Shown here: positions 1 to 64,000 of the stretch, one piece after another
Numbering within the stretch: the stretch's first letter is position 1
Layout: every line of letters begins with the position of its first letter
Source: Saururus chinensis
Lineage: Eukaryota; Streptophyta; Magnoliopsida; Piperales; Saururaceae
DNA: 64,000 nucleotides
NCBI GenBank assembly: GCA_035235625.1
Contig: CP141145.1
Location: 36,560,668-36,624,667, forward strand
Reading direction: 5' to 3'
Program-made: the position numbers and the translations under genes
Notes under the pieces: model-generated
Seen by the model: the letters and a program-made list of their open reading frames with translations, nothing else
What the model was told of the DNA's origin: nothing
Databases searched by the model: none

Positions 1-900
1 GGACGCTGTGACGGGGCTAGATTTTCAATATAAGCCTTCTATAAGCACAAAATTTTTTTCTCCAATTTTAAGGTAGGAAGTCTTAAACTCTAAATTTATG
101 CTTTGCATGTACGCCTTATTTTTATGGACTATTTTTAGTTAATTGTATGTCTTTTCTTAAGTTTTCAAAAAAGAAATGCTTTATGTACATCATGTTTTAT
201 TTAGTCCAAATTATGACATGGTATGTATGTTTTCTAGAGAGTTCTAGGATCATACCTAGAACAATATTTTCTGGATACCAACCGAAGAAAATATCGGTAT
301 TAGGCATGTGCATATAGGTATGGAGTATCATGGGAAAACTCCTTCCTTTTGAGCTTCCGATTGCCCCATGAGTGTCAGAGGAACGCCACTCGGTATCACG
401 GCTCTGGATTTCTCGTCATCGGACGAACCGGTATTTTCTGAATTTGTTTCTGAATCAGTTATGCAAAAATTATCACTATCTGTTACTCAGCATTAAAATT
501 AGATTTTAATTCTACCTACTAGATATAAAAATACTCACCCACTTACGACTCTGCAGGTAGTAAAACTAACCCGGAGGGGTCAACCGAAGAACTCTCTATT
601 TAGTCTCTTTTAAATATTTTTCAACCTCTGTAATTATTATGTTTTTAAGCTTGGCTCGTATTTATAATTCTGTAATATGATCGTTCTACATGCACTGTAC
701 TACGGACTGGATTCTAATTTTCGACTACGTTATATATTAATATTTTAACTGTGCGTCAACTCCAAAATTCTTATGTGTTAGACTGATTTATATTTTTTTT
801 ATCTGTACGGTGGACTGTCACGTTAGGTTTCATGTGCGATGTAACATGTGCCGAGCGAGATAATAATTACATAAATTATGACATGTGTTATTTCTGACGG
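1..900 (+). repeat. Remnant of a gypsy-type LTR, window starts inside it
   Basis: Several blocks match the solo LTR at 48681-50381 in the same order: the block around 320-400 (ctccttcc, then tgccccatgag, then cggtatcac) matches 49780-49850. The block at 530-560 (ACTCACC then CTCTGCAGGT) is the downstream LTR signature also seen in the LTRs of the 32785-41265 element. No coding frame of note lies in it. The left end is outside the window and I could not fix the right end. Confidence 0.6.
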
Positions 901-1487
901 TCGCCATAGCATCAACTTCTAATATGGAATGTAATTGAAGTATTTGCCTTTCCCATTGACAAATCAAATATCTTTCCTTTTGGCAAAATCCTTGAAGTAG
1001 TGAATTATATCCATTTGTGTTATAATCTGGAACCTTATTTCAATTTTCAAAGTGGCCCATGGTAGGAGACACACATGCGCTTTTTTAAAAAAAAAATGTC
1101 CACACACTTCTTTTTTTAAAATAAATTGCGAAGACAATTCATCACCAAATGTTGTTGCCAAATTGGAGAAGTCGGTGGGGACACGCAATAGAATTTGCCA
1201 GAATTTGTAGCTAAATTGTTAGCTTAAATCTGTATCTTGTTTTTTGTTTTTTGTTTTTTTTCTTATGAGATTGTTTGCATGTTTGGACTCTCATGATTTT
1301 GAATGAAATTCCGGAGAATCAGACATGCACACGCACGAAACTCAAATTCTCACTCGCAATTTATTTGTGCATTGGCAGGGGGGAGTGGGCCGGAATCATA
1401 TTCCTGAGAATCATCCTTTTCATGGGTTCAAATACTTTCATTCAAGCCACTCAAAGCCTTGTATGAATGGTTGATATGTACTTTAAG

Positions 1488-2030
1488 GGGAATTTGGCGT
1501 TTAGGGACTGAATTAATTTAGTGTTGAATTAATTCTTAAAATTTTAAAGATTTACCACTAAATGTGAATTACATTTAGTAATAAAATTTATTAGAATAAA
1601 TTTAGATATCCAGTTAAACTTAATTTTAAAATTTTAAACTAATAACTCTCTCTTTCTCGAACTCAGATATGCACTTTCTTGATACTATTATGCTTCTAAA
1701 TTCGAACTTTATTAAACAAGACCCTATAAGGGTAAGTGATTTTAAACTTTTAAAGTGGGCCTTATTTATATGACATATTTTTCGAGGCTAAAATCAATAT
1801 AAAATATAATTGTTAAAAAATAATATAATCTATAATGTTTAATACAGGGAGTAGGAGATTGAATCAACTGAATGAGTCCGATTCAAGCTTGAAATGACAT
1901 GAATTAACTTAAGGGTTGAATTTTTAATTCTACGCAACTTCTACACACAAACGGGATTCTAATAATTCAAACCTGAATTGAGGCTAAATCAAATGAATCT
2001 TTAACCGAATTCAGTACCCAAACGACCTAA
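1488..2030. mobile_element. MITE-like element with imperfect terminal inverted repeats
   Basis: The left end (GGCGTTTAGGGACTGAATT near 1496) pairs with the reverse complement of the right end (GTCGTTTGGGTACTGAATT near 2007-2027). The interior is AT-rich and has no open frame. Length and TIR style resemble PIF/Harbinger-type MITEs. The exact ends and the target duplication were not resolved, so the class is inferred. The stretches 901-1487 and 2031-2323 show nothing I can name. Confidence 0.42.
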
Positions 2031-2323
2031 AGCAGTGACTAGTTTGTGCCATAGGTGAGTGGAAGTATGCAGTAGCTTACTGTGGTTTTTCATTGAGGTA
2101 AACGATTCCCTAGATGAGAGCACGCCATGAAAACACCTGTAACTGAGGTCATTGGATTGATTGTTGATCAAATCTGGCATAGTTTCTTTAAGAACACTCA
2201 TGCGAACTGGCCTAAAATGTAGTCGCCGTCTCTAAACAAGAGAGGCAAGGTACACGGTTCAAATGATTACTCGAGCTTTTAGAAAAGAATTGTTAACTGA
2301 ATGAACCAAACCTGCATTTTAAT

Positions 2324-3719
2324 TCACTTGAGAAGCGTTGCTATTCCATTCGCAACAGATGCTTTCAGTGTGGGAGAAACAGGAGTTGCTCCAAAGAAGA
2401 CATCAAAGAGTGCTGAAGCTACACTCGAGGATTCAATCGATGCATCTATAGAAGTAGGCAGCCCATCAGATGATATAGAGATCTGCATACCAGAAACAAG
2501 TCAATTTAAGTTGAATGCAGAGTAACTCAGTGCAAACTTCAGGAAAAAATGCATTCGGGAACATATGATGTGCACAAACAATATGCATGGTAGTCTTACA
2601 AGCATCTTCGATGGGTTCACCCATGTCAAGAATATAAATGTTCCCTTCTTAAGTGGGCGGCCTTGAAAGGTGTTGCTGAAGGTGGACAGGGCAACTTTAT
2701 CAACAGGAGTGGGCTCTTTGATCCTTGGTGAGATGGCTTCATCCAGGGCATCCCAGAAGGTCTTGCCGTCTACATCTCTCACTAAAACAATCTGCAATGA
2801 CTTCTCTGAAGATGCTGAAAAGGAGGGAAAAATCAGATTCTGCACTAGATTGTGCTTGTTAAAGACATGCTCATATGGGAAGTCCTTAGTTATACATTCA
2901 TATACAGAGTTGAAGAGGGCAGCATCTTCTTCAATTTGAGAAGCTGATTTTCCTCTCCATGCATTCAATAAACCGGCAATAGATTTATTTACATAAAGGC
3001 CCGCCGCGTAGACTTTCACACCTATAATTGCAAAAACCTTCTCTCGAAAACCTGCATCAAACACTGATGTTGGTAAAAGAGAAAATGCCAAACCGGCTAT
3101 AAAAACCGCAATCTTTACATTGTACTTCACTGCATTGGGAGATTCAAAAGGAAGTAAGTGTTACCTGTGCCAAGCAAAACTAAGGGGTCCAAACAGCCAT
3201 GGAGACTGATTTCAGCCTGGAATTTGACATCAGTCCCAGGTTCCACAACATACTCGACACTCCCAACTGTATATAGCAAAAAATTAAGAGACCAAGAAAA
3301 AATCAGTAGCATATCATATATCACTATCCTGCTATGTTGATTGATTTAAAAAATTGTCTTTGGCCCACTTGCAAAAACAAATGGTTTTCGCTCCTCAGTC
3401 CTCTTTCAATGACATAAAGGCAGTCCAAGTATTTTTTTCGAAATTTGTCCCCTAGGCTGTAATCAACAAGTGCCTCCTTCCCTACTTCAAAAACAACTTC
3501 AACTATAACATGCAAAGAGATGTTATATGCTTTTTTACCTGAAGCTTTCAAGATGGGTTTCCATGATCTCGCGCCCATTGTGAAGCTCTGAAGGAATCTG
3601 GGTCTAATCTGGTTGAGCAGGGGAAGATTTCTTCTAGCATGGGGGAGAATGTGGATAGATCGACAAGTTGATGGGGAGCAGCGTATCGAAAGCGCCCTTG
3701 TAATCACACCCGCCATCAT
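2324..3719 (-). CDS. Chalcone isomerase-like protein / plastid fatty-acid-binding protein (FAP type), five exons
   Basis: Exons read from the minus strand are 3719-3539, 3266-3165, 3051-2896, 2814-2600 and 2482-2324. All four introns are GT-AG (3538-3267, 3164-3052, 2895-2815, 2599-2483) and the phases join to one 270-residue frame ending in TGA. Residues 1 to about 45 are basic and rich in Ser/Arg/Leu, like a plastid transit peptide. The CHI-fold core follows: the VKVYAAGLY segment near 105-113, the [13 protein letters not shown] segment near 157-169, and a conserved C-terminal block with [16 protein letters not shown] near 243-260. FAP-type CHI-like proteins bind fatty acids in plastids and are not known to isomerise chalcones; that function is family knowledge. 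The start at 3719 is the first Met of the frame; a second Met follows it directly. A decayed partial copy lies at 5985-6510. Length fits the family, and all splice sites are predictions. Confidence 0.85.
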
Positions 3720-4004
3720 CTCCGCTCTGCTCTCATCACACCTCCAAGATATTTAAATCTATTTTAAAAAATTATTGTAGCTGAAAAACATCATCATTTT
3801 TTTAAGCGATGATCAAGATATCTTGGGGTGTAACCTACTCGCTTTTCAAATATAAGGCTAACAAATCAAGTGCAGTAGTATTCGACATAAATCCTCATAC
3901 AAACCAAACAAGGTCCTGCCAGAGTACATATCTAAACATCATAATACGCACCATCATAAATAAATTGGTATCCACTGTGGTTAGTCTACTCTGCCAAGTA
4001 CCTA

Positions 4005-5651
4005 TCAATCCCAATCAAGCATATATGCTGCAATCTTCTCTGTTTGCCCTGCCTCCTCTAACAATATACCCAACTTCTCTAGTAGCATATAGATATCTCT
4101 TGCTCGATGATGCATTGTCGAATCTGCTAAAAATTCATTCACCACCCCATTCACCTCAATCATACTGCACCCAGGTTCCTTACTAACTCTCTCTTCCGAC
4201 ATTAGCCGCCTCACATTCACAACATCCCCAAATCGACCCAAGGTAGCATAAGCATTTGACAGAAGTATATAGGTGCTATTGTCTACTAGGTTCAAGTTTT
4301 TTATCTGCTTTGCAGCCCTTTCAGCACTCTCAATGTTCCCATGGCTCCTGGATGCTGAAAGTAATGATCCCCATACAAGTGCATCTGGAGCCATTGGCAT
4401 GGTCCTTATGAGCTCTTCAGCTTCTCGTATACAACCTGCTCGTCCCAGAATGTCAACCATGCAACCATAGTGCTTCATCTCTGGTTTGATCTTATAATGA
4501 TCAACCATTCGAGTGAAATAGTAGCTTGCTTGTTCAACCATGCCTGAATGGTTACATGCGGTCAAAATGCTAAGGAAGCTAACATCATCTGGCCTCACAC
4601 CAGAGGACTCCAGTTGAGAGAATAGCCTAATCGCCTCTTTTCCATGTCCATGCATAGCCATACCAGAAATCATAGAGTTCCAAGATGATAGTCCTTTCAC
4701 AAGGATGGTCTCAAAAACCTGAAGAGCCTTGTTTACACAGCCACATTTGCAGTACATGTCGATTATTGCTGTCGCCACAATAACATTAACCTCCATCCCC
4801 TTCTTCTCTATATACGCATGGATCCACTGCCCTTGCTGGAGTGACCCTACACTCCCACATGCTTGTAACAAGCTCACCATAGTATGCACACTAGGCTTAG
4901 CTCCCGCCTTCTGCATTTGATGAAAGAGGTCCAAGGCCTCCTGGAACCGCGCTTTTCTCACATACCCACTTAACATAGAGTTCCAAGAGATGCTAGTCCT
5001 TGTGGGCATCTTTTCGAACAGTCTCCTGGCGTCATCGACCTGGCCACTCCTTGATAGACCTAGTATCATTGAATTCAATGCCACAACGTCATAATTAGAA
5101 TGTTGGTTGAGCAATTGAGCAGCTGAGCTCAAATGCCCACATACTGCATACATGGAAATCATGCTGTTGCGGACGTATGTGTCGGAGTCCAATCCAAGTT
5201 TGATGGCCATTCCATGGAGCTGGGCCCCTTCATGGGCAAAGCCCAGCTGAGAGTAAGCTTTGAAGAGGGATGGAAAAGTGCGTCTTTCTGGTTGAATAGG
5301 AGAGTACAACATTTGGCAAAAAAGAGCAATGGCTTGGTAAGGAGCCGAGCTGTTAGCGAAGCCTCTGATGATGGTATTCCAGGTGAAAAGGTTTGGGGAT
5401 TGGATATGGGAGAAGAGATGCATGGCATAGTTGATGTCTCCCTTGGGGGAGGTGACACAAAAGGACAAGACCCTGCTAATGGCGATGGTGTCTTGGGCCA
5501 AACCGGTTTTAATAATTTGGCTGTGCAACTTCTTCAAGTCTCTCATACTGCTGCATTGGTGGTCTAGAAGGGAGAGTGGTGGGTGGTCCGAGATTAAATT
5601 TGCAATGGAGGCGGAAGAAGGGAGCAGACACATGCATTGAGAATAATACAT
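4005..5651 (-). CDS. Pentatricopeptide repeat protein, PLS class, E+ type
   Basis: One uninterrupted frame of 548 residues without introns, as is usual for plant PLS-class PPR genes. Residues about 86-420 are PPR repeats, seen as recurring WNTIIRGF-, WNSMLSGY- and WNSMISGM-type helices and alternating P, L and S units (for example IDMYCKCG near 297-304). Residues about 421-500 form the E motif (ALVWGSLLSASRSHGN) and about 501-530 the E+ motif (VNEFLADSTMHHRARDIY). There is no DYW deaminase domain, so if it acts in C-to-U editing it would need a partner in trans; that role is family knowledge. It resembles the Arabidopsis At2g42920-type protein by memory of its layout only. The start is the first Met (5651); Met7 is an alternative. 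It lies about 285 bp upstream of the FAP-like gene on the same strand. A degenerate copy lies at 25205-26290. Confidence 0.9.
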   Translation of the reverse strand: MYYSQCMCLLPSSASIANLISDHPPLSLLDHQCSSMRDLKKLHSQIIKTGLAQDTIAISRVLSFCVTSPKGDINYAMHLFSHIQSPNLFTWNTIIRGFANSSAPYQAIALFCQMLYSPIQPERRTFPSLFKAYSQLGFAHEGAQLHGMAIKLGLDSDTYVRNSMISMYAVCGHLSSAAQLLNQHSNYDVVALNSMILGLSRSGQVDDARRLFEKMPTRTSISWNSMLSGYVRKARFQEALDLFHQMQKAGAKPSVHTMVSLLQACGSVGSLQQGQWIHAYIEKKGMEVNVIVATAIIDMYCKCGCVNKALQVFETILVKGLSSWNSMISGMAMHGHGKEAIRLFSQLESSGVRPDDVSFLSILTACNHSGMVEQASYYFTRMVDHYKIKPEMKHYGCMVDILGRAGCIREAEELIRTMPMAPDALVWGSLLSASRSHGNIESAERAAKQIKNLNLVDNSTYILLSNAYATLGRFGDVVNVRRLMSEERVSKEPGCSMIEVNGVVNEFLADSTMHHRARDIYMLLEKLGILLEEAGQTEKIAAYMLDWD

Positions 5652-5984
5652 TATTTCTACTGTTGTTAGAAGCGTATAAATTCAACTGAACTGGGTTTTT
5701 TTTTGGATAATCAAACCGCACACAAGATGAAGTTTTTTTTTGTCCCACTGGATTCTTCTTTTTCCTTACTACTTTCTCTTCTCCCTCTATTCTATGCAAC
5801 TCTACCTTGACACAGTTGGGTCAGTTTTCTAGAGGGCTCTGACGCAGTTCGGACAGTTCACCAGAGAGATACGGTACATACTCCATGACTCTCAACCCTG
5901 CCTTCTGCCTGAAACCCATCGACCAGAAGGCACTTCCCGAAACACGCTTTCATGGCAGGGTATGCATTACTATTTAATGCAATA

Positions 5985-6510
5985 TGCAATGATTTCTTTG
6001 AAGATGCTGCAAAGGAAGGAGTTGTCAGATTTTACACGCTTATTAAAGACATGATCATGGGCATATCCTTAGTCACATATTCATAAAGAATAGGTCGCAC
6101 CCTAATAATCTCTTCAGTAACCCAATAACCCTATGAATCCTCTACTGAGAGGATTATTGGGGCAATCTGCTTCAATTTGACAAGCTCACTTTCCTCTTCA
6201 TGCATTCAACAAACCAATAACAAATTTATTTACATGAAGGCATAACATAGACTTCACACCTATAATTGCAAAGGCCTTCTCCCATAACATGTATTTAACT
6301 TTGATGTTGATAAAAGACAAAATATCAACCCATTGAAACCACTATCTATAAATGTGTAAAACTAACACCTTTACATTATATGTCACTTTGAGAAGGTCAA
6401 AAGGAAGCAAGTGTTACCTGTTCCAAGCAATTCTAAGTGGTCCGAACAGCTAAGGAGACAGATTTCAATCCGGAATTTGGCATCAGTCCCAGGTTCTGCA
6501 ACATAACACT
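5985..6510 (-). pseudogene. Decayed partial copy of the FAP-like gene (exons 2-4 region)
   Basis: Plus-strand text at 5985-6075 matches 2795-2895, 6165-6300 matches 2930-3060, and 6395-6510 matches 3140-3255 in the intact gene. Parent intron sequence is retained, including the donor region near 6415 (tgttacctg), so this is a DNA-level duplication and not a processed copy. Indels and lost frame exclude a working product. Between 6085 and 6165 it carries extra sequence with a small hairpin, listed separately. It lies upstream of the PPR gene, so the duplicate is separated from its parent by that gene. Confidence 0.75.
6100..6162. mobile_element. 63-bp hairpin insertion in the FAP pseudogene
   Basis: The left arm at 6100-6118 (CCCTAATAATCTCTTCAGT) is nearly the reverse complement of the right arm at 6144-6162 (ACTGAGAGGATTATTGGGG). 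This sequence is absent from the parent gene. A related, weaker hairpin lies at 9988-10075, which suggests a small foldback family. Confidence 0.6.
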
Positions 6511-6967
6511 TCCAACATGTGAAACATAAGCATAAGATGGTAAACTGGACTCATTAACATCTTACTTAAATAAAACAACCAACAGAAAACCATAATCACA
6601 CGAAGTCGAGTCTAATAATATTGTAACTTCATTACATGCGAAGATGACTCTAAATCCTAATGAATCAATGCTGCAACAGAAAGCAAATTACGTCATATCC
6701 CATGTACATATAAAACATCTGGAGTATCAAGCTGCGTCAAGTACACAAAACAACTTGATAAGAGTCCCCATGTGTATCGCTCCCCATGATAATTTTCACA
6801 TTGCCCTCAAAGGCTCGACGATAATCTATGAAACCTACTATGTATTTGGCAACATGTTTTGTTGCTCTTGGATATACATCCTAATCATAATAAAGAAGAA
6901 ACACATATATACACAAATGTGAAAAAGACAAAGTAATGATAAGTACATTTTATTTCTCCGTGTAAAC

Positions 6968-7090
6968 ACAAGCAAAATGTCCTAGTTTCTTACAATTGTA
7001 GCATAACTTCTCAGCTCGTTTCTTTCTAGGATGCTTACCTTGTCTACGCTCAGCATTCTCGTTGTAAATTGTGGGGCACCTTCTATTATT
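6968..7090 (-). pseudogene. Gag-like zinc knuckle fragment
   Basis: On the minus strand a short frame reads a basic stretch (KHPRKKRAEK), then LCYNCKKLGHFAC, a clean C-x2-C-x4-H-x4-C zinc knuckle. This is typical of retrotransposon Gag (copia or gypsy) but also occurs in some host proteins. No flanking pol domain is visible, so it is a fragment. The stretch 6511-6967 shows nothing else recognisable. Confidence 0.4.
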
Positions 7091-7185
7091 TAAATCATTC
7101 TCATACAGTTGTAATCTAAACAGGTACTATAATTCTTTCATTATATCATAAAATGCACATAGCATAAGTTATATTTACAGTTAGA

Positions 7186-7400
7186 CATAGGGCTGCCACT
7201 CAGGTTCAGTATATGATAAAATTCGATCAGACCCAACCCTAATGAGTCGGATCTAGGTTTTCAAATCCAAATCCAACCTGAATAACTATTTAGGTCGGAT
7301 TTGAGTTTGTCATTTCTTAAATGGTATCTAAGTGTAAGATTGGCAAAAGCCGATATGAACCCGACCCAATGGCATTTATAGTTAGACATCTAACACAACT
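7186..7400. repeat. Degenerate GGGTCGG-type dispersed repeat
   Basis: Both ends carry similar motifs in opposite orientation (GACCCAACCCTAA near 7226; CCGACCCAATGG near 7360), with GTCGGAT and ATCCGACC-like words between. It resembles the GGCC-rich MITE-like element at 55441-55980 in general character. The ends are not defined. The rest of 7100-7970 is AT-rich and shows nothing else. Confidence 0.25.
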
Positions 7401-7972
7401 TGTAATAAAGATATGAGTTGTATAAGCATAAATAATGCATGAATCACATAGCAATACTTCCTCTCTACCAAATTAATAGTCACATCTAAAAAAATAGTAA
7501 TTTTTATTAAATGGTAAAACCCACGTATAAGAGATAGAAAAATCAACTTATAATAATCTTTTTTAAATACCTAACTATTTAAATTTAACAAAATGAAGAT
7601 ATTAATGTAGAATAAATTGTTTTGCCAAATGAAGCTATTAATTTAGGCGTAAGTGAGTAGTATATTTGAACTCTACTTAATTTTTTAAATTTTCTAAGTC
7701 TTTTAGAACGAAAAAACTAACTAGAGTTACAGTGAGTTACACCTTTGGCTAAGGAACCATCATATCACGGCTCAAATGGTTAAGGAGATACCAGTGAGTT
7801 ACAACTCTAGCTATGCATCCTTCATTTAGAATTGTTGGGGTTTTTTATAGACAACATTACTAATGGGGCGTTGCCTTTGATCCACAATGATGTCACATAG
7901 CAGGCGTACTACATCGAACTTTTCTAAAAGAAAATAATATTCTTAGTCTACATTTTCTGCATCAAAAGCCTA

Positions 7973-8528
7973 TTAAACACGTAAAATTAAATTTCCATAC
8001 TATACGGTGTGACTCACCTTTTTTATCTAATTAAATATTGACTAAACTTTTAGTATAAAAAAAATAAAGTAAAAATATAGACTTCCTTTTCCATAAGCTT
8101 TCGAAAACAAGTTTTCTCAATATCAAATGAGATTATGGTTTTCTACTGTTTAGATGGAAATGCATTTCTAACATCATGCCAGAAATGAATTTCTCAAATA
8201 GAATTATGTGAAGCTTCACCGGGGACGTCTCTGGTGAAGTAATAACAACCAACCGCGTACTGTTTATCACGTGGTCCGACAATAAAAAGACGCAAATGTT
8301 ATTTTTTTAAACGTTATTTTATATCTAATAAGTGTAAGTGGTTAACACTGATGGTCATATTCTCATTTGATATTGGGAAAACTTAGTTTTCGAAAGCTTA
8401 TAGAAAAGGAAGTCGATATTTTTACTTTATTTTTTTTACGCTAAAAGTTTAGTCAATATTTAATTAGATAGAAAAGTCGAGTCACACCGTATAATATATA
8501 GTATGGAAATTTAATTTTACGTGTTTAA
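7973..8528. mobile_element. Foldback element with inverted arms of about 165 bp
   Basis: The left arm 7973-8142 and the right arm 8350-8528 are reverse complements over almost their full length, beginning TTAAACACGTAAAATTAAAT at both ends. Differences are a few substitutions and short indels. The interior (about 8143-8349) has no open frame. The outer ends are bounded by TTAA on both sides, which could be a TTAA target duplication or part of the TIR. It ends exactly where the GC-rich island starts. Confidence 0.75.
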
Positions 8529-9120
8529 GTTTTCCCACCATCATATCCGGCGCCGGCGCCAGCCGGAACTCGGTTGTCATCCTCATGCGGGATTTCGACC
8601 AGACAGATCGATCCGCCTTCCCGAGAGGATATCGTCGGAGTTTCGCGGGAGGCAAGCATGGATGCGGTGTCGGCCACGACCGTTCCTCCAACAAGCGCGC
8701 TGGCCATCGGGACGAGGAGGAGCCGCTGGTAGTTTCCGGTCAAATTCTAGTGCTACAACTGCGTGCAATCCTCCAGCAGAGGTTGCTGGCCGCCGACGGA
8801 GTCCGGGACTTCGTGGCATTGGTCGCGGCAGTAAGTCGGAGGGAAAGAGTAGCGGCCGCCGAGAGCCACGCCATCTTCCGGTTACCGCGGGCTGCAGTGG
8901 GTCGCCGGGAAGCAAGTTCCCAGGCCGTGGCTGTTGTTTCTGCTTTCGGCGGTGGCTGGGGCGGCTCACTTCGCTATGGAAGAGAATGCTCTCGGAGAAG
9001 GGGGGGGGGGGTGTTGGGCGGTGGGTGTGCAGGGTGATGCTATGTCGGGGCGGAGCGCCACTGCAGCTCCAGGGGACTGTGGGACGTTTCCCCCCGGTCG
9101 AGCCCGCACGCTGGGCCTGA
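8529..9120. other. GC-rich island with overlapping open frames, origin unknown
   Basis: Base composition jumps from AT-rich to strongly GC-rich at the edge of the foldback element. Long open frames exist on both strands: plus 8521-9120 and 8585-9037, minus 8583-8969. High GC alone makes such overlaps common. The plus frame at 8585 reads Ala/Val/Leu-rich helical text (for example LQLRAILQQRLLAADGVRDF) but I recognise no family. It could be a first exon of a lost gene, a captured gene fragment or a CpG-rich promoter. A run of 10 G lies near 9001-9010. The moderately GC-rich tail runs to about 9430. Confidence 0.3.
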
Positions 9121-10225
9121 GGCGTTAGTCTGGGCAGGGCCGAATTGGTGGGAGCTGGACAAACGGATCAAGTGTTGCGTCCAGTTTGTCACGATTCTTA
9201 TTGTCCCGTATAACCATATACCCGTATACCCATTTCCTTCATCTTCAACCTCCAAAATTCCAAATGGTGTTTGCATAGAACAGTTTCTGTTACCGGATCG
9301 ACTCGGGTGTTCCACAGACGTTCAGGACTGCCCCAAAAACCGGCGATCAGGTTGCCAGACCAAGGAAGAGCCGGTGGCGGCGGTCACGACCACCGGTGCG
9401 GCCACAAATGAGGCCCACAAAAAATGACCGAACATTCTAAAAAATTTCGAAATTCAAAATTTAACGAAATCAAGCGTTTTCTCTATGATACTAAAGTTAA
9501 ATCACGCGTACCTCGCGGAAGAAGACGCTCGGAGGATCGAAGACGCACTTAATTCACGTCAAACTTGTATCAAACTCTACCGAAGATTACGAAAACCACC
9601 GAAAATTTCACCCTCTGATTGAAATGCCATCGAGATAGATGGCTCTTATGAATCCACAGTGGAGGAGACGAAGTCAAATTCCTTGGGCCTCTTCACTCTT
9701 ACCTCCAGATTTGTGTCACAGATATGATGATAAGATAAGCCCAAGCTGGGAGATGGGTTGGGTGATCCATGACTACCGGCAAGGGCAGGCTAGATTTCTC
9801 TATCAACTTATCCTTTGTCGTAATATTACCCTCTTCGATTCCCATTCCTACAAGACTTTTTCATGATCAAGATTTATGCTCTTTAGGTTGCATTCTACTT
9901 ACACACAACTTACTTTCTTTCTCTTTAATACTCTATCCTAAATTAATTTTTTTATTATAAATTTTAAATATATATATTTATATATACTCTAATAATCTCT
10001 TTAGTATCTTATTAACCCAATAAACTTCCTTATAATTTTATGAGTAAAACTAAAAATTAAAAAGATTATTGGGTACATATAGACTTATTTATTTATATAT
10101 ACTAATTTAAATTTATTTTAAAAAATAAATATAAAATTATTAATCTAAGATAAAAGGAATAATTTTTTTTTATCTTTTTAGGTTCTCCTGCTTAGTTGTT
10201 AGAGAGCCAATCAAGTAACTAGTGA
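9121..10225. other. Noncoding, no gene recognised
   Basis: GC content falls steadily across this stretch, from the island to AT-rich text with TA-rich runs near 9965-10140. Short open frames here have no recognisable features. A weak hairpin (9988-10075) with arms like those of the 6100-6162 hairpin is the only structure I can name. Confidence 0.4.
9988..10075. repeat. Weak hairpin related to the 6100-6162 hairpin
   Basis: The left arm CTCTAATAATCTCTTTAGT and the right end AAAGATTATTGGGT resemble the arms of the hairpin in the FAP pseudogene; the spacer contains AACCCAATAA as that one does. The right arm is diverged. Confidence 0.4.
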
Positions 10226-10239
10226 GCAGCATTATGGAT

Positions 10240-11725
10240 AGAGGTATTAACGAGCTAAGTTGAATATTGGGCTTATATGGCTTAAACTTGAATTACTAAA
10301 ACTCAACTTGAAAGCTCAAAATTGCTTAAAAATTTTAGCTTGAGCTCAAGCTCAAGCTCAAATTGCTATAAATGAATCATGAACTTAAGCTTAAAACAAG
10401 GCTCAAACAAAAAATATAAAAATAATATATATAATTCTAAAGTATATAAAGTATCACACATATTAATATATTTTTATTATTAAATATTAATAAATATATT
10501 TAAACAAGTATTACAACTACACCGTGAACATATGACTATAATTACTAATAAATAAGAAAACTATAACAAATGAGTTTTAGTTACATATGCTAAAAAACTA
10601 CAACATTATAATTTCTTTCTCTTTATGCGTATATAATCACTAAAATATATATAAAAAATAAAAACTCACTTAAGCAATATTACCATCTATTTTTTATTTA
10701 CATGTTTATAAATCACTTATAATTTAACTATTCTTTAGCCTTAGTATGCCTCTACAAAATTCCTAAGTACATGTTACAAGAGAAACATTATGTGAGCCAA
10801 TGAGAGTCCCAGTGTTATGCTTCAACTTTTAAAAGAATATCTAATCATTTTTTTATAAAGTAAGGTTGGTCATTCTAATATCATGCTTTTTTTAGAAAAG
10901 TTTTTTTAGTATATTAATATGATATCATGATAACCTTATATTATATATTTATAGTTCTATTTAGTTTTTCAATTGAACTAATTTCAGTTCATCTTTAAAA
11001 ACCAAATGGAGCTATTAATTTATAACAGAATGAGTATTATTTGTGTCTCCAATATGTTTATTTTTATAAAATATATATCAGACATAAAAATTATATATCT
11101 ATTACAATTTAATGAAGATATATATCATAAAAAAATTTATATATTTGGGCTCATACATGTTAGCATGAGCCAATGTATCATAGGTCATCAGATCGAAATC
11201 TAAAGGCGCAAGAAGGCATAAACTAATCTATTTCCTACGTTATGTATGTTGTTGTATCGAAATCTAAAAATACATGATATCGGGGCCCACACAGTTATAA
11301 GTGAGCCTTGACTCATATAAACGGGTCTCATATATCATATATGATATATAGTATCAATACATACATGTAATTATATGTCGTTTTATACTCTATTCGTCCT
11401 AGATTAATAACTCCATTTGAATTTTTAAAATAAAATAATCAAATAAAGCTATTAATCTTGAACAGATGGGAAATGCCATGAATATATATATATTTAAATT
11501 AAAAATTATATTTATATAAAATATGCATATATATTATTTATTTTATATATAATTTTAAAATTATATTCGAGTTCGATCCGAGTAGAGTTGAGTTTGAGTT
11601 TTATTCAAGTTAAGCCGAATCGAGGAGGGGTATGCTCGAACTCAGCTCGAGCCTATTCAAGCTAGAATCACGTGCAAGCTGAGCCTACTCTACAAGCTAG
11701 TTCGGCTCGTTAATATCCATACTGG
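10240..11725. mobile_element. Non-autonomous DNA-transposon-like repeat with GAGCTC-rich ends
   Basis: The left end (TATTAACGAGC near 10243) and right end (GCTCGTTAATATCC near 11705) are inverted copies. Both subterminal regions are rich in AGCTC/GAGCTT words, for example the triple CAAGCTC near 10345. The interior is AT-rich without coding capacity. Its right part (11280-11640) is homologous in inverted orientation to 15590-16050. Class and exact ends are uncertain. Confidence 0.45.
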
Positions 11726-12174
11726 TAAGGTATAGCCATGGAACAAAGCAAACCAACTTTGGCAATGACTCGTCGATTAGGGGCCACAGTTCATTAGCCT
11801 ACGTTGCAACTACAACCCGGGTTAGACATACTTTAGATTGATACTTTGCTTATGTAAACGATGGAGAAATTATCTAGTGTGTGTTACACACCGTGTTGGC
11901 TATGTATTTCACCATTTACAAAATAACTCATCAATATTTATAACCATTTGCTACCCTAATATCTTACAATTATGCTAATAAGTCATGTGATAAAAATACA
12001 CAACCAATAAGGTATGCGAAACACACTAAATAATTTCTCTAGATGTTAAATTGGTTTCCGTTTTCATTTATGCATCCAGCTACATGCTTACTTTTAGGTC
12101 CGGTAGTGACGGCTTTATTACAACTTTTACATCTGGTGTAAAGACTTAGTCTTGTCACGGCTTTACCTCCATTT

Positions 12175-12455
12175 TTTTTATGCTTCATCTCATGCCCCTT
12201 TATCGGCTCATCCCAATTATTGGCATGCTCAAGTTTCACTAACGTTCTTTACAAAAAAATATCACTAAAGTTATTAAAAAAAAGTTTCCCAAAAGTTATA
12301 AGAATACTTCTTTAATTTGACATTAATTAGTATTTAGTGAAACTATTTTTTAATAACTTTAGTAAAAAAATATTTGGTAAAGAACTTTAGTGAAACTTGA
12401 GAATGCAAATAATTGGGATAAGCCGATAAAGGGGCATGAGATGAAGTATAAAAAG
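12175..12455. mobile_element. Foldback element with arms of about 110 bp
   Basis: The left arm 12175-12288 and right arm 12340-12455 are reverse complements with few mismatches, for example CATCTCATGCCCCTTTATCG near 12187 against its complement near 12421. The loop is about 50 bp. A second, shorter palindrome (12456-12503, arms around TACAAATTACATTAT) follows directly. A short minus-strand frame over the left arm is probably spurious. Confidence 0.7.
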
Positions 12456-12503
12456 TAATACAAATTACATTATTGTGTTACTTAATAATGTAATTTGTAT
12501 TTG

Positions 12504-13977
12504 GGTAATACAAATTGAGATACGATGTCAAATCAAGGGTGGGTGGATGAGTCAGGCTTACTTGTCGACTGATGAGCGCCCCTGAACACACTACCCAGAT
12601 GCATCAGGTCTCAAATAAATAATTATCTTATATAACAATGTTACTTGGGGTTTTATTGGTTAGCCGAAAAGGGCAAAAATACAAAAAAATTGATGGCAAA
12701 AAAATTAACTTATGTTATATGGGCTTCACATAAAAATTCCCCTTCAAAGTTCAAACATTTTCTCGCTAGGAGCTAGGAAAAGCAATAAAGTAGTGATTAT
12801 TTTCTTCCTTCTGGATGAAATATATTTTAGCTTTTCTTAACGAGTACTTTCTTGCTTTGTGTTGAAGCTTTAACGGAAAGAAAAAGTGTCAAAAGGGGAC
12901 TTTCTAGTGAGGCTCATATACCATATTACAAAAACACAAAATTTACGCCGTCACTTTTTTCCTTTTCCAAAAAAAGTTTTCACCGTGACCTTTTCCTGAA
13001 GAAGTATAAATTTATTTATACTAACCAAACAGAAACAGACCACTAATACATCAAGTTTCCCAGTTCCTCCAATAGAAATTTCGCGCTTTGATTCTTCAGA
13101 TAAAATTAGATTTCAATATCACGTCCTAATTTTTTAGATAGAACGGCTTTCTTCTCGAAATGAGGTGTCCTAATTTTTTGTGACTTGCAGCTTAACCAAA
13201 GCAAATCTAAATCGACACAAGTTTGTCAGCTATGGGCTAATCACAGCTTTCATCAGAGATCAAAATCAACTAAAAAAAGAAGGAAACAAATCTGAGATCA
13301 ACATGTACAGGAATGTTGCATGTAGATGAAGTCGAGTGCCATCTAAACCATACGTAGAGTAGGCACGAGTTGCTTCACTCAGAACTCCAGCAACATGTGA
13401 TCCGGCAAGTAAATGAACCTTTCAAAGCCCTGTCATATTCCATGTGATTGGAGTGCAACCCAACAAATCAGATTCATCAACATAAATTTCTAAGCTGTTA
13501 AGTAGTTTTTCATTTCTCCCAAGTAACCAGGCAATTCAGCTATAATGAGTGTTTCTCCCTAATTCAATGTCTATGACATGCAGTTCCCCCTCCTCCACTG
13601 CATACCTTTCCATGACCCTGAATGACACCATCTGACTGGTGCCATGAATGTTCTTAACAAGTCTCATGCCATTTTAGATGTTTCTCTCTCTTCCTCTCCT
13701 CCATTCTTGACTTTTCTTGACTTTGGAATCCTATTAAGCTCAAAGTTTGCGTACTTGGTACTTCCTAACCACAACAAACAGATATGAACTGCCCATACCA
13801 GGCTAGCTTCCCAGAGTTCACTTAAAACAATTTTTCCCCTTCTGCTCACCAATTGACAATTGCTTTCTTTGACAGAAAAAGATGAAGACGGAGAAAGAGA
13901 GCTCACAGTTACAGAAAACAAATGCTACAATACAGTAATAGCAAAAATTACCAGTTTACTTCAGTAGCAGTGCTTAG
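12504..13977. other. Noncoding, downstream side of the methyltransferase gene
   Basis: No convincing coding frame. The part nearest the gene (about 13300-13975) is of moderate GC and may hold its 3' UTR, but I cannot place a poly(A) site. The minus frame at 13664-13921 has no recognisable domain. Confidence 0.35.
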
Positions 13978-14067
13978 CTAAGCTCAGCTCAATGTGAGTG
14001 GCTTCCGTACGTTTCAGTTCAGTGGCTTAGCTCAGCTAAGATGAGCTCAATTTGAGTGGCTTCTGTA
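13978..14067. repeat. Imperfect tandem duplication of the methyltransferase stop-codon region
   Basis: The block at 14036-14067, which holds the gene's last codons and TAG, recurs at 13978-14009 with a period of 58 bp (both contain GAGCTCAAT or CAGCTCAAT followed by TGAGTGGCTTC). Both copies preserve the stop codon, so the duplicate lies in the 3' UTR. Confidence 0.6.
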
Positions 14068-15085
14068 GCAGAGCGGTGAGATAGATCTCCCCAAACTTGG
14101 AGTTCGTCTTGTTCCCCGTCGTCCACTTGAGCGTCCGGTAGCCCAGCGCCCGGATCATCGGCCCGTACACCTCCTCCAGATCCGATGGCCTGCTGAAGAA
14201 GTGGTCCATCCACAGGAACCCTCCTCTTCTCAGCAGCCGGTCCACATCGTACAGCAGGAACTCCAGTGCCGGAGCCGGGATCCACCGGTTCACGGCGTGG
14301 CCGCATCGTACTAGATCCAGCAGCCCGTCGGCCACCGGGAGCCGCTGCTGCAGCGGCACGTGAAGCGGCAGCAGTCCCCGGGCAGCCACCGCCTCGCTGT
14401 ACCTGGCCCCCACGTTCATGGTCGTGGAGACCACCGTCACGTTGTAGGCCCTCATCTTGGCCGCCAGGGTCCCGGTCCCGGCCCCCACGTCAAGGGCGAG
14501 GCGGATGGGGGAGGAGGAGTTTGCCGCGAGGCGGAGGAGTTGGGGGATGGTGAGATCGAGAGGGGATTTGGCGATGAGGAAGGCATCCGGAGGGTCGGAC
14601 TTGGCCGGGTCGAAGCCGAGGCAGGATAGAGAGCGGCAGGCCTGGGGGGTCGGGGAGGGGGAGAAGCATCGGCGGCGCGGGAGTGGGTGGCAACCGAGGA
14701 GAATGAGGGACTCGGCGAGTTGGGCGTCGCGGGGGCAGGGGGAGAAGGGGGTGTAGTCCATGAAGCGCTGAAGGAGGTCGGGATGGTGGCGGCAGGCGGA
14801 GGCGACGGGAGAGATGCCGGAGACGAGAAGGAGGTCAGGAGGAACGGCGGGACGGGCGCCTCTGCCCTCGCCAGAGGAGTGGGCGGCGGAGGTGCGGAGG
14901 AGGGTAAGGTGGTTGATGGTGGCGCGGATGGTGGAGAGCTGGTGGACGAGGTGGTCGGGGACGGGAGGGGGAGGGGAGTGGTGCAGCTGCTGGTAGGAGG
15001 AGAGGTGGTAGAGGGAGAAGATGTTGGTGGCCACCATGGCCAGCAGCAGCAGCAAGTTGAGGCCCAGCCCCGGACCCAGGCCCAT
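14036..15085 (-). CDS. Membrane-anchored SAM-dependent methyltransferase-like protein (At1g29790 type)
   Basis: A single 349-residue frame without introns. Residues 8-27 are a hydrophobic anchor (LGLNLLLLLAMVATNIFSLY) behind a very short N-terminus, so a type II endomembrane/Golgi protein is likely. A Pro/His-rich stem follows. A Cys-containing middle region (98-155) precedes the Rossmann-type core: motif I LDVGAGTGTLAA at 198-209, a motif IV-like LLDLVRCGHAVNRW at 255-268, and a C-terminal strand region (LLRRGGFLWMDHFF, 284-297). It resembles the plant proteins annotated as probable methyltransferase At1g29790; the substrate is unknown to me. Coding GC is far higher than the flanks, with many antisense open frames that are by-products of GC. 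The start at 15085 is followed directly by the anchor and preceded by a GA-rich leader. Confidence 0.85.
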   Translation of the reverse strand: MGLGPGLGLNLLLLLAMVATNIFSLYHLSSYQQLHHSPPPPVPDHLVHQLSTIRATINHLTLLRTSAAHSSGEGRGARPAVPPDLLLVSGISPVASACRHHPDLLQRFMDYTPFSPCPRDAQLAESLILLGCHPLPRRRCFSPSPTPQACRSLSCLGFDPAKSDPPDAFLIAKSPLDLTIPQLLRLAANSSSPIRLALDVGAGTGTLAAKMRAYNVTVVSTTMNVGARYSEAVAARGLLPLHVPLQQRLPVADGLLDLVRCGHAVNRWIPAPALEFLLYDVDRLLRRGGFLWMDHFFSRPSDLEEVYGPMIRALGYRTLKWTTGNKTNSKFGEIYLTALLQKPLKLSSS

Positions 15086-15087
15086 CT

Positions 15088-15121
15088 CCTCTTCTCTCTC
15101 TCTCTTCTTCTTCTTCTTCTG
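15088..15121 (-). promoter_or_regulatory. GA/GAA-repeat leader of the methyltransferase gene
   Basis: On the minus strand, the bases just before the start codon are almost pure purine: GAA units and then GA units. Such GA tracts are frequent in plant 5' UTRs and can bind GAGA-type (BBR/BPC) factors; that role is inference. I saw no clear TATA box upstream (15122-15590). Confidence 0.45.
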
Positions 15122-15589
15122 CCGCCCCCCTCGGTGCGACGGTGTCTACGTTTTACAGGTTGAGATGCGATTTGCTCTGTAAAGAGGGTGGCGGTTGGGA
15201 GTTGGTGCCTGGGGATATCATATGCTGTGATGTTGCGTTTTCATGGTCCAAATTGTGTTTAGAGTGCCAATTTGGAGTGATTAATGAATGGCTAACGACG
15301 TAAGGAGACTTTTTTTGATATTTTTATACGAAAAGCTGCAAAATGCAAATGCAAATGCAAATGCCTGAGACATTGGATTCTTGTTTCTCGTCATTTGTTT
15401 TCCATGTTGATAATGCGATTGTGACTAATGAATCTTGCTTTGGCAATTGATTATGTGATTAGACGTGTATTTTATGGATTTGTGCTAAGTTTCACGTGAG
15501 ATGTCGTTGACTCCTGCTGGCTACCGGTGTCATATGCAGCTTGTCCGAATTCGCTCACTATAAGCCAAAGGGTTGTTAACCGAGTAGGT

Positions 15590-16050
15590 CTAACTTACCT
15601 CGGCTCAAATTAGGTTTAATTAAAATGGGGTTAAGCTTGCACTTGATTTGAATTTAAATGGGTTAAAGTCGAATTCGAGCATATTTCTATTCGACTCAGC
15701 TCGAATAAAATTTGAATTCAACTCTACTCAGTTCGAGCTTGAGCTTGAACACGAATATATTTTAAAATTATATATACATAATAAAATATAAAATAAATAA
15801 TATATATATATATATTAATATAATTATTAATTTAAATATATATTTATGTCATACTACCTCCATATTTGATTAATAATTTTATTTAATTAGTTTATTTTAA
15901 AATTAAATAGTTATTAATCTAGGACAAATCGAGTATATAAAATGACACAATTACATATATGTACCAATATCATGTTTCATATATGATATACGATGCCCAT
16001 TTATATGAGCTAAGGCTCACTTACGATTGCATGATTTCACGGAGGCGCTT
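15590..16050. repeat. Inverted relative of the 10.2-11.7 kb repeat
   Basis: Text at 15640-15760 (GAATTCGAGC, CTCAGCTCGAAT, CAGTTCGAGCTTGAG) and 15960-16030 (CATATATGATATA, TATATGAGCTAAGGCTCACTT) matches 11280-11640 in reverse complement. This is probably a second, truncated copy. 16051-16563 shows no recognisable feature. Confidence 0.45.
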
Positions 16051-16568
16051 GGGAAATGCCTACTGTGCGGTACTCACAAGGCCAAATAGCCAAGCGAGTA
16101 AGTCATTCTCGTTAAAGTCATTACCTCGTGCCATTTGACCAAGTGATTAGCTCGCGAAGCCAAGTAACAAACGCATCCCAAGGCAGATGTGCGAACATGC
16201 CAGGACATTACCTAAGCGAGCTAGCCGGAGGGGGACACCTACTTGTGATGCACAAATCCAACTTAAGCAACTTGGACATCCGAACATTCCATCTCAGCCA
16301 AGTACATACAAGATTTTTGTTTCTAACATGGCCATAAAGCCGGATAGCTGCCACGTAGGTTGGAGAGCCCCATCTCATAACTGACAGGGCTCCTAGCATG
16401 ATAGCTAGCAACATAATAAGCCTTTGTTGCCATCCGAGATAGCTAGTTGTAAGGCTATGCATCATTCCAATAACTTTAAGATTTTAGCTCACCATGTTCC
16501 CCCTATATAGCATAAAATATTTTTTTAATTCTGCTGGAGTGGTAGCCAAAGTGGTTGTATGGGTATAG

Positions 16569-19500
16569 TGTCACACCCCGGCGATGCCCGAGCCGAACCC
16601 TTTCCAAGGGCCGGTCAAGTGCGCGGGGGAGACGAAGGAAGATTGAGAAACGATCTAGCGGAAGACTTAACCCTAACCACGGGCGATTAACAGAAATACG
16701 GAGTACACACAATCTTTTGATCAAGAGTAAATAAAATGGAAGAAAGAGTGTTGCTTATCACAAAGTAAACAACAATCTCAAACCCACAAGCTTAGTTAAG
16801 TAAAGCCCACACCGGCTCGAAATAAGTCATAAGCATCACAACGGTAAAATGTGACATAAATCCAAAACAAGAACCCTACACAAAAGTTCTAAACATAAGC
16901 ATGAAACAAAAGAAGGTAAGTCACACAACGATCTCCAAGATCACATCCAAGCCATCTCTGACCTTTCCTCGAAGAAGAGATCCTGTCCGTCTGCATGTCG
17001 CACTACGCAGCCCCAAATCAAAATACAAAAAGAGGGGTGAGTTTAACAAACTCAGCAATGGTTTTAGTATCACTATCAACGTCGAAAATATGATAGCATA
17101 GTAATAAGATCATTCAGCTCAAAGATTTACATGGTGCATTATTTTTTGATCACACATACATATCACCTAATACTGCATCATGGTGCATAATCAACCTGCA
17201 TGGATGTATCTCTAACATACATATTCCCACATGCATTATATCGTAATAATTTGCATTAATGTATCTCTAACATACATATTCCCACATGCATTATATCCAA
17301 AATCAAACTGCATGGATGTATCTCTAACATACATATTCCCACATGCATTATATCATAATCAACCTGCATGGATGTATCTCTAACATATATATTCCCACAT
17401 GCATTATATCATAATCAACCTGCATGGATGTATCTCTAACATACATATTCCCACATGCATTATATCATAACACCCTGCATGAATGTATCTCTAACATACA
17501 TATTTCATCATGCATTATATCATCACAACCTCCATCAAGGAGTAATCACACATTAATGTCACACAGACGGGAGCATAGACAAGGCCACGAAGGGCTGTCA
17601 TGATCCAAAATTCTACACAAGAATTAAAGAAAGATCGGGGTTATCAATCCCTAATGCTGCTCGCCCTGGACGATCCTGGCCAAGGATGTCCCACTCTCAC
17701 ACAGAGAATCTAGAGCAGGGGTGTTCGCCCAAGGACATCTCCTGCGGTGAGAAGAGCCCAAATTCCCACACAGGGAACCCTAGAACACGTGGTAGCGGGG
17801 TGCAAATAGCATACCACACTGGATTCTCAGGGTCCAGATGACACTCATAATAACATTCTCATAATCCGCAAGACAAGTACACAACTTGTCCCCACATCAT
17901 TCCATTTAACAAGACTCAACCCGGGGAGTGCACTCGTTCCACACAGGAACTCAAATCAAAATATGTCATTTCGGACCAATCAACTTTCGATTAATCCACG
18001 ACCAATCAATCCAGCACACAATTTTATCACATTGCATCCAATCGGTCAATTTCGATTAATCACGATGAAGCCTCAATTGGAAATCCATTTTTATGATACA
18101 TGCAGCATGGTACATACGTGGGCAAGGCATACATGAATCCTAATCCATGATAAGTGCGCTCATCAGCCCCTAATGCATCATTCATAATCACAATATCAAG
18201 CTTCAACATCATCATTTAACCCCCACATGTGTGTGTGTAACTAGTAAAAGCATTTCATATAATGCATGTCAACATGCTTGAAATTAAATTCACTACCACA
18301 CTACACATGTGAATTTCCATCTAAACATGAATTCCAGCGGAAATCATAGAAGAAGAATTGTTGAAATCATATCTCAATTCAAAACTCAACCACAAAGGCT
18401 AAACACATATAACATCACTCATTTCATCATTGAGTCATGACATTCACTAACATCCACACACAACTAACCACAATCTATCATGACAAAACAGTCCAACAAT
18501 AGGTTGTAGTTCTACTGAAAATATGCTTAACCAAAGGGAAACAACCATTCATAATTTCAAGATAACGATTCCAACATCATGCCACAAAACATAAGTCATT
18601 CCACAAATTTCTAAGCATATATCTCAATTCCACAACCTCAATAGCATGCCTTTCTTGTAGCATAACATAGCTTAAAACACACCACATTCATATGAAATTG
18701 GCAAGCTAAAGTGGAATCATCAAAATAAACATCATGCATTAGAAAATCAATCTGCTGTGTAACCGTTCGAACACCCTTCAAGCCGTTCGATCGGTTAAAC
18801 GCAAAATTTTAAAATTCACAGTTTGGCCGTTCGAACGCCCAGTAGGCCGTTCGATCAGCTGAACTGGAAAAGTGCCGTTCCGGTAGTATTGCCGTTCAAA
18901 TGCCCAGAAGGGTCGTTCGAACGCGAACAAGGCAGAACAGTCCATCTTCTTCCTTTTGCAAATTCAAACCGAAATACCATTGATAACACTTCAAATCCAC
19001 ATCTAACACCCTAATCATCATCAAAAGTCCTTCTTGACTTCCAGAACATCAAACCATATCATAATAATACAAAACCCTAAGAAATCAGGATTAAATAATT
19101 CCATTTTCTAATCTTACCCTTAACACACCAAATCAAGCAACTCATTTCGAAATAGGCCAAAAACGAAGAGTTTTACCATGAATAAACAGAGATTTTGAAG
19201 ACCCATTACCTCAGCACTTGATTAAGCTCGGATTGAAGAGTCACCCTTCTTGAAATCCTTGAAAACACAATGAGTTTCAATTAAACTCTAATAGAAATTG
19301 ATTTACTCAAGAAATCCCTAATTAAATCTTAGATCTAGGGCTTGTTGGTAGTAAAAATCGAATTTTGAATGTTAGGGTTTGTAGTAAAACACAAATCAGT
19401 AGCTTTTGATGCCCAAAAATGAATTGAATCAAGGGGAAAAGGGTAGAATTAGAAGAGCTTAAGAAGAAAACCATGGATTAGTGCTTAATTAGAGTAAGCT

Positions 19501-20028
19501 TACCTTAATTGGCTTCTAATTCGGGCCTAAGTGGGGATTATTAGGCCAGCCCTCCTTCCTTAGCCTATTCCCAAAAATGGAAATGACTCAGGTCTGCCCT
19601 TTTATAGTAAGGGTTGGGGTATGCATAGGTAAGTTTTGGGGTGTAAATAGGAAAAGTAGGCTAAAAATAGATATTTTACAAATTTAAGCACTAATTAAGT
19701 CTAGAAAAATTCTAAATTTTTTTTATATAACCTTAGGTAGATGTCTAGGTTCATTTGACACAAAAATAAAATTTTGGATGGTGGGGCCCACAGGGGTCCC
19801 GCCAAAACCCTAATTTTTGGGAAAATAGTAAAAATTTCAAAAAATCCCAAAAATTCACATTTGGTTTGAAATCACTTAAAATCACTAATATTGAAGTTGA
19901 TTTTGGTTAAAACCATCACAAACACTATTTATTTACGAAATCTCCAAATAAATCAGAAAACGTGTAAGTCTCACGATAACCAACAATTAAAGAAAACCAA
20001 AACCGGTTTAGAGATGAGGGTCCTTACA
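16569..20028 (-). repeat. 3' LTR (3460 bp) of the deleted Tekay-type element
   Basis: Begins TG and ends CA on either strand (TGTCACACCC at 16569; TCCTTACA at 20021-20028). It is homologous end to end with the LTR at 51117-54608. It contains six copies of a 57-bp tandem repeat (17189-17520) and a cluster of CCGTTCGAACG-type words (18764-18930). Small open frames within it are not conserved in the other copy. Confidence 0.88.
17189..17520. repeat. Six tandem copies of a 57-bp unit inside the LTR
   Basis: Each unit carries GCATGGATGTATCTCTAACA, then TACATATTCCCACATGCATT. Copy-to-copy differences are few. The homologous array in the other LTR (51770-52100) also has about six units but with a different consensus tail (CATAACATCAACATCAACC). 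Confidence 0.85.
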
Positions 20029-20041
20029 TCCTCCCCCTCTT
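20029..20041 (-). promoter_or_regulatory. Polypurine tract next to the 3' LTR
   Basis: On the minus strand AAGAGGGGGAGGA directly precedes the LTR start TGTAAGGACC. This is the expected primer for plus-strand DNA synthesis. Confidence 0.85.
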
Positions 20042-20066
20042 AGGAATTTTGGTCCCCCAAAATTCG

Positions 20067-22975
20067 CTAGAGGTCAGCGACAAAAAGACGAGGATACTTC
20101 TTTCTGATCTCGTCCTCCGTTTCCCACGTGGCTTCCTCGACTCCATGATTCCTCCACAACACCTTCATGAGTGGGATTGCCTTTTTCCGAAGTACCTTCT
20201 CCTTACGGTCAAAAATCTGAATAGGTACCTCCTCGTAGGAAAGATTCTCCTAGAGCTACAACGGTTCAAAATCCAAGACATGAGTAGGATTCGGCTCATA
20301 CTTCCGAAGAAGTGAGACGTGGAATACATTATGGATATCGGCCAGTCAGGGTGGAAATGCTACCCGATATGCTGTGGCACCAATCCGCTCCAAGATCTCG
20401 AATGGACCAATAAAACGAGGTGACAACTTCCCCCGTTGTCCAAATCAAATAACACCACGAGTCGGAGAGATCTTAAGGAAAACATGTTCACCAACACCAA
20501 ACTCCAACTCCCGCCGTCTCCTATCGGCATAACTCTTTTGACGGCTCTGAGCTGCCTGTAACCTCTCCCGGATAAGGCGTATCTTCTCCACTGATTGCTG
20601 AATAAGATCTGGGCCAGTGAGAAGGTGATCTCCAACCTCACTCCAACACAACGGTGATCGGCAAGGACGCCCATAAAGCGCCTCGAAAGGTGACATCCGG
20701 ATGCTCGCTTGGTAGCTATTATTATAAGAAAACTCAACTAGCGGCAAATGTTGCTCCCAACTTCCTTTCCACTTAAGGATACAAGACCGAAGCATGTCCT
20801 CAAGCATCTGAATGGTCCTTTCGGACTGTCCGTCCGTCTGAGGATGGTAGGCGGAGCTAAAATGTAGAGATGTGCCCAAAGCACCCTGAAAGCTCTGCCA
20901 AAACCTCGAAGTGAACCACGGGTCACGATCGGAGACAATAGATACTGGAATCCCGTGTAATTGCACGATCTCCCTCATATGTAGAGCAGCCAAGACATCC
21001 AAAGGAGTAGTCATTCTTATCGCAAGGAAATGAGCGGACTTAGTAAGTCGATCAACAATCACCCAAACCGCATCATTACCACTCGGCGACCATGGCAGTC
21101 CGGAAACGAAATCCATAGTGACGTGCTCCCACTTCCACTCCGAAATCAGAAGTGGTTGTAGTAAACCGCCTCGATGCCGATGCTCTGCCTTGACTTGCTG
21201 ACACACAAGGCATTTGGACACGTAGACAGCAATGTCCTTTTTCATCCCATTCCACCAAAATGTCCTCTTCACGTTGTGGTACATCTTTGTTCCTATAGGA
21301 TGGATAGAGAACTTAGAATGGTGTGCCTATGATAGGATGCGCTCTCTCAACTCAACGGAGTTTGGCACACACCAACGACCCTTATACATCAAACTCCCAT
21401 CGGACTTTTCCTCAAAGCCCAACACTGCCTTCTCCCTTAGCTTAGCCTTAAGAGCTAGGATCTCTTCATCACTTTTCTGAGCCTCGACCACATCATCCAC
21501 CACACTAGAGCTAATAGAGAGATTAGCAAACCAGCTCCGTGTGTCCTCCAAAGTCAACTCTGGCCTTAGCTCAATAGCGTCCTCATAAAGGAGCCACTCA
21601 CGAACTCACATGCAAGCAACCGTAGTGGCTGATTTCTGACTCAAAGCATCCGCCACCACGTTCGCTTTGCCAGGATGATACGATATCGTGAAGTCATAAT
21701 CCTTCAAGAATTCTAGCCACCTCCTTTGCCTCAAATTAAGATCTCGCTGAGTGAATAAGTACTTCAAGCTCTTGTGATCAGTGAATACCTCAAACTTCTC
21801 ACCATAGAGATAGTGCCGCCAAATCTTCAATGCAAAGACTACGGCCGCTAACTCCAAGTCATGAGTGGGGTAATTCCGCTCGTGCACTCTAAGCTGTCGA
21901 GATGCGTAAGCCACCACTCTCCCAAGCTGCATGAGTACACAACCCAAGCCGCGAAGCGAAGCATCACTATAGACCACGAATCCGCCACTCCCGGAAGGCA
22001 AAGTTAGAACCGGAGCTGAAGTTAGCCTCTTCTTCAACTCTTGGAAACTCTCTTCGCAAGCTGAGTTCCACTCGAACTTCTCATTCTTCCTTGTCAACTT
22101 AGTCATAGGGCTCGCAAGGCTAGAAAAACCCTCGATGAAACGGCGATAGTACCTGACAAGTCCTAGGAAGCTACGGACCTCCGATGCACTCTTCGGTTGC
22201 TCCTAATTCAACACGGCTTCAACTTTCAAGGGATTAACCGCCACACCGTCTCTTGATATCACATGACCAAGGAAATGCACTTTCTTGAGCCAAAATTCAC
22301 ACTTGTCAAACTTCGTAAAGAGCTGATGCTCTCGTAAAGTTCGCAAGACAATCCTCAAATGTGATTCATGCTCTTCCTCATTGGCCGAATAGATCAGAAT
22401 ATCATCCACGAATATAATCACAAACCGATCAAGATAAGGCAGAAAGACTTGGTTCATCAAGTCCATAAATGAGGCTCGTGCATTAGTAAGACCAAAAGGC
22501 ATAACTAAGAACTCATAATGCCCATATCGGGTACGGAAAGCCGTCTTTGCAACATCATCAGGACGGATCCGAAGTTGGTGATAACCCGATCTCAAATCGA
22601 TCTTAGAGAATACATGTGCCTACTGCAACTGATCAAACAAATCATCAATTCTAGGTAAAGGGTACTTGTTCTTGATGGTTACCTGATTAAGCATTCGGTA
22701 GTCGATACACAACCGCAGAGAACCATCCTTCTTCCGAACAAATAAGACAGGCGCACCCCAAGGAGATACACTTGGCCTAATATACCCCTTATCCATAAGA
22801 TCCTGCAGCTGAGCCTTAAGCTCTTTAAGTTTGGCTGAAGCCATACGATAGGGAGCCTTAGAAATAGGAGTAGTGCCTAGAATAAGGTCAATGCAAAACT
22901 CTATCTCCCTCTCCGGTGGTAAGCTCGCCAAGTCACTAGGGAAGACATCAAAAAATTCCCCCACAACACGAACAG
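20067..22975 (-). pseudogene. Gypsy pol remnant: reverse transcriptase, RNase H, integrase, chromodomain-like tail
   Basis: Domains in order on the minus strand: the RT palm with [24 protein letters not shown] at about 22415, RNase H ([17 protein letters not shown]), integrase with the H/C zinc module ([11 protein letters not shown]), the DDE core and a tail ending in EEATWETEDEIRKKYPRLF. In-frame stops break it: after DLFDQLQ (22619), a TGG-to-TAG type change near 22203, a TGA near 21606 and a TAG near 21327, with two or three more in the tail. Gag and protease are absent. It cannot encode a working polyprotein. Confidence 0.9.
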
Positions 22976-23161
22976 AATCCCAAAAATTCACATTTGGTTT
23001 GAAATCACTTAAAACCACTAATATTGAAGTTGATTTTGGTTAAAACCATCACAAACACTATTTATTTACGAAATCACTGAATAAATCAGAAAACGCGTAA
23101 GTTTCACGATAACCAACAATTAAAGAAAACCAAAACCGGTTTAGAGATGAGGGTCCTTACA
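22976..23161 (-). repeat. Truncated 5' LTR fragment joined directly to pol
   Basis: Matches 19843-20028 of the 3' LTR with about five substitutions. The pol/LTR join shares the short word AATCCC with the LTR, suggesting a microhomology-mediated deletion. Confidence 0.85.
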
Positions 23162-23265
23162 TATAGTTCCTCAAAAGTTTGCCAAATGGCCTCAAAACAC
23201 TCCAAATGACTCTCCAACACTATTTAGGGGGAGGGGACATCTTAAGAATCAAAGATATGCTAGCC

Positions 23266-23645
23266 GACCATGTGTCACAACATAGCCAACTATGTGTGTG
23301 CATCGTTATGTACATTTTGTGTAACGTTGCACACACATATTGTGCAACATTGTAGGTCATCCCCGCAAAGCTTGCACAAAAGGTGTGCAACACTATGAGC
23401 ATTTCCTGCAATATATACACACTTAGTATACAACACTTTTACACGTGTGCGCGCCCCAAAACGTGTCATGGATAGTCTGCTTTGCTACCCCATTTACACA
23501 CACATATTGTGCAACATTGCAGGCCTTCCCTGCAACTTCTGCATACAAGGTGTGCAACACTATGGGCAGTTCTCACAATTATTATACAACACTTCCACAC
23601 GTGTGTGTGCCCACATGTCACGGATAGTCCGCTTCGCTACCCTGT
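23266..23645. repeat. Two tandem copies of a unit of about 190 bp rich in TTGTGCAACATTG
   Basis: Blocks in 23310-23480 recur in 23500-23640 in the same order: CACACACATATTGTGCAACA, GGTGTGCAACACTATG, ATACAACACTT, ACACGTGTG and ATGGATAGTCTGCTT (second copy ACGGATAGTCCGCTT). No product is implied. Confidence 0.75.
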
Positions 23646-25204
23646 GACAGTGAGCCCTGATGTTGTGTGCCCTTAGTTTCAATCTATCAACATACATAAC
23701 CTAGGAGGCAAATTGGTTTATGTCTCATTGTGCCCTCGGATCTCAATCTAATGGCCCATGATGCCTTGCTCACGTTGATGTGCATGAGCTCAAACTCATA
23801 TAAAATTTTTTCATGATATATATCCTCGTTAAATTGTAATGAATATATAATTTATATGTATCATATATATTTTTAAAAAATAAAAATATTAAGACACAAA
23901 CATTAATATATTCCTTATGTCTTAAATTAATAACTTTATTTGGTTTTTCAAGATGAGCTAAAAATAGTTCAATTGAAAAATAAAATGGAGTTATAAATAT
24001 ATAACAAAGGGTAAACATGATATCACACTAATATACCAAAAAATCTTCTAAAAGAAACATGCAACTAGGGGGACCAACCTTAGTTTACAAAAGAATGAAT
24101 TTTTGCCCCTCTTAAATAGGCAACTTCCCCCTTGATCAACTATTCTTTTCTCAACGATGTAGGATTATCCCATATAACAAAAAAAATTAATTTTCTCATT
24201 TGGATTAGGCTAGCAGGCATTCAAGCTTTTTACTTTTATGCCTTGGCCTAACCTTATTTACAACGGGCTTGAACTATTTAGGCCCAAACCCATTATTTTG
24301 CGAGCCAGGTCAGGCATGCCAACGGGCCAACCCACAAACTTGCAGTCCTATTTCTTGCAAAATGATCCCAACCCGACTATTCCTCCTATGAATCTGCATC
24401 ACAAGGATGTTGAATATACAAACATACCCAGTGGGAAGGCTGAACAAGTACTATAAAATACTAATGTACATGATTACACTACATCATCTCATGATTGAAA
24501 TCTATTATTTACAATAGTAAATACCAATAAGATTAAACACAAGAAAATTAAGCATATCAATCATAAATATTTTTATATGTTTTCAAATCAATATCGTGAC
24601 CTCACTTAGGAGACACTTACTCCATTAGTGTAAGCTATAAATATTCTCTACAATACTGTCATGTTTAGGAGTTCAGCCAAGCCTCACTAGACTAAGAGCT
24701 ACTCATACTTGGACCATTATTTTTTTGAAGCCGACACGCTTTTTCCATTTTGTGAAGTTGAAGCCCACAAGGGCTCATGGACCTATGTGGTTGAGATCTT
24801 AACTTTCATGATTGTCCAAACCTTATATATCCACGATACTAATAATCTTTTAATATTTTGGCCTATTTGAACAACTCTCATGGAGAGAATTTACATAATT
24901 TTCATTCTTCTAGAACCTAAAGACTTTGATGTATTTCATACCAAACTCTTTCATCATGTAGCTAAAAACTTACTTGAGGAGTTGACCAAATACTAAGATA
25001 TTTTGTCCTTGAATATCTTTATACATCAGTTAAGATGTGATCTATAAGAAAAAATTTTATATAAAAATATACTCATACTAAAATGTTATTAGTCACATTG
25101 CTACATATACATACTTATCATACATTAAATATTATTATACCTCATAATAATAGCTTAACATGTATAACATTTTATGCTTTATCTTTTGTTCGACCTTATA
25201 ATGC
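23646..25204. other. Noncoding, AT-rich
   Basis: No gene recognised. The part at 24230-24350 is rich in GGGC/GCCC words (GGGCTTGAACTATTTAGGCC, AACGGGCCAACCC) like the element at 55441-55980 and may be a remnant of the same type. Confidence 0.35.
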
Positions 25205-26290
25205 TTCATCTTTTGTTCAATCTTATAATGGTTGACCATTTAAGAGAAATAGTAGCTCGCTTGTCAAACCATACGTGAATGTTTACATGCATACAAAATG
25301 CCAAGGACACTAACATCATGTGGCCGATCAAACCAGAGGACTGTAGGCGGACAACAACCATATCGCTTCTTTTCCAAATTTATGCTTAGCCAGCCTAGAA
25401 GTCATAGAATTCCACAATGATAGTCCTTTCACAAGGATGGACTCGAACACTTGAAGAGCATTGTCTAAGTAGCCACATTTACAGTACATGTCGATTATTG
25501 TTGTCGCCACAATAACATTAACCGCGCTCCATCCCCTTCTTCTTTATATATGCGTAATGGTGTATCCCTACACTCCCACATGCCTATAATAAGCTCATCA
25601 CTGTGTGCACACTAGGCTCAGCTCCCACCTCACTTACCCAATTAACATAGTTGTTCCAAGTGACGCTGGTTCTTGTGGGCATCATGTCGAACAGCCTTTG
25701 GGCGTCATCGACCCGACCGCACCTTGGTATAACGGAATTCCTTGAGGCAATGTCATAATTAGAGTCCTAGTCGAGCAACAGAGCTGCTGAGCCCAAATGC
25801 CCACAGCCTGCATAGATGGAGATATATGTGCCAGAGTCCAATCCAAGTTTGATGGCCACTCCATGGTGCCGAATCCCTTCATGGCAAAGCCCAGGTTAGA
25901 GTAAGGAGCCCAAAACTGGCTGTGCTGAGCCCGCTGCCACCCTTAATCACTTGGTAAGGAGCCGAGCCGAGCTATTAGCGATGCCTCTTATGAGTTGAAG
26001 AAGTTTACGGATTCGGCTTGGGAGAAGAGAAGCATGTCGTAGTTGATGTTAGGCATGTGACACAGAAGGACAAGGCCTTGCCAATGGCTATATATGGTGT
26101 CTAGGGACATACCAGTGTTGATGATTTGGGTGTGTAGCTTCTTCAAGTCTCTCATGCTGTTGCATTGGTGGCTAAGGAGGAAGAGTGGTGGGTGGTACTA
26201 AATGAAATTTGTCGCGGAGGCGGAAGAAGGGAGTGCACACACGCATTGAGCATAAATGCATAATACATTGCTTCTATGGTTGTTGGAGGC
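25205..26290 (-). pseudogene. Decayed copy of the PPR gene
   Basis: Collinear with 4475-5670: 25440-25510 matches 4700-4770 (CACATTTACAGTACATGTCG), 25780-25870 matches 5130-5215 (CCAATCCAAGTTTGATGGCC) and 26140-26280 matches 5530-5665. It covers the N-terminal two thirds of the parent plus about 20-40 bp of 5' leader. Frameshifts, deletions and stops are numerous. A TA microsatellite starts where homology ends. The parent has no introns, so the copying mode cannot be told from splicing, but the retained leader fits DNA duplication or a full-length transcript copy. Confidence 0.85.
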
Positions 26291-26291
26291 T

Positions 26292-26294
26292 CAT

Positions 26295-26370
<76 letters not shown>

Positions 26371-26380
26371 ATATATATTT
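26292..26380. repeat. TA/AT microsatellite
   Basis: A nearly pure AT dinucleotide run with a few TTT interruptions; the apparent Tyr-Ile frames through it are artefacts. Confidence 0.9.
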
Positions 26381-26659
26381 TGAAGCATAGATAGTAAAGG
26401 TAGACAAGTTCTCAGTCTTGACATGCAAATAGTAAGGGAAGCGTGCTTTAGAGCGAGTATATTGAGGTTTGGCAACATTGGACCGTTAGCCAACATATTT
26501 TTTAGTCTTACTAGGAGTGAGATTCGATGGTGGCTTAGGCACTATTACTATGGGACGAATCCTATAGTTGTTAAATTTATGCGGAGGACTTCTACTTGGA
26601 ATATGAGATGAGATGGGTTAGCTCTTAATTCTCTCCTAAGGTTCCTTGCACTACTAGTT

Positions 26660-27420
26660 AGGAGTGTGCCAAAGGCCTAACATAAGTAGGAAACCCGATG
26701 AAAGGGTTAGTTGCAAACAAGACTATTGAAGAGGGTCGAATCTTAACGAGACAAGGACTCTATACCAGAGACGTACACAATCAAGACTCTAATAAGGTGA
26801 GAGGTATGCGAGTTAAGGATTTCAAGTTAAAATAAGAGACTTAAAAGTCGCTAAATGAGGCAGGACTCTTAAAGGAGTGCTTAATTGGGTTCCTAGCTTT
26901 TTGGGACTTTGGAAATATAATTTTAAGTAGGAATATGAGCTATTTTTCATATTGTATTGGGCTGGAATTCTTGGGTTATGAATTTATAACAAATGATGGG
27001 CAAATACTAGTAGTATTAGGCTTCCTAACCCTCATTTATATAAGGGGACACGTTAGTTTACCAAGGGCATTCATAAACATAAAGATAAGTTCTAAAGGGC
27101 TGCAAGCAGCAAGGCAATTCAGCCACACCTTAGTCAACATAGGTGCTTGTTGGGCCTAATATTGTGAGGGAGCGATCTTGTGCCATTGTAAATAAGTTCC
27201 TTAGGTTTAGAAACAAGGTAGAGGGTATTGTTTATTACACTTTGGTGTAATAAAAGTTTTAGGGCAGGGCCTGCTTTTCCTGCGTTGTATTTGTGCTCGG
27301 CGTATAAAAACTTTCGGTGAAATATAAAAGGTTAGCTGCTGATTGTGAGGTGCAATTAGACTATTATGGCAGACTTGGGTGTGCTAATTTGGCCATGTGA
27401 CACTCGGAGTGGTTAAATAT
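26660..27420 (+). repeat. Possible LTR-type remnant
   Basis: There is a TATA-like TTTATATAAGGGG near 27035 followed by transcribed-looking text and AATAAAAG near 27250, an order that resembles an LTR of a copia or gypsy element. No LTR ends, target duplication or coding domain were found, so this is only a suggestion. Confidence 0.25.
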
Positions 27421-27844
27421 GGGGATTGGCATATGCTAGCACATATTAGCATCACTTGTATTAACAATCACGGGCGAATATGTCTTGATTTTCATGATCT
27501 ACGGCTCCTTGGAGAATCATATATAAATTCTTCTGCCAACGCGATAGCGTTTAATTAGGATGGGGGCTTTGGTTTCAACTTTCGTATACGTTTTAATAAT
27601 TTCATAAAAAGAAATGAACATGCTATAAGAGCAAAGACCGACCATGCGTAGTTGACAACACTTCATAATAATATATACTATAAGCAAAACAAAAATAATA
27701 CAACCAGAAACAATATATCCTGGAAACTTGTACTCCACAATCATGATATTACTCTTTATAGTAAGAATTACGAAGAAGCATAATACTCCTACTCCCTCCG
27801 TCTAGGACACGAAGGGAGTAAAAATCAGCAAGAATACAAACAAC

Positions 27845-28390
27845 TCAGTAGTGGAGGACAGTGACATTAAACTTGAGCACAGCATTAAAATTGAGAGCAT
27901 CAAGGTAAGCGGTCTCCATAATGGCATACCCTCTTGCGAACCGGAATACACCAGTGCCAGACACAATAGACACCTCTCTCTGCTTCTGCACGAACCTATC
28001 TGAGCCTTGGATCTCCAAGGTGCTTCCATTGTACTTCTTATTTGTGAACACAGCTGAAAATAGCATATGGAGGTCCGAGTTGTCCATGGCCGAGTTGACA
28101 AACAGGCCGTGTGCTTCTCCAACTTTAGTCGAGTTCCTCTCAGGGCCCTCTGTGAGGTCGTCACCAGTCACTACTACAGTGCCATAATAGATCACACTGG
28201 ACTTGGTACCATTAATGCCTGCCACAGTAGCGTCCGTTGGATTTTTGCCCGTCTCCCAGTCTTGCATGTAGAACACCATATTCGTCTCCTTCAACTTACG
28301 ATATTTCGCAGCCTCACTTCCATGAGGAATTGCTACGAGTAGCAGTAAACAGCAACTCGCCCATGTCGCTAGCACACTGCTGCAAGCCAT
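27845..28390 (-). CDS. Dirigent protein (copy A)
   Basis: A single-exon 181-residue frame, the usual size for dirigent proteins. Residues 1-27 are a secretion signal (hydrophobic LLLLVA core). The dirigent domain follows: FYMQDWETGKNPT at 39-52, YYGTVVVTGDDLTEGPE at 68-84, and GTGVFRFARGYA at 145-156. Asn sequons at 60, 86, 121 and 175 suggest a glycosylated secreted protein. Dirigent proteins act in the apoplast and control the stereochemistry of phenoxy-radical coupling in lignan or lignin chemistry, or guide other cyclisations; the product of this one cannot be read from sequence. A TATA box lies about 90 bp upstream of the ATG. The paralogue at 56406-56945 differs by about a dozen residues and a two-residue deletion. 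Confidence 0.93.
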   Translation of the reverse strand: MACSSVLATWASCCLLLLVAIPHGSEAAKYRKLKETNMVFYMQDWETGKNPTDATVAGINGTKSSVIYYGTVVVTGDDLTEGPERNSTKVGEAHGLFVNSAMDNSDLHMLFSAVFTNKKYNGSTLEIQGSDRFVQKQREVSIVSGTGVFRFARGYAIMETAYLDALNFNAVLKFNVTVLHY

Positions 28391-28476
28391 TGGGACGTTA
28401 GATATGCTTATTTCCTGAAAATACTGTTAGTGGCTTCTTGCATATGCAACTCAGGGAACGCCTAAGTATGATGATC

Positions 28477-28484
28477 AATTTATA
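28477..28484 (-). promoter_or_regulatory. TATA box of dirigent copy A
   Basis: TATAAATT on the minus strand, about 87-94 bp before the start codon. The same box is present at the same distance in copy B. Confidence 0.6.
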
Positions 28485-29699
28485 CTGATGAGAGAGTCCT
28501 TAAGGCTGCTAAAGAAGCTGCAACCACAACTAATATAGTAGTAATATTTTGCTTCTCAAAGTCTCGCGTGTTAGCATTTAATATTTAATGATCGATGATG
28601 CTTAGCGCATATTAGTATTAGTAACATTGATGCTAACGTGCGGCGTATTCACTGTCAGTCTCTAGATGAAGAGCTCCATGCACAGCTTAGAGTAGGCTTA
28701 TTGTCATTGAGAGCATAAAAATTGCTTCTGTGATCAAAGTTCACAAGATAAGAAATACCAATCACATTTGTCATTACTCGGTATTAATTAAGAAGGTAGG
28801 CGTGAGACATAGCTTCCACAATTAATTAAGTGGTGAAGCTTCACGAGCATAGCTGCTGGTGAAACTTAATTTATCGGCCGTCTATTATGATAAATCGATG
28901 GTCATGTTTTAGCACATGGTTTCAAGCAATTACATAAATTAACTACTGTGTGTGAAGTCTGTGCACCTATGTATGTGCCGTCCATATTCAATAATAAGTG
29001 GCCAGTAAACGCTGGTGGCACAGATTACGACTCCGTTACTGTGGGGTACATAGTTCTCTCGTCTCGGAGAAATTTTTGGGTGTCTCATCTCGTATTCATG
29101 TAACTTATTTTGCAACTACGATTTCATGGAGAAAACTTATCATCAACCATGCATATCAAATGTAAGTATGATACCTACTCCATCAGGGTGGCTGTTTGCT
29201 AAACAAGTAGGTAGTCCCAGCAAAATAGCTAACAGAAATCATGGAAGCTTTAGAGTCTAAATCCGAACGTGTCGTTTTCATTTTAGGTAATCTTATGCCA
29301 AAGTTGTCTATCCTTCTATAACTAACAAAGTCATTTCATCTTCACATATAAAAAAAAAACTATTTCATATGAAGCTGTCAAAATGCCTCTTGGCGAATGT
29401 ACGAATAAATAATTGATCCCTATTATTTTTTAATCAATTAAACTGTTTCAGCTAGCACTAAGTGCTACGGCATGATCCCCGCTTCTTCTAGAGTTATATA
29501 GTGAGGTTGGATTCTTGGAAGCGCCTTCATGCACACCAAACTAATAATCCTACTATTTGCACCACAGTTACAGATAAATCATACAAGTGTCTAACTTCTA
29601 CACCTGCCCTAAAGAAGAGGAGAAGGTATATAGTGGATAAGTCGATTCATGTTCTGACATGTGAACTCAAGTTAGCACATGAAATTATTTAGGTTTCAG

Positions 29700-31430
29700 A
29701 CATGTAGAAAATATTAAAATGTGTCAAATAGTGAGTGGACTTATGAACCACGTGGATTATGGAATGGTTTCATTAGATAATTTCTTGAGGTAGAGACACG
29801 ACCCATTTTTTTGTACTCAAGTTATACTAACAATCACATTTAGCACAATGATTTTATAATAAGTTGTCTATTGTTTCATTGGTAAGCCACCAACATGTCA
29901 GTGCTTGCATTGGTGAACAATATTTTCAACTATCGATCGGTAGACATTGGACACATTGATCATCACATCAGTGAAATAATAAGTTTCAGTATTTCAAAAA
30001 TTATGACAGTTTTACAATTTTAGACTCTTGGGACGGTTATGCCATATTTAAAGAGAGGAAACTTGGGATTTTGGGTTTGAAAGAAGTTTTTGAGGAGTTC
30101 AAGTGGGAGTGGAGCAACCTGAAGTCTAGTTGCAGAGGATTTGGGCTAGGAAGAGAGTCTCATGTAGATTGAAGGTTGGATTGCACCCTTCTTTGTTTAG
30201 TTATTTGGTATGTATGAGATTTATCTTCTCTTAAGTTTTTGACGAGTTTGGATGTGTGTATTCTTCGAAGATTTTATTGTGCAAAGTGAAATAATGGTGA
30301 TTTAATATTATGATTATTTCATCGTCTATTTCTATATATAAACTATATGGAACTTAGTAATTATGAAAGTTTTACTCTATTTAGATTGAATAAATTATTC
30401 AAAGAACTATTATGATCTCTATTTATTTTATTCGCATCCATTGCATGACCATCAATACATCGGTGTTTGTGTTGGAAGAAGGAAGAAGATGAATAGTACT
30501 AACACTAATGCATTGAGTTGCATTGGGTTAACTGGTCACCGGTAGTGAGATCGACGTGTTCGTGTGGCATCAGTGAGGTGGGATCTCAGAGCTAACCCAA
30601 TTTTGGTAGGGGTTTGACATGTTGACAGGACATTGATAGTCATTGATGCCCTGGCCAACACGTATGTGTGCCTATTGATGGTGCCTCGATGATGAGATTA
30701 CAAACATGATTTATGCTATTTGGTAGTAATATAGTAGTCTTACTTTCCTTACAATTGGATGCATGATTGGATATTATTAAATACGTATTATGTAAGGGTA
30801 TGGTAAGTAAACCCTAATGCTTGTGTGAATCCTTGTGATGAATAGTCACCCCTGACCATTGCATTTCGACACTCAAGAAAAAGGATCATAGTAACTGGTT
30901 GGCTCCAAAAGTGAGTCGTCTTAGTCACGTAGACAAAAGGGTATGGTACGAAAAAAGATGATGGTCTTCCGGCACCCCAAAAGTGGGAGCTTGGAGATAG
31001 GTTTGAATATATTAAAACATAAAAAGATAATTGGTCTAGCGTAATATAAGAGGTTTCAATGATCATATAAGTCGAGATCTTGACGATTATGGTCCATGAC
31101 CCTAGTGAGCCTAAAGGGTTTTGGATAGGCCGTAGTTGTAATGAAGAATTTCTCCTTTAAAATTAGATTTACTTCTTTTCGATAGATTAATTTGTCGTTA
31201 GGTACGTGGGTGTGTCATTTATTGTTTATATTGATTAGAGTATGTGATAGACAAATACCCAATATTTATGGCTTGTCTGTCATAAATGTTTTGATTAGTA
31301 GTAATAATAATTGGTTGGGTCTAGATTACTGAGTAAGCTATCGGTTTGTTTGTTTTGTTGTGCATTTGTTGATGCAGATGGTTTGAACTCGAAACTAGGT
31401 ACACGAAGCATATACACTCTTTACCGTCAA
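29700..31430. other. Noncoding, probably old LTR-type DNA
   Basis: The part to 30945 belongs to the duplication. The block 30575-30995 also recurs at 59110-59446 and 61110-61505, so it is a dispersed repeat. No coding domain is visible. The plus frame at 31444-31644 (Glu-rich, ending in the TA microsatellite) could be the start of an old gag but has no diagnostic motif. Confidence 0.4.
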
Positions 31431-31602
31431 CATAGCTAGAATTATGCGGCAAAGAGAGGAGAACCTCTATAAAGAACAACAACCTCCTCCAGTTATCATT
31501 GTCTTGGAGGAGGAGGAAGACCTAAAAGAGGATTCGAAGGCAAACCTAGAGGGTGAACCGGAAGAGGAACCAAGAGAAAACCTTGAAGAAGGCTCAAGGG
31601 AA

Positions 31603-31603
<1 letters not shown>

Positions 31604-31683
<80 letters not shown>
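31604..31683. repeat. Compound TA then GA microsatellite
   Basis: About 20 TA units followed directly by about 20 GA units. Confidence 0.95.
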
Positions 31684-31685
<2 letters not shown>

Positions 31686-32784
31686 CATTAGCATGTGCTA
31701 GTCGCATATGCCCCCAACGTATGCCAGCCATGGGATCGAGATCTCGTAACTTAGGTAGTTGGGGGGCAAAAAAAAAATTTGTCCCTTGAGAGCCACCAGA
31801 TCATGATTTGGCCACTCTGAAGCACCTGGGCACTTCTCAAATTTTGCAGGAGACACACACACATTATGATAATGATAAATTATATAGTTTCTTATTTAGC
31901 CATCCCATTGGGCATACTTAGCATTTGTGTAGTGTAGGTATTTGCAAGATTAAAGTTTTCGTAGGAAATTGTATGTGGAGAAAGGACAAAGTTGTAATGC
32001 TATTTGGCACAATTATTGTATTTAATATTATCATGCTTTAGAGTAGATAACTGTAAGAACACGAGTGCTAATCTATTTTGCATTGGTTTGCGTCGAGATA
32101 TTCAGATGTTCTTGGTTTATGATATAGTTTGTTGTGCCCCGAGGTTTTCAATCTCTTATAAAATTCAATAAAACATATCGGAGTTCGCCCGAGCCTGCAA
32201 ACTGGAGGATTCACCATAAACATAATATAAAATTTCATTTCTTAGGAAATATATTGTATGTGTACAAACACACAAGGAGAAAAATAACAAGGTTTCTTAT
32301 TTGATTTATGGTGCAATTGTAAATCTTCATAAATATCTCAAAAGCTCCCAAATAATCTCTTCTACCCGTGCATTAAGCTTTGCCAGTTCCTCAAAGGTCT
32401 ATGGGGTGGTGAGTATTTTAAAATACTCAATAGGAACATTTATACTATTAGACATAAATGTAACATATGGTAGTTTCAAAGAACAAAAGATAAATAATAC
32501 TTTTAATAAAACAGGGTGACCCTCTCACCAAAACCTCCCCTTGAGCTTCTTCCTAAATATCGAAGATGCTCCTAAGGGGTAAGCTCTTATAGCTTACTAC
32601 TAGTTTCCTAAACACCTACTCCATCTTAAAGAGTCTGCTCTGGGTACAAAGCAACTGCCTTTTACTCCATCACATATCATTGCAAAATAACTCGTGTGGA
32701 GGGAAGAGCCACCCGTGCTCATGGGGAGCCGGGATTAAGAGAGTAGAGAGTTTCTCATGATACTTTCAACCTTAGTGCACATAG

Positions 32785-34419
32785 TGTAACGCTCCTCGTA
32801 TTTTCGAATAAAAGAAAACAATTTTTGAAAACGTAACAAAATTTAATTACAATTGCCAAGGATTACCGTGTACTAAAACAGTAATTACAACATACTTTGT
32901 ATTATACAAAGATTGTCCAAAATTAGGCATCACGTGCCTTTGTACATTGGTCAATACAATAATTTACATGAGTACAAAAACAGTAATACAAAACTTGTAA
33001 TTTAAGGAAACCCTTCGTCGACTCCTTCAGAATCGAGTGAAACACCTGCAGAGTCTGAGGGTAGGTGAGTAAATTTATACTCAGTAGGTCGAATTAAGTT
33101 CTAAGAATATGCTTCGTGCACATGCCATTTTTCTTTTTGGAAATCATTTGAAAAACCTGAAAACACGATCACAGAACGTCGCGATACCAGACGACTTACA
33201 CCCGCGCCCATGGGGCGACGCGAGATTGAAAGGAAGGGATTTACCCATGACATCCCAATCCTGTGCGCGCCAGATGCCAAAATTGGCGGTATCCAAAATC
33301 ATAATAATTCTTAGCTCCGAAGAACCGAGAACTATCCAGACGGCACGATTGCCCAAAACTCGGAGAAATTTTCGAAAGGAGATGATTTTGAAGTCAGAGC
33401 TTTTGTTTTCATAAAGTAACAGAAAACTTTTAGTAAAACTTTAGCGAGTCAAAATCTCGGCATACGATTAAAATTTAAAACTACCTACCTACAACACGTG
33501 CAAAATCTCCTCGTAGTGTAAAGAGAGTCCCGCCTTAATATATCAAACCTTCGAGCGAGAATTTTGGCAGAATAACCACTCCAACGCGTAGAACGCCCTT
33601 GATTTAGTAGGGTAGGGCTTTGGAACGGGTTAAAAAGGTTTAGGAATAGCCCAGAAACAGTAAAAAGATGAAAAGAGAGGATTAGGGAAGGGGCACATTT
33701 TTTGAGGTCTTAGAGGGGTCGTCTCAGGAAAATAACGCTTCTGGTGCATAGAGCACCCTTGAATTAGTAGGAAACGGGTCTTGAAACGTGAAAATCGGAC
33801 TTAAAACGGGTCGGGAATGGTGAAAACAGTGAAGGGGGCTGAAAATCGGGTGTGGGTGAAGAAGTGGCCGGAACAGGCATTTATAGGCGAGGCGGAGGCA
33901 TATTCCGGTGGGCGCCACCGCCGGAATAGGCGGGCGCCCACTGGCGCCGGCGAAACCGCGTTCGCGCGTGACGAACGCGAGTTCGTCACCGCGAACGCGC
34001 GGTTCATCGCGCGTTCGACGCGCGCTGCGCGGCACACGCCACGCGTTGCGCTGTGCCGCGCCGAGTCGCGCCGCGCCAAAAAAAATATTATTTTATTATT
34101 TTTAATTTAAAAAAAATCCAAAAATTCCAAAAATTCTAAAAATTGTAACTTCCTATCCCGAACTCCGATTTGCGCGTTCTTGGTACTGTTGAGTTCGTAT
34201 TCACGAGCCCTACGATACTAGACTATTTAAGAACCGATCCACTTAAATTTTGAAAGTGGGTCCCGCCGGTCGACCACGTTCCCCGAGGTCGTAACTTTTG
34301 CTCCCGACCTCCGATCTTTGTGTTTTAAGACTTGTTACGCTCGTCTCCACGAGCTCTAACCAAAACTTAGGAAAATTAAAAATAACAGAAAATCGTGTTT
34401 AGAAATTAGGGTCATTACA
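32785..34419 (-). repeat. 3' LTR (1635 bp) of the young element
   Basis: Starts TGTAACGCTCC on the plus strand and ends GTCATTACA. It contains a CTATAAATG TATA-like box (minus strand, about 33878-33888) and a CpG-rich palindromic block (33950-34080, repeats of CGCGTTCG and GACGAACGCG). Confidence 0.95.
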
Positions 34420-34436
34420 ATCTACCCCCCTTAAAG
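34420..34436 (-). promoter_or_regulatory. Polypurine tract of the young element
   Basis: CTTTAAGGGGGGTAGAT on the minus strand directly precedes the LTR start TGTAATGACC. Confidence 0.85.
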
Positions 34437-34459
34437 AAATTTCATCCTCGAAATTTGAA

Positions 34460-34963
34460 TTATCCACTAAATAACTCAGGGTACTTCTTTTGCATTTCAC
34501 TCTCCAGCTCCCAAGTAGCTTCTTCCGAGGAATGATATTGCCAAAGCACTTTGACTAAGGGGATCCTTTTAGTCCTCAAGATTTGTTCCTTGTGATCCAA
34601 AATTTTAAGTGGCTTTTCTTCGAATGATAGGTTGGGCTTGAGAGTAATTAAACTCTGATCAAGAACATGAGAGGAGTCTTGGACGTATTTCCTAAGCATA
34701 GACACGTGAAATACGTCGTGGACATTGCTGAGTTGTGGAGGCAAGGCTAATCTGTAAGCCACAGCTCCTATTTTGTCCAAAATTTCAAACGGTCCTACAA
34801 AGCGAGGACTTAGTTTGCCTTTAATTTCAAATCTCATGACTCCTCGGGTTGGCAAAACCTTTAGTAATACATGATCTCCCACGCTAAAGTCAATATCCTT
34901 CCGTCTTTGATCTGCATAGCTCTTTTGACGACTATGGGATGCCATTAGACAAATGCTTAACAA
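34460..34963 (-). CDS. C-terminal pol segment (integrase tail and chromodomain-like region), out of frame
   Basis: A 167-codon frame overlapping the end of gag-pol in another frame. From the [16 protein letters not shown] block it carries the integrase C-terminal module ([32 protein letters not shown]) and ends with a chromodomain-like segment ([16 protein letters not shown], then KKYPELF). In relatives this is continuous with integrase, so a single frameshift near 34935-34960 separates it. The apparent Met start is probably not used. Confidence 0.8.
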
Positions 34964-37900
34964 GTTTCACCTTATCTGCACACTGTTGCAGAAGTTCAGA
35001 CTTAATCAATTTTCGTTCGCCCACTTCATTCCAACACGTCGGTGATCGACAAGGTCGTCCGTATAATGCCTCATAAGGTGCCATACCTATGCTGCTATGG
35101 TAGCTGTTGTTGTAGGCAAACTCGACCAATGGTAAATGTTCGTCCCAGTTACCCTTCCAATCCATGGTGCAAGCGCGCAACATATCCTCCAAAGTTTGGA
35201 TAGTTCTTTCTGATTGACCATCCGTTTGTGGGTGGAAAGCAGTGCTGAACTTGAGAGTTGTACCCAATTCTTCTTGAAATCCTTGCCAAAACTTGGAGGT
35301 AAATTGACTATCCCGATCCGAGATGATCGATAGCGGTATCCCATGCCGACTCACAATTTCCTTCACGTACAATTTTGCCAAAGAATTTAAAGATTGCTTC
35401 TTGCTTAATGGCAGAAAGTGTGCACTCTTTGTGAGTTGATCCACGATTACCCAAATGGATTCATGGCCTTGTGAAGTTCTGGGTAGTGCTGAGACGAAAT
35501 CCATAGTAATGTGTTCCCACTTCCACTCGGGAATTTCAATCGTTTGCAGGTACCCTGAAGGTTTTTGGTGTTCGGCTTTAACTTGCTGACAAGTTAAGAA
35601 TCTCGAAATATATTCTCCTATATCCTTCTTCATCCCGTTCCACCAAAAACTTCTCTTTAAATCTTGATACATCTTCGTTCCTCCTGGGTGGATGGTATAA
35701 CGAGAACGATGTGCTTCATGTAATAGGTCTTCCCTTAGCTCCGGAATTTCGGGTATTACCAACCGTCCTCGAAATCGAATACCTCCATCAGAACCTTGGG
35801 TAAAGTCAGGTTTTTCGAGCAAAGTTTGCATTAATTCGTCACTTTTCTGACCTTCAAGAATACGCTCAACTAGCATTGATTTTACTTTTAGGGTGGCAAT
35901 GAAAGATTTCCTGTTTCCAGCTTGTAGCTCGGGTTGTAAACTTATTGTTTCTTCCAATAATTTCCATTCCTTAACAAGCATGGAAGTTAATCCTCCGGAT
36001 TTGCGACTTAAAGCATCAGCCACCACGTTGGCTTTTCCGGGATGGTACTTGATGGAAAAGTCATAATCCTTAAGATATTCGATCCACCGTCTTTGCCTCA
36101 TATTAAGATCACTTTGGGAAAAGATGTATTTTAAACTTTGGTGATCGGTGAAAACTTCAAACATCTCCCCGTATAGATAATGTCTCCAAATTTTTAAAGC
36201 AAAAACTACCGCTGCTAACTCCAGATCGTGAGCAGGGTAGTTACCTTCATGTTTCTTTAACTGTCGTGAAGCGTATGCTATCACTTTTCCGTCTTGCATT
36301 AGTACGCATCCTAATCCTCTTTTAGAAGCATCGCTGTACACGACAAAACCTCCACTGCCAGTTGGCAATGCCAGAACGGGTGCAGTTGTTAATTTCTCCT
36401 TTAGCTCTTGGAAACTTCGTTCACAAGTTTCATCCCAAACAAATTTAACCCCTTTCCTTGTTAATTTTGTTAGGGGTAGGGCAATGCTTGAAAATCCATG
36501 GATGAATCTTCGGTAATAACCCGCAAGGCCTAAGAAGCTCCGAATTTCCGTTACTGTTTTTGGCCTTTCCCATTTGATGACAGCTTCAATCTTGGTTGGG
36601 TCCACCGATACTCCGTTCTTTGAAACGATGTGTCCTAAGAACACCACTCGTTCCATCCAGAATTCGCACTTGCTAAACTTGGCGTATAGCTTATGATCCC
36701 TTAATGTCTGCAGAACAACTTGTAAATGCACTCGGTGATCTTCTAAATTACTAGAGTAGATGAGGATGTCATCGACGAACACGATTACAAACTTGTCTAA
36801 AAAGGGCCAAAAAATTCTATTCATGAGATCCATGAAAGCGGCCGGGGCATTTGTTAAACCAAATGGCATCACTAAAAACTCATAGTGGCCATACCGGGTA
36901 CGGAAAGCTGTCTTAGAGATATCCTCATCTCGTATCCTGAGCTGATGATAACCTGACCGTAGATCTATTTTGGAGAAAACTTTAGCCGTCTGCAATTGAT
37001 CGAATAGGTCATCTATACGAGGCAAGGGGTACTTGTTCTTTACAGTGATGGCGTTGAGAAGTCGGTAGTCAATGCACAACCTTAACGACCCGTCTTTCTT
37101 TCTCACAAATAAGACCGGTGCTCCCCAAGGTGAGACACTGGGTCGTATGAATCCTTTCTCAAGCAATTCCTGCAATTGACTTTTTAACTCTTTTAACTCC
37201 GCAGGAGCCATGCGGTAAGGTGCTTTAGAGATAGGGCTTGCTCCTGGCATCAACTCGATAGTGAAATCTATCTCTCTTTTTGGTGGCAGACCAGAGAGAT
37301 CATCAGGAAAAACATCAGAGAAATCTTGTACTACGTCAATGCTCTTCAAGTTAAACGTAGTAGTCTCATAAGTTTCCACACTAGCAAGATAAGCCCAACA
37401 TCCTTTACTTAAAAGCCGATGAGCTTTGACTGCTGAGATGACACATGGTTTAGAATGATCCTTAAGCCCATAAAAAGTGAAACTCCTATCGCCTCGTTCA
37501 AAGATCACCTTCTTCTGTTTATAGTCCACTAATGCCCCGTTATTGGCTAACCAATCCATACCTAATATGACGTCAAAGTCGGTCATATTTAGGAGAATAA
37601 GGTCGGCCTCCCACTGGCATTTCTCTAAGGAAAAAGGTACCCTTCGAAGAAATTTACGGGCTAGAAACGTTTTTCCCATTGGGGTGGACACTTCTAAGAC
37701 ATATCCTAAATTTAAAATCGGATAGCCGAGAATTGAAGCAAAATCGAACGATATGAAAGAATGCGTCGACCCTGGATCTATCAAAATTTTTGCTAATTTA
37801 TCCAAGACCAGAAGTGTACCTTGAATGACTGCGGTCGACGCTTGAGCTTCCTCAGCAGTAATTGCGAAGACCCGCCCTTGAGCCCTTGGTTTCTGCTCCG

Positions 37901-38903
37901 ATTTTGATTCTTCTTGTATTTTCCTCTTTGGGCAGTCTTTAATCTGATGGCCTTGTTCTCCACAGAAAAAGCATTTTCTTTCGGTACGATAACACGATCC
38001 AAGTGGATGGATTTTACTGCACTGCGGACATTTTTCTAGCTTCCTTTCTCCCCTTGGTTGTGAAGGTGATTCTGAGGGCTTTTGAAACTTACGATTGTTC
38101 TGATTGTTAAATGTCAGTCTCCTTTTCCTCTCATCGGGTCGGAAACTATTATTTTGTCCTCGGTCCTTACGTCCGACCACAAATTCCATATAATCTTGTT
38201 CTAGGATGGAGGCTAGTTCAACCGCTTTGGCAAAAGTCGTGGGTTGATGGCCAATAATTCTTCCTCTTAATCCATTATTTAGGCCCCTCACGAACTTCCG
38301 AGCCTTCTTTAATTCTGTCGTACAATAATCTGGAGCGAAACGTTGTAATTGTACGAATTTATTCTCGTATTGAGTCACCGTTAACCCTCCTTGTTGTAGA
38401 TCTAAAAACTCCTTTTCTTTTCTTTCTTGGACGTGAGGAGGAAAATATTTATCGTATAAAACTTCCTTAAATTCTTCCCACTTAATATGATCACCAACCG
38501 TGAAGAAATTTCTTTCTGCTGTAGGCCACCAGAAAGCAGCTTCGCCAGTCATAGAGAAAGTAGCTAGCGGCACCTTACGATCATCGGGGATCTTCATTGC
38601 TTTAAAGATCCGTTCAACTTCAAAGGTCCACCTTTCAGCGGCCTCAGGGCCTTCTTCTCCCGTAAATGCTGGCGCAAGCTTCTTAAAACGCTCCAACAGA
38701 TTATCCTTTTCACTGTGGATAAAATCTCCCGAACTAGTCAAATGATTGGAATGATTCGATTGGAAACCCTTAGTCATTCTTTGCATTAATAAATCCACGA
38801 AATGCATCATAGGATCTCCCGTTGTCAAAGTGACCGGCGTAGTAACATCGGGTGGAGTTGAGCTACTTGCCGGTTGAGCATCGTTACCACTAACGTTCGT
38901 CAT
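34932..38903 (-). CDS. Gag-Pol polyprotein of the young gypsy element
   Basis: 1323 residues in one frame. Gag covers about 1-330, with a retrotransposon-gag helical region at 65-245, a CPQC...C pair at 292-304 and a zinc knuckle C311-C314-H319-C324. The aspartic protease has [12 protein letters not shown] around D376. RT spans about 555-760 with FVDD at 708-711. RNase H spans about 850-970 (DAS at 858-860, TDH at 919-921). The integrase zinc module is at 1062-1108 and the catalytic core has D1135, D1196 and E1232, a DD35E spacing. The zinc module reads RFLTCQQ where relatives usually have CLTCQQ, so the first Cys of the pair appears lost (residue 1102). The frame ends early through a frameshift, leaving the tail in the 34460-34963 frame. 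RNA packaging, processing, reverse transcription and integration are the family roles. Confidence 0.93.
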
Positions 38904-39098
38904 CTAAACATGGATTAGTAACATCAAGATCTATAGAAACAAACTTACTTTATAACAACCTTGAAGTGTCATTACATCACTCAAAAGTTACGTTAGCTAT
39001 TTACATAATAAAACTATTCTTAGTACACATCAAAATTGTTCCCACGGAACTATTTACTCGAAATTTTTACAGACTTTCTTCTCTAAGTAGTCAAGACT

Positions 39099-39614
39099 TT
39101 AGAGAGGAAAGGTTCTAGCTTTAGGGCATTCAAATAAAAAGTGGGTTAAAAGTCCACAAAACATGCATTGCTCGGGCATTCCATGCCTTCCGGTTTCTTT
39201 CCCCTTGAGGAGACGCTGGACGCCTGGCTCTTCCACCCATTCGACCTCAGGTGGGGGCAGTTCGTTCAGGTCAAAATCCATTTTATACCCAGGGTTATCC
39301 TCGTTAGAATTTTCACTTTCTTCCACTTCTAAGGAGGGATCTTCTTCAGACTCTTCTCCTGGAGTAGGCGAGTCCGGGATAACTATTATTTCGTTCACGC
39401 CACTATTTGTGGGTGAACCGGGGGTGTAAAAGATCTCAGAATCTTCTGAGTCTGAAATTTCGATGGGTGTCTTATCTTCATTGTACATACTCTTGCTACA
39501 GCTTCCTTTCATTGGAAGTGGCAATTTGCGAGCAGTAGAATGATAAAGATTGCTTGACAGATATGTCTTATGCCTGAGCATCGACATCTGTTTAAGCTTC
39601 ACATAAAAATTCAT
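39099..39614 (-). CDS. Extra pre-gag ORF: acidic protein with DLNxxP motif and CCHC zinc knuckle
   Basis: A 171-residue frame between the primer-binding site and gag, same strand and same reading phase as gag-pol but separated from it by stops over 195 bp. Residues 1-45 are basic and Ser-rich. Residues 47-105 are strongly acidic, with two patches (PIEISDSEDSE at 50-60; EIIVIPDSP at 75-83) that look like SUMO-interaction motifs. DLNELP at 115-120 fits the DLNxxP EAR repression motif. C150-C153-H158-C163 is a perfect C-x2-C-x4-H-x4-C knuckle. It matches no Gag, Pol or Env domain I know, so I cannot name it. The host-facing motifs are short and could be chance. The frame is intact in a young element. 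Confidence 0.6.
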   Translation of the reverse strand: MNFYVKLKQMSMLRHKTYLSSNLYHSTARKLPLPMKGSCSKSMYNEDKTPIEISDSEDSEIFYTPGSPTNSGVNEIIVIPDSPTPGEESEEDPSLEVEESENSNEDNPGYKMDFDLNELPPPEVEWVEEPGVQRLLKGKETGRHGMPEQCMFCGLLTHFLFECPKARTFPL

Positions 39615-39698
39615 TAAGAAATTTCAAATAGGAAAACATACGATAAAATATAAATAATTGTATTGACTGATTTAATTACTTTTTAGTAGACAGTAGAA

Positions 39699-39715
39699 CC
39701 TTGGCTCCGATACCA
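39699..39715 (-). promoter_or_regulatory. Primer-binding site, initiator Met tRNA type
   Basis: Minus strand TGGTATCGGAGCCAAGG lies two bases inside the 5' LTR end. It closely resembles the plant tRNA-iMet 3'-end complement (TGGTATCAGAGCCAGG), with small differences. Confidence 0.85.
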
Positions 39716-39717
39716 AC

Positions 39718-41265
39718 TGTAACGCTCCTCGTATTTTCGAATAAAAGAAAACAATTTTTGAAAACGTAACAAAATTTAATTACAATTGCCAAGGATTACC
39801 GTGTACTAAAACAGTAATTACAACATACTTTGTATTATACAAAGATTGTCCAAAATTAGGCATCACGTGCCTTTGTACATTGGTCAATACAATAATTTAC
39901 ATGAGTACAAAAACAGTAATACAAAACTTGTAATTTATGGAAACCCTTCGTCGACTCCTTCAGAATCGAGTGAAACACCTGCAGAGTCTGAGGGTAGGTG
40001 AGTAAATTTATACTCAGTAGGTTGAATTAAGTTCTAAGAATATGCTTCGTGCACATGCCATTTTTCTTTTTGGAAATCATTCGAAAAACCTGAAAACACG
40101 ATCACAGAACGTCGCGATACCAGACGACTTACACCCGCGCCCATGGGGCGACGCGAGACTGAAAGGAAGGGATTTACCCATGACATCCCAATCCTGTGCG
40201 CGCCAGATGCCAAAATTGGCGGTATCCAAAATCATAATAATTCTTAGCTCCGAAGAACCGAGAACTATCCAGACAGCACGATTGCCCAAAACTCGGAGAA
40301 ATTTTCGAAAGGAGGAGATGATTTTGAAGTCAGAGCTTTTGTTTTCATAAAGTAACAGAAAACTTTTAGTAAAACTTTAGCAAGTCAAAATCTCGGCATA
40401 CGATTAGAATTTAAAACTACCTACCTACAACACGTGCAAAATCTCCTCGTAGTGTAAAGAGAGTCCCGCCTTAATATATCAAACCTTCGAGCGAGAATTT
40501 TGGCAGAATAACCACTCCAACGCGTAGAACGCCCTTGATTTAGTAGGGTAGGGCTTTGGAACGGGTTAAAAAGGTTTAGGAATAGCCCAGAAACAGTAAA
40601 AAGATGAAAAGAGAGGATTAGGGACAGGCCCACCGGCGCCGCCATGAGAAGAGAGGCATATTCCGGTGGGCGCCGTCGCCGGAACAGGCGGGCGCCCACC
40701 GGCGCCGCCATGAAAAATGGCGGGCGCCCACTGGCGCCGGCGAAACCGCGTTTGCGCGTGACGAACGCGCGTTCATCACGCGCGCGGTGACGAACGCGCG
40801 TTCATCACCGCGAACGCGCGGTTCGTCGCGCGTTCGACGCGCGCGTTCGGCGTGCGCCGCACGGCACACGCCACGCGTTGCGCTACGCCGCGCCGTGCTG
40901 CGCCGAGTCGCGCCGCGCCGAAAAATAAAATATTTATTTTATTATTTTTAATTTCAAAAAAATCCAAAAATTCCAAAAATTCTAAAAATCGTAACTTCCT
41001 ATCCCGAACTCCGATTTGCGCGTTCTTGGTACCGTTGAGTTCGTATTCACGAGCCCTACGATACTAGACTATTTAAGAACTGATCCACTTAAATTTTGAA
41101 AGTGGGTCCCGCCGGTCGACCACGTTCCCCGAGGTCGTAACTTTTGCTCCCGACCTCCGATCTTTGCGTTTTAAGACTTGTTACGCTCGTCTCCACGAGC
41201 TCTAACCAAAACTTAGGAAAATTAAAAATAACAGAAAATCGTGTTTAGAAATTAGGGTCATTACA
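39718..41265 (-). repeat. 5' LTR (1548 bp) of the young element, rearranged in its promoter region
   Basis: Matches the 3' LTR almost base for base except at 40625-40735. There about 220 bp of the 3' LTR (33665-33890), including the TATA-like box, is missing and a GGCGCC-rich stretch is duplicated (GGGCGCCCACCGGCGCCGCC). The CpG-rich block is longer here than in the 3' LTR. Confidence 0.93.
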
Positions 41266-42005
41266 CATAGCCTTTTTAAAGGTTTGTACCCTTCGTTAAG
41301 GGCTAACTAGGGTAAAATAGGAATCGTGCATCTGATTCTAAACCGGATTATAACTATGCCCTCTTCTATCCATAGAGCTCTATAGGGGCATCTACCAACT
41401 AAAGCTCCGAACAACAAATTAATCTTGAGTTCCCTAACTCAGAAAAGGGCAGTTCTACTTTCAAATATTCCACCCAAATATTTGTCCTTTCATAAACCCT
41501 ACCTTCTCCTCTACAAGCCATGAGAGTGTTACTAATAACGACTACAAAGATAGGGTTGGTCACTCATTCCAATGAGACTATTACCCTTTATTTATCTCAT
41601 TCTAGTAACTCGATCACCGTGCTTATACGTATTTTAAAACTTATTCTAAAGAATTATCTTTTCAACAAGGAATAATTCTCTACAATTGTTTTTTAAACAT
41701 ACTTTACTCATTCATAATTTAAACAATGATGAAACTAGATTTTATCTTTTTGACATGAATTAACATGCATAATTCATAATCAACTTCAAAGGATAATCAT
41801 TTGATAAAACGAATATAAGAGGCAATCATAAAAATCACAGTGTATACTTTATATCCTACTTCAAAGAATAATAATTTGATAAATTGAATATATGTTAATC
41901 ATAAAATATACAATACATAATTCATATCCTACTTCAAAGGATAATCATTTGCTAAACCGAATATACGAAGAAATACTAAAATATACCTTGAAACTAACAC
42001 TAGAG

Positions 42006-42155
<150 letters not shown>

Positions 42156-42726
42156 CATTTCATATCACATGACATTTTGTAGAAAAGTAGATCAAGTTAT
42201 TTCTAACAATTCTAATGGTTCAAAAATCATTGAAGACCATTTAAAAATTCAGTAAAATTCAAAATTTAGTTTTAGAACTCACCTTGATCGGAGGCTAGAT
42301 CTTGAAAATGATGATAAATTCTAGGGTTTATTCTTGCAAAACTAAGTGAACTTGCCTCCTAGCTCAGTTTAACATCCTTTCGAAGAGTTTGGAGTGAAAT
42401 GAGGGGATTATGGGCTTTGGCCAAATTTTAAAATAGCGCTTCAGCGTGAAAATACAATTAGTGATCAATCACTATGGGGATTGATCAAACAATCTTGAGA
42501 AAAATACAAATATTTGAATTTCAAAAAATTATGAAAATACTAAAAATTTACAATAAATTCCTAAAAATATTTTAAGACATTTGCCATTAAAATAATTTTT
42601 TTAAGATAGAACTGAAATTAAAAATTAATCATTGAAAATAAGCATAGTTGAGCTCCTTTTGATGATTTTTCAATTAATTTTTATTTAAACTAAGTGCATC
42701 TACATATTATGTTTATTAATACCTTA

Positions 42727-43859
42727 CATTAGATTGGTCATTTCCATTGGTACGTAATTGCTGATTTTATTTTCTTTTTTTTATGCTTTAACTCTCTTTT
42801 ATTAAATTTTGAAGAAACAATGAATGTTTTTAACTTTTGTCTCTTTTAGTCTTGAATCTTGCAAAATAATTCTTATTCAAATTGAAACAAATTTTTTCAA
42901 ACCCTAGTAAAGACAGAGTTCCAATTTTTTAACTTACTGTAGCTAGAATCTATGTAGATTGTCTTAAAAAAAATAGAAAAATAAAAGCTCAATAAAAAAT
43001 ATGACTGTCTTTTTTTGAGTTATGATATTTTTTTTCAAATTATTTTTCTAAGGTTTGGCTTTTTCTGAATCCTCTCTACTTGCATTATTTATTTATTTTT
43101 AGTTTTTTTCTTTCTGTCTTATTTATTTATTTATGTAAAGCGGATGAGAGCTTCATACTAGCCTACGTTGACTTAATTAATAGGTAGCCCTCCCACATCA
43201 TCTTTACGAGCACAATTTCATTTGACTAAAAATATTGATGTACATATGACTTATAAATATTTAAGTACATTACTTGAAATTTTCTTCTTTCGAATTTTAA
43301 ATATAAATCTAGCAAAAGATCATCTAATTTGATTACAAAACTTTAATAGAATCAAACACCTAAGTCAACTTATATTTAAGAATTATCTCTTGATTTTCAT
43401 GTATAAAAGTAATATGAGTCACGACATGATGTGTGTAAAATAGAGAACTGCAACATCAAACAAACGAAAATTAAATTAATCTTTACTCTCTTTAGTGTAT
43501 GATTCTCTTTATTAAGGTATGTTTGACCACAAATCATGTTACTTTTCAATTTAAAAGAAAATTAATATAATTTTATTTTAAGAGCTAAACTAATCAAAAA
43601 TAAAATCAAAGGCAATTGCAAAAATAAGCAAAAGCTATACTATTTTTTTGGTATTTTTTATAATAATCTATTTTTTTTTAATTTTTTTCAATTCAAAACT
43701 TATGAATTAAAGGCATACAAACAAAGAAAAATGCAATAAAAACTAAAAAATATATGTCCAAAAGATAAAAATAATTAAATCATGGGCAAATATCAAAATC
43801 TCTTTATTTAGAGATGACAAGTTCCTTATTCTTGCCAAGCCAACCTATCCTAAGGTAAT
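42727..43859. other. AT-rich noncoding DNA
   Basis: Very AT-rich, with T and A runs. I see no coding frame, terminal repeat or hairpin of note. Confidence 0.4.
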
Positions 43860-45717
43860 CTAAGGTAGTCTTACTTGCTCTTCCTAATTAATCATTTAGC
43901 ACCATAAAGATTGATTTTTCTAACTCTAATTTCTTCATCTTCTTTTCATAAACTTGGTAGAATAACTTAGGGGTCACATGAGCAGTGTTCTTTTTTTTAT
44001 TCTTCATTGACTTAAGTTTGAAAGGATGATTCTGTGGGTACTCATTTCTAGTATGGGAATCATTATGGCATTGACGCACACACCTACAATACTATAACAT
44101 ATCCTCACTTCTTTCTTTTTTGACCTAAGTAGGTTGGGCACTATCTTAGACTATTTGTTACTCTATTTAGCCTTTACAAAGATAGTAGGTTTTACTAAGA
44201 AAGTAGTCAAGTAATTCTTAAAACCTAAACCCATCTTGTTAGTTTGACCAATGCTCAACATGGTTTTCAACTTCTTCTTCCTACTCTTAAATTCATATAA
44301 TTTCTCTTTGGAAGAAATAAGTTTTCTATTAAGAATAATAAATTTCTCTTTCTCATTTTCAAAGTCTTTCTTAAGTTCACTCACTTCTCTCTAAAGTTTA
44401 ATGTTCAACTCCACTAACCTATTTGTCTCTTGAGAATACAAGACTAACTCATTATCTTTCATTTTTAATTCTATCTCAAGGTTTTTGGTCTTCTTAGTCA
44501 AAATTAAGAATTATTGGAGGAAGCCATTGTACTCATTAGAATCAAAATCAGACTCTGAGTTTTCTTCATGAGAAGTAGACTCATAGGCTCTTCTTCATAA
44601 CTATCTTCCTTTACACTTACATGAAAGACAATATAGTCACACATCTCATTTTTATTAGAAGAACTCTCATCAAAGTTGGTTGAAGAACCTTGCCCTTTCT
44701 CTTGTTATCAAATCTCTTTGATTTCTTACGCTTGTCATAAGAAGAATTATCAAAATTATTGTCAAGACAATCAACAACAAAATGACATAACTTACCATAT
44801 TAAAAACACTTCATATTCTTCTTGTCTTGTTTGTTTTGCCTCTCATCTTTCCTATCCCTTTTTCTCTTTCCTAAATTTTGACCCTTATTCCCAAACCTAA
44901 AGTTATGAAATTTCATAAATTCCTTGAAGTTTTCGGCTAACAAGAGAATTAATTCATCATCATCCTCAAATTATTCATATTCCCTTAAGGTGTTCAAAGT
45001 TTTATTCTTTTTGGAAGTTCTCTTAGATGTTTTAAGGGCTATTTATTTTTCTTTGGTTTTTTAAATAATTTTTTTTTATTTTCATAAGATTTTTCTTGCA
45101 TATCAAAGGTTCTAAGGTTCCTAACAAGATCCTCAATGTCTAAGGTATCTATTTTTTTTAGATTTATTGATTACTACCACCTTAATTTTAAATTTGGAGG
45201 AAAATGACCTTAACAATTTTCTCACAACTAGGTAGTCAAAAATGAGCTCCCCTAATTGATTACATGTGTTGACTATGTTCGATGCCTTAGCATAATATTC
45301 AGAAATTGTTTCATCTTCACGCATTATCATATTTTCAAATTTAAGGGTAAACATATGTAACCTAGATAGTTTGACAGCATCGGTTCCCTCATTATACTTC
45401 ACAAGTTTTTCTTATACAACCATAGCATATATGAAATTTGATATTAACCCAGGTTATGACTTTCCTACGATATTAAACAACGCAATAAGGGCCTTCATAT
45501 TTAAATTTGCAAATTTTGTTTCATTTTCATCCCATTCACTCTCGTCTTTTGAGATTGAATTTTCATCTTTGTTTTTGGCCATTTGAGGATTCCAACCTTT
45601 AATCACTGCTTTCCAAACATTGTCATCAAGCACTTGAATAAAAATTTTCATCCTATTCTTCCGATATGAAAAGTTTTGACCATTAAATAATGATGGACGA
45701 TTCATAAGATTACCCAA
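43860..45717 (-). pseudogene. Decayed Ty1-copia gag (UBN2 type)
   Basis: From 45717 on the minus strand: a short N-terminus, then PSLFNGQNFSYRKNRMKIFI and DDNVWKAVIKGW, the start of copia UBN2-type Gag. After stops it continues at 45402 with FENMIMREDETISEYYAKAS and VRKLLRSFSSKF. Further on lie a broken zinc knuckle (GKLCHFVVDCLD near 44770) and a Lys/Glu-rich coiled-coil segment (44163-44384) typical of such gag tails. Stops and frameshifts are frequent and no protease, integrase or RT was found downstream. Confidence 0.8.
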
Positions 45718-45989
45718 ATCTCCACGTTTATTTATTGAATTATTTGATGCAACGATTAAAATTAAACAAACTTAAACTACTCAAGCAACAAATTTTAAGT
45801 ACTCAAAGCAAGGAGAAATATAAGAGTAAGCAAATTAACAAACTCAAGCACACAAATCAACAAGTTTAGCAAGTAGTTATGAGATAAAAACAAATAAACT
45901 AACATAATTAAAAGATCAAACCTTAGCACAAGATATGTAAAATTAGAAATCAAAATCTAGGAAGATTAAGCAAACTTATAATGCACTAG

Positions 45990-46560
45990 CATTGACAGTA
46001 ATTCACCATGAGCAATTTCTTCTAACTATTTGTAAATTCTCTAGGAAAACAATGGGTAAAGGATTATCATTTTTTCTCCAATATTTTTTAGGCTCTTCTT
46101 TCTTCAATTTCGTCATAACTTAGCCTTTATATAAGTCTCTAAGTCGAATTGACTCTTTGATTTCAACTAGGAAATCAAGATAACTTTTTTGGAATGGCTT
46201 TGTTAGGGAAACTAAAACTTTTAGCGATCAATTATTTCAAACAGCGATCGATCATTCATTATTTTCTTAGGGCATGACTCTTTGGTCGATCAATCTATCA
46301 ACGAAGTGATTGATCGATAAACTTTTAGCTTCTTTTTACAAATAGCTAATTCAAGTTCCGATCGATTATTTTCTCCTATGTATTGTCTAGCGATCGATTG
46401 ATGGCACTATTCAAAGATAGTTTTACCCTTTTTACCCTAAATCCATTTGAAACATCCAAAATCACTTATGAACTTCTCCAAGTGACTTTTGTATGAAAAT
46501 GTGTACTTAATAAACCTCTTAACCACTTACCTTCTTTAGTCTTTAGTCTTGACTTGTCCA
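45990..46560 (-). repeat. Copia LTR fragment, minus orientation
   Basis: Its reverse complement resembles the LTR at 47118-48235: GATCGATCAATC-type words, GATTTCCTAGTTG and GAGACTTATATAAAGG against GATTTCTAGTTGG and GAGACTTAGGAGCTATAAAA. It lies upstream of the minus-strand gag, as a 5' LTR should. Its outer end is not defined. Confidence 0.6.
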
Positions 46561-46729
46561 AGTGACTTTTGTATAAGAACACATCAACTGTTATTGTTCA
46601 AGTTTATTAATTCTAAACCTGACTCGACCACAACTACATTTATTTAGATTTCTAAGACTAATTTCATACTTAAGGTTTTTGACAATCGAAATTAGCCAAT
46701 TAACGTTAAATATGACACATATATTCTTA

Positions 46730-47117
46730 CAAAAAAGGGGGAGAAATTTGGGTTGCTGAAACCCTAAATCTTGAGGGTAGAGAGCTAACAAAGAGCTTCA
46801 TAAAGACGATCTAAGTTGAATTGATAAAAAGGAAAAATTCTTGACTCGGTTACGAGTTGATTAATATTTTGCCTACTTGAACATTTAAATTTTGTGTTTA
46901 CTTGTTTCTTAGAACAATATTATGAGGGTATTTCTAGTTTGTGATATGTAGGTTGAAAACCACACCACAATAGGATTTGGAATAATAGATTAAGGGGGAG
47001 AGTCATTGTCATTGTTGGATAATCTTTCTAATCTGATTATTCACTATGAAGTTCTAATTTTTATTTTCTAAATCATAAGTTGTAGTGTTTTGTTATGAAA
47101 TAGCTGAAGGGGAAGAT
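46730..47117 (+). repeat. Copia 3' untranslated region with polypurine tracts
   Basis: Homologous to 62998-63393: AAAAAGGGGGAGAAATTTGG at the start and GAAGGGGAAGAT just before the LTR. It belongs to a plus-oriented copia element whose coding part is missing here. Confidence 0.65.
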
Positions 47118-48235
47118 TGTAAGAACATAATTGTCATTATGTTATGTATTGACTTATTTTTGTTATCAAAATAATGTCATTGATGTTTAATTTAAAGTCA
47201 GTGAGAGTTGGAGGTTTTTATATTGAAAAATAAAAAATATGGTCAGAATGATCGATTGATAGATTGTCAATCGATAAATTATGAACTATAGCAAAATCTC
47301 TGAAATATGGAAGATCGATTGATCACTTCTGTAAATGATCGATTGGCACCCGAAAATACCCTTTATTAAACGAAGCTAAGAGTTTATCCATCAATTGTTT
47401 GAATGATAGATCGATCGACGAAAGAGTTAATAGGAACAAGGATCGATTGATTGCTTGTGGAATGATCGATCAATGGAGCACATAGTTGCTTAGTTTAGGC
47501 TTTTCTTGTTTGAATTGGATTTCTAGTTGGAGTCATATTCCTTTTGAGACTTAGGAGCTATAAAAAAGGTTTGGGACTTGATGGAAAAGAGTGAGAAGAC
47601 CTAGAAAAATTAGAGAGTTTGTGTGGAGTTGCTCTAATTGAGTTTTTGAGAGAATTAGTATTCTAGAGTAAGAAAGTGTCTACCTCAATCAAAAGAGTTA
47701 TTAAGGGTGAGATGAGAGAACACAAACACATGTGAGACATGGTGTTTGCTAAAGATTGATGCCGAGAAGATTAGAAAATTCAATCCAAAGAAGAAGATGA
47801 AAGATCTCCATTAATTGAAGAGCATAAGAGGAGAAGAAGATCGAACTAGTGCCGATAAATAACCAAGAAGTGGTTGATTTTGAATTCAAAGTGGTGTAAA
47901 GAACAAGTAGTTTAAAGGGAAAAAATGAGTTTTTGTTCTTTGTAATCAGTAATTTTGTAATCTCATTTTATATAGTTCATAGTTGATTTGGATAATGTCC
48001 CATGGTTTTTTTCTTCTTATAGTTGGGTTTCTACGTAAAAAATTCTTTTGTGTTGCTTGTTAATTTAATTATGAAGTTCTTGTTAGAACAAATTGGAATT
48101 AGGAAAGTTGGTTTGAATAAACTTTATGATTATTTTGTTTAAAAGGGGAAGATAAAACTTGTCACTTAATTTTGAGTTAGAGGCACTTTATTTTTCTTGG
48201 TTTGTCTATGCCACACACATAGTTCACAAATAACA
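47118..48235 (+). repeat. Copia LTR (about 1.1 kb), plus orientation
   Basis: Begins TGTAAGAACATAATTG after a purine tract and appears to end ACAAATAACA. It is homologous to 60225-61095 and 63394-64000. A TATA-like CTATAAAAAAGG lies near 47559. The upstream half holds many GATCGATTGAT-type words. The left neighbour is internal element sequence, so this is a 3' LTR of a truncated copy. 48236-48675 shows nothing more. Confidence 0.7.
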
Positions 48236-48680
48236 GCTACACCAATTTTAACTTGTGTCTCATATAGAAATTTAGCACCTTTGTTCAACAATATTTCAAA
48301 TCGGTTCTCCCATACTCTAATATGTGCTCAATAGTAGTCCTTAGTGAAGAATGAGGAGGTTGAAGAGTTGTTCGGCATTTTGTGGTGGATTTGGGTCAAA
48401 CTCAATTAAAAGATATCGAGTTCTACGATATGGAGCTATAAAACCCACAAAATTGCAAACCCTACATCCATTTATAAATATTTACATGCACTCAAGATAA
48501 TATAACAATATTGAGATAACAAATTACTATCGAACAAAATAAATAAGCAATTATCAATTTTATTACCTTGAAGGACTTTTAATTTCTGACTTTTACTTCG
48601 TGTTGCAATAGTTATCTTTAAAGAAGTAAATTAGTTAGTTGATATATGAGACAAGTTTAGGCTACCCATCAAACCTATTG

Positions 48681-49032
48681 TGTAATAACTCTAAAATTCA
48701 CGGTAAAATTTTTAGTCATTAATAAAGATGATTTTGGAGCTTTTAATATTTTTTTTTAGTTAAAGATTTTTTATATGGTAATATATTATAAGATTATGGT
48801 AGAGCACGAAGAAACGAGCATAATGAGTCGAAAAACGTATGAAACAAAGATCGGGAGTGAAAGATATGACCTCGAAAAGAATATCTTGTGAGCAGGACCT
48901 ACATGTAAAGTATGGACAAACTCAGTCATAAGTGTTTTGGTTTCGTAGGGCTCGTTAATACGAGTCCAACGGTACCAAGAATGCGCAAAACAGAGATCGG
49001 GATAAAAAGATACGAAGGTTTGAAGCTTAATG

Positions 49033-49076
<44 letters not shown>

Positions 49077-50381
49077 AAAACACATGCGCGTGCGGTGCAT
49101 GATGAATGTGCTGAGGCGTGTTTGCACTGCCATTTTTGGCAGAGCCGGAAAAATTGGCAGTGCCATGGGCCATATATAGGGGGAGGGGTGAAATTTGATT
49201 TTCACTACCAATTTCTTATCATTTCCTTGTTTTCTCTACTTCTGAGCCATCCGTTTTAACTTGTTCAAAAACCGTTTCCTACTAAATCGATGGTGTTCTT
49301 CATAGTGAAAGGTTTATTTTCTTAAACCAACCTCTATAAGACCAAGAAAACCTTATCTTCCTTCTCGTTTTCTCCATATCTTATTTATATTGTTTTTGGG
49401 TCATTTCAAGTCCAATTTTACCCGTTCAAAATGCATTCTCTACTAAAGTGATTGTGCTGAATACTGTGGTGGGGTTATTTTTATCATATAAAGACTCTAT
49501 ATTTATAAATTTTATACTTAAGATTAAGGTAGGGCATTTTAAACTCTAAATAACTGCTTTGTTGATCAGAGTCAGTTTCTCTTGAAGTATTTGATTCAAA
49601 TATGAGTATGGTGTTTGTTTAATTGATGAATGGATTTTTGCTTGAAGTATGTGATAATTTTGCTACATGTATCAATGTGAACTGATTTCGTACTCACTAC
49701 TTAGTGTAGTGGTTTCATACACTGTTTTGATGCTCGCCAAGAAAAATAATCGGCTAGTGGCACGCACAGGGTGGAGCATCATGGGGAAACTCCTTCCCTT
49801 AGTGGCCTCCATTGTCCCATGAGCGTGGGGGTAGGCCGTTGGGTATCACAACTTGTAGATTTGATCGGATTTGTGAATTTATTTTGATTTGATTTTGAAG
49901 ATGTTTTGCTTAGCATTTCTTTTATATTTTATACAAACTTACTGAGTTTAAATGTACTCACGTACCCCCAGACTTTGTAGGTGATGCAACGAAAGAAGAA
50001 GTGGACAAAGAAAAGATTTTCAAATAGTTGTGTGATTGCTATGTCAGGAAAATAATGTAATTATATATATGACTGACGTGTAAAGGCACGATGTGCCTGA
50101 ATAATAATATATTTGTATAACTCCTAGCTCTATGTACAATAATCTTTGGTACATGTATTAATCTTACATTATAAACTCTTGTAATTATTTTCTTTTAATA
50201 TTTTTGGTTGGGCTATTACTCTGACATATTCTACAATGAGTATAAGATGATAAGAAAAGAAAAAAAATGTTTGGCCATTTTGCGTTAACGGCCGTCATGT
50301 CCAATTACATGCATACTTATTATGCATGTTAGATATTATTATTATTATTATTATATTATCCAGAAATGGGTGGTTGTTACA
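48681..50381 (+). repeat. Solo gypsy-type LTR with TATTG target duplication
   Basis: Begins TGTAATAACTC, ends GGTTGTTACA, and is flanked by TATTG on both sides (48676-48680, 50382-50386). Length is 1701 bp. It carries the LTR signature ACTGAGTTTAAATGTACTCA near 49936 and shares blocks with the remnant at 1-900. No internal domain remains, so it arose by recombination between two LTRs. A TA microsatellite sits at 49037-49073. Confidence 0.9.
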
Positions 50382-50688
50382 TATTGCCCCTTTAAAGAAG
50401 TAAATTTCAGCCAAGTATTAGCTTTCCCCTGAGACACTTCACTTGGGCTTGACTTGTTTGGCCCCTTCAATTTTTTAAGAACCTTTCCTTAAGATTAGTT
50501 GATGTGTGTTGAGCTAGGATGTAAACATAAAAAAGCAAGAAACTTTGACTCAGATCCTAATTAACATGTTCTAAGATAAGTCACTATAGCTTATAAGATT
50601 TTATCTTAAGCTTCACAAACGATGATTCCAAATAAAAAATGGCTATTTAGCTAAGCCATAATTGCTATTTCATTAGCACCATATTGCA

Positions 50689-50917
50689 GGAAGCGTTTTT
50701 TATGATCCATGCTCACTGTGAGCCTAGCGTAAGGAACGCCTACAACTGTGAGGTGTTCATTTCCAAGATCGACGGCGCACACGGTAGCGAATGTTAGTGT
50801 AAATTATACTTATGCTAATGTGTGCTATCGTGTGTGCCGTCAATCTTGAGAATGAACTCCTAGCAGGTGTTCCTTATGCTTAGCTCATGTTTTTCATGAA
50901 GCATAAAAAATGCTTCC
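50689..50917. mobile_element. Mutator-type MITE with 9-bp target duplication
   Basis: 229 bp, with GGAAGC...GCTTCC ends and arms that pair over about 100 bp (GGAAGCGTTTTTTATG against CATAAAAAATGCTTCC). It is flanked by CATATTGCA on both sides (50680-50688, 50918-50926). A 9-bp duplication and long TIRs fit Mutator-like elements. Confidence 0.85.
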
Positions 50918-51116
50918 CATATTGCAGGGCTTAACCGAAAGGGAACATCTAAACAGAAACTCACGTAAATCAATGCGATAAATATATGAATATACGAATC
51001 AACCAATACCCATTCATGTAATAAACTTTCTACTTCCACACAATATATCCACTAAATATCCTCTTGAACAATAAACAAAATTATCAACTTTCTACCTTGG
51101 TAAAGGAGAAAAACTT

Positions 51117-54100
51117 TGTCATGCCCTAGCGATGCCCGACCCGAGCCGAACCCGGTCCAGGGGCCGGTCAAACGCGCGGGGGCGACGAAGTGACATTGAG
51201 AAATGATCTAGCGGAAGACTTAACCCTAACCACGGGCAATTAACAAAACTACGGAGTATGCACAATCCTTTGAGCAAGAGTAAATAAAAAGGGAAAGAAA
51301 AGAGAGTTGCTTATCACAAAGTAAACAACTAATCTCAAACTCACATGCTTATTTAATTAGCCTACACTGGCTCAAATAAATCTTAAGCAAACATAACTGT
51401 AAAATGTGACATCAATCCAAAATAAAGAACCCTACACAAAGGTTCTAGACATAAGCATAAAACCAAAGAAGATAAGTCACATATCGATCTCCAAGATCAC
51501 ATCCAAGCCATCTCCGACCTTTCCTCAAAGAGGAGATCCTGTCCGTCTACGTGTCGCACCACGCAGCCCCAAATCAAAACACAAGAAAGAGGGGTGAGTT
51601 TAACAAACTCAACAATAGTTTTTAATATCACTATCAACATCGAAAATACGATAGCATAGTAATAAGATCATTCAGATCAAAGATTTACATGGTGCATCAT
51701 TCTCTGATCACACATACACATCACCTAAAACTGCATCATAGTGCATAATACACATAATTTCATTCTCATCATAACCACCTTGCATGAGATGTATCTCTAA
51801 CATACATATTCCCACATGCATAACATCAACATCAACCTGCATGGGTGTATCTCTAACATACATATTCCGCATGCATAACATCAACATCAACCTGCATGAA
51901 TGTATCTCTAACATACATATTCCACATGCATAACATCAACATTAACCTGCATGGATGTATCTCTAACATACATATTCCACATGTATAACATTAACATCAA
52001 CCTGCATGAATGTATCTCTAACATACATATTCCACATGCATCATATCATAATCAACCTGCATGGATGTATCTCTAACATACATATTCCCACATGCATTTA
52101 TCATAACAACCTCCATCAAGGAGTAATCACATGTTGGTGTCACACAGACGGAACATAAACAAGGCCACGAAGGTGTGTCAAGGTCCAAAATTCTACACAA
52201 GAATTCAAGAAAGATCGGGGTTGTCAATCCCTAATGCTGCTCGCCCTGGACGATCCTGGCCAAGGATGTCCCATTTTCACACAGAGAATCTAGAGTAGGG
52301 GTGTTCGCCCAGGGACATCTCCTGCGGAGGGAAGAGCCCGAGTTATCACACAGAGAACCCTATAACACGTAGTAGCGGGGTGCACACGGCATACCACCCT
52401 GGATTCTCAGGGTCCAGATGACACTCATAATAACATCTCACAAATTCACAAGACAAGTACACAACTCGTCCCCACATAATTCCATTTAATTAGACTCAAC
52501 CCGGGGAGTGCACTCGTTCCACATAGGAACTCAATCAAAATATGTCCTTTTGGACCAATCAACTTGCGATTAATCCACGACCGATCAATCCGGCACACAA
52601 TTTCATCACATTACATCCAATCGGTCAAATTCGATTAACCACAATGAAGCCTCAATTGGAAATCCATTTTCATTATGCGTGCAGCATGGTACATACGTGG
52701 GCAAAACATACATTAATCCTAATCTATGATAAGTGCTCTCACCAGCCCCTAATACATCATTCATAATCACAATATCAAGCTTCAACATCATCATTCAACC
52801 CCCACATGTGTGTGTGTAACTAGTAGAAGTATTTCACACAATGCATGTCAACATGCTTGAAATTAAACTCACTACCACACTACACATGTGAATTATCATC
52901 TAAACATGAATTCCAATGGAAATCATAGGAGAAGAAATGTTGAAATCATAACTCAAATCAAAACTCAACCACAAAGGTTAAACACATATAAGATCATGCA
53001 TTTCATCCTTGAGTCATGGCATTCACCAACATTCACATATCAACAAACCACATCTTATCATGACAAATCAGTCCAATAATAGGTTGTAGTTCTACTAAAA
53101 ATATGCTTAACAATGAGGAACCAACCATTCATAATTTCAAGATGACAATTCTAACATCATGCCACAAAATATAAGTCCTTCCACAAATCTCTAAGCATAT
53201 ATCTCAACTCCATAAACTCAATAGTATGCATTTCTAGTAGCATAATATAGCTTAAAACATTCCACATTCATATGAAATTGGCAAGCTAAAGTGGAATCAT
53301 CGAAATGAACATCATATGCACAACATACGATTTTACTGTGCAGCTGTTTGAACGCCCTTTAGGCTGTTCGATCGGTTACACGCAAAAATTTAAAATTCAC
53401 AGTTTGGCCGTTCGAACACCTAGCAGGCCGTTCGATCGGCTGAACTGAAAAATTGTCGTTCCGACAGTGTTGCCGTTCGAATGCCCAGGAGGGCCGTTCG
53501 AACGCCAACAAGGCAGAACTGGTCATCTTCTTCCTTTCGCAAATCCAAACCGAAACACCAAAGATAATACTTCAAATCCACATCTAACACCCTAATCATC
53601 ATCAAAAGTCCTTCATGACTTTCAGAACATCAAACCATATCATAATAAAGCAAAACCCTAAGAAATCGGGATTAAATAATTCAATTTTCTAATCTTACCA
53701 TTAACACTCCAAATCAAGTAATCTCCATTCAAAATAAGCCAAAAATCAAGAATGTTACCATGGATAAACTGAGATTTTCGAAGACCCATTACCTCAGCAC
53801 TTGATTAAGCTCGGATTTAAGAGTCACCCTTCTTGAAATCCTTGAAAACACATTGAGTTTGAATTAGACTCCATTACAAGTTGATTTACCAAAGAAACCC
53901 TTAATTAAATCTTAGATCTAGGGCTTGTTGGTTGTAAAAATCGAATTTTGAAAGCTAGGGTTTGTAGTAAAACACAAATCAGTAACTTTTGAGGTCTAAA
54001 AACAAATTAAAACATGGGGAAAATAGTAGATTTAGAAGAGATTGGGAAGAAAGCTAGGGTTTAATGCTTGATTAGAGTAGGCTTACCTTAATCGGCTTCT

Positions 54101-54608
54101 AATCCGGGCCTAAGTGGGGATTAGGCCAGACCTCCTTCCTTAGCCTATTCCCAAAAATGGAAATGGCTCAGGTTTGCCCTTTTATAGTAAGGGTTGGGGT
54201 ATGCATGGGTAAGTTTTGGGGTGTAAATAGGAAAAGTAGGCTAAAAAAGGGTATTTTACAAATTTAAACACTAATTAAGCCTAATAAAATTCTAAAAATT
54301 TTTGTATGACCTTAAATAGATGTCTAGGTTCATTTGACCCAAAAATTGAATTTTCGACGGTGGGGCCCACAAGGGTCCCGCCAAAACCCTAATTTTTGAA
54401 AAAAATAGTAAAAATTCAGAAAAATTCCAGAAAATCACATTTGATTTAAAATCACTTAAAACCACTAATTTTAAAGTTAATTTTGGTTAAAACCATCTTA
54501 AACACTATTTATTCACGAAATCATTGACTAGATCAGAAAACGCGTAAATCTCACGATAATCAATAATTAAATAAAACCAAAACCGGTTTAGAGATGAGGG
54601 TCCTTACA
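51117..54608 (-). repeat. Second Tekay-type LTR (3.49 kb), solo
   Basis: Homologous over its full length to 16569-20028, starting TGTCATGCCC and ending TCCTTACA. No pol or polypurine tract adjoins it. Flanks do not show a perfect target duplication (AACTT on the left, AAAAC on the right; AAAAC occurs 2 bp further left). Its tandem array is at 51770-52100 and its TTCGAACG-type words at 53340-53510. Confidence 0.88.
51770..52100. repeat. About six tandem copies of a 55-58 bp unit in the second LTR
   Basis: The shared core is ATGTATCTCTAACATACATA. Most units here carry the tail GCATAACATCAACATCAACC, a variant absent from the first LTR's array; the last unit has the other LTR's TCATAATCAACC form. 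Confidence 0.85.
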
Positions 54609-55440
54609 AAAACCATGCAAGAAAACTCATCAAATAACCTTTTTTTACAAACTAATCACAAGTAACCAAATAATCAATCACCAGATTCATCGAAAATATA
54701 GGAAAAATTTATTAAAGCCAGTTATTCAATACAAATTCTCATCAAAATTTCAAAAATTGAATAAAAACAAAACAAAAAAATTATTAGCAAGCAAACTTAT
54801 CAACAATAAGAGAGACGAGCTGGCAGACACTACAACTTAAGTAAAAATCCTTGTGTTGATCTTCGATGCGCAAAGATTAGACTGCCAATGATGAATGCTC
54901 AAAGAGATGATTGGTATATGAGCCCGTAGAGAGAGACACATATGGAAGGTCTTTGAAAAATGGTTGAGACAAGGGAAGCCAGAGAGGAAGAGAATGGCAA
55001 CAAAAGGTGGGGGCAAAGACAATAGTGTGGTTGAAGATGGAGACCGACACTGCTACAACATCTGAAACCGAGAGGGAACAGAAGGGAGATATGGAGGAGG
55101 CGAGCAGTGAATACGGTGGTTGTTAGAAGCGCCTACAAGAGGTGGATGTGGTCAGCTTTATGAGGTGAGGCAACACAGGTAAGGGAGTGAAGCAAAGCAA
55201 ATTGGTGAGGAGAAGAGGTGGAGTGGAGAGAGGCCTATAACATATCATATATGGACAACCACGACACTCAGAAATTTTATATCTAAGGGTGGGGGTCAGG
55301 AAATAAATCCTTGTTTTCCACCCTCGAGGTCAGAAAACAAAAAAAATTAAAATGTTTAATTTTGTCCAGAACCCCTAACAACATACAATATCTTTTCCCA
55401 AGGAAAACCTACTTTCCGCCTGCTTTTTTTAGAACTACTA
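54609..55440. other. Noncoding, no gene recognised
   Basis: AT-rich to 54800, then mixed composition with GA-rich text near 55020-55240. No domain was recognised in its short frames. Confidence 0.35.
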
Positions 55441-55980
55441 ACAGGTATGGCTGCAAAAGGGTCGGGCCCTAACGGGCCAGGGTATGCCTAAGCCTAGCCC
55501 AAAAAAAAAATTGGCCCTGCCCAAGCCCGAATCTAAGGTTAAAAATTTGGCCCAACCCAAAATTTAGACTGGCTCGAGTCAGGCCACAGGCTTTCAGGCC
55601 AAAAGAGAAGTGATATAAATTTGTTTTAACTTTTACAATCTGAGATGATAAATCTATATATTGAGTAAAGAAATAAATATGAGAGAAGTTTAAAAACTAA
55701 GTAATTATATAAAAATTTCATTGTATTCTATTTGATAAATAAAAAATATTATATTCCATTTGGTAGATAAAAATTATTGTATTCTATTTAGTATTACGGG
55801 CCAGGCCGGGCTTTTATTATTTTTTTTCCATGCCCGAGCCCAGCCTAAAAATTAACCAAATTTTAAATTTAAGGCCCGACCCAGCCCGTAATTTATTTTT
55901 TGAGGCCCCAACCAGCTTATTTTCAGTCTGGGCTGGGCCGGGCTTGTGGGCCAGCCATATTATTTGCAGCCATGCTAAAA
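55441..55980. mobile_element. GGCC-rich MITE-like element, hAT style
   Basis: The ends are inverted (ATGGCTGCAAA near 55446 and TTTGCAGCCAT near 55965). The subterminal regions repeat GGGCC, CCGGGC and GCCCGA words, and the middle is AT-rich. No matching 8-bp target duplication was found. Similar word use occurs at 7186-7400 and 24230-24350. Confidence 0.55.
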
Positions 55981-56054
55981 GGCCCATAGCTAAAATAGTG
56001 GTGTCCATCTCCTCTATTTTGTACAACTAGAAAGGATAAAATAAGTAATATTTA

Positions 56055-56160
56055 TGTTAATGTGTTTTAGCATGTGCACCATTGATCTAAAAAATAGACG
56101 CTTCACATTTGTTTCTTACACTTGGCTCATTGTCACCATGGAACATAAAAACGCTTCCCA
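56055..56160. repeat. Diverged relative of the 50689-50917 MITE
   Basis: The right end CATAAAAACGCTTCCCA (near 56145) and the block GGCTCATTGTCACCATGGAA match the right arm of the Mutator-type MITE; the left end is unclear. Confidence 0.45.
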
Positions 56161-56405
56161 AAGGATGATAAGGATTTTCCATCTTTCAATTGCAGCACAT
56201 TGTTTCGCTTGCTTATCAATTACACTTCATAATAATATAAGCAAGAAAAGTAGTACAGCCACAAACTATCACGGTAACTTGTACACCACATACATCGTGT
56301 GATTTATTATAGTAAGATGTACGAAGAGGCATATACTCTCACTCCCTCCATACGTCTGTAGGACACTTATTTTAGGACGGAGGTTCAGCAATTGTACAAA
56401 CACAC

Positions 56406-56945
56406 TCAATAGTGGAGGACAGTGACATTAAACTTGAGGACAGCATTGAAAGGATCAACATAAGCGGTCTCCACAATGGCATACCCTCTTGCGAACCGGA
56501 ATACACCTGTCCCAGATACAATAGACACCTCTCTCTGCTTCTGCACGAACCTATCTGAGCCTTGGATCTCCAAGGTGCTGCCATTGTACTTCTCATTTGT
56601 GAACACAGCTGAAAATAGTAAATGAAGGTCCGAGTTGTCCGTGGCCGAGTTGACATACAGGCCGCGTGCTTCTCCAACTTTGGTCGAGTTCCTCTCAGGG
56701 CCCTCCGTCAGGTCGTCACCAGTCACTACTACAGTGCCATAATAGATCACCCTGGACTTGGTACCATTGATGCCTGCCACAACAGCGGCTGTTGAATTCT
56801 TGCCCGTCTCCCAGTCTTGCATGTAGAACACCATATTCGTCTCCTTCAACTTACGATATTTCGCAGCCTCACTTCCATGAGGAATTGCTACGAGTAGCAG
56901 TAAACAGCAACTCGCCCATGTCGCTGGCACACTGCTGCAAGCCAT
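56406..56945 (-). CDS. Dirigent protein (copy B)
   Basis: A single-exon 179-residue frame with the same signal peptide and dirigent domain as copy A. Differences include a KNSTA stretch in place of KNPTD, which adds an Asn sequon at 50; R for H at 94; Y for F at 97; and YVDPFN in place of YLDALNFN, a two-residue deletion just before the last strand. The core motifs (YYGTVVVTGDD; GTGVFRFARGYA) are unchanged. The frame is intact, so both copies are probably functional. Regulation may be shared because the promoter is duplicated too. Confidence 0.93.
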   Translation of the reverse strand: MACSSVPATWASCCLLLLVAIPHGSEAAKYRKLKETNMVFYMQDWETGKNSTAAVVAGINGTKSRVIYYGTVVVTGDDLTEGPERNSTKVGEARGLYVNSATDNSDLHLLFSAVFTNEKYNGSTLEIQGSDRFVQKQREVSIVSGTGVFRFARGYAIVETAYVDPFNAVLKFNVTVLHY

Positions 56946-57030
56946 TGGGAAGTAATATATGCTTATTTCCTGAAAATACTGTTAGTGGCTTCTTGCATAT
57001 GCAACTCAGGGATCGCCTAAGTATGATGAT

Positions 57031-57039
57031 AAATTTATA
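57031..57039 (-). promoter_or_regulatory. TATA box of dirigent copy B
   Basis: TATAAATTT on the minus strand, about 86-94 bp before the ATG, matching copy A. Confidence 0.6.
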
Positions 57040-59446
57040 CTGATGAGAGAGTCCTTAAGGCTGCTAAAGAAGCTGCAACCACAACTAATATAGTAGTAAT
57101 ATTTTGCTTTTCACAGTCTCGCGTGGTAGCATTTAATATTTATGATCGATGATGCTTAGCGCATATTAGTATTAGTAACATTGATGCTAACGTGCGGCGT
57201 ATTCACTGTCAGACTCTAGATGAAGAGCTCCATGCACAGCTTAGAGTAGGCTCATTGTCATTGAGAGCATAAAAATTGCTTCTGTGATCAATGTTCACAA
57301 GATATGAAATACCAATCACATTTGTCATTACCCGGTATTAATTAAGAAGGTAGGCGTGAGACATGGCTTCCACAATTAATTAAGTGGTGAAGCTTCACGA
57401 GCATAGCTGCTGGTGAAACTTAATTTATCGGCCGTCTATTATGATAAATCGATGGTCATGTTTTAGCACATGGTTTCAAGCAATTACATAAATTAACTAC
57501 TGTGTGTGAAGTTTGTGCACCTATGTATGTGCCGTCCATATTCAATAATAAGTGGCCAGTAAACGCTGGTGGCACAGATTACGACTCCGTTACTGTGGGG
57601 TACATAGTCCTCTCGTCTCGGAGAAATTTTTGGGTGTCTCATCTCGTATTCATGTAACTTATTTTGCAACGACGATTTCATGGAGAAAACTTATCATCAA
57701 CCATGCATATCAAATGTAAGTATGATACCTACTCTAGGGTGGCTGTTTGCTAAACAAGTACGTAGTCCCAGCAAAATAGCTAACAGAAATCATGGAAGCT
57801 TTAATCTAAATCCGAACGTGTCGTTTTTATTTTAGGTAATCTTATGCCAAAGTTGTTTATCCTTCTATAACTAACAAAGTCATTTCATCTTCACATATAA
57901 AAAAAAACTATTTCATATGAAGCTGTCAAAATGCCTCTTGGCGAATGTACGAATAAATAATTGATCCCTATTCATTTTTAATCAATTAAACTGTTTCAGC
58001 TAGCACTAAGTGCTACGGCATGATCCCCGCTTCTTCTAGAGTTATATAGTGAGGTTGGATTCTTGGAAGCGCCTTCATGCACACCAAACTAATAATCCTA
58101 CTATTTGCACCACAGTTACAGATAAATCATACAAGTGTCTAACTTCTACTCCCACCCTAAAGAAGAGGAGAAGGTATACAGTGGATAAGTCGATTCATGT
58201 TCTGACATGTGAACTTAAGTTAGCCCATGGAATTATGTAGTTCAGTCACGTAGAAAATATTAAAATATGTCAAATAGTGATGGACTTATGAACCACGTGG
58301 CTTATGGAATGGTTCCATTAGATAATTTATTGAAGTAGAGACAACCCATTTTTTTATACTCAAGTTATACTAACAACACATTTAGCACAATGATTTTATA
58401 ATAAATTGTCTATTATTTCATCAGTAAGCCACTGACGTGTCGGTGCTTGCATCGGTGAACAATATTTTCAACTATCAATCGGTAGACATTGGACACATTA
58501 ATTATCACATCAGTGAAATCATAAGTTTCAGTATTTCAAAAATTATGGCAGTTTTATAATTTTAGACTATTGGAACGGTTATGCCCTATTTAAAGAGAGG
58601 AAACTCGGGATTTTAGGTTTGAAAGAAGTTTTTGAGAAGTCCAAGTGGGAGTGGAGCAACTTGAAGTGTAGTTGCGGAGGATTTGGGCTAAGAAGAGAGT
58701 CTCGTGCATATTGAAGGTTGGATTGCACCCTTCTTTGTTTAATTGTTTGGTTTGTATGAGATCTATCTTCTCTTAAGTTCTTGATGAGTTTGGATGTGTG
58801 TATTCTTCGAAGATTTTACTGTGCAAAGTGCAATAATGGTGATTTAATATTATGATTATTTCATTGTCTATTTTTATAAATAAACTATATGAAACTTGGT
58901 AAATATGAAGGTTTTACTCTATTTTGATTGAATAAATTATTCAAAGAACTATTATGATCTCTATTTATTTTATTCACATCCATTGCATAACCATCAATGC
59001 ATCGGTGTTTGTGTTGGAAGAAAGAAGAAGATAAATACTACTAACACTAATGCATTCAGTTGTGTTGGTGTTAACTAGTAACCGGTAGTGAGATTGACAT
59101 GTTGGTGTGGCATTGGTGAGGTGGGATATGATAGCTAACCCAATGTTGGCAGGGGTTTGACATGTTGACGAGACATTTATAGTCATTGATGCCCTAACCG
59201 ACATGTCAATGAGCCTACTGATGGTGCCTCTTTGAATTAGATTACAAACATGATTGGATGCATGATTAGATATTATTAAATACTTATAATTTAAGGGTAT
59301 GGTAAATAAACCCTAATGTTTGTGTGAATCCTTATGATGAATAGTACCCCCTAACCATTGCATTTTAACACTCAAGAAAAAAAGGATCATAGTAACGGGT
59401 TGGCTCGAAAAGTGAGTCGTCTTAGTCACGTAGATAAAAGGGTATT

Positions 59447-59466
59447 GGGGGGGGGGGGGGGGGGGG
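59447..59466. repeat. Run of 20 G at the duplication boundary
   Basis: Twenty consecutive G at the exact point where copy B stops matching copy A. It may be partly an assembly or sequencing artefact. Confidence 0.9.
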
Positions 59467-59749
59467 TTGTGTATATGCTTTTGGATCGGACTCAGGCAAG
59501 ACAGATCCTTGGGCCTTTTTTCTTTTCTCCTCTTCATTTTTTTCTTCTCATTTTCTTCATTTTTTGTCTCATTTCCACTATGGTGCAATGAGTCCACTAC
59601 CCATAACTAAGGCTGACACCTGGTTCTATGGGTACGAGTACTGAGAAAAAAAACAAAAAGTCAGTGCACCAAAGTGTCAAATTTCACTGTGGGAAAAAGA
59701 GCAGAAATGACAAAAAGGTTGTAGAAAAATCAAGGACATTATATGAGAA

Positions 59750-60224
59750 TCTATAAAAAGGAATTGGAATGTGATAGAGGAAGAGAGAATACCTAATAAA
59801 CTTGGAGAGCTTGTGTAGAGATTCTCTAATGGAGTTTTGAGAGAGTTGTCTTCTAAAATGAGAAAATCTCAACCATAAATCGAAAAGAGTGATTAAAAGT
59901 GAGATTAATAAATAAAAACATATGTGAGACATGGTATTTGCCAAAGATTGTTATTGAGAAGATCAAGTTAATAGAAGATTCATTCCGGGGAGGAGACAAA
60001 AGATCTACTTTAATCAAAATAGTACAAATGAGGAGAAGATTAAGCTATGACCTATAAACAACAAAGGAGTGGTTAATTAAGAATTTAAGAGTGCTGTGAA
60101 GAACCAACCATTTGACAATCTATCTAAATTTTTCTAAATCTAATTATGTACTATAGAGTTGTAATATTTATTTTTTAGATGACGGGTTTTAGTGTTTCGT
60201 TATAAAATAGCCAAATGGGGTGAC
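59750..60224 (+). repeat. Partial copia LTR and 3' region
   Basis: 59750-60115 matches 60490-60780 and 47590-47890 (GAGAGTTGTCTTCTA, ACATATGTGAGACATGGT, AGATCTACTTT). 60116-60224 matches the pre-LTR region at 63290-63393. This suggests a chopped LTR next to another element's 3' end. Confidence 0.55.
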
Positions 60225-61095
60225 TGTAAGAACAAAAGTGTCCTTATGTCATATATTGACTTATTATCGTGATCAAAATAATGTCATTAATGTGTATTTT
60301 TAGTTTGTTTAGAGTCTGAAAAATATTTTTGAAGGTGAAATGAAAGGAAGACTCAAACTCGTATTTGTAGCACGTAAAAATATCTACACATATCACAGTC
60401 ACACACTTCAGGTTAAAAGAAACCTTAAGTGAAAGAATATTGAGGATTAGAGGTTTGCATATTGAAATATCAACAATCTAGTAAGAACCTAGAGAACTTG
60501 TGTGGAGTTTATCTAATAGAATCTTAAGAGAGTTGTCTTCTAGAATGAGAAAATCTTAACCATAAATCGAAAAGAGTGACTACATGTGAGATTAATACAC
60601 AAAAATATATGTGAGACATGGTGTTTGCTAAAATATTATTACTCAGAAGGTCAAGTGAATAGACAATTAATTCTAAGGAGGAGATGAAAGATCTACTTTG
60701 ATCAAAAGACCACAAACGATGAGAAGATCAAGCTATGACCAGTAAACAACCAAGGAGTGGTGTAAAGAACTAATTGTTTAAAGAAAAAGAGTCTTGTCTT
60801 TATAATCGGTAATTCTGTAATATCAGATTTACATAGTGCATAGTTGATCTGCGTATATTGTCCCATCGTTGTTCCCTAGTTAGGTTTTTACGTAAAAATT
60901 CTTATGTGTTTGTTTGTTAATTTGACTACAAAATTCTCATTAGAACACATTGAAATTAAGTATGTTAATTTGATCAAAATATGTGTTTATTATGTTTGAA
61001 AGGGGAAGATAAAGTCCTATAAATTAATTGTGAGTTAGAGGAACTTTATTTTTCTTTGTTTGACTATGCCACACATATAGTTTTACAAACCAACA
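60225..61095 (+). repeat. Copia LTR, plus orientation
   Basis: Begins TGTAAGAACAAAAGTG and appears to end ACAAACCAACA; homologous to 47118-48235. It lacks part of the GATCGATT-rich section found in the others. Confidence 0.6.
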
Positions 61096-61109
61096 ATGTG
61101 GGCTCTCAC

Positions 61110-61505
61110 AGATTACCCAATGTCGATAGGAGCTTCACATGTCGATGTGACATTGATGGTCATTGATGTCCTGGCTCATATGTCTATGAGCTTAACGATG
61201 GTGCCTCGATGCCTGAGATTTCAAACATGATTTATGCTACTTATTAACAATATAATGATATTATTTTCCTTGCAATTGGATGCATTATTGGATAATATTA
61301 AGCACATATTTTGTAAGGGTAAGTAAAACCTAATGCATGCGTGAATCCTAGTGATGGATAGTCACACCTAACCATTGCATTTCAACACTTAAGAACAAAA
61401 GATCATAGTGTTTGGTTGGCTCCAAAAATGAGTCGTCTTATTCATGTAAATGAAAGGGTATGATATGAAAAATTGATTATCGTCTTCTAGCTCTCTAAAA
61501 CTGGG
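61110..61505. repeat. Third copy of the 30575-30995 repeat
   Basis: Matches in order: GATGGTGCCTCGATG, ACATGATTTATGCTA, AATTGGATGCAT, GTTGGCTCCAAAA and ATGAGTCGTCTTA. Its presence beside copia coding sequence suggests that the repeat is internal or LTR sequence of a copia element. Confidence 0.6.
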
Positions 61506-61544
61506 AGTTTTATGGAGACGTAAGGGAAACCTAACTTTATATTG

Positions 61545-61770
61545 TGCCAATATATGTTTGATTACAATTTCTCAAAATCATGTTCAACATTTTCATACAA
61601 AACATATTAATATTAGACATCATTTTATTCGAGATTTGGTTAAGGATCAAATTGTCAACTTAGAACATATTTCAACAAAGTTTCAATTATCTGATATTTT
61701 TACAAAACCTTTGCATTTCAACAAGTTCATTAACCTTCGAAAAGCCATTGGACATCCTTTCCTAAAGTAA
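61545..61770 (+). pseudogene. C-terminal end of Ty1-copia RNase H
   Basis: The frame reads HTKHINIRHHFIRD, then STKFQLSDIFTKPL, and ends with the short helix before TAA. This is the conserved tail of copia polyproteins. Nothing of RT or integrase precedes it, so the element is 5' truncated. Confidence 0.85.
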
Positions 61771-63393
61771 TTTCATAAGAGATTTTTGTCCTTGTTTTAA
61801 TTGAAAATCTTTTGGGAACTGAGACACAAAAAAAAACTATTTTTAAGTTTTTAGTTTTTGATAGTTTGATTTGATTTAGTTTGATTAGTGTTTAGTTGAT
61901 TTGCTTTTCAGAAAAAGTTTAGAAAAGCAAATAAAATAAAAAAAATTGAATTTGTGTGTCTTCAAACATATAGTTGTTATATCATTGGGAACACACTTGA
62001 ATTGTAATTGTATTGCACTTGAATTGTAAAGGTATTGCACAATAGTGGGTCACACGTGCAATGCATAATAAATACAATCTTAAATTAAGAGGACTAGTTG
62101 CATACTAATTAAGTAAAGTTTTAAAATTCATAATAATATTTGATGTATTGTTAATTTACTGAAAGACTTAGTACTCACTATGAGAATTCAAGATCATTTA
62201 TTGGGTTAAATGTATAATATGGTTGATTTACTTCATGACTTTGTTGATGTTAGGTAGTATAAGGTAGTTGAGCAGTTTGGATTTCTTTGCATACTGAATG
62301 AGATTTGATAAGTTTATATTTTATTTTTTATATATATTATGTAAACATTATCATGAATAGTTCTTATAAAGATGACGAATAGTTATCATCCCCTTTACAT
62401 TGAAAAAAGAATATATTGCAATGCCAAAAGAACTAAGAAAAAACTATTGAAAGCTCATTTATGAATATAATGAAAAAGCCAATTTTTGAAAAAAGGTAAA
62501 GATAATTTTTTGTATCACTGCTTGTATCTATTAATTATTCAATATAAATCAATTATCAAATGGAATGTAAGTATGAGCCAAGTTTTTCGACAAATTCGTT
62601 TGCCAAAGTAGTAGAGGAGAATGATTTTTTTTACAATATTATTCATTGATATCCTGATAATTGTTTTGAATGATTGTGGTATAGTTGATGACTTGAAGTA
62701 AAGCATTTCGGCATCCTCTCTTATTATGAGACTTGGAACTTGAAATTTAAATTCTTTGGTTGAGTGGATATTAAGATCATGTTATGCTAATGTGGGATAC
62801 ACATGTGGTATGCTAAACCCTATGAAATTATGGTAGTTAAGTGATACTACTAGTATATGATTAACCAACACACTTTAGTTTTGATAAAGTTGTTTAATTA
62901 ATTCTCCATAAAGTTAATTCTAAATGTAGTTTCAAATTGGTTTACATGTTTTTTTCTATAATTTTCTTTTTTACCTCAATTTTTTTTGTCTATTTGTAAC
63001 AAAAAGGGAGAGAATTTTGGTTTAGAGAAAACCTTAAATTTTGAGGATAGGAAGCTATCAAAGAGCTAGATAAAGAGGTTCCTGACTGAATTGTTAAGAA
63101 GAGAAATTTTTTGATTTGGTTATGACAATTAACTTTTTACTTACCTGAATATTTAAATTATGTATTTACTTGTTTTTTAGAACAATATTATACGGGTATG
63201 TTTTAGTTTGTAATGTGTAGGTTGATCATAGGTTGAAGACCACACTACAATAGGATTATAGAGATATAGATTAATGGGGAGAGTTATTGTTGGTTAATCT
63301 ATCTAAATCTAGTTATACACTATAGAGTTGTAATATTTATTTTTCAGATGAAATGTTGTAGTGTTTCATCACGAAATAACCAAAGGGGGAGAT
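61771..63393 (+). repeat. Copia 3' noncoding region with polypurine tract
   Basis: An unusually long stretch (1.6 kb) between the RNase H stop and the LTR, AT-rich and without coding domains. The last 400 bp match 46730-47117 and end with CAAAGGGGGAGAT before the LTR. Confidence 0.5.
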
Positions 63394-64000
63394 TGTAAGA
63401 ACATAAGTGCCTTTATGTCATATATTGTCTTATTATTGTGATCAAAATAATGTCATTAATATGTATTTTGAGTCAATTTATAGTCTAAATAATTATTTTT
63501 AAATGTGGAACGAATGGTGAGGATTGGATGTAAAAATATGCACATATATCACATATCGCATTCACTGAATGTAAAAATATGCACACATATCACATTTACA
63601 CACTTTAGGGTAAAAAAGACTTTAAGTGAAAGAATAGAGAGGATTGGATGTTTAAATATTAAAATATCAACAATCTAGTCAAAATGATCGACTGCCAACC
63701 TGACTCAATCGATTGCTAATGCACTGTATTAGAATCTACGAAAATTGAATGAGCGATCCATTGCTTTTGGGAAATAATTGATTGACACTTAAAAATACAC
63801 TATGTAAAATGAAGCAAAGAGCTAGCGATCAATCATCTAAGTAGAACGATCAATCAATTAAAGAGTCATAAGGTAAAATACAGGGTGTGATTGATTGCCC
63901 TGTGGAAAATATCAATCGCTAGAGTGGCATGTTGCCTAATTTAAAATTTTTAAGTTTGACTTGGATTTTAAGTTGGAGTATTATTCCTTTTAGGGCTTTA
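63394..64000 (+). repeat. Copia LTR, runs off the window
   Basis: Begins TGTAAGAACATAAGTG and continues to the window end. It holds several ATCGATTG, GATCAATCA and GATTGATTG words, as does the LTR at 47118. Confidence 0.65.

What the first reader, a model, noticed from the sequence alone, without database searches (positions are those of the whole stretch)
39099..39614. Retrotransposon-encoded extra protein with EAR-type repression motif, SUMO-interaction-like patches and a zinc knuckle
A young gypsy element carries an intact 171-codon frame between its primer site and gag. It combines an acidic domain with two SIM-like patches, a DLNELP motif (fits DLNxxP, the TOPLESS-binding EAR form) and a perfect CCHC knuckle at 150-163. 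None of these belongs to normal Gag-Pol. The layout suggests a nucleic-acid-binding adaptor that could bring host co-repressors or SUMO pathway proteins to element RNA or chromatin, for self-silencing, targeting or defence evasion. The motifs are seen; the role is inference.
Basis: partly seen in the sequence, partly recalled or inferred. Interest (0 to 1): 0.78.

Follow-up and report, generated by a model that had tools for sequence, protein, structure and literature searches.

The report
Retrotransposon accessory protein with corepressor-type motif
A plant jumping-gene family carries a small extra protein that selection has kept intact in many copies, and its best-preserved stretch matches a peptide that a fungal pathogen uses to bind the plant gene-repression protein TOPLESS; what the protein does here is untested.

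Summary
The frame is real and looks functional. It is a sense 5' extra ORF (aORF/ORF0 type) of a Ty3/gypsy chromovirus, between the primer site and gag. In the same 516-Mb plant genome, 150 of 150 scored candidates match (620 passed the first look). Of 97 gag copies found independently, 96 have all or part of it directly upstream. Between 16 clusters of copies dN/dS is 0.45 (bootstrap 0.34-0.59); on seven copies compared directly gag gives 0.24 and this frame 0.41. Constraint is uneven: DFDLNELPP is the most constrained of 153 nine-codon windows (dN/dS 0.05), SIM-like patch 1 gives 0.16, the acidic linker 1.03. DLNxxP is kept in 89 of 95 copies, the CX2CX4HX4C knuckle in 88. The conserved start is Met10, not Met1. 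The exact hexapeptide DLNELP occurs in the fungal effector Jsi1, whose TOPLESS binding needs it. No homologue outside this genome and no Pfam family was found; no transcript data were at hand. 5' extra ORFs in Tekay-type elements are already known; the motif layout was not found in my literature searches. The adaptor role is plausible and untested.

The parts
39099..39614 (-).
   Evidence: 150 of 150 scored matches in the own genome, 620 first-look candidates
39099..39587 (-). conserved part of the ORF, Met10 to stop (162 codons plus stop)
   Evidence: Met10 in 95 of 95 aligned copies; stop at the same place in 93 of 95
39435..39464 (-). SIM-like patch 1, IEISDSEDSE, residues 51-60
   Evidence: dN/dS 0.16; core pattern in 86 of 95
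39366..39389 (-). SIM-like patch 2, IIVIPDSP, residues 76-83
   Evidence: dN/dS 0.35; pattern in 83 of 95; not significant against random residue sets, 0.12
39279..39365 (-). acidic linker, residues 84-112
   Evidence: dN/dS 1.03; residues 51-128 are 31% Asp/Glu with net charge -23
39252..39278 (-). EAR-type core DFDLNELPP, residues 113-121 (DLNELP at 39255-39272)
   Evidence: lowest non-synonymous rate of 153 nine-codon windows, dN/dS 0.05; intact in 85 of 95, DLNxxP in 89 of 95
39126..39167 (-). CX2CX4HX4C zinc-knuckle pattern, residues 150-163
   Evidence: 88 of 95 copies; no Pfam zf-CCHC match
39718..41265 (-). 5' LTR
   Evidence: flanked by target-site duplication CTATG at 41266-41270
39703..39715 (-). 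primer binding site TGGTATCGGAGCC (initiator-Met type, recalled)
   Evidence: same place relative to Met10 in most copies
34932..38903 (-). gag-pol frame (gag, zinc knuckle, protease, RT, RNase H, integrase)
34460..34963 (-). second, overlapping frame: integrase C-terminal part and chromodomain
   Evidence: Chromo 24.0 bits against a curated cut-off of 25.1
32785..34419 (-). 3' LTR
   Evidence: target-site duplication CTATG at 32780-32784

Best explanation
SHOWN: a sense 5' extra ORF, present throughout a large chromovirus family in one plant genome, encodes a protein of about 157-162 residues under purifying selection, with the strongest constraint on DFDLNELPP. INFERRED: it is a mostly disordered accessory protein that works through short linear motifs. 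The C-terminal knuckle would hold it on element RNA or Gag complexes. The acidic middle would bind SUMO or SUMOylated nuclear proteins through IEISDSEDSE (perhaps also IIVIPDSP) and TOPLESS/TPR corepressors through DLNELP. Most likely it engages or titrates the corepressor to the element's benefit, as DLNxxP effectors of fungi do, rather than silencing its own element, because selection on transposition would not easily keep self-silencing.
For: Family-wide presence: 73 of 74 long loci have the LTR end/primer region upstream, 70 of 74 have gag downstream; 96 of 97 gag copies found independently have all or part of the frame upstream. dN/dS 0.45 (0.34-0.59), 0 of 2000 bootstraps at or above 1; DFDLNELPP 0.05 and lowest of 153 windows; SIM-like patch 1 0.16. 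Indels are rare in the frame against its flanks (0.081 against 0.892 and 0.644 per 100 nt). The identical hexapeptide DLNELP is in Jsi1, and changing the motif there abolishes TPL binding (PMC8126959, passages). DLNxxP and the SIM-type pattern are absent from the element's own gag-pol and chromodomain frames.
Against: No binding data, no transcript data, no homologue outside this genome. DLN motifs are common: 2112 non-transposon rice proteins are reported to have one (PMC6479872, passages). For the six-codon DLNELP alone 5 of 156 windows are as low or lower, and the four fixed DLN..P residues alone reach only 0.087 against random sets; SIM-like patch 2 (0.12) and the knuckle ligands (0.16) are not significant. 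Other invariant residues (for example E125-W126-V127, R143-H144-G145) have no motif explanation. The non-coding leader diverges no faster than the frame.
Confidence: 0.45

Rival explanations
1. Particle-side accessory protein: a nucleocapsid-like chaperone or assembly factor. The knuckle binds element RNA, the acidic part tunes Gag assembly, and DFDLNELPP is a contact with Gag or integrase that only resembles an EAR motif.
For: A knuckle with the same spacing as the element's own Gag knuckle; fixed position next to gag; invariant residues outside the host-like motifs.
Against: Does not explain the SIM-like patch 1 nor the match to a proven TPL-binding hexapeptide; knuckle ligands are not the most constrained residues; no Pfam knuckle match.
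Confidence: 0.3
2. Captured host gene fragment: the frame came from a host regulator with EAR and SIM motifs and may or may not still act. This concerns origin and can be combined with the best explanation.
For: The motifs are host-like. The own-genome searches scored only the best 150 candidates (620 and 502 passed the first look), so a distant host gene could be hidden.
Against: No Pfam family and no protein match at E 1 or better, while the same protein database does return plant gag-pol proteins.
Confidence: 0.1
3. No protein function: the 5' leader is constrained as RNA (packaging, primer-site context, splicing) and the open frame is incidental.
For: The 110 nt upstream of Met10 and the spacer to gag diverge as little as the frame (0.117 and 0.128 against 0.130). 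Shared changes are only weakly biased to third positions (85, 79, 102). Within the 60 youngest rows the shared/singleton contrast is not significant (p 0.20).
Against: dN/dS below 1 with a tight interval and a sharp pattern along the protein; indels are depleted in the frame only; the frame is conserved from Met10 and not before it.
Confidence: 0.07

Closest known systems
5' aORF of sunflower Tekay group 2 (Tekay 13-2), PMC11728184
   Same: Sense ORF upstream of gag in a Tekay element, in 500 of 523 copies according to the paper, largely disordered, no Pfam domain (section 2.5 read; other passages)
   Different: About 400 residues, proline-rich, with a predicted nuclear localisation signal; no EAR, SIM or knuckle described in what I read. 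Sequences were not compared here.
ORF0 of Retrosat2, RIRE3, RIRE8 and FRetro3 in grasses, PMC3485330
   Same: Extra ORF upstream of the gag-pol frame; non-synonymous rate higher than that of the polyprotein (passages)
   Different: The paper reports ORF0 only in grasses and infers hydrolase-like folds; no EAR, SIM or knuckle in the passages seen. Sequences were not compared here.
DLNxxP effectors such as Ustilago maydis Jsi1, PMC8126959
   Same: The same hexapeptide DLNELP; there it is needed for binding TOPLESS-family corepressors (passages)
   Different: Secreted fungal protein, unrelated host organism; resemblance of one short motif, not a family relation
Accessory ORFs such as Grande gene23, PMC7264820
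   Same: Conserved accessory ORF of a plant Ty3/gypsy element; the Grande product is nuclear (parts 1 and 2 of 3 read)
   Different: Antisense and between pol and the 3' LTR; here sense and 5'

Membership tests
Plant LTR-retrotransposon 5' aORF (ORF0-type) | Sense ORF between the 5' LTR/primer site and gag | tested here: met
Plant LTR-retrotransposon 5' aORF (ORF0-type) | Present in most copies of the family | tested here: met
   96 of 97 gag copies, complete or partial
Plant LTR-retrotransposon 5' aORF (ORF0-type) | Protein-level constraint | tested here: met
   dN/dS 0.45, bootstrap 0.34-0.59
Homology to grass ORF0 or sunflower 5' aORF proteins | Sequence or fold similarity | not tested
   Their sequences were not in hand; the protein database gave no match
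Tekay/Del chromovirus | Domain order gag, protease, RT, RNase H, integrase, chromodomain | tested here: inconclusive
   Order as expected, but Chromo scores 24.0 against a cut-off of 25.1 and lies in a second frame
Tekay/Del chromovirus | Placement with Tekay in an RT tree | not tested
   No tree built; gag search returned, among others, an Oryza brachyantha gag-pol protein
EAR repression motif (DLNxxP) | DLNxxP sequence, conserved | tested here: met
   89 of 95 copies; DFDLNELPP dN/dS 0.05
EAR repression motif (DLNxxP) | Binding to TOPLESS/TPR | not testable with these tools
   Only the precedent of the same hexapeptide in Jsi1
SUMO-interaction motif | Hydrophobic core next to an acidic/serine stretch, conserved | tested here: inconclusive
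   Patch 1 core in 86 of 95, patch 2 in 83 of 95; the strict pattern (recalled) occurs in 69 of 95; patch 2 not significant
SUMO-interaction motif | Binding to SUMO | not testable with these tools
   no assay
CCHC zinc knuckle | CX2CX4HX4C spacing, conserved | tested here: met
   88 of 95 copies; ligands not more conserved than random sets, 0.16
CCHC zinc knuckle | Match to the Pfam zinc-knuckle family above its cut-off | tested here: not met
   No zf-CCHC match; Lin-28A-like knuckle in 5 of 17 members at best E 0.073. So 'knuckle-like' only.

The most novel reading that the evidence does not exclude
A retrotransposon family that carries its own TOPLESS- and SUMO-binding accessory protein: a convergent, element-encoded counterpart of pathogen EAR effectors, which intercepts the host corepressor or SUMO-dependent silencing machinery at element RNA or chromatin.
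Probability: 0.3. Interest if true: 0.85.

Novelty: new variant of a known kind. Interest (0 to 1): 0.6.

Why it matters
Extra ORFs of plant LTR retrotransposons are widespread and mostly of unknown function (PMC7264820; PMC11728184). Here selection points to one nine-residue stretch that matches a peptide with a known host partner, so 'function unknown' becomes a single interaction test. If it holds, a transposon would be shown to engage a central plant corepressor with a protein of its own, which would offer a route to other 5' aORFs.

Tried and rejected
Chance frame: rejected by dN/dS, indel depletion and family-wide presence. RNA-only constraint: largely rejected, see rivals. Met1 as the conserved start: rejected in favour of Met10. 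Stop readthrough, suggested by the single TAG in many 70-75% copies: rejected, because in the copies read the shared TAG lies just before Met10. Homologues elsewhere: none at E 1 or better with the single protein (15 candidates scored) or with a 17-sequence alignment (769 candidates); the gag control gives 149 proteins, best-scoring row 41% identity over 97% (120 of 149 listed, the named ones are plants), so close relatives of this element may simply be missing there. Solved structures: no significant match, best Lin-28 knuckle E 0.49. No structure prediction was run: a single-sequence model of a largely disordered protein would say little, and the tool does not list genome loci among permitted rows.

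Full report
Observation. The minus-strand frame 39099-39614 exists as described. It belongs to a Ty3/gypsy element bounded by LTRs at 39718-41265 and 32785-34419 and by the target-site duplication CTATG. After the 5' LTR come a primer site of the initiator-Met type (type recalled), the extra frame, a frame with gag, protease, RT, RNase H and integrase domains (34932-38903), and an overlapping second frame with the integrase C-terminal part and a chromodomain that scores 24.0 bits against a cut-off of 25.1 (34460-34963). The polyprotein of this copy is therefore interrupted. The LTRs are 98.9% identical over 907 bp of the 3' part and differ at 70 of 1489 aligned sites overall.

The family. The window lies in a genome of 516 Mb in 11 contigs. 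A protein search there gave 620 first-look candidates; the best 150 were scored and all 150 matched, at 68-100% identity. I read 100 distinct copies: the first 70 of that list and 30 chosen from the other 80 to cover divergent groups. The list ranks by protein similarity and my choice partly favoured open frames, so the share of intact copies is not an unbiased rate. Of 74 long loci (four of them overlapping copies already among the 100), 73 have the LTR end/primer region upstream and 70 have gag downstream. The reverse test does not start from the extra frame: of 97 gag copies (4885 first-look candidates, 97 scored), 84 have an extra-frame hit directly upstream in the list. Of the other 13, read directly, 12 contain all or part of the frame and one (L115) shows none within about 900 nt. 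The sum is 96 of 97.

Coding constraint. 95 of the 100 copies align in one frame over Met10 to the end; five were dropped because one frame did not cover it (L060, L064, L066, L070, L077). In 93 of 95 a stop codon follows at the same place. Thirteen rows have a stop flagged, one of them (L099) before Met10; the 82 others were used for rates. They fall into 16 clusters at 7% nucleotide distance. With equal weight per cluster pair dN is 0.125, dS 0.279 and the ratio 0.45; the codon bootstrap gives 0.34-0.59, with 0 of 2000 at or above 1. Leaving out rows with stops biases somewhat towards constraint; decay of single copies after insertion biases the other way. On the same 21 pairs of seven copies gag gives 0.24 (0.20-0.29) and the extra frame 0.41 (0.30-0.57). 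Indel events per locus per 100 nt, 73 loci against the window copy, are 0.081 in the frame, 0.892 in the spacer to gag and 0.644 in the 100 nt upstream; 14, 69 and 24 of 73 loci have any. Because one copy is the reference, an indel private to it in the spacer is counted in many comparisons. Of 29 indels in the frame only 6 have lengths divisible by three, as expected for decay of single copies.

Weaker or contrary results. Shared changes are poorer in non-synonymous ones than singletons over 95 rows (169:97 against 163:47, p 0.0009), but not within the 60 youngest rows (60:37 against 94:40, p 0.20). The leader around the frame diverges no faster than the frame (0.117 upstream and 0.128 in the spacer against 0.130), so the 5' region as a whole seems constrained, or its neutral rate is below the frame's dS; I cannot tell which.

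Where the constraint falls. dN/dS by region: residues 10-49 0.44; IEISDSEDSE 0.16; 61-75 0.62; IIVIPDSP 0.35; acidic linker 84-112 1.03; DFDLNELPP 0.05; 122-149 0.45; knuckle stretch 0.44; tail 0.31. DFDLNELPP has the lowest non-synonymous rate of 153 nine-codon windows; for DLNELP alone 5 of 156 six-codon windows are as low or lower; the SIM-like patches rank 22 of 152 and 25 of 154. Against random residue sets of equal size, DFDLNELPP (0.0006) and SIM-like patch 1 (0.0067) stand out; the four fixed DLN..P residues (0.087), SIM-like patch 2 (0.12) and the four knuckle ligands (0.16) do not. Single-copy clusters, some of them decayed, weigh on these tests. Motif counts in 95 rows: DLNxxP 89, DFDLNELPP 85, CX2CX4HX4C 88, patch 1 core 86, patch 2 83; a strict SIM pattern, recalled, occurs anywhere in 69. 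In the 35 rows beyond the closest subfamily: 31, 31, 32, 32, 28 and 20.

Start codon. Met10 is in 95 of 95 rows. Directly before it stand CAG (69), TAG (20), CAA (3) and three others. Copies of older subfamilies have that TAG or are out of frame upstream, and a query beginning at Met10 finds copies with an open frame of about 157-162 codons. The protein is best taken as residues 10-171. Met1, Met10 and Met12 of the window copy lack a purine at -3, and 21 ATGs lie between the LTR end and the gag start. So gag may be reached by leaky scanning, reinitiation or splicing; which one is unknown.

Relatives. No Pfam family matches the window protein, and among 17 subfamily members only sub-threshold matches occur. 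The protein database gives nothing at E 1 or better for the single sequence or for the alignment. The gag control in the same database returns 149 proteins, best-scoring row 41% identity over 97%. The lack of homologues therefore does not show that the extra frame is restricted to this lineage. The best match in solved structures is a Lin-28 knuckle at E 0.49, not significant.

What is known. 5' extra ORFs in Tekay-type elements are a described class: sunflower Tekay group 2 (PMC11728184, section 2.5 read; other passages), ORF0 of the Retrosat2 group in grasses (PMC3485330, passages), and a survey and a review (PMC6317226, passages; PMC7264820, parts 1 and 2 of 3). Steinbauerova et al. 2011 is known to me only through citations in these (not held). 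Nothing that I read there describes an EAR motif, a SIM or a CCHC knuckle in such a protein. Four searches combining retrotransposon or transposon terms with TOPLESS, EAR, DLNxxP or SUMO terms listed no such report (15 of 17 papers listed; 7 of 7; 15 of 86; 2 of 2; titles and abstract starts only). The library holds open-licence papers only, so this does not prove novelty.

Mechanism. The exact hexapeptide DLNELP occurs in the smut effector Jsi1, where changing the motif abolishes binding to maize TPL1 and the contact is placed on the second WD40 domain (PMC8126959, passages). That a transposon keeps the same peptide inside the most constrained window of its extra protein makes corepressor binding my leading hypothesis for that stretch. 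The acidic serine-rich patch IEISDSEDSE would suit SUMO binding, and the knuckle RNA or Gag contact. I judge an effect on the host in favour of the element more likely than self-silencing. None of these contacts has been shown, and DLN motifs are common in plant proteins (2112 non-transposon rice proteins; PMC6479872, passages).

Verdict. The class is known; the motif layout and the place of the strongest constraint make it a new variant worth one direct interaction test. The odds given for the best explanation (0.45) and the novel reading (0.3) refer to the inferred mechanism; that the frame is a conserved coding sequence I hold at about 0.95.

Noticed in passing
38901-38924, minus strand: A six-codon upstream frame (reading MLLIHV) ends in a TAG that directly abuts the gag ATG; the 29 nt before gag are nearly invariant in 70 copies, TAG in 69 of 70. 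Possibly reinitiation, or a splice acceptor region.
   Followed up: partly
34932-34963, minus strand: The gag-pol frame and the chromodomain frame overlap here: the polyprotein of this copy is interrupted. Described only.
   Followed up: no
48940-49447: Short, diverged pieces (67-84% identity) similar to this element's LTR, in the opposite orientation.
   Followed up: no
27845-30134 and 56406-58676: A duplicated block (92-98% identity over the repeat pieces) about 28.5 kb apart, each with a similar 179-181-residue ORF that looks dirigent-like by eye, untested.
   Followed up: no
17570-19492 and 52150-54075; 20445-22106: A second pair of repeats, 88-92% identical, and nearby ORFs that look like Ty3/gypsy RNase H and integrase by eye; no relative of the extra protein there apart from chance-level matches.
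   Followed up: no
32785-34419 against 39718-41265: The two LTRs diverge unevenly: 98.9% identical over 907 bp at one end, 87.8% over 547 bp elsewhere, which may reflect repeat-length change, conversion or recombination.
   Followed up: no
39399-39401 and 39135-39137, minus strand: The window copy has Gly72 and Leu160 where 92 of 95 copies have Asp and Phe.
   Followed up: no
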